Shown: positions 1 through 25,508 of the stretch, piece by piece | Position numbering within the stretch: position 1 is the first letter of the stretch | How the letters are laid out: each line of letters starts with the position of its first letter | DNA from: a virus | Virus record (IMG/VR): IMGVR_UViG_3300030328_003911 | Location: 1 to 25,508 of that record | Direction: 5' to 3' (one strand) | DNA length: 25,508 nucleotides | Notes under the pieces: generated by a model | Database searches by the model: none | Seen by the model: only the letters and a program-made list of their open reading frames with translations | What the model was told of the DNA's origin: nothing | Translations under genes and position numbers: made by a program

Positions 1-198
1 AAAGGAGATCCTCTTTTTAGAGTTTCTTTCTATCCTCCTAATCTTGATGATGGTATTGTTTTGAAGAAACAGAATGATGTTGATGTAGATTTATGGCTCA
101 AGGGGCATTCTCTAGCATCCGAACAAGATTGGAGACCAAGATTATTTTCTAAGACCAAGACAGAAAGTAAGTGTCCTTTTAGTTTTTTATTTAAATGA
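1..198 (+). CDS. C-terminal fragment of an unrecognised phage protein (5' end outside window)
   Basis: Frame 1 is open from the first base to the TGA at 196-198, giving 65 residues (begins KGDPLFRVSFYPPNLDDG, ends CPFSFLFK). The stop overlaps the start of the exonuclease gene in an ATGA junction (ATG at 195), the usual sign of translational coupling in this genome, which is the main support for calling it a real gene end. The fragment is mixed polar and aromatic with no membrane segment. I do not recognise the family. Its position beside an exonuclease, gp33 and gp59 suggests a replication or recombination neighbourhood, but no function can be given from 65 residues. Confidence 0.7.
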   Translation, partial: KGDPLFRVSFYPPNLDDGIVLKKQNDVDVDLWLKGHSLASEQDWRPRLFSKTKTESKCPFSFLFK

Positions 199-878
199 CT
201 TTTATTCATGAGAATCATCTAGGTGATCTTGAACTCAATAAAAAAGAAACTAATGGGATAAGGTTATACAATCTTCCTGATGGTAGATGGGTTCCTTCTA
301 TTACATCTGTAACTTCTTTTTATAATCGTCAGATCTTTATCAACTGGAGAAAGCGAGTTGGTCTAGAAGAAGCTAATCGAATTACTAAGAAAGCAACTGC
401 TCGTGGAACTGATTTTCATGAAGCAGCACAAGCATACTTAGAGAATCGAGAGTTGCTTTGGGAAGAGTATAGACCAGCAACTAAGTTTATGATGCATCAT
501 GCAACACCATATCTGGATAAGATAAATAATATACACGCTATAGAAAGAACCCTTTACTCTGAGTATTATGGTCTTGCAGGTAGAGTTGATTGTATAGCGG
601 AGTATGAGGGTGAATTAGCAGTTATAGATTTTAAAACCTCTGAAAAGATTAAACCTGAAAAGTGGCTTGAAAACTACTTTGTTCAGGAAATGTTTTATGC
701 TGCTGCTTACTACGAACTAACTGAGATCCCTGTCAAAAAATTAATTACCATCATGGTAACACCTGGTGGTGATGTAAAAGTATTTGACAAAAGGAACAAA
801 GGGGATTATATTAAGTTATTGGTTCGTTATATTAAAGAATTTGTATCTCACAATACTAGGAGCGAGAATGGAGAATGA
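195..878 (+). CDS. PD-(D/E)XK exonuclease, RecB/MGME1-like
   Basis: A 227-residue protein with the RecB-family nuclease motifs in order: RGTDFHE (His75), Glu117 in AIERTLYS, GRVD (Asp132), the core DFKTS (Asp145, Lys147), and a helix with Gln164 and following tyrosines (QEMFYAAAYYE). This His-Glu-Asp-DxK-Q pattern is that of single-strand-specific Mg-dependent exonucleases such as Cas4, AddB and MGME1, and T4-like cyanophages often carry such a gene. It probably degrades or processes DNA ends during phage recombination or host DNA breakdown; that role is inferred. Its start overlaps the previous stop (ATGA) and no Shine-Dalgarno is seen, so translation is likely coupled. Its 3' end contains a sigma70-like promoter for gene 33, and its last 11 bases overlap gene 33. 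Confidence 0.85.
   Translation: MTFIHENHLGDLELNKKETNGIRLYNLPDGRWVPSITSVTSFYNRQIFINWRKRVGLEEANRITKKATARGTDFHEAAQAYLENRELLWEEYRPATKFMMHHATPYLDKINNIHAIERTLYSEYYGLAGRVDCIAEYEGELAVIDFKTSEKIKPEKWLENYFVQEMFYAAAYYELTEIPVKKLITIMVTPGGDVKVFDKRNKGDYIKLLVRYIKEFVSHNTRSENGE
784..812 (+). promoter_or_regulatory. sigma70-type promoter inside the exonuclease gene, for gene 33
   Basis: TTGACA at 784-789, a 17-nt spacer, then TATATT at 807-812 (5 of 6 to TATAAT). The expected start near 819 lies about 50 nt before the gene 33 ATG at 868, which has an AGGAG ribosome site. The position ahead of an early or middle regulator gene supports it. No experimental support is available here. Confidence 0.6.
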
Positions 879-1125
879 ACTTGAAAAGGCATTAAAAGAC
901 AAGTTCTTTTGTCCTGCACGATTTGCCCAAGAAATTGAGGGTATGGTTCAAACTAATGATAGTATGAATTACATTGATGCAATAGTTTCCTTTTGTGAAA
1001 ATAATGCTATCGATTTGGAGTCAGTTCCTAAACTTATATCCAAACCTCTTAAAGAAAAAATTAAATACGAAGCACAAGAGTTAAACTTTTTAAAACGCAC
1101 CAGCCGTGCGAAATTGGTTTTTTAA
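868..1125 (+). CDS. 33: Late promoter transcription accessory protein gp33
   Basis: An 85-residue protein starting MENELEKALKDKFF. Residues from about IEGMVQTNDSMNYIDA onward align by eye with T4 gp33 (IEKMVEEFGMSYLEA): both have an acidic helix with FCENNAI/FLEENSI, then a PLKEKIKYEA-like segment equivalent to GIIEKIQSEA. In T4, gp33 is the co-activator that joins RNA polymerase to the sliding clamp for late transcription, working with the late sigma gp55. It fits the TATAAATA late promoters found in this window. The frame is open further upstream to an ATG at 784, but the 868 start is preferred: AGGAG is 6 nt upstream and it overlaps the exonuclease by only 11 bases. It is shorter than T4 gp33 (112 residues) at the N-terminus. 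Order 33-59-(x)-32 matches T4 synteny. Confidence 0.85.
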   Translation: MENELEKALKDKFFCPARFAQEIEGMVQTNDSMNYIDAIVSFCENNAIDLESVPKLISKPLKEKIKYEAQELNFLKRTSRAKLVF

Positions 1126-1126
1126 T

Positions 1127-1178
1127 CCAAAAAAGGGCGAAAAAAGCCTCGCCAAAAAAATCGCCTTATTACTTTTTT
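1127..1178 (+). terminator. A/T-tract hairpin element between genes 33 and 59 (terminator or attenuator-like)
   Basis: Immediately after the gene 33 stop come an A-tract, GGGCGA (1135-1140), then two copies of its complement TCGCC (1149-1153 and 1161-1165), ending in TTATTAC and seven T before the gp59 ATG. GGCGA (1136-1140) can pair with either copy: the near pairing gives a short hairpin with an 8-nt loop; the far pairing brings the stem close to the final T-run, like an intrinsic terminator. The element resembles that at 19684-19734. On the minus strand the near hairpin is followed by CTTTTTT, but no minus-strand gene lies there. Confidence 0.5.
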
Positions 1179-1179
1179 T

Positions 1180-1776
1180 ATGATGCCTTTTGATGCCTAT
1201 AAATGCTATCTTGCGATGAAGAATCACTTCACTAAAGATAAGTATGATTATTTAAAGTATCATGGTAAGGTTAGAGCAACTCATCAAGCCTTCTATAAGA
1301 GGAAGGATAGGTTTTGGTTTGAGAAGTTTGCAAGACAGAAGAGTGATAAAGAAATAGAAGAATTTTTTGTATCCAATTTTATATACTCTAGTAATCCAGA
1401 AACAATGTGGATTGGAGAGATGATTAAAGAAGGTGAGGATAGATATACTGAATGGAAGAAAAAGGTTCAGTCACTTTCTTATATTTTTAAAGAAGAATCA
1501 GAGAGTTTGTTTATGAATAATAAGGTTGATGATGTATTTGATTGTAGTAAAGGTCATCCAATTGTATTAAAGAAATTTTTAGGGGGTAGTCTAAGTATTG
1601 AAAGTATGGTAATATATGATAGAATACTGGGATACGGAAAAAACTTTGATAAAAAGTTAAAAGATCCTGTGTGGGAAACCGTCAGTAGGAGGGTGAAAAA
1701 ATACTCACCTTTCCTAAATATAGATGTATTCCGTTATAAAAAAATCTTGAAGGAGGTTGTTATCAATGGTTGTTAA
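1180..1776 (+). CDS. 59: gp59, loader of replicative DNA helicase
   Basis: A 198-residue protein (T4 gp59 is 217) with the family pattern visible throughout: YKCYLAMKNHF, KYDYLKYHGKVR, YKRKDRFWFEKFARQ, FFVSNFIYSSNPETMWIGE and a C-terminal LNIDVFRYKKILKEVV that parallels T4 ILNIDSQKAKNVFIETV. In T4 this small all-helical protein binds gp32-coated forked DNA and loads gp41 helicase, coupling recombination to replication. ATG 1180 is followed by a second ATG at 1183, so the start could be either. There is no Shine-Dalgarno, only a T-run, directly upstream, so expression may depend on the preceding element or on coupling. An AAGGAGG at 1750-1756 lies inside its 3' end and serves the next gene or a minicistron. 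Confidence 0.93.
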   Translation: MMPFDAYKCYLAMKNHFTKDKYDYLKYHGKVRATHQAFYKRKDRFWFEKFARQKSDKEIEEFFVSNFIYSSNPETMWIGEMIKEGEDRYTEWKKKVQSLSYIFKEESESLFMNNKVDDVFDCSKGHPIVLKKFLGGSLSIESMVIYDRILGYGKNFDKKLKDPVWETVSRRVKKYSPFLNIDVFRYKKILKEVVINGC

Positions 1777-1779
1777 TTC

Positions 1780-2118
1780 ATGAGTTTCTTTAATTCCGAT
1801 ATAGTTAGAGCAGAGATGACTGAAGTTCAAGAGCTTCAGGAAGAGGTCTATTCTAATGTAATGAAGTTTTATTATATGAATGATGCTGACAAAAAACATC
1901 ATATAGAACTTTTGGAAAAACTTATTGAAAAACAGAAAATTATGTATACACGTTTGAGTTTATCAGATGATCCTGAAGCACAAGAAATGAAAGAACAAAT
2001 TCTTTCGTCTGCTGTAATGATGGGTCTTCCAAAAAATATTGATATGACTGTATTTTTTAATCAGATGAGTGAGATGATAAACATGATGAAACAACAACTT
2101 GACATCTCTAAAAATTAA
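1780..2118 (+). CDS. Small conserved cyanophage-type protein (DUF1825-like), between gp59 and gp32
   Basis: A 112-residue, charged, mostly helical protein beginning MSFFNSDIVRAEM and containing YTRLSLSDDPEAQEMKEQI and a Met-rich C-terminal helix (MSEMINMMKQQ). The N-terminal FF-S-x-IV pattern and the central LSDD resemble small cyanobacterial and cyanophage proteins I associate with DUF1825, a family without a settled function; this is from memory and should be checked. It is not gp33, which lies upstream, and does not resemble T4 UvsY. Its place between helicase loader and ssDNA-binding protein suggests a replication-linked role, by context only. The nearest strong ribosome site (AAGGAGG, 1750-1756) is 23 nt from this ATG and better spaced for an ATG at 1766 that encodes only MVVNS and stops overlapping this start. 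Confidence 0.75.
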   Translation: MSFFNSDIVRAEMTEVQELQEEVYSNVMKFYYMNDADKKHHIELLEKLIEKQKIMYTRLSLSDDPEAQEMKEQILSSAVMMGLPKNIDMTVFFNQMSEMINMMKQQLDISKN

Positions 2119-2127
2119 TACTAAAAT
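2099..2127 (+). promoter_or_regulatory. sigma70-type promoter for gene 32
   Basis: Exact TTGACA at 2099-2104, a 17-nt spacer, TAAAAT at 2122-2127 (5 of 6 to consensus). The expected start near 2134 gives a leader of about 40 nt to the gp32 ATG at 2174. The promoter overlaps the end of the previous gene. The strongest -35 box and correct spacing make this a good candidate for host-polymerase early transcription of gp32. Confidence 0.75.
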
Positions 2128-2146
2128 AATAGAGTACCACAAGCCA

Positions 2147-2171
2147 AATCCAATTTAATCCGAGGAAATCC
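2147..2171 (+). promoter_or_regulatory. gp32 mRNA leader with three AATCC repeats at 10-nt period
   Basis: AATCC occurs at 2147, 2157 and 2167, exactly 10 nt apart, in the unstructured A-rich leader, with the last two flanking the CGAGGA ribosome site (2161-2166). T4 gp32 represses its own translation by binding the unstructured leader of its mRNA, so a regular leader here could be an operator. That role is inference; the repeats are short and could be chance. Confidence 0.35.
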
Positions 2172-2173
2172 GA

Positions 2174-3085
2174 ATGTCTTTCGCAAGTCTAAAAAAGCAG
2201 TCGAACTTAGGTTCACTGACTGCCAAGTTAGTCAAAGAAGTAGAAAAAGTTAATAATACTGGTGGGGGTGGAGATGACCGCCTTTGGAAACCAGAACTAG
2301 ATAAAACAGGAAACGGTTATGCCGTAATTAGATTCCTACCTGCACCTGATGGAGAAGAAATCCCTTGGGCAAAACTATATTCACATGCCTTTCAAGGGCC
2401 AGGTGGATGGTATATTGAGAACTCACTAACCACTAATGGTGGTAAAGATCCAGTCTCTGATTACAACAGGGAATTATGGAACAGTGGCAATGAAGCAGAT
2501 AAAGATACGGTTCGTAAGCAGAAACGTAAGTTATCATATTACAGCAACATATATGTTGTAAGAGATCAAGTTAATCCTCAGAATGAGGGTAAAGTATTCT
2601 TATTCAAGTTTGGTAAGAAGATCTTTGATAAGGTTATGGAAGCAATGCAGCCTGAGTTTGAGGATGAAACTCCAATCAATCCTTTTGACTTCTGGCAAGG
2701 TGCAAACTTCAAGTTGAAGATTGTTAAGAAGGATGGATTCTGGAATTATGATAAGTCAGAGTTCGATGCTCCATCACCACTTCTTGATGACGATGATGCA
2801 CTAGAAGCATTATGGAAGAAGCAGTATTCTCTTACTGCTGTTACTGCTCCAGATCAGTTCAAGACTTATGAAGATCTTGAGAAGCGTCTTAAGTATGTTC
2901 TAGGTAAAAAACCTGTTCAACGTCGTGTTGATGAAGAGTTAGAGGGTGAGAGTGAAGGTCGTGGATCTTATGAGGTTGCTGAAAAGACAGTAACACAAGC
3001 AGTATCTACATCACCAGCACCTAAGAGAGTAGATTCTGATGAAGATGATGCTCTATCTTACTTCCAGAAGTTGGCAGAAAGTTGA
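2174..3085 (+). CDS. 32: gp32, single-stranded DNA-binding protein
   Basis: A 303-residue protein (T4 gp32 is 301). Visible regions are a basic N-terminal LAST-like segment (ASLKKQSNLGSLTAKL), the OB-fold core with GWYIEN, LSYYSNIYVVRD, NEGKVFLFKFGKKIFDK and WQGANFKLK, all close to T4 equivalents, and an acidic C-terminal tail (DSDEDDALSYFQKLAES) that in T4 binds partner replication proteins. It coats ssDNA in replication, recombination and repair. His71 matches the T4 zinc ligand His64, but the three cysteine ligands are absent; the T4 ETC position reads ENS here, and the whole protein has no cysteine, so the zinc site is lost. Translation starts at ATG 2174 after CGAGGA. It ends the plus-strand block and converges with gp53. 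Confidence 0.96.
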   Translation: MSFASLKKQSNLGSLTAKLVKEVEKVNNTGGGGDDRLWKPELDKTGNGYAVIRFLPAPDGEEIPWAKLYSHAFQGPGGWYIENSLTTNGGKDPVSDYNRELWNSGNEADKDTVRKQKRKLSYYSNIYVVRDQVNPQNEGKVFLFKFGKKIFDKVMEAMQPEFEDETPINPFDFWQGANFKLKIVKKDGFWNYDKSEFDAPSPLLDDDDALEALWKKQYSLTAVTAPDQFKTYEDLEKRLKYVLGKKPVQRRVDEELEGESEGRGSYEVAEKTVTQAVSTSPAPKRVDSDEDDALSYFQKLAES

Positions 3086-3138
3086 AGTATAATCAAATCT
3101 GCTTAACTCTTCTAGTTATTGCAGCATGGATTAACTTA

Positions 3139-3810
3139 CTATTCAAATAGTCGAATATCATCAGCACGTTTTAGGGTTTCACTCACATATTGGGTGGAAC
3201 CCTCTTTATATTGCATCATTTCTTCTAGATCATCAAAGACTATATTTAGATATACTGGTTTGATTAAGAAGATACGTCTTTTTTTATTGTTTATATCCTC
3301 TTCATATTGATAATTAGTAACTGCTTTTGATAATGGATTAACTGTTACTACTTCATCGTCTAAATGTTCATAATAACTTACACTTTGTGCAGCAGAAACT
3401 TTCACTCCTTTTGGAAATACTATAACACCTGATCTATCTTTAACTTCATTTGATTCATAGTGATGAGTTTCATCAAGTTTTGCAAGTGTGTCATACTTAT
3501 CTAATATATAATTTTCAAATGCTTGTTGAGTTAAAGGCCATTCATTAGTAATATTCACAATATTATTTGATAATAATACAACCCAATCTAAAGTAGCATC
3601 TCCATAGATTTCATAGGCAACATTATCAGGTCTATCATCACCTTTAATATTATATTTTTCAAAGACAGTTAGATCTTGAAAGAGATCTTCTCTAAGTTTA
3701 CCTCTCTTAAAGAGGTTTTTTACTTCAGTATAGTTTGAAATAAATTTACCTTCTTTATCACGATTGACGTATTCGAAGTTGGGTAAATTGCGGAAGTATG
3801 GATTAGCCAT
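3139..3810 (-). CDS. 53: gp53, baseplate wedge subunit
   Basis: A 223-residue protein (T4 gp53 is 196) beginning MANPYFRNLPNFEYVNRD. The N-terminal half carries the family hallmark of a YxxxNxxRPDNVAYEIYGDATLDWVVLL-like stretch (residues about 50-80) followed by NEWPLTQQAFENYI, as in gp53 and LysM-less relatives. gp53 clamps wedge proteins together when the T4 baseplate forms around the hub. It is the last gene of the minus-strand operon, starting 1 nt after the gp48 stop. The C-terminal part (KRRIFLIKPVYLNIVFDDLEEMM) is also typical: a strand followed by a helix. It converges with gp32 with 53 bases between stops, in which I see no clear hairpin terminator. Confidence 0.9.
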   Translation of the reverse strand: MANPYFRNLPNFEYVNRDKEGKFISNYTEVKNLFKRGKLREDLFQDLTVFEKYNIKGDDRPDNVAYEIYGDATLDWVVLLSNNIVNITNEWPLTQQAFENYILDKYDTLAKLDETHHYESNEVKDRSGVIVFPKGVKVSAAQSVSYYEHLDDEVVTVNPLSKAVTNYQYEEDINNKKRRIFLIKPVYLNIVFDDLEEMMQYKEGSTQYVSETLKRADDIRLFE

Positions 3811-3811
3811 T

Positions 3812-5251
3812 TTAGTAACCTATTGATTCGTCTCTATTATCATCAAGTTCGGAATAGTCATTGTGGAAGACTGGTTCTAATTCCTTGAAGTTAAATTGAA
3901 CATCATATGCAACCATTGAAGTATTTTCATAGGTTGCATAGTTTCCATCAGGAGTATAGTTAACATTAAATCCTGTCAATGCACACTCTTTAATTTTTGG
4001 TAGGAAACTGTGCTCTTTATTACCAGCTACCATCCATTTTAATCTAAATGTGCTTGGTGATCTTAAGAATAGATTACTCTCAGATACTTTTGGTGCCATA
4101 GCTTGTTTAAACATTCTAATTATCCTCTTAATCATATGACTTTCTTCATTACTTCTAGCACTCATTTTATATGCAAATGTAAATGGTCTTAGTTGAGGTG
4201 AATTAAAAAGTAATTCCATATTAGGATTCAGGATCTGACCAGTCTTTCTTGTTAGGATATTAGCTTTTCCTGTTATTTCTTTTGTAAGAAATCCTTGTAA
4301 TCCTTTTTTTACATCAGCAGAATCAGCACCAATATCTTTTGCAATATCTCCTATGTTGTCTGCTAATCCTTTTACAGAATCTTTTTCACCAAGACCCTCG
4401 AACACTGCATTAGCCATTGCGAGTGATGCTGGATCCATGCTATCCTCACCCCAACTAACATTATTTGAATCAGCAACTCCACCTGGAACAGGTAAGTAAA
4501 CAGAACCAAGAATTTTTCTATTCTTAGTTTGACCACTCATTGTTTTTCCACGAGGAGCTATCTTATAACCCTCTGTTTCCTTCGGCATATGTTCCAAGAC
4601 TTGTATATGTAACTTGTCTTGATCATAATTTCTTTCCAATGCTACGGGATAATAATAAGTAAATCTTGATTGGTATCTTTCTCTTGGTCTTGCTCTAATA
4701 CCATCACTATCTGCGAGTGATTCTATGCTAACCCTATTACCAATGGTAGCAGAGTCAGTTGCACTTCCTTGATTATTTGAACCTTGACTACTTGATATTG
4801 CTCTCATTGCACCTTCTAGAGTACCAAGACCAGCATCTTTACCATATCCAGTACTTCTAAAATATCTTGCTACAGAATTTGCTGTGTTATTATTAACCTG
4901 AGAACTAAAATTACTTTTTCTATCATTTAAATCATCCCAACCAGCATCTGGCATTGCATAACCAAGTTGTTCTTGTTGTGTATCATCTCTCCATCTTCGT
5001 GTCCATGCTCCTTTAGCACCAGATGTTCTTGTTGCTGCATCAGACCATGTTGCATTTACACCACCACCTGTTATATTTGTATCGATTGCAACTAGGTCAC
5101 ATTGTACATTTGTTGTAAAGGAAGAGGACACTGGTTTACCATCAGCATCTTCTAACCATACTGTGTTTACTCTATATGCGATTTGATACTTTGTTCCGTC
5201 GTCTTTTGTATAGGTTCTTACCCAACTAGGACTATTAGCAGTGGTTGCCAT
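3812..5251 (-). CDS. 48: gp48, baseplate tail-tube cap
   Basis: A 479-residue protein, longer than T4 gp48 (364). The C-terminal half is the recognisable part: LERNYDQDKLHIQVLEHMPK, FNSPQLRPFTFAYKMSARS, EESHMIKRIIRMFKQAMAPK, RSPSTFRLKWM and a final CALTGFNVNYTPDGNYATY plus strand region, matching the tube-like fold of gp48/gp54 proteins that cap the hub and start tail-tube growth. The first ~190 residues are Gly/Ser/Asn-rich and not recognised; extra N-terminal sequence is common in marine relatives. There is an 11-nt gap after the 115-residue gene and 1 nt before gp53, so it sits in one late operon. No good Shine-Dalgarno precedes ATG 5251; the upstream stretch is TTTATTTATTT-like on the plus strand. 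Confidence 0.92.
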   Translation of the reverse strand: MATTANSPSWVRTYTKDDGTKYQIAYRVNTVWLEDADGKPVSSSFTTNVQCDLVAIDTNITGGGVNATWSDAATRTSGAKGAWTRRWRDDTQQEQLGYAMPDAGWDDLNDRKSNFSSQVNNNTANSVARYFRSTGYGKDAGLGTLEGAMRAISSSQGSNNQGSATDSATIGNRVSIESLADSDGIRARPRERYQSRFTYYYPVALERNYDQDKLHIQVLEHMPKETEGYKIAPRGKTMSGQTKNRKILGSVYLPVPGGVADSNNVSWGEDSMDPASLAMANAVFEGLGEKDSVKGLADNIGDIAKDIGADSADVKKGLQGFLTKEITGKANILTRKTGQILNPNMELLFNSPQLRPFTFAYKMSARSNEESHMIKRIIRMFKQAMAPKVSESNLFLRSPSTFRLKWMVAGNKEHSFLPKIKECALTGFNVNYTPDGNYATYENTSMVAYDVQFNFKELEPVFHNDYSELDDNRDESIGY

Positions 5252-5262
5252 TTACAAGGTTT

Positions 5263-5610
5263 TTATTTATTTAGGATGAATTTACCATAAGGTATTGCAA
5301 GTAGTTCATCAAGTTCATCATATTGAACAACATACAACTGACCTGCTAGTTCTTCCCATGTATAATTTCTTGATTGTTGCCAGTGAAAGTTGAGACCTTT
5401 GAATCCCCATTTTTGTAAATCAGTGCAAGCAATCAGTGGATGTTGGTCATATGTAATATTGGGAGTCTTAGCATTATAAACAAAGGTATAGTATTGCCCC
5501 ACTTCAGGAACAGGTGTTACTGTATCATTCAATAGTTCCATGATCTCCATCATCATCTCTTCAGGATCATTGGTTCTATTGTTTATGTCGTTGCCTTCTA
5601 GTCTACTCAT
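5263..5610 (-). CDS. Conserved hypothetical protein of the gp4-gp48-gp53 late operon
   Basis: A 115-residue protein with an acidic N-terminus (DPEEMMMEIMELLND) and a C-terminal domain rich in aromatic residues (QYYTFVYNAKTPNITYDQ, KWGFKGLNFHWQQSRNYTW, PYGKFILNK). I recognise a protein of this type next to gp48/gp53 in T4-like cyanophages, where it is annotated only as hypothetical. Its ATG overlaps the gp4 stop in an ATGA junction, and gp48 follows 11 nt later, so it is translated with virion-assembly proteins. A structural or assembly role is likely from context; no catalytic motif or signal peptide is seen. Confidence 0.8.
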   Translation of the reverse strand: MSRLEGNDINNRTNDPEEMMMEIMELLNDTVTPVPEVGQYYTFVYNAKTPNITYDQHPLIACTDLQKWGFKGLNFHWQQSRNYTWEELAGQLYVVQYDELDELLAIPYGKFILNK

Positions 5611-6050
5611 TTGATTCCTAACTCATCTTCGGTGACTATTTTAAATTCAATTCTATTATCTTTACAGAATTCAGATGCTGCAGCCCATTTTGCTTGGTTA
5701 ACAGCATAGGTTTGACATTCATAGATATATGATTTAGTTATATTTTTTCTCTTCTTTGGTGGAAGAGTTTGTTTCTTTGGTTTTACTTCAACAACATAAC
5801 TTTTAATTCTATTATTTTTTTCCTTTACTTTAATTAGATAGTCTGGAAAATACTTATGAACACGATTGTCTTTGGGTGAAATATATGGGATACTGAATTC
5901 TTCTGAAGCCCATGAGACTATACTCTTATTCTTATCACACCACTGACAAAACTTTCTCTCCCAACTACTACGACATATTATATTATTGGGATTGCCTTGA
6001 TATTTCTGTGGATTGGATGGTTTATATCGACTCTTAATACTTTCTGCCAT
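5607..6050 (-). CDS. 4: gp4, head completion protein with nuclease-like core
   Basis: A 147-residue protein (T4 gp4 is 150). Signature segments are CRSSWERKFCQWCD, a SWASEEFSIPY stretch, HKYFPDYLI (Pro69-Asp70) and VVEVKPKKQ (Glu88-x-Lys90), which together make a PD-(D/E)XK nuclease-like core. In T4, gp4 and gp50 complete the filled head before the tail joins; a role in trimming or sealing packaged DNA is inferred from the fold. It is the first gene of the minus-strand operon. A perfect late promoter TATAAATA (minus strand, 6091 to 6084) lies 33 nt upstream of its ATG. The stop overlaps the next gene by ATGA. Confidence 0.92.
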   Translation of the reverse strand: MAESIKSRYKPSNPQKYQGNPNNIICRSSWERKFCQWCDKNKSIVSWASEEFSIPYISPKDNRVHKYFPDYLIKVKEKNNRIKSYVVEVKPKKQTLPPKKRKNITKSYIYECQTYAVNQAKWAAASEFCKDNRIEFKIVTEDELGIK

Positions 6051-6083
6051 TATCTTGCATACATAATATATAAGGTCAAATAG

Positions 6084-6091
6084 TATTTATA
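6084..6091 (-). promoter_or_regulatory. T4-type late promoter (TATAAATA) for the gp4-gp48-gp53 operon
   Basis: The plus strand reads TATTTATA, giving an exact TATAAATA on the minus strand, 33 nt ahead of the gp4 ATG. This is the T4 late promoter core read by gp55-bound RNA polymerase with gp33. The same DNA reads TATAAATG on the plus strand at 6088-6095, running into the gp54 start codon. Confidence 0.8.
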
Positions 6092-6092
6092 A

Positions 6093-6911
6093 ATGGCTAC
6101 CCTTCTGCCAAGACACGTAAGAGTGAGTGAAGTTGTATCTAAGTTGTTAGAACCAGCAACAACTTCATTTTTTCAGGTTATGATTTCTGATCCCAGACAA
6201 CTGGGAGATACTCCTGATGCATTCACTGCATTTCTTCGTGAGCAAGGAGTTTCGTCGTTAACTAGTGGAGGTCTTTCTTCACCTAAGAGAGATAAGTTAA
6301 TGTTATTTTGTTGTGAGACAGCATTGCCTGGATCAAACTTAATGACAACAGAATTGATGAATGATTTTACAGGTGTTACAGAACGTCATGTTCATCGTAG
6401 AGCATTTGATGATAGAATTGATTTAACTTTTTATTGTGACGCAAGAGAATATTTGGCAATTAGATATTTTGAAGCATGGATATCATACATTACTAATGAA
6501 AGAGGAAATACTCACAACGAAACTTATCATTATAAAATGAGATTTCCTAACATGTATAAGGGAGGTTTGGAAGTTACTAAGTTTGAAAAAAATACTTATG
6601 CTCCTGGTGCTGTTCCAGTAAAACCTCTTACATATACTTTCATTAATGCATATCCAATATCGATTGCATCAATGCCAGTAAGTTATGACTCATCTAGTTT
6701 ATTGAAATGCACAGTATCATTTACATACTCTAGATATAGCTCAAAACCTAGAAGTGCTAATGCATCTGATCCAGTAATGAATCCATTAGGTCAAGCAAAA
6801 TTTAATCTAGGATCATTTGCTGGTAATTTAACTAACAGAGTTGTAGACAATTTAACTGGCAATGATTTTCTTGGTGACGTTGCTGGAGGAATAGTTCAAA
6901 ATCTCTTCTAA
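6093..6911 (+). CDS. 54: gp54, baseplate tail-tube initiator
   Basis: A 272-residue protein (T4 gp54 is 320) with a tail-tube-like fold: SFFQVMISDPRQLG, CCETALPGSNLMTTE, RRAFDDRIDLTFYCDAREY and KPLTYTFINAYPISI are typical of the gp19/gp54/gp48 family, here with the C-terminal extension FNLGSFAGNLTNRVVDNL. gp54 sits on the finished baseplate with gp48 and primes tail-tube polymerisation. It is divergent from gp4 with only 42 bases between start codons. An in-frame TAA directly precedes ATG 6093, so this is the first possible start, yet no Shine-Dalgarno lies at normal spacing (nearest AAGG at 6072-6075). The next Met (6180) would cut a conserved-looking strand, so 6093 is preferred. Confidence 0.87.
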   Translation: MATLLPRHVRVSEVVSKLLEPATTSFFQVMISDPRQLGDTPDAFTAFLREQGVSSLTSGGLSSPKRDKLMLFCCETALPGSNLMTTELMNDFTGVTERHVHRRAFDDRIDLTFYCDAREYLAIRYFEAWISYITNERGNTHNETYHYKMRFPNMYKGGLEVTKFEKNTYAPGAVPVKPLTYTFINAYPISIASMPVSYDSSSLLKCTVSFTYSRYSSKPRSANASDPVMNPLGQAKFNLGSFAGNLTNRVVDNLTGNDFLGDVAGGIVQNLF

Positions 6912-6940
6912 ATAAACATACTGACTTGTCTTAGGATATT

Positions 6941-7660
6941 ATGCCGTTACCAAAAATTTCCACACCAACATATCATTTGGTGTTACCATCCATAGAAAAG
7001 GAAATAACATATAGACCTTTTCTAGTTAAAGAAGAAAAATTATTAGTACTTGCTTTAGAAAGCGAAGATACAAAACAAATTACAACTGCAATTAAAGCAG
7101 TTATCAAAGCATGTATTCTTAGTAAAGGAATTAAAGTAGATACACTTCCTACTTTTGATATTGAATACTTGTTCCTTAATATTAGAGGTAAATCTGTAGG
7201 TGAATCTATAGATGTTAATGTTATTTGCCCTGATGATAGAAAGACAGAGGTTCAGGTAACTATTGATTTAGATGATATTAAAGTTGTTAAGAGTGAAGAT
7301 CATACTAATCAAATTAAAGTTGATGATAATATTATGATTGAAATGAAGTATCCATCATTGAATGAATTTATTAAGAGTAATTTTGATTTTAAGGATGGTA
7401 ATCAAATGGATCAATCATTTGAATTGATTGCATCATGTATTGATAAGATATATACATCAGATGAAGTATGGGTTGCATCTGATTGTACTAAGAAAGAGAT
7501 AACTGAGTTCCTTGAATCAATGAATTCCTCTAGGTTTAAAGGTATTGAAGATTTCTTTACTACCATGCCTAAGTTATCTCACACTGTTAAGGTGAAGAAT
7601 CCTAAGACAAAAGTTGAAAGTGATATATTATTGGAGGGCCTAGCGTCTTTTTTCGAATAG
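6941..7660 (+). CDS. 26: gp26, baseplate hub assembly protein (tail-chaperone-like)
   Basis: A 239-residue protein (T4 gp26 is 208) starting MPLPKISTPTYHLVLPS, with YRPFLVKEEKLLVLALES, an IEYLFLNIRGKSVGE segment and a C-terminal helical part ending LLEGLASFFE. This is the T4 baseplate protein family of gp26 (I recall it as PF12322). In T4 gp26 acts in hub assembly with gp51 and gp28. AGGA at 6932-6935 gives a ribosome site. The last codons, TCT TTT TTC GAA TAG, contain a -1 slippery heptamer (7648-7654), and the following frame is open in -1, so a minority product of 301 residues (238 of gp26 plus 63) is predicted. It precedes the tape-measure-like genes, the position of tail chaperones in many phages. 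Confidence 0.88.
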   Translation: MPLPKISTPTYHLVLPSIEKEITYRPFLVKEEKLLVLALESEDTKQITTAIKAVIKACILSKGIKVDTLPTFDIEYLFLNIRGKSVGESIDVNVICPDDRKTEVQVTIDLDDIKVVKSEDHTNQIKVDDNIMIEMKYPSLNEFIKSNFDFKDGNQMDQSFELIASCIDKIYTSDEVWVASDCTKKEITEFLESMNSSRFKGIEDFFTTMPKLSHTVKVKNPKTKVESDILLEGLASFFE

Positions 7661-7681
7661 CCATGATCCATATGGATCTGG
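7633..7681 (+). promoter_or_regulatory. Predicted programmed -1 ribosomal frameshift signal at the end of gene 26
   Basis: Four parts occur in order: GGAGGG (7633-7638), 9 nt, the heptamer T TTT TTC in the gp26 frame (7648-7654), a 6-nt spacer (7655-7660), and a stem-loop. The stem pairs CCA (7661-7663) with TGG (7679-7681) and GATCC (7665-7669) with GGATC (7674-7678), with T7664 bulged and loop ATAT. The -1 frame is open from 7624 to the stop at 7843-7845. Upstream SD plus heptamer plus hairpin is the layout of the E. coli dnaX frameshift site. The stem would also cover the ATGs at 7663 and 7672. Confidence 0.75.
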
Positions 7682-7845
7682 AGAGTTATTATAAACTTAA
7701 TTTTTCTTTGATGCAGTATCATAAATACAGCTTAACAGAGATTGAAAACTTGATTCCTTGGGAACGAGACATCTATGTTGGATTATTAAAACAACATCTC
7801 GAAGAAGAAAAGTTAAAACAGCAGCAACAAAACTCTAATGGCTAA
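7663..7845 (+). CDS. Short downstream partner of gp26, probably expressed by -1 frameshift (possible gp51 equivalent)
   Basis: A 60-codon frame (MIHMDLESYYKLNFSLMQYH...) with an SLTEIENLIPWERDIYVGLL core and a Glu/Gln-rich end. Short proteins with the W-E-x-D/x-Y helix pattern are typical of the extension part of tail-assembly chaperones; cyanophage relatives sit at the T4 gene 51 position, but similarity to T4 gp51 (249 residues) is not clear to me. It starts 2 nt after the gp26 stop, with no Shine-Dalgarno at normal distance (GGAGGG is 24 nt away and 9 nt from a slippery heptamer). The frame is open upstream into gp26, so the main product may be a 301-residue gp26 fusion. It overlaps the next gene by 8 bases. 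Free translation from 7663 by reinitiation remains possible. Confidence 0.75.
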   Translation: MIHMDLESYYKLNFSLMQYHKYSLTEIENLIPWERDIYVGLLKQHLEEEKLKQQQQNSNG

Positions 7846-9754
7846 AAGGTCAACTTTATTACAGGTATTAAAGAAGGTTAAAGACAAGGGAGTAAAGTCT
7901 CTTACTCCTGTTCAATGGGAAACTTTTCTTTCTTCTAATACTGAACCAAATGAGATTGACGAAAAGATTAAAAAGTTGGAAGGATATGAGGAGAAAGGTG
8001 CTGCTTATGATGCAACAGGAGATTTGATACCTGAAGATAATCAGGCAATGATAGATCGTTTTAGGAAGAGAACTGGTCGTGGTGCTGGAAGAAAATCAAG
8101 TAAGGTAGATCCAAATAAGTTTTTAGGTAAAGAAGATGAACATGTATCTACATCTGGACCTGCAACTGCATCTACACCTGTAGATACATCTGGTGGGCAA
8201 GGTGGTGGAGCTATTGTTAAGGTCTCGGATACTGTTGAGGATATTAAATCAATAGTAATAAGTGATCAGAAGTTTAGTAAAAAGAAAGCTGATGATGATA
8301 GAAAAGAAAGGGAGCAGAAGAAGAGAGGTCTAAGAGAAAAACTTGTAGAGGGAATGGGTAAAGGTGTAAAAGCAATTGCAAGTGGTGCTAAGAAAATGCT
8401 TGCTCCTGTTCAAAGCATTTTTGAAAAGTTGATTGGTTTCTTAGTAAAATACCTCTTTGCTGGTGCAATAATGAAATTTGTTGACTGGATGGGTAAAGGT
8501 GAGAATGCTCAAAAGATTCAATCAATATTTAAATTCCTTGGTGATTGGTGGCCTGCTATACTGGCGGGATTAATGGCTTTTTTCCCTGCACTATTAGGGC
8601 CTGTAGGAATGATAGCAGGAACGGTTTTATTAGTAACTGTTTTTCTTCCCAAACTTATTGATACTGTCAAGATGTTATTTGGGTTTGGGCCTAAAGTAGA
8701 TAAAGAAATTCAAAAGGGTGAAAAGGGTTTAGATAAAGATCTTGAAAAAGAAAATAAAGATTTAAATTTAAAAGATGAAAAAACTGATGATGCAAATACT
8801 GTAAAAACTGATACTACAAAACAACCTGATGAATTAAGTGGTGCAGATCAAAAAGCACCTGATGTGAAGCAACCAACAGAAACCCAAAGAATGAATAAGG
8901 GTGGTCAGGTTCCTGGTTCTGGTAATGGTGATACAGTTCCTGCAATGCTAACTCCTGGTGAGTTTGTTTTAAGTAAGGGTGCAGTACAGGCATATGGTGT
9001 AGATACTCTTGCTGCAATGAATGCTGCTGCTGGTGGTACAAATAAACCAAAAGAAAAGAATGGAAGAGCTGCTTATTCAGGTGGTGGTTCTGTTGGTATG
9101 ACTCCAGAGCAAAAGCAGGATCTGCAAATATTAGCGAATATGCAACAGATGCAGATGAAGCAATTTTTTGGAATCACTAATACTAAAGCAGGTCTGATAG
9201 GTGATTTTGAGAGTGGATTTAGGGAGCAAACTCAAGAGGAACTTGATGCAATTAATAATGCAAAACTACCTTTAGGATTGACGATGACTAGGGATGGTCA
9301 GTTTATTGATCTTGGTAAATTTGCAGGTGATAAAGCAAGAATGATAGGAGAGATGGCTAGTGATCCTAAGTTTGCAGATGCGTTGAAAGAGAAAGGGAAG
9401 GAGTTTGGATTTAGTGATATGACTGGAAACCAATTCAAAGCGATAGCAAGTAAGCAAGGTGATGAGTTGCAGAGAGAGATAAATCAATGGATTCCAGGTA
9501 CAGATGCCTATGAAATGGCACAGATATCTGACTCAATTAATTTTTCAACGCAGCAATTTAAACCATCTGGATCATCAGCACCGCCACCACCTAGTGGAGG
9601 TGGAGGTGGAGGAATTATTCCTGTTCCTATTCCAACTGGTGGAGGAGGAGATTCTGGTGGAGCTTCTTCTCCTGGTGGAAGTAGTATACCATCATTTAGT
9701 TCTACTTCTGGTGGTGGTGTTGCTAAAGAACATACTCTGGGGATAAGGAGATAA
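7838..9754 (+). CDS. Tape-measure-like tail protein A (likely gp29 position)
   Basis: A 638-residue protein, similar in length to T4 gp29 (590). Order of parts: basic N-terminus, Lys/Asp-rich coiled region (about 145-170), two hydrophobic helical segments (about 198-220, IGFLVKYLFAGAIMKFVDWM; about 237-285, WWPAILAGLMAFFPALLGP onward), a charged repeat region rich in Lys/Asp, the motif MNKGGQVPGSGNGDTVPAM then LTPGEFVLSKGAVQ (about 350-385) found in many phage tape-measure proteins, and a Gly/Pro/Ser-rich C-terminus with IIPVPIP. It likely sits inside the tail tube and sets length or delivers DNA; assignment is by motif, size and position. No Shine-Dalgarno is seen; it overlaps the previous frame by 8 bases. 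It is partly paralogous to the next gene. Confidence 0.7.
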   Translation: MAKRSTLLQVLKKVKDKGVKSLTPVQWETFLSSNTEPNEIDEKIKKLEGYEEKGAAYDATGDLIPEDNQAMIDRFRKRTGRGAGRKSSKVDPNKFLGKEDEHVSTSGPATASTPVDTSGGQGGGAIVKVSDTVEDIKSIVISDQKFSKKKADDDRKEREQKKRGLREKLVEGMGKGVKAIASGAKKMLAPVQSIFEKLIGFLVKYLFAGAIMKFVDWMGKGENAQKIQSIFKFLGDWWPAILAGLMAFFPALLGPVGMIAGTVLLVTVFLPKLIDTVKMLFGFGPKVDKEIQKGEKGLDKDLEKENKDLNLKDEKTDDANTVKTDTTKQPDELSGADQKAPDVKQPTETQRMNKGGQVPGSGNGDTVPAMLTPGEFVLSKGAVQAYGVDTLAAMNAAAGGTNKPKEKNGRAAYSGGGSVGMTPEQKQDLQILANMQQMQMKQFFGITNTKAGLIGDFESGFREQTQEELDAINNAKLPLGLTMTRDGQFIDLGKFAGDKARMIGEMASDPKFADALKEKGKEFGFSDMTGNQFKAIASKQGDELQREINQWIPGTDAYEMAQISDSINFSTQQFKPSGSSAPPPPSGGGGGGIIPVPIPTGGGGDSGGASSPGGSSIPSFSSTSGGGVAKEHTLGIRR

Positions 9755-9757
9755 AAT

Positions 9758-11638
9758 ATGGCTTTAGGAGCACTGGCAAAGGGGTTATTAAAAAGAGAAG
9801 CAAGGGTGATGGGAGCTGATAAAGTGGCTGCCAGAGGTAAGAAGATGCTTAGTAATCGGAGAAAGAAAGTAGCAAATAGAAGAGCATCAGCCCAACAGAT
9901 TATGGGTGGAGGTGAAGAAGGTGAAGCAGCAACAGTTAGACCTACTACATCATTAATTCCTAAAAGTTCTGCTATAGTTCCTTCTAGTGGTGGTTCTAGT
10001 GGTGGAGGAGGAGGTTCTAAAGGTGGTAATTTAGAGTCAATTAATAATTCTTTGATGGTGGTTGCTAGTACTATGAAGAGTAATCTTACTCTTGATAAAA
10101 GTCTTCATAAAGAGGAGGAGAAAGCAGAGGAAGAACAAAAGCGTAAGGAAGAGGAAGAGAGATTAGAAGCTGAAGATCCTAAGAAAGCTCCTAAAGAAGA
10201 ACAAGTAAAAATTCCTGGTTTAGGATTTTTAGAAGGAATCATGGGATTCTTGGTTAAGTATCTTTGGTCGGCAGTTATAATAAAGTTGGTGGATTTTGCT
10301 GCAAATCCTATGGTGATAGGAATTATAAAAGGTCTTGCAAAGGTTGGAGATTTCCTTATTAATTTTTCCATAGGTGCAATTGATGTACTTGGATCCTTTA
10401 TTCATTGGGGATATAAACTTGTTGAAATGATGAAGGGTTTTGTTACCAATATTTTTGGTGAAGAAGGTGCGAAGAAATTTGATATCTTCATGGGTAATCT
10501 TAAAAATCTAATTAATGCATTTTTCGTTTGGAAATTCCTTGGTCAAAAAATATTCAAGGCAGTAGTTAAAAATATAACAAGAGTATTTAAAATAGCAAAA
10601 GCAATTATCTCAAGAGCATTTAAATTTGCTAAGAATATTGCTTCAAAAGTTGGTAAAAACTTAATGAAGATTCCTGGAGTAAAGAATGTAGTAGGAAAGG
10701 TAGGTCGATTTGGTAAGAACTTATTACATACAGGTAAATTCTTTGCTTCTAAAGGTGCCAGTAAGGTTGGTGGATTTGCTGCAAAGATATTTGGTAAGGC
10801 AGCAAAGTTTGTAGCACCTGCTCTTAAAGCAGCAACTCCTGCAGTCAAAGGATTTGCTGGTCGCATACCAATTCTAGGACCACTTATTGTAGGTCTTGTT
10901 TCTCTAATGTCGGGGGAACCTGCAGGTCAAGCAATATTTAAATCAGTGGGTGCTGCATTGGGTGGAGCACTTGGAACTTTTATACCCATCCCTATTCTTG
11001 GTACTTTGATTGGTGAAACTATTGGTGTATTTGTTGGTGATTTATTATACGAATTGATATTAGGTGGTGGTGTAAAGGCTGCTGGTCAAAAACTGAAAGA
11101 TACTTTTACAACACTATTATCTGGTGGTAAGGCAGTTTTCAATTGGGTGAAAGATGGAATTGGTAGATTAATAGAGGGTCTTCCTAAAATTGGAGTTGGT
11201 AGATTTAAAGCACCAAATCCAGCATGGTTAATCAATCCTCTTAATATAGGTGATAAAGTTAAATTACTTGGAAAAGCATTCTTCTCAAGAGAGGCAATGA
11301 ATCCTGCTAAAGATGATCCTGAAGATGGGAAGGATAAAGTTAAGTCACCTAAAGGAAAAGGATCTAAAGATCCTAAAGAGATGGCTAAAGAGATGGGACC
11401 ACCCCCAATTCCCCCAATTAGTAGGAAAAAAAGTAAAGAAAAAAATAATGATACCATTAATGCTGTTAGTAATAAGGCATCCTATGAAGGAGGAGAAGGT
11501 TCTTCAAAAATTATTCCAGTACCTATTCCCAATAAGAATAGCACTCCTTCTTCTACTACTAAAGCAAGTGTTGGATCAGCAAAAACTAAGTCTGTTGATT
11601 CAAATGATCCATCACTCGTTTTGTATGCGGGTAAATAG
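9758..11638 (+). CDS. Tape-measure-like tail protein B, partial paralogue of the previous gene
   Basis: A 626-residue protein with a very basic N-terminus (KKMLSNRRKKVANRRAS), a Gly/Ser linker, a Glu/Lys coiled region (about 110-145, EEEKAEEEQKRKEEEERLEAE), then a long hydrophobic and amphipathic middle (about 155-460) with GFLVKYLWSAVIIKLVDF, RIPILGPLIVGLVSLMSG and FIPIPILGTLIGETIGVFVG, and a charged, Pro-rich C-terminus containing KIIPVPIPNKN. GFLVKYL plus the following helix and the IIPVPIP tail are shared with protein A, so the two arose by duplication or share domains. A role in the tail lumen or hub and possibly membrane passage of DNA is inferred. ATG 9758 follows a good AAGGAG site. 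Confidence 0.65.
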   Translation: MALGALAKGLLKREARVMGADKVAARGKKMLSNRRKKVANRRASAQQIMGGGEEGEAATVRPTTSLIPKSSAIVPSSGGSSGGGGGSKGGNLESINNSLMVVASTMKSNLTLDKSLHKEEEKAEEEQKRKEEEERLEAEDPKKAPKEEQVKIPGLGFLEGIMGFLVKYLWSAVIIKLVDFAANPMVIGIIKGLAKVGDFLINFSIGAIDVLGSFIHWGYKLVEMMKGFVTNIFGEEGAKKFDIFMGNLKNLINAFFVWKFLGQKIFKAVVKNITRVFKIAKAIISRAFKFAKNIASKVGKNLMKIPGVKNVVGKVGRFGKNLLHTGKFFASKGASKVGGFAAKIFGKAAKFVAPALKAATPAVKGFAGRIPILGPLIVGLVSLMSGEPAGQAIFKSVGAALGGALGTFIPIPILGTLIGETIGVFVGDLLYELILGGGVKAAGQKLKDTFTTLLSGGKAVFNWVKDGIGRLIEGLPKIGVGRFKAPNPAWLINPLNIGDKVKLLGKAFFSREAMNPAKDDPEDGKDKVKSPKGKGSKDPKEMAKEMGPPPIPPISRKKSKEKNNDTINAVSNKASYEGGEGSSKIIPVPIPNKNSTPSSTTKASVGSAKTKSVDSNDPSLVLYAGK

Positions 11639-11656
11639 AATGGAGCTAATTAAGTA

Positions 11657-12970
11657 ATGGCAAACCAAGTTACATCTAGTGCTTCAAATCCAGCTTTTAT
11701 TACAAAGGCTGATATAACTTCCAATCAAGGTGGTAAAACTGCTGGATTGGTTAATGGAGTGGTTCGTCTTCAGTATTTTGAGAGTATTTTACAAGATACT
11801 ATAAAAGCAACTGTTATATATGCAGATAGTGGAGATTCTGTTGATGGGAAATCTGTAATTGAAGGTCTACCTTTAGTTGGAACAGAAGATTTTAGATTAG
11901 AGTTTGCAGATAATAATGAGAATAAAATTAAGGTAGATTTGAATGTTAATTCAGTTACTCCTATAATGGAAGATGGTATGAAGAATATGATTAGTCTTAA
12001 TTTAGTTTCTGAAGAATTTATTCGCAATGAAGCTGGCACTTCAAGATTAATCCATAGATATGATGGAAAAATTTCAGATCATATTGAAAGTATTGTAAAG
12101 AGTGGAGAAAGATCTTTAAAGACAAAGAAGAAAGTTGATATAGAAACTACTTCTAATGACTATAATTTTATTGGCAATGGTCGTAAACCTTTTTACATAT
12201 TAAATTGGTTATGTAAAAATTCTGTACCAGATGGTGCTGATGATCAGAGTGCAGGATTCTTTTTCTGGGAAACTTCAGATGGAATGCATTTTAAATCTAT
12301 TGATAAATTATTAGAACAGAAACAAAAGAAAGCATTTATTTTTAGTGATTCTCCTGATGGTGAGAAGGGAGTTCCTCCTGGATATGATGGAAAAATATTA
12401 GAGCAGGTATCAAATAATTCTATTAATGCACAACAAAAATTTAATTATGGAGCTTATAATACTAAGTTAGTAGTGTTCAATCCTTTTAATTGTTTTTATG
12501 AGGTTGTAGAACAGAGTGCATCTAATTTACCTACTAATAAACTTGCAGGAAAAGGTCTTCCAAAGTTTAATGAAAAATTTGATAGTGAATACACACGTAC
12601 CACATATATGTTAATTGACACTGGAACTCTACCTTCAGGTTCAACTAAAGAACAATTGGAGAAAAATGAAAAAGAAAATTTCCAAGCAGCAGTAACTCTT
12701 AATCAAGCTATTCGTAGATATAATCAACTCTTCCAACAAATGCAAGAGATTACTATTGCTGGTGATTTTAGTTTACACGCAGGAGATGTAATATATGTTG
12801 ACATTCCTTCTGTTAAAGCATCAAAAGATGATACAGTAAATAAGGAAAGTGGGGGTCTATATATTATAGCTGACTTATGCCACTTAGTGACTGCCGATGG
12901 AACTTGGACTAAGTTGAACTTAGCACGAGATTCATTCGGAAGAAAAGGAAATCACAGCAAGAGGAATTAA
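11657..12970 (+). CDS. 27: gp27-like baseplate central hub protein
   Basis: A 437-residue protein (T4 gp27 is 391). The N-terminal domain is a tube-like beta fold (VNGVVRLQYFESILQDTIKA, VEGLPLVGTEDFRLEF-type strand region, KIKVDLNVNSVTPI, SLNLVSEEFIRNE), the middle has FYILNWLCKNSVP and FFFWETSDGMHFKSIDKLL, and the end has HAGDVIYVDIPSV and GLYIIADLCHLV. These are the features of phage central hub (gp27/gpD) proteins, which form the trimeric ring under the tube and hold the gp5 spike. The gp27 - small gene - gp5 order supports this. The start ATG lies at the end of the intergenic GGAGCTAATTAAGTA ribosome region; it stops 2 nt before the next ATG. Confidence 0.88.
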   Translation: MANQVTSSASNPAFITKADITSNQGGKTAGLVNGVVRLQYFESILQDTIKATVIYADSGDSVDGKSVIEGLPLVGTEDFRLEFADNNENKIKVDLNVNSVTPIMEDGMKNMISLNLVSEEFIRNEAGTSRLIHRYDGKISDHIESIVKSGERSLKTKKKVDIETTSNDYNFIGNGRKPFYILNWLCKNSVPDGADDQSAGFFFWETSDGMHFKSIDKLLEQKQKKAFIFSDSPDGEKGVPPGYDGKILEQVSNNSINAQQKFNYGAYNTKLVVFNPFNCFYEVVEQSASNLPTNKLAGKGLPKFNEKFDSEYTRTTYMLIDTGTLPSGSTKEQLEKNEKENFQAAVTLNQAIRRYNQLFQQMQEITIAGDFSLHAGDVIYVDIPSVKASKDDTVNKESGGLYIIADLCHLVTADGTWTKLNLARDSFGRKGNHSKRN

Positions 12971-12972
12971 TT

Positions 12973-13242
12973 ATGACTACTAAAGTCCCAGAACACGATT
13001 TAAATCATGAATCTTATATTGATCCAAAGGATCACAAAGAGCATGTAAATCATGGTATGATTGAATATAGTGAAGAAGATTTGAAGATGCACAATGATGC
13101 TTTTCATGCTCATGAAGAGAATGAAGAGAATCCTGGTGGTGCTAAGATCAATGATTGGCACACACGCCATGAGGATCAGCACTTAGAAGTGTATTGTGAT
13201 AATCATCCAGATTCATTTGAATGTAGAGTATACGACGATTAA
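12973..13242 (+). CDS. Small acidic His-rich protein with a CP12-like C-terminal tail
   Basis: An 89-residue protein, rich in His, Asp and Glu. Its last 19 residues, LEVYCDNHPDSFECRVYDD (71-89), look like the C-terminal half of cyanobacterial CP12, including the C-x8-C pair (Cys75, Cys84) and the final ECRxYD/ED that binds GAPDH. The central AWDxVEE motif and N-terminal cysteine pair of full CP12 are not present; residues 1-70 instead hold repeated acidic/His segments (YIDPKDHKEHVNHGM, NDAFHAHEENEENPGG). CP12 inactivates GAPDH and PRK, blocking the Calvin cycle, and cyanophages carry CP12 genes, but here the gene is within the baseplate operon, between gp27 and gp5 (TAATG overlap with gp5). 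It could be a virion or assembly protein that has borrowed the tail, or the similarity could be convergent. GAGGA precedes the start. Confidence 0.75.
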   Translation: MTTKVPEHDLNHESYIDPKDHKEHVNHGMIEYSEEDLKMHNDAFHAHEENEENPGGAKINDWHTRHEDQHLEVYCDNHPDSFECRVYDD

Positions 13243-15470
13243 TGGAAGGAACTGCATTATTTAATCCTGGTGTATTGGGGTCTGGCTTTTTGTGGTGGAT
13301 CGGCCAAGTGGCTGATGATTCCACATGGAGAGACAATATAAATGCAGAAGTATTTGATACTCCTGATGAGGTTCCCGCATGGGGATACAGATATAAGGTA
13401 AGAATAATAGGTAATCATGATCAGGAAGAAGCATCAATAACTGCAGAAGAATTACCTTGGGCTCAGGTAATGTATCCTGTGACATCAGGTGGAGGTCAAG
13501 GAGGTTCTTATCAAACTCCTGCAATTAAGCAAGGTAATTTTGTCTTTGGATTCTTTATTGATGGTCAGGATCAACAGGTTCCTGTCATCATGGGTATCCT
13601 TGGTAATAATACCAAGACAAAACTAGAAAGAAAAACTGGAACTGAAGGTAGTGGTGGAAAGAATTTTACACCACAAAGTTTTCATTCTAAAAATCAAGAT
13701 GAAGAACCACCAGAGCAGAAAAAATTAAAGGATGGGGATTTATCACCAACAACTACTAATGTATCTAAAGAGTCATCTGATGCAACTCATCAAGATACAA
13801 CAGCAGGTGAGAAGAAAAGAACGGTATTGACAAGAAAACATGCATTAGCATGTCCAGATCCAAATAGAAAGTCTGATATGAAAAATATTCAGACAGTGGT
13901 AGAGACATTAAGTGAAAAGATACAGCAGTTTCAAAAGTCAATGCAAGATGCAAATGTTGCTGCTGGTTTACCTATAGTACAAGCAGAGAAGAGTATTGAT
14001 GCTGCCATTGAAACTGCATCCGAAGAGATTTCAAAATATATGAAAGGTATTATGGGTCAGGTGCAGCAATTTACGACTAAAGAATTTAATGAGAAGTTAG
14101 CACCTATAGATAACCTAGCTCCTCCTTCTCATAGTCTTGCTATAATGAAAGAGAAGGTTGCTGGTCTTGAGAAAATTGCATGTATGTTTAATGGCATGAT
14201 GGGGTCTGCATTAGTAGGATTAATTGCAGCTGCATTAAAAAATATTTTTAAGAAGAGACAGAAAGAATCTAAAGTAGCAAATCCTACAATAACTGGTAGT
14301 CTCGTTGGTCTTACTACTGCAATAGGATCTACAAGATTTAATCCCAATACAGGAGAACTTGAAACTTTTGTTCGAGTTGGTGATAGTGGAGTATGGGAAG
14401 AGAATACTGAACCAGTTCAAACTCAACTTGATACTCCAGGATCGGATATTATTAGAGCACTTCCACCAGAAGGATATTATATTCCAACTCCATTATGTGC
14501 AACAGAAGAATTAGTTGGTCAAATAATAGGAGAGACTATTAATACAGTTATGAAGGGGTTTGATGATGCAATTGGCCCTGTTGTGAATGAAGTTAAGATT
14601 GCAATAGGTGGATCTTCTACCGATTCTGGTTCAGATGATAGTGGTAGTATTGATAATTCTATTAATGAAAATACTGTTCTTGCTGCATTAGGATCTGGAG
14701 ATCTTATTAGGTCTATCACTGAATCAATGGCAGAGGAATCTGGTGCTGATCCTACTAAGATTGGAGGTGTAGTTGCTCCTTGGCAGAATGGAGATTATTC
14801 TACAGGATTATCTAAACTTATGGATCTTTCTGGTAAAGGTAATGCAACACTTATTGCTAGTGCAATCGCTTTGATAAATGATAAAGGTAATCCTAATGGA
14901 ATTCTTGAAGGTTTTTCATCTGTAGCTAATATTTTAGGTGTGAATCCAGCATTGATGTCTGGTGCTGGTCTTGCTTTTGCAGCAATTAGAACAGGTGATA
15001 TACCTAAACTTGTTAATGGAGTTGGTGGACTTGCTTCATTCTTTCCAAAAGTTTTAGGTTCAATTGTTGGTGAAGGATCTTCTCTTGCAGGTGCAGCAGC
15101 AGGTGGTTTAGGTATAGGAGCACTTGGTGGAATGAATTTTGATATTGGATCTGCACTTGGATTTGTTGGATCTATCACACAAATTTTTAATTGTGATCCT
15201 AAAGCATCTTGTTCACCTAATGATACTCATACAATGCAAGCAGGTGGTGGTGATGGAGGAGCTCCAAGTTTTGCATCAGTTGCTGAATCTGCAAAGAATA
15301 CTGCTACGTCAGCAAAAGGTGTTAGTAAGACCTTAGCTGAACGTCGTTCTGAAACTTCTATAAGAAATAAAAATTTATCTCAAGCAGAAATTAAAGCTAA
15401 GATAAATGAAGAGAAGAAAGTAACTAAAACTTATAAAGTTCCAAAAGGAACTGGAGGTAATTTCTTATAA
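13242..15470 (+). CDS. 5: gp5-like baseplate hub protein without lysozyme domain
   Basis: A 742-residue protein. The N-terminal OB-fold is clear: GFLWWIGQVADDSTWRDN, WGYRYKVRIIGNHDQE, LPWAQVMYPVTSGGGQGG, and GNFVFGFFIDGQDQQVPVIMG, as in gp5/VgrG proteins that seat on gp27. After a Lys/Glu/Ser linker come helical segments (about 210-290), an Ala/Gly region and a long Gly/Ala-rich hydrophobic C-terminal part (about 500-670). I see no T4-lysozyme catalytic pattern or V-x-G beta-helix repeats, so the lysozyme domain and spike helix of T4 gp5 are missing; the 184-residue gene downstream may supply the spike part. The C-terminal hydrophobic region may touch the membrane, which is inference. TAATG overlaps at both ends suggest tight coupling. 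Confidence 0.87.
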   Translation: MEGTALFNPGVLGSGFLWWIGQVADDSTWRDNINAEVFDTPDEVPAWGYRYKVRIIGNHDQEEASITAEELPWAQVMYPVTSGGGQGGSYQTPAIKQGNFVFGFFIDGQDQQVPVIMGILGNNTKTKLERKTGTEGSGGKNFTPQSFHSKNQDEEPPEQKKLKDGDLSPTTTNVSKESSDATHQDTTAGEKKRTVLTRKHALACPDPNRKSDMKNIQTVVETLSEKIQQFQKSMQDANVAAGLPIVQAEKSIDAAIETASEEISKYMKGIMGQVQQFTTKEFNEKLAPIDNLAPPSHSLAIMKEKVAGLEKIACMFNGMMGSALVGLIAAALKNIFKKRQKESKVANPTITGSLVGLTTAIGSTRFNPNTGELETFVRVGDSGVWEENTEPVQTQLDTPGSDIIRALPPEGYYIPTPLCATEELVGQIIGETINTVMKGFDDAIGPVVNEVKIAIGGSSTDSGSDDSGSIDNSINENTVLAALGSGDLIRSITESMAEESGADPTKIGGVVAPWQNGDYSTGLSKLMDLSGKGNATLIASAIALINDKGNPNGILEGFSSVANILGVNPALMSGAGLAFAAIRTGDIPKLVNGVGGLASFFPKVLGSIVGEGSSLAGAAAGGLGIGALGGMNFDIGSALGFVGSITQIFNCDPKASCSPNDTHTMQAGGGDGGAPSFASVAESAKNTATSAKGVSKTLAERRSETSIRNKNLSQAEIKAKINEEKKVTKTYKVPKGTGGNFL

Positions 15471-16459
15471 TGCCAATATCACCAACTTCATTTGATAATA
15501 TTACAGTAGGGTATATTACTGAGACTGAGGGATATATTCATGATGTATCTCTTGCAGATGCTAATACATATGCAGAAACGAATCCAGATACTACGTTTAT
15601 TTTTCTTGATGGAGATTCAAAGATTCGTTATTTGGATATTGATGGAGTTAATAGTTTAACTCCTAAAGATCTGTTGAGGAAGGATCCATGTATTACTGGT
15701 GAGCAACCTTGTGGCCCACCAATAGTTAAATTTTTTGGTGGTCATGGTGTAGGAGCACAGGGAAATCCTGTTGTTGATGAAGATGGAAACTTGATTGCTG
15801 TTGATCTTGTGAGTGGTGGTTTTGGTTATAAAGAACCACCTCAAGTTGAAGTTACTGATCCATGTAAGAATGGAACTGGTGCTTTTTTTGATACTGTTAT
15901 TAAAGATGGTGAAGTTATTAAAGTTATTCCTATTGATAGTGGTACTGGATATCTTCCACCTCCACAAACCGTTCCACAATATCCTGCTATTCTTACGATT
16001 ACAGATATTGTTGTAACTGATCCTGGATTTAATTATAATTGTGGAGTGGATCAATTGACAATTACTCCGACTAATGGTACACTATTGTCTTATACATGTG
16101 ATCCGTTTGGTAAGATAAAATCAGTTAGTGTTGATAAAGGGGGAAGATTTACTCGTCTTCCAAAAATAATGATGGATACTGAGTCTGGTTTTAATGCTAA
16201 ATTTGTTCCTGTCTTTGATATAATTCGTGATCCTCAACCAATTGAACCAGTTATATTGGATGTTGTTCAGGTATTTGATTTGGTTGGTTTAAATATTAAT
16301 GGATATGTTGATGGTAAGGAGTATTATGGAAATACTTATTTCATTGATGGAGTGAAGTATGCAGGTACTGATTCTAATAACGGAACTGATATTCAAGTCT
16401 TTGATAATAGGGCAGACAGTATCAAAGGTTCAGTTAAAGGTGATGAAATTCTCCAATAA
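15470..16459 (+). CDS. Putative virion structural protein with four GxGYxxPP-type beta repeats
   Basis: A 329-residue protein. Residues 105-235 hold four related units, each a short 'DG-x-I/V-xx-V' strand then a glycine-rich turn: VDLVSGGFGYKEPPQVEV, VIPIDSGTGYLPPPQTV, IVVTDPGFNYNCGVDQL, VSVDKGGRFTRLPKIMM. Such 'Gly-x-Gly-Tyr-x-x-Pro-Pro' units recur in tail and fibre proteins of T4-like marine phages; similar ones are in the 1894-residue protein downstream (NSGSAYGSG, NPGSAYGIG). N-terminus: NITVGYITETEGYIHDVS; C-terminus: YVDGKEYYGNTYFIDGVKY. It follows gp5 by a TAATG overlap and precedes a spike-like gene, so it is probably a baseplate or spike-associated component. The exact role is unknown. 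Confidence 0.7.
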   Translation: MPISPTSFDNITVGYITETEGYIHDVSLADANTYAETNPDTTFIFLDGDSKIRYLDIDGVNSLTPKDLLRKDPCITGEQPCGPPIVKFFGGHGVGAQGNPVVDEDGNLIAVDLVSGGFGYKEPPQVEVTDPCKNGTGAFFDTVIKDGEVIKVIPIDSGTGYLPPPQTVPQYPAILTITDIVVTDPGFNYNCGVDQLTITPTNGTLLSYTCDPFGKIKSVSVDKGGRFTRLPKIMMDTESGFNAKFVPVFDIIRDPQPIEPVILDVVQVFDLVGLNINGYVDGKEYYGNTYFIDGVKYAGTDSNNGTDIQVFDNRADSIKGSVKGDEILQ

Positions 16460-16469
16460 GGTTTAAACT

Positions 16470-17024
16470 ATGGCACAGAAGAGAAATTTTTGGACACAAG
16501 TTTGGAGCTCTATGAATGGAGCGATAACTTTTGGTGGTTTGAGCCCATTTAAAGATGTAACTTCAAGTGTTGAACTTAAAGGTATGGATGGTCGTCACTT
16601 CTTTGCTTTTGAGGAGGATGGAATTCGTAAAAATTATACATCAATGAATACTCCTGGTGCTACCATTATGCATACAGGAGAAGATCTGAAGAAGGAGGAG
16701 GAAGCATTTGTTATTCTGGCAGAGAATGGAGACATTCAACTCAAGGCAGCAAATGGAAAGATTCGTATTGAAGGATTAGATATTGAATTTGTTGCTACAG
16801 GTAACGCTCCAGAAGGAGTTCTTTGGGCAAAAGCAAACGAGACCTTGAAACTTGACTCAAAAAATGTTACAATAGATGGTAAGCAATCCACTAAAATTAT
16901 AAGCACAGGTTTAATAACTATTGCTGGTGGATTATCAACTCAAATCTTTACACCATTCTTAGAAGGTGTAAGTGCTGCAACAGTTAAAAAAGCATTACCA
17001 AATCCAGGAACAGTAAATTCGTAA
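16470..17024 (+). CDS. Spike-like beta-helical baseplate protein
   Basis: A 184-residue protein. After an N-terminal region with FFAFEEDGIRKNY, residues 85-155 form a run of short strands of the spike type: GDIQLKAANGKIRIEGLDI, then KANETLKLDSKNVTIDGKQS and TKIISTGLITIAGG. Phage spike and VgrG C-termini build triple beta-helices from such repeats, so this may be a detached gp5 C-terminal spike or a gp5.4-like tip; I cannot tell which. No His-containing tip motif stands out. A 10-nt gap from the previous gene with AAGG, and an AAGGAG before the next gene, suggest one co-expressed late tail block. Confidence 0.6.
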   Translation: MAQKRNFWTQVWSSMNGAITFGGLSPFKDVTSSVELKGMDGRHFFAFEEDGIRKNYTSMNTPGATIMHTGEDLKKEEEAFVILAENGDIQLKAANGKIRIEGLDIEFVATGNAPEGVLWAKANETLKLDSKNVTIDGKQSTKIISTGLITIAGGLSTQIFTPFLEGVSAATVKKALPNPGTVNS

Positions 17025-17033
17025 GGAGCAATT

Positions 17034-17837
17034 ATGGCATTTTCATTCGATGAAGTATTTGTATGGGGAGGACAATTAGTTAATAGTGCAAAAAAACTAG
17101 TTCCTCAAGCATTAGGTGTAGGTAATGAAAAAGTAGATCATACTACATATCTTCAAGGTAATACACAGATTGGAAAGGTCGATGCTTTTTCATCTGCTAA
17201 TGCAACTTTGATGGTAGGTAGAGAAGATACCATTGGAACAAATCGTTCATTGTTTGTGAAGGGTAATGCTATGATTGAAGGTGATGGTGGTTCTGGTAAA
17301 GACTCCGTGTATGTTGTTGGTGATATGTATGTCACTGGTGCTGTTGATTGTCTTTCTAAGGGTAGATTGGAATCAAGACATAAAACAGCAGATGGTAAAC
17401 CAAAACCATTTGATATACAACATCCTACAAAAGGAGAAGGTCACAGACTTCGTTATGCATGTATTGAGGGCCCAGAAGTTGGTGTATATTGTAGAGGTAG
17501 GGTAAGAAATGAGAAGATAATAAAATTACCAGATTATTGGAAAGATCTTGTAGATGTTGAAAGTATTTCTGTTCAACTTCAACCTATCGGTGCTCATCAA
17601 GATGTAATTATAAAAAGATGGGATGCAGAAACTATACATCTTCAAGCACAAGGTGGATTACCTGTTAATTGTTTTTATCATGTTTATGCATCAAGGAAGG
17701 ATGTTAATCCATTACATGTAGAATATGAAGGCAAGGATTGTTTTGATTATCCTGATCCAAATTATGGTGTTGATGTAGAAAATCCAGTGTATAATGATCC
17801 ACAGTATGCACCAAGGAGAAATATAATTACTATATGA
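17034..17837 (+). CDS. Tail-fibre-like structural protein
   Basis: A 267-residue protein. The N-terminal half has beta strands like fibre shafts (YLQGNTQIGKVDAFSSANATL, SLFVKGNAMIEGDGGSG, SVYVVGDMYVTGAVDC). Residues 124-157 carry a motif of phage tail-fibre and virion proteins: KPFDIQHPTKGEGHRLRY then ACIEGPEVGVYCRGRV. The last part is rich in Tyr, Asp and Pro (FDYPDPNYGVDVENPVYNDP). It probably forms part of a fibre or collar attached to the baseplate or spike; no enzymatic motif is seen. AAGGAG with ATG 17034 gives a clear ribosome site, and the stop overlaps the first oxygenase gene (ATGA). Confidence 0.65.
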   Translation: MAFSFDEVFVWGGQLVNSAKKLVPQALGVGNEKVDHTTYLQGNTQIGKVDAFSSANATLMVGREDTIGTNRSLFVKGNAMIEGDGGSGKDSVYVVGDMYVTGAVDCLSKGRLESRHKTADGKPKPFDIQHPTKGEGHRLRYACIEGPEVGVYCRGRVRNEKIIKLPDYWKDLVDVESISVQLQPIGAHQDVIIKRWDAETIHLQAQGGLPVNCFYHVYASRKDVNPLHVEYEGKDCFDYPDPNYGVDVENPVYNDPQYAPRRNIITI

Positions 17838-18331
17838 AGAAATTGATTTATATTGAGGAGAATTTTATATCTCCTAGTGAATCTCAAGAACTAATAGAAC
17901 TTTCTAAATCAAATAAAGAAGAACTTCCTTATGGTGATGAGAGTAGGGGTGGAAATACATACCTTACAACTCTTGATGGGATTTATTTTGAGAAAGAAAA
18001 AAATAATGTAGTTGAGAGGGTAACTAATCTCTGTAAGACTTTTGATGATAGAGTTATTATAGATTATGCAGGTGTGGTAAGGTGGCCTGTTGGCACCTTT
18101 ATGAAACCTCATATCGATCCACATAGACCTGATCAAGAACCTGATTTGTTTGCAGCAGTTCTTTATTTAAATGATGATTATATTGGAGGTTATACTGGAT
18201 TTGAAGAGTGTGAAGTTAAACCAGAGACAGGGAAATTACTTGTTTTTTCTAATTCAATTTACAAACATCATGTTACTAAGATTGAAGGAACAGAAAGATT
18301 TGCTCTTAATATATGGTATAACCAAAAATGA
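17834..18331 (+). CDS. 2OG-Fe(II) oxygenase A (prolyl-hydroxylase-like)
   Basis: A 165-residue single-domain protein with the jelly-roll dioxygenase signature: KPHIDPH (His93, Asp95), a strand LFAAVLYLNDDYIGGYTGF, and a second His in YKHHV (His145 by the usual HxV pattern) with Arg155 for 2-oxoglutarate. These residues bind Fe(II) and 2-oxoglutarate in prolyl/lysyl hydroxylases. It is small, without a clear substrate-binding extension, so the substrate is unknown; a virion protein (fibre proline, lysine or asparagine) is an inference from its position. It overlaps the fibre-like gene and the next oxygenase by ATGA junctions, so all are co-translated. It shares the core with its neighbour, indicating tandem duplication. 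Confidence 0.88.
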   Translation: MKKLIYIEENFISPSESQELIELSKSNKEELPYGDESRGGNTYLTTLDGIYFEKEKNNVVERVTNLCKTFDDRVIIDYAGVVRWPVGTFMKPHIDPHRPDQEPDLFAAVLYLNDDYIGGYTGFEECEVKPETGKLLVFSNSIYKHHVTKIEGTERFALNIWYNQK

Positions 18332-18918
18332 AAAAATTACTTTATCTTGAAGAGGAGTTTTTAAATCCTTCTTTATGCAAATCTTTTATTGATCTTCATG
18401 TTAATAAAAATGACACTTTTTTAGAAGCAGTAACACATTCAAATTCTGATGAGAGTTTAACTTATGGCCCTGATATACCAGAACCAGATGGTGATTATGG
18501 TGCAATTTATTTGGGTGGAGATGTGACTCCCTTAGATATTGAATTATCAAAGGATGAACTTTTTTCTAATGTTATTGCAAATGTAACTAAAATTTGTAAA
18601 TCATTTCATAATAATATACAGTTAGATTATTGTGGTGTTATACGATGGCCTACTGGCACATTTATGAAACCTCATTATGATAAGTCTGAAATGTATAGCC
18701 CAAATGTTCTTGCAGCATTTCTTTATTTGAATGATGATTATATTGGCGGACATACTCAATTTGATAATTTAGATGAAAGTGTGTGGCATGATGTAAAACC
18801 AAAAACAGGTAAATTGTTAATATTTTCTAATAGAGAGTATTTACATCATGTGAGTAAGGTTGAATCGGGAACTAGATACGTTTTATCGTTTTGGTTTAAT
18901 GCCCACGTATCGTCATAA
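18328..18918 (+). CDS. 2OG-Fe(II) oxygenase B, tandem paralogue
   Basis: A 196-residue protein with the same fold markers: KPHYDKS (His116, Asp118), LAAFLYLNDDYIGGHTQF, KPKTGKLLIFSN, LHHVSKV (His173 by HxV) and Arg183. The N-terminal MKKLLYLEEEFLNPS is almost that of oxygenase A (MKKLIYIEENFISPS). It differs by an insertion of about 30 residues around 30-75 (VTHSNSDESLTYGPDIPEPDG) that could shape substrate choice. The Fe(II) and 2-oxoglutarate residues are intact, so it should be active. The gene starts at ATGA with the previous stop and its end overlaps the sulfotransferase-like gene by 20 bases. Confidence 0.88.
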   Translation: MKKLLYLEEEFLNPSLCKSFIDLHVNKNDTFLEAVTHSNSDESLTYGPDIPEPDGDYGAIYLGGDVTPLDIELSKDELFSNVIANVTKICKSFHNNIQLDYCGVIRWPTGTFMKPHYDKSEMYSPNVLAAFLYLNDDYIGGHTQFDNLDESVWHDVKPKTGKLLIFSNREYLHHVSKVESGTRYVLSFWFNAHVSS

Positions 18919-19459
18919 AGAAACGGGAAAAAGATTTTTCTTTATTCATATTCCTAGAACTGCTGGTAGGTTCTTACAAGAAAATATAAAACAAAATGGG
19001 TTTGAGCCTGAGCAAAAGATATGGAAAACAATTGATGGTGTAGAGATTACTCATTTACATAGAGAATTGTATGAAAAAGATTTAGATGTGGGAGGTATTC
19101 CTCATATTTCTATTGTAAGAGATCCATTGGAGAGATATTTGTCATTATATTCCTATCCATATCACCCAAAAGGATGGTTTAGACCACAAGTTGACTATAT
19201 TACAGATAATACTCATATTTGGTATTTTGAGAATGGATTTGATAATGATTTTTCCAATTGGTTGAGTTCTATATTAAAAATGGAGTTTAATGTAAAAGAA
19301 TTAAATTCAAATTACATACATAATGAACTAGGGCAAAGACTTATTTTAGAATATATGGATCCTGATTATAAAAAGAATGAAAAGAGTGTTGAAGATGAAG
19401 AATATGTAAGAAATTTTTATAAACTTGACTATTTGCGGTGGTCGAGGTATAATATATGA
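18899..19459 (+). CDS. Sulfotransferase-like protein
   Basis: A 186-residue protein with the two PAPS-site motifs of the sulfotransferase family: FFFIHIPRTAGRFL (residues 13-26, 5'-phosphosulfate loop) and SIVRDPLERYLSLYS (71-85, 3'-phosphate binding). The usual Lys in IPKTAGTS is Arg20 here and the following Thr-Ser is changed to Arg-Phe, which leaves activity in doubt. It is short and lacks a membrane anchor. If active it would move sulfate from PAPS to a glycan or tyrosine; the substrate is unknown. A longer version from TTG 18860 is possible, but ATG 18899 is preferred because it gives a 20-base rather than 59-base overlap. Its 3' end contains a sigma70-type promoter, and its stop overlaps ATG 19456. 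Confidence 0.72.
   Translation: MPTYRHKETGKRFFFIHIPRTAGRFLQENIKQNGFEPEQKIWKTIDGVEITHLHRELYEKDLDVGGIPHISIVRDPLERYLSLYSYPYHPKGWFRPQVDYITDNTHIWYFENGFDNDFSNWLSSILKMEFNVKELNSNYIHNELGQRLILEYMDPDYKKNEKSVEDEEYVRNFYKLDYLRWSRYNI
19425..19453 (+). promoter_or_regulatory. Strong sigma70-type promoter within the end of the sulfotransferase gene
   Basis: TTGACT (19425-19430), a 17-nt spacer, and exact TATAAT (19448-19453), giving 11 of 12 consensus bases. The expected start near 19460 lies just before AAGGG (19467-19471) and ATG 19477, so promoter, ribosome site and start codon are ordered for the small gene that follows. Confidence 0.75.
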
Positions 19460-19476
19460 GTATGATAAGGGCTTGG

Positions 19477-19680
19477 ATGGACGAAGAGTATTTAATGAAG
19501 TGTGTGGTGGATCCACTCAAGAAAACTTTTTACTTATATTCCAATGAAGGGGATACTAAGGAGGTGGTTTGTGATAATACAGAACAGTTTATGAATGTGT
19601 TGGAACTAGTACGTGCTACGTGTCCAGAAGATAGGTTAGTGTATACAGAACCATTAACTTCAGAGGAGGCTAGCTTTTAA
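19477..19680 (+). CDS. Small protein with its own promoter and terminator, unrecognised function
   Basis: A 67-residue protein (MDEEYLMKCVVDPLKKTFYLYSNEG... ending PLTSEEASF) with a likely alpha/beta fold: strand TFYLYSNEGDTKEVVCD, helix EQFMNVLELVRATCP, strand RLVYTEP. No known domain is recognised. The frame is open from ATG 19456 (74 residues, ATGA overlap with the previous gene), but I choose 19477: a sigma70-type promoter would start transcription near 19460, AAGGG sits 5 nt before 19477, and the upstream ATG would then be lost. Read-through late transcripts could still use 19456. A hairpin plus T-run follows the stop. The unit looks like a separately expressed early or constitutive gene inserted in the late tail region. 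Confidence 0.72.
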   Translation: MDEEYLMKCVVDPLKKTFYLYSNEGDTKEVVCDNTEQFMNVLELVRATCPEDRLVYTEPLTSEEASF

Positions 19681-19683
19681 TTT

Positions 19684-19734
19684 CAAAAAAGTCGGGAAAA
19701 AAACTCCAGGTATTTTTTGCCCTATTAGTTTTTT
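19684..19734 (+). terminator. Intrinsic-terminator-like hairpin, related to the element at 1127-1178
   Basis: GGG (19694-19696) pairs with CCC (19720-19722), and after one A/G mismatch six A (19698-19703) pair with six T (19713-19718), loop CTCCAGGTA; then TATTAG and a T-run (19729-19735). An A-tract precedes the stem. The order AAAAAA-G-rich-AAAAAA-C-rich-TATTAGTTTTTTTAT matches the gp33/gp59 element. It should end transcription of the small gene before the late promoter that begins at 19735. Confidence 0.6.
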
Positions 19735-19742
19735 TATAAATA
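19735..19742 (+). promoter_or_regulatory. T4-type late promoter (TATAAATA) for the large tail gene
   Basis: An exact TATAAATA 34 nt before ATG 19777, overlapping the end of the T-run of the terminator-like element. As in T4, transcription would start about 6 nt past the box, leaving a leader of about 28 nt. It matches the minus-strand late promoter upstream of gp4. Confidence 0.85.
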
Positions 19743-19776
19743 TCTAAAAGTAATAATCGGCATTGGAAGAATAAAC

Positions 19777-22700
19777 ATGGGTTTATCCAGATTAGAGAAT
19801 TTCTTAAAAAATGTTCGTGGAAATATCTTGTACGTAAGTCCAAATGATTTGGATTCGACGGATAGTATCGATAATAAGGGAAATTCATTAACACGTCCTT
19901 TTAAGACCATTCAAAGGGCTTTGATTGAGGCATCTAGATTTTCATATCAGCAAGGTCTCAATAATGATCGATTTGCACAGACAACAATACTTCTTTATCC
20001 AGGAGATCATGTAATTGATAATAGGCCAGGATATATACCTGATGGTTCTGGGAATTTTAGAGATAGATTTGGATCAACTACTACTGATTTTAGTGCATGG
20101 GATTTAACAACTAATTTTGATTTAGGAAACTCCAATAATGCTTTATATAAGCTTAATAGTATACATGGTGGTGTAATTGTTCCTCGTGGAACATCAATTG
20201 TTGGTATGGATCTCAGAAAGACAAAGATCCGTCCTAAGTATGTTCCAAACCCATTAAATGATAATGTTGAAAGATCTGCAATATTCCGTGTAACTGGTGC
20301 ATGTTATTTCTGGCAATTCTCTATATTTGATGCTGATCCTAATGGAAAGGTTTTCTTAGATTATACTGAAAATCAATATGTTCCTGATTTTTCACACCAT
20401 AAACTGACTGCATTTGAATATGCTGATGGTGTAAACAAAGTAAGTATTAATGATAATAACCAGACATGGGGTTCTAATACAAGAACTGATCTGGATATGT
20501 ATTATGAAAAGGTTGGTCTTGTATATGGAGTTACTTCTGGTCGTCAGATTGAACCAGATTACCCATCAACTGGATTAGACATTCAAGCGAAGATTGATGA
20601 ATATCGTATTGTTGGCCCTACAGCAGGTTCTGTAGGTATTAGTAGTATTAAGGCAGGTGATGGTTCAACTTCATCAACAATAATAACTGTTACAACAAGT
20701 TCTTCTCTTACTGGTGCAGATGTTGATACTGCTGTTAAGATTTCTGGTATTACGGCAACAGGGTATGATGGTCAGTTTTTAATTACTGATAAGATAAGTG
20801 ATACGGTATTTAAGTATTCTGTAGAAAATGCTCCATCCAATGCACTTCCATCTGTATCGGGATCAACTGCAGCACTGAATATTGATACTGTTACTTCTGC
20901 ATCACCATATATCTTTAACTGTTCCTTGAGATCAGTTTATGGTATGTGTGGTTTGCTTGCTGATGGTAACAAGGCATCAGGATTTAAATCTATGGTTATT
21001 GCCCAGTTTACGGGTATTGGATTGCAGAAGGATAATAATGCATTTGTTAAGTATAATGCAAGTACTGGAACATATAATGATGGAACTACAAGTGGAAATG
21101 AAAGTTTAAATACTGATTCAAGAGCAACCTTTAAACCAACATATAACAATTTCCATATTAAAGCAATTAATGATGCAACAATTCAAGCAGCATCAGCATT
21201 TGCTATTGGTTATGCAGAACATTTCTCTGCTGATACTGGTGGTGATATGTCTATCACCAACTCTAACTCAAATTTTGGTGCAAAAGCCTTAGTTTCTGCT
21301 GGATTTAAGAAAGAAGCATATTCTCAAGATGATATAGGATATATCACTCATATTATTCCACCAAAAGAGTTTCCATCTACACAAAAAACAATTGAATTTG
21401 ATGCTCTTGATATTACAAACTCTATAGGTATTGGAACGACATCTGAACGTTTATATTTAAAAGGTCTTACTAATCCATCTGTAAAACCAGAGAATGTTCT
21501 AGATGGATATCGTATTGGTGCAGGAACTTCTGATACACTTAATGTATTAATACCAATTTCAGCAGGTGTTACTTCAGAATTTAGTTCTCGTATTGTAATG
21601 GAGGGTAATGATACTCAAGATGGTATTCCTCATACTCCTTCAAGTGGTGAGAAGAGTTATGATGTTAATAGAAGTGCTGCAGGTATTAATAGTATTACAA
21701 GCAATCAAATTGAATTAACATCAGCACATACTTTTACTAATGGAGAAAGTGTTCGAGTTATTAGTTCTAATGGAGTTCTTCCTGATGGAATTGAATCAAA
21801 TAAGGTATACTATGCAGTTAGTTCTGGAGTAGGTACTAATATTGGATTAAAACTTGCTAAAACTTTCACTGATGCTGAAAATGCAAATGTATTAACTATT
21901 AATAATCTTGGTGGTCCTTTAAAGATTGTAAGTAGAGTATCTGATAAGAATTCTGGTGATCTTGGTCATCCAATTCAATATGATAGTGCAAGTAAAAATC
22001 AATGGTATATTAATGTTGGTGTTGATACATCTAATGGAAAGGATGCAATATGGCCATATTTCGTTGATCAAGGAACATCAGTATTAGGAACTGCTTCTCC
22101 TCGAACATATATTAAGAGAAAATCTGATGAGAGAGATGCTGTTGATACAATCTATCGTGTAAGATATGTTGTTCCATCTTCATCTGGTGTATCAGTAGGA
22201 AGACCACCTACAAGTGGATATATTCTTCAGGAATCTAATGCTACAATTGGTATTACAACGACTGAAGTTGAAACATATTATGGAACTGAGAATTTAGCTA
22301 ATGTTAATCAACAGAGAAACTTTAGATTAATTTCAAATGCTAATTGGACATCAGATACTAATCCAGATTCTGCAAGAATTTTAACAGAACAACCACATGA
22401 TTTGTCTGTAGGTTCTCTGGTTGAAATTGCTAATGTTAAGAGTAGTGTTAATGCTACTGGAGCTGGTAATTCTGGATATAATGGAACTTTCCCAGTTATT
22501 GGTATTAGTAGTGCAAGAGAATTTACTGTTGGAGTTAGAACTGATCCTGGTACATTTACCTTTATTGAAACTATTACTAGGAATACAGCACTTCCATACT
22601 TTAAGAGAAAGAATTATAGTAAAACATATTATATACAAGATTCAGAAGAAGTTCAAGAGTATGTTAGTGGAAAACAAGATGGTATTTACTATCTAACGGT

Positions 22701-25461
22701 ATTAAATTCATCTGTTGCTCCTAGTGTAGCACCGTTTACTGATGAGAAGTTTACTCAACCAGTCAAATATCTTTATCCTCAAGTTAATCGTGATAATCCT
22801 GTTGCTGATCCAGAATCAACAACATCTCATGCTACTTCAAGTTTAATTGGTGATGTTAGTGTAGATGATGTAAGAAAGAGTCTTACAAAAGAAACAATTG
22901 ATAGTATTGTTGCTGATACTGGTATTGGTATTGGAATTACAGAAATTGTAACATCTGTTGGTATTAATACTTCAGGAGTTGTACCTGGAAATAGTACAAC
23001 TGGTTTAAGTACAGGTCAACAGAAAATGCCTGTTGGCACTTATAATTACCCATTATCCAAAGTTCATACAATTCATACTGACATCGATCATGGATTTAAT
23101 GGTATTAAGCAAGTTAGTATTGCAAATAGTGGTTCTGCTTATGGATCTGGTAGTGCTTCCGATGAAACTTATTATACTGCGGAATTATTAAATTTAACAG
23201 AATATCCTTCACAGGTTGTTGATGGTCAATCTGTATATACTGGATTCTCAACTACTGGTAAACATGCTACTGCAAAAGTAAAAGTAGATAAACATGGTGG
23301 TGGTATTACTGAGATAATTATTGTCAATCCAGGTAGTGCATACGGTATTGGTAATACCTTATATGTTGCTGGTATTGGAACAACTACTACTGTTAATAGT
23401 GTTGCAGTTCGTCATAATGCTGCTAAGATTTCAGTCACTCAGATCCATAATAATATTGGTGATACCATTAGAATAAGTGGTCTTACTTCTGAATCTTATA
23501 ATCAATATAATGACTATTATCGTATTACAGATGTTTGGGTAGGTGCAGCAAAGAGTTTTAGTGTCGTTGGTAATAATCAGGTAACTGGTGTTTCGACAGC
23601 TGGAATAGGATCAATAGTAACTGCTAATGCAACTCTGCATAGAACTGGTGTGGGTATGGCTGTAAGTTCCTTTGATTATAGTACAACAACAGGAATTGCA
23701 ACTATTGGTGTTAGTGTTGCTTCTAGTATATCTCTTGGTCATGGATTGGATGTTAACTCTAAAGTAATAGTTGCTATTTCTACTGGTATTGGTCATACAG
23801 ATACTTCAGGTTGGCCTGGAAATAGTGTAAATGAAGATGCTCAATACTTTGTTGGAAGTCATGTAGTTACTAAGATTAAGAGTTGGAAACAATTTGAAAT
23901 TAATGTAGGTACATCAGCAACTACAAAAAATGGATCAATTTCAGTAGGTTCTTCAGTATATGTGATGAATCAAGGATTTGCATCAAATGATGGATTACCA
24001 ACTATAGATGATGAGGGTTTCCGTTCTAGAATGATTCCAATTTATGATGGTATTACTGCTCCTACTGAAGGTGCAATGACAAAGACTCAAACAACAATGA
24101 ATTTTGTTGCTATGGGAACAACAGAGCAGTATGGTTTTGAAATTGGAGATTATCTTCAAGTTGATGATGAAATAGTTAGAGTTAAAAATAAAATTACCAC
24201 AGTTGCTACTGGAGTAGGTACAATACCTAAAGCTTATCTTGATACTCTTGGACCACTAACAGTTTATCGTGCATGTCTTGGAACAAAAGCAGCAACTCAT
24301 ATTAATGCCTCACTTGCTCGTAAGATCAAACCACTACCTGTTGAATTAAGAAGACATTCAATTAACAGAGTTGCGGGTCATACATTTGAATATGTTGGAT
24401 TTGGGCCAGGAAACTACTCAACTGCACTTCCAGAGAAGCAAGATCGTACTATTTCTGATACTGAAGAAATTATAGGTCAGTCAATTAGAAAGAATGGTGG
24501 TATTAACTACTTCACTGGTATGAATGATAAGGGTATCTTCTACTCAGGTAATAAGAAGATAAATTCTGTTACTGGTAAAGAAGAAGTCTTTAACACTCCA
24601 ATCAGAAGTGTTACTGGTGAAGATATCTCTGTTAAGAAGGGAATTAATCTTGTTAAAGCAACTGAAGGTGACTTCTCACAATCTATTAAGATTGATGGTG
24701 GTGATCAAGGTAAGGCAATCTCTGAATTTAAAGGCCCTGTAGTCTTTAGTAATAAAGTAACTTCATCATCCTCTAAGGGTCTTGAAGCAACATCATTATT
24801 CTTACAAGGAGATGCAACAGTTTCCAGAAAATATACAGTTGGAATTTCTACTCCTACAGATTCTGGGACTCCAGGTGATGTTTCATTTGCTCAGAACCCA
24901 CAAGGTGGTAAGTATCTTGGATGGGTCTATACAACTGATAATGCTTGGAAGAGATTTGGTAGTATAAGCACTGATTCAAATTATGATTATTACACTGTTA
25001 ATAAACTAAAAGTTTCTGGCTCTCGTGGTAATAATTATCTAACTATTATTAATACCACTGCAAGTGATTCTAATCAAGAAAGATTTTCAAAAATAGTATT
25101 TAGAGGAATACAAAGTGGTGGAGAGGAAAGCACTCTTGCTTCTATAGTATCTCATCATGAAGGAAGTGCTGATGATCAAAAAGGTGAACTTATATTCCAA
25201 ACTAATGATGGTAGTGATGATGATACACCAACAGAAGCACTTCGTATATCTGGATTTGGCTCACTTGGTATAGGAACTGTGGCTCCAAGATGTACTCTTG
25301 ATCTTGCTGAAGGTGCTCCAGCAGGTATTAATACTTTTGTAATTTTACCAAAGGTTAGTACTACGGTTGGTTTAGGCACAACTGCAGGTGCAATTATGTT
25401 TAATACCACTACAAGTAAGTTCCAAGGATTTACTGGAGCAGCATGGGTTGATCTGCATTAA
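19777..25461 (+). CDS. Giant virion structural protein (tail fibre/baseplate-type)
   Basis: A 1894-residue protein. The N-terminal ~230 residues look like a beta-helix/pectin-lyase-type start: ILYVSPNDLDSTDSIDNKG (17-35), RPFKTIQRALIEASRFS, TTILLYPGDHVID and GGVIVPRGTSIVGMDLRKT. This start is typical of large T4-like cyanophage tail proteins. The middle is beta-rich with Gly/Ser/Thr-rich modules and units such as VSIANSGSAYGSG and IIIVNPGSAYGIG, related to those of the 329-residue protein. The C-terminus has a fibre motif (LGIGTVAPRCTLDL) and an end GTTAGAIMFNTTTSKFQG... AAWVDLH common in tail fibres; there is no S74 chaperone signature. It likely forms a fibre or wedge-attached appendage that contacts the host; T4 counterpart unclear. 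Its own late promoter precedes it. Confidence 0.8.
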   Translation: MGLSRLENFLKNVRGNILYVSPNDLDSTDSIDNKGNSLTRPFKTIQRALIEASRFSYQQGLNNDRFAQTTILLYPGDHVIDNRPGYIPDGSGNFRDRFGSTTTDFSAWDLTTNFDLGNSNNALYKLNSIHGGVIVPRGTSIVGMDLRKTKIRPKYVPNPLNDNVERSAIFRVTGACYFWQFSIFDADPNGKVFLDYTENQYVPDFSHHKLTAFEYADGVNKVSINDNNQTWGSNTRTDLDMYYEKVGLVYGVTSGRQIEPDYPSTGLDIQAKIDEYRIVGPTAGSVGISSIKAGDGSTSSTIITVTTSSSLTGADVDTAVKISGITATGYDGQFLITDKISDTVFKYSVENAPSNALPSVSGSTAALNIDTVTSASPYIFNCSLRSVYGMCGLLADGNKASGFKSMVIAQFTGIGLQKDNNAFVKYNASTGTYNDGTTSGNESLNTDSRATFKPTYNNFHIKAINDATIQAASAFAIGYAEHFSADTGGDMSITNSNSNFGAKALVSAGFKKEAYSQDDIGYITHIIPPKEFPSTQKTIEFDALDITNSIGIGTTSERLYLKGLTNPSVKPENVLDGYRIGAGTSDTLNVLIPISAGVTSEFSSRIVMEGNDTQDGIPHTPSSGEKSYDVNRSAAGINSITSNQIELTSAHTFTNGESVRVISSNGVLPDGIESNKVYYAVSSGVGTNIGLKLAKTFTDAENANVLTINNLGGPLKIVSRVSDKNSGDLGHPIQYDSASKNQWYINVGVDTSNGKDAIWPYFVDQGTSVLGTASPRTYIKRKSDERDAVDTIYRVRYVVPSSSGVSVGRPPTSGYILQESNATIGITTTEVETYYGTENLANVNQQRNFRLISNANWTSDTNPDSARILTEQPHDLSVGSLVEIANVKSSVNATGAGNSGYNGTFPVIGISSAREFTVGVRTDPGTFTFIETITRNTALPYFKRKNYSKTYYIQDSEEVQEYVSGKQDGIYYLTVLNSSVAPSVAPFTDEKFTQPVKYLYPQVNRDNPVADPESTTSHATSSLIGDVSVDDVRKSLTKETIDSIVADTGIGIGITEIVTSVGINTSGVVPGNSTTGLSTGQQKMPVGTYNYPLSKVHTIHTDIDHGFNGIKQVSIANSGSAYGSGSASDETYYTAELLNLTEYPSQVVDGQSVYTGFSTTGKHATAKVKVDKHGGGITEIIIVNPGSAYGIGNTLYVAGIGTTTTVNSVAVRHNAAKISVTQIHNNIGDTIRISGLTSESYNQYNDYYRITDVWVGAAKSFSVVGNNQVTGVSTAGIGSIVTANATLHRTGVGMAVSSFDYSTTTGIATIGVSVASSISLGHGLDVNSKVIVAISTGIGHTDTSGWPGNSVNEDAQYFVGSHVVTKIKSWKQFEINVGTSATTKNGSISVGSSVYVMNQGFASNDGLPTIDDEGFRSRMIPIYDGITAPTEGAMTKTQTTMNFVAMGTTEQYGFEIGDYLQVDDEIVRVKNKITTVATGVGTIPKAYLDTLGPLTVYRACLGTKAATHINASLARKIKPLPVELRRHSINRVAGHTFEYVGFGPGNYSTALPEKQDRTISDTEEIIGQSIRKNGGINYFTGMNDKGIFYSGNKKINSVTGKEEVFNTPIRSVTGEDISVKKGINLVKATEGDFSQSIKIDGGDQGKAISEFKGPVVFSNKVTSSSSKGLEATSLFLQGDATVSRKYTVGISTPTDSGTPGDVSFAQNPQGGKYLGWVYTTDNAWKRFGSISTDSNYDYYTVNKLKVSGSRGNNYLTIINTTASDSNQERFSKIVFRGIQSGGEESTLASIVSHHEGSADDQKGELIFQTNDGSDDDTPTEALRISGFGSLGIGTVAPRCTLDLAEGAPAGINTFVILPKVSTTVGLGTTAGAIMFNTTTSKFQGFTGAAWVDLH

Positions 25462-25469
25462 TCTTTTTG

Positions 25470-25477
25470 CATAAATA
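25470..25477 (+). promoter_or_regulatory. Late-promoter-like CATAAATA at window end, leader of next gene
   Basis: CATAAATA differs from the late consensus only at the first base and lies 8 nt after the stop of the giant gene. An AGGGGGAG ribosome-like site (25487-25494) follows, so the remaining ~45 bases look like a leader of a gene that starts beyond or at the window end. A GTG at 25496 is too close to that site to call. Confidence 0.35.
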
Positions 25478-25508
25478 ATAAAAAATAGGGGGAGAGTGAA
25501 CCCGAAAT

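Follow-up and report, generated by a model that had tools for sequence, protein, structure and literature searches.

In the 25.5-kb IMG/VR virus record analyzed here (the window, 25,508 nucleotides at full length), which carries T4-like gp33, gp59, gp32 and tail genes, a 67-codon gene lies between a sulfotransferase-like gene and a tail fibre gene (Table 1). The original prediction described it as a cassette of the 'moron' type, with promoter, ribosome site and terminator of its own, and this raised the question of whether the gene is an extra one inserted between late genes or a regular part of the phage's transcription programme.

Identity and Distribution of the Gene

The predicted ORF was confirmed on the sequence, with an ATG at 19477, 67 codons and a TAA stop at 19678–19680. 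The PF23966 profile matched it with 76.4 bits (curated cut-off 27) over residues 8–67, which identifies it as a member of DUF7294, a family already known from T4-like cyanophages. The homologues in P-SSM2 (PSSM2_032), P-HM2 (PHM2_028), P-HM1 and S-SM2 (SSM2_021) are annotated as T4-GC 29, and gp21 of Syn9 is another named homologue. A profile search of 18 cultured T4-like cyanophages found DUF7294 in 14 of them, from several genera and including Syn9 and Syn19, and did not find it in S-SSM7, Syn1, S-PM2 or S-RSM4. The cyanophage T4-GC 29 homologues showed clear homology to the window gene and occupied the same place, and the position of the locus in relatives was stable, 3′ of the gp5 region and 5′ of the fibre genes. 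The gene stands alone in the window and in P-SSM2, whereas the copies of Syn9, Syn19 and S-SM2 head a series of small genes and tRNAs. No mention of DUF7294 was found in the literature searched.

Table 1. Positions of the features discussed, numbered along the window.
Feature	Position	Strand	Remarks
gp33 promoter, TTGACA-17-TATATT	784–812	+	ATG at 868
gp33, late-promoter co-activator	868–1125	+	phrog_254, 5.4e-29
Second copy of 3′ element	1120–1179	+	gp33–gp59 interval
gp32 promoter, TTGACA-17-TAAAAT	2099–2127	+	ATG at 2174
gp32, single-strand DNA-binding protein	2174–3085	+	phrog_224, 3.2e-125
Sulfotransferase-like gene	18899–19459	+	phrog_3347, 9.6e-18; final codons contain the DUF7294 promoter
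−35 hexamer, TTGACT	19425–19430	+	TTGACA in most relatives
−10 hexamer, TATAAT	19448–19453	+	ends 23 nt 5′ of ATG 19477 (21–26 nt in most relatives)
Alternative in-frame extension of 7 codons (ATG 19456)	19456–19476	+	unexpected on a transcript from the DUF7294 promoter
AAGGG, Shine-Dalgarno-like	19467–19471	+	in 1 of 48 unique relatives
DUF7294 gene	19477–19680	+	67 aa; PF23966, phrog_662, T4-GC 29
3′ element, terminator-like, CTTTTAAT-TYC-AAAAAAG ... CTATTASTTTTTT	19674–19735	+	
Late promoter of fibre gene, TATAAATA	19735–19742	+	42 nt before fibre ATG
Tail fibre gene	19777–25461	+	T4-GC 30 / phrog_529

By the description in PMC6814406 (citing Juhala 2000 and Hendrix 2000), morons are genes that carry a promoter of their own and take no part in the lytic cycle. 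A true moron would here be a recently acquired gene that was inserted, together with its promoter and terminator, between late genes; it would be an additional gene that relatives lack at this site, and atypical in base composition. Like morons, DUF7294 has its own promoter (established by conservation rather than by mapping) and a 3′ signal, and lies amid genes belonging to a different class; its upstream neighbours vary and four of the cultured phages are without it. Unlike morons, it belongs to a T4-like phage and is widespread, has the base composition of its surroundings (GC 0.377 vs. 0.348 for the window) and is regulated in the same way as gp33 and gp32 (see below). Comparison of the same position in relatives, which had been proposed as a check for presence or absence of the cassette, showed a gene that stays between the gp5 region and the fibres while its neighbours move. 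A moron in the strict sense is thus improbable, and DUF7294 appears to be a long-established, widespread gene of marine cyanophages and not a recent addition.

Conservation of the Promoter

The predicted TTGACT-17-TATAAT sequence was present within the end of the sulfotransferase gene. It matched 11 out of 12 bases and was the best plus-strand match across positions 12000–25508. Three plus-strand sites with 11/12 bases were found in the window compared to 0.8 expected from shuffles, and the overall count of weaker promoter-like sites was below expectation. Judged from the window alone, such a site is weak evidence in an AT-rich genome and not compelling; it is its conservation in relatives that indicates that the promoter is real.

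Of 84 loci, 68 had a promoter with at least 10/12 bases upstream of the ATG at codon 8 (19477), with almost constant spacing, compared to 1.8% of random positions and 2.5% of ORF starts used as controls. Among cultured phages, Syn9, Syn19, S-SM2 and S-SKS1 showed 12/12 bases and P-HM1, P-HM2, S-ShM2, P-SSM7 and Syn33 showed 10–11/12; the promoter was displaced in P-RSM4, and P-SSM2 contained the gene without such a promoter. A footprint alignment of 52 sequences, for which the −10 box was the sole anchor and sequences more than 80% identical upstream had been removed, showed a conservation of 0.94 bits for the −35 box and 1.43 bits for the −10 box, compared to 0.31 for the spacer and 0.10 for the upstream sequence, and a TG preceding the −10 box emerged. 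As expected for a sigma-70 promoter, the hexamers were conserved with a spacer of 16–18 nt, the sequence of which was not conserved. Early promoters of this type in T4-like phages have the same form, TTGACA-17-TATAAT, often with TG before the −10 box. On the evidence of the alignment, conserved hexamers around a variable spacer are the footprint of function.

The genes upstream of DUF7294 fell into approximately 17 unrelated groups. The promoter had been suggested to have arisen at its present position or along with the sulfotransferase; as it remains constant while the upstream gene families change, it instead belongs to DUF7294, and the sulfotransferase end came to overlap it. That the gene has a host-polymerase-type promoter of its own, in a unit distinct from the flanking late genes, was supported by comparison with relatives.

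Start Codon

Further in-frame ATGs are located at 19456 and 19462, the former overlapping the stop codon of the sulfotransferase gene (ATGA). It could be argued from this overlap that the promoter is accidental and that DUF7294 is a normal late-operon gene translationally coupled to the sulfotransferase via the ATGA, a reading that would also suit the codon-like variation in residues 1–7 and P-SSM2, where DUF7294 lacks the promoter and directly precedes the fibre gene. However, the promoter is kept beside unrelated upstream genes, and the upstream gene usually stops approximately 48 nt before the equivalent of ATG 19477, so that the overlap is not general. We regard this reading as highly improbable.

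Transcription from the DUF7294 promoter is predicted to start around 19460. Only 2 nt separate the end of the −10 box from ATG 19456, and a start near 19460 would leave this ATG off the transcript, which supports ATG 19477 as the start codon; distant relatives start at the equivalent of ATG 19477. The AAGGG that had been proposed as the ribosome site was private to the window sequence and unconserved (Table 1).

In close relatives, the seven codons preceding ATG 19477 varied mainly at third positions, so read-through transcripts may yield a longer product. The preferred reading of an early unit could accordingly be refined to dual expression, in which ATG 19477 would give rise to a short form early and a late read-through transcript to a form of 74 residues starting at ATG 19456. 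This would agree with codon 1 remaining ATG or GTG in close relatives; however, the −10 box ends just 2–4 nt before codon 1, distant phages have no ATG at the position equivalent to 19456, and the variation test comprises seven codons only. We consider this refinement rather unlikely.

Signals Shared with gp33 and gp32

The plus-strand 11/12 promoters of the window were found solely ahead of gp33, gp32 and DUF7294. Across the loci fetched, a promoter with at least 11/12 bases preceded gp33 in 47/53 (89%), gp32 in 38/53 (72%) and DUF7294 in 61/91 (67%) of the cases, compared to 0–3% for the other genes tested.

The 3′ element following DUF7294 was also found downstream of gp33 in the window (Table 1), but not after the window gp32. 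Its ends and length were highly conserved, with 31 ± 1 nt between the anchors. An IMG/VR search gave, among the matches listed, at least 77 sites with a preceding gene, this gene being gp33 at 39, DUF7294 at 21, gp32 at 15 and another gene at 2 sites, each count being a lower bound. The possibility that the element is a random mobile repeat was rejected, since 75 of these 77 listed sites followed just three gene families. In many marine viral contigs, an element of approximately 51 nt (CCAAAAAAG ... CTATTACTTTTTT) was seen 3′ of gp33, gp32 and DUF7294.

The gene family, the conservation of the promoter and the possession of both ends in common with gp33 and gp32 are demonstrated by these comparisons. 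Two independent signals, promoter and 3′ element, thus tie DUF7294 to gp33 and gp32, which are pre-late genes in T4, and the promoter class and 3′ element common to the three genes suggest that DUF7294 belongs to the same pre-late regulon. The gp33 product is known to act in late transcription and that of gp32 in replication, whereas no role has been assigned to DUF7294.

In the cultured phage S-SM2, gp33 has both the promoter and the 3′ element. In Syn9, Syn19 and S-SM1, gp33 was seen without either. Regulation of gp33 thus appears to differ between cyanophage groups.

The 3′ Element and the Late Promoter

A hairpin with a T-run had been predicted at the 3′ end of the gene. A T-rich and strongly conserved 3′ element is indeed present, but the hairpin in the window is weak (−8.4 kcal/mol, z −0.47) and was not found by a terminator scan. 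A clear hairpin followed by a U-run was detected in some relatives, e.g., S-SM2 and the loci L021, L057 and L070. RNAalifold returned no consensus pairs for the element, covariation of its arms was marginal (12/500 permutations) with none in the distal arm, and an Rfam search of positions 19300–19900 gave no match. In some relatives further genes follow DUF7294 with no visible terminator between.

Termination is the likeliest role of the element, because it accompanies the gene on its upstream side and has a late promoter or a new gene behind it. Its sequence was conserved beyond the needs of a plain terminator. A more far-reaching possibility, which we consider doubtful, is that CCAAAAAAG, about 30 nt and CTATTACTTTTTT together form an undescribed cis-acting signal that does more than a simple hairpin terminator and indicates where the units of a small pre-late regulon (gp33, gp32 and DUF7294) end, with DUF7294 as third regulatory or replication partner of the other two.

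The late promoter that had been predicted to follow the cassette was located as TATAAATA, the sole plus-strand copy in the window, which begins at the final T of the T-run of the 3′ element. As expected for a T4 late promoter, it precedes a late gene, i.e., the fibre gene. The other TATAAATA in the window is on the minus strand at 6084, just upstream of minus-strand genes beginning at 6050. Late consensus sequences like TATAAATA were noted in cyanophage S-PM2 in a review of T4 late transcription (PMC2988020).

Proposed Transcription Unit

Very probably, the locus is a one-gene early or middle transcription unit that a T4-like marine cyanophage carries between late genes. Host RNA polymerase with the housekeeping sigma factor would initiate around 19460 and produce a short mRNA with a leader of approximately 17 nt, on which translation from ATG 19477 would yield the DUF7294 protein of 67 residues. 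All or part of this transcription would stop at the 3′ element, the T-run of which abuts a gp55-type late promoter that would restart transcription for the fibre gene. DUF7294 would form part of a pre-late regulon with gp33 and gp32; in some relatives it also heads a set of small genes and tRNAs. Its own conserved host-type promoter and shared 3′-end signal make early switch-on probable, although the gene lies among late tail genes. T4-like early units usually cluster; this predicted early unit differs in being isolated within late genes.

These results point to pre-late expression of an abundant, uncharacterised marine cyanophage gene alongside the late co-activator gp33 and the replication protein gp32. 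They also define a 3′ signal common to the three genes, which is open to testing in phages that can be cultured, and indicate that an early unit can be retained inside a late region while the adjacent genes are swapped.

The DUF7294 Protein and Neighbouring Genes

The fold of DUF7294 is predicted to be small and common (strand-strand-strand-helix-strand; pLDDT 81, pTM 0.62). Foldseek ranked FtsH periplasmic N-domains at the top (E 0.024), none of its matches reaching E ≤ 0.001, and VIA-align gave ribosomal large-subunit chains first (Z approximately 6) and FtsH domains at Z of approximately 3.9–4.7. Scores of this size are usual for common arrangements, so no function was drawn from either program. 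Sequence-profile matches in PDB were designed 'Cake' propellers and were treated as noise, PADLOC gave no match, and NCBIfam gave sub-threshold noise only. The strong matches were to uncharacterised cyanophage proteins only. The likeliest guess, and a tentative one, is that DUF7294 is a small takeover or regulatory protein.

In the window, two adjacent 2OG-Fe(II) oxygenase-like genes (PF13640; 17834–18918) precede the sulfotransferase gene, and in relatives the gene upstream of DUF7294 was often of this oxygenase-like type.
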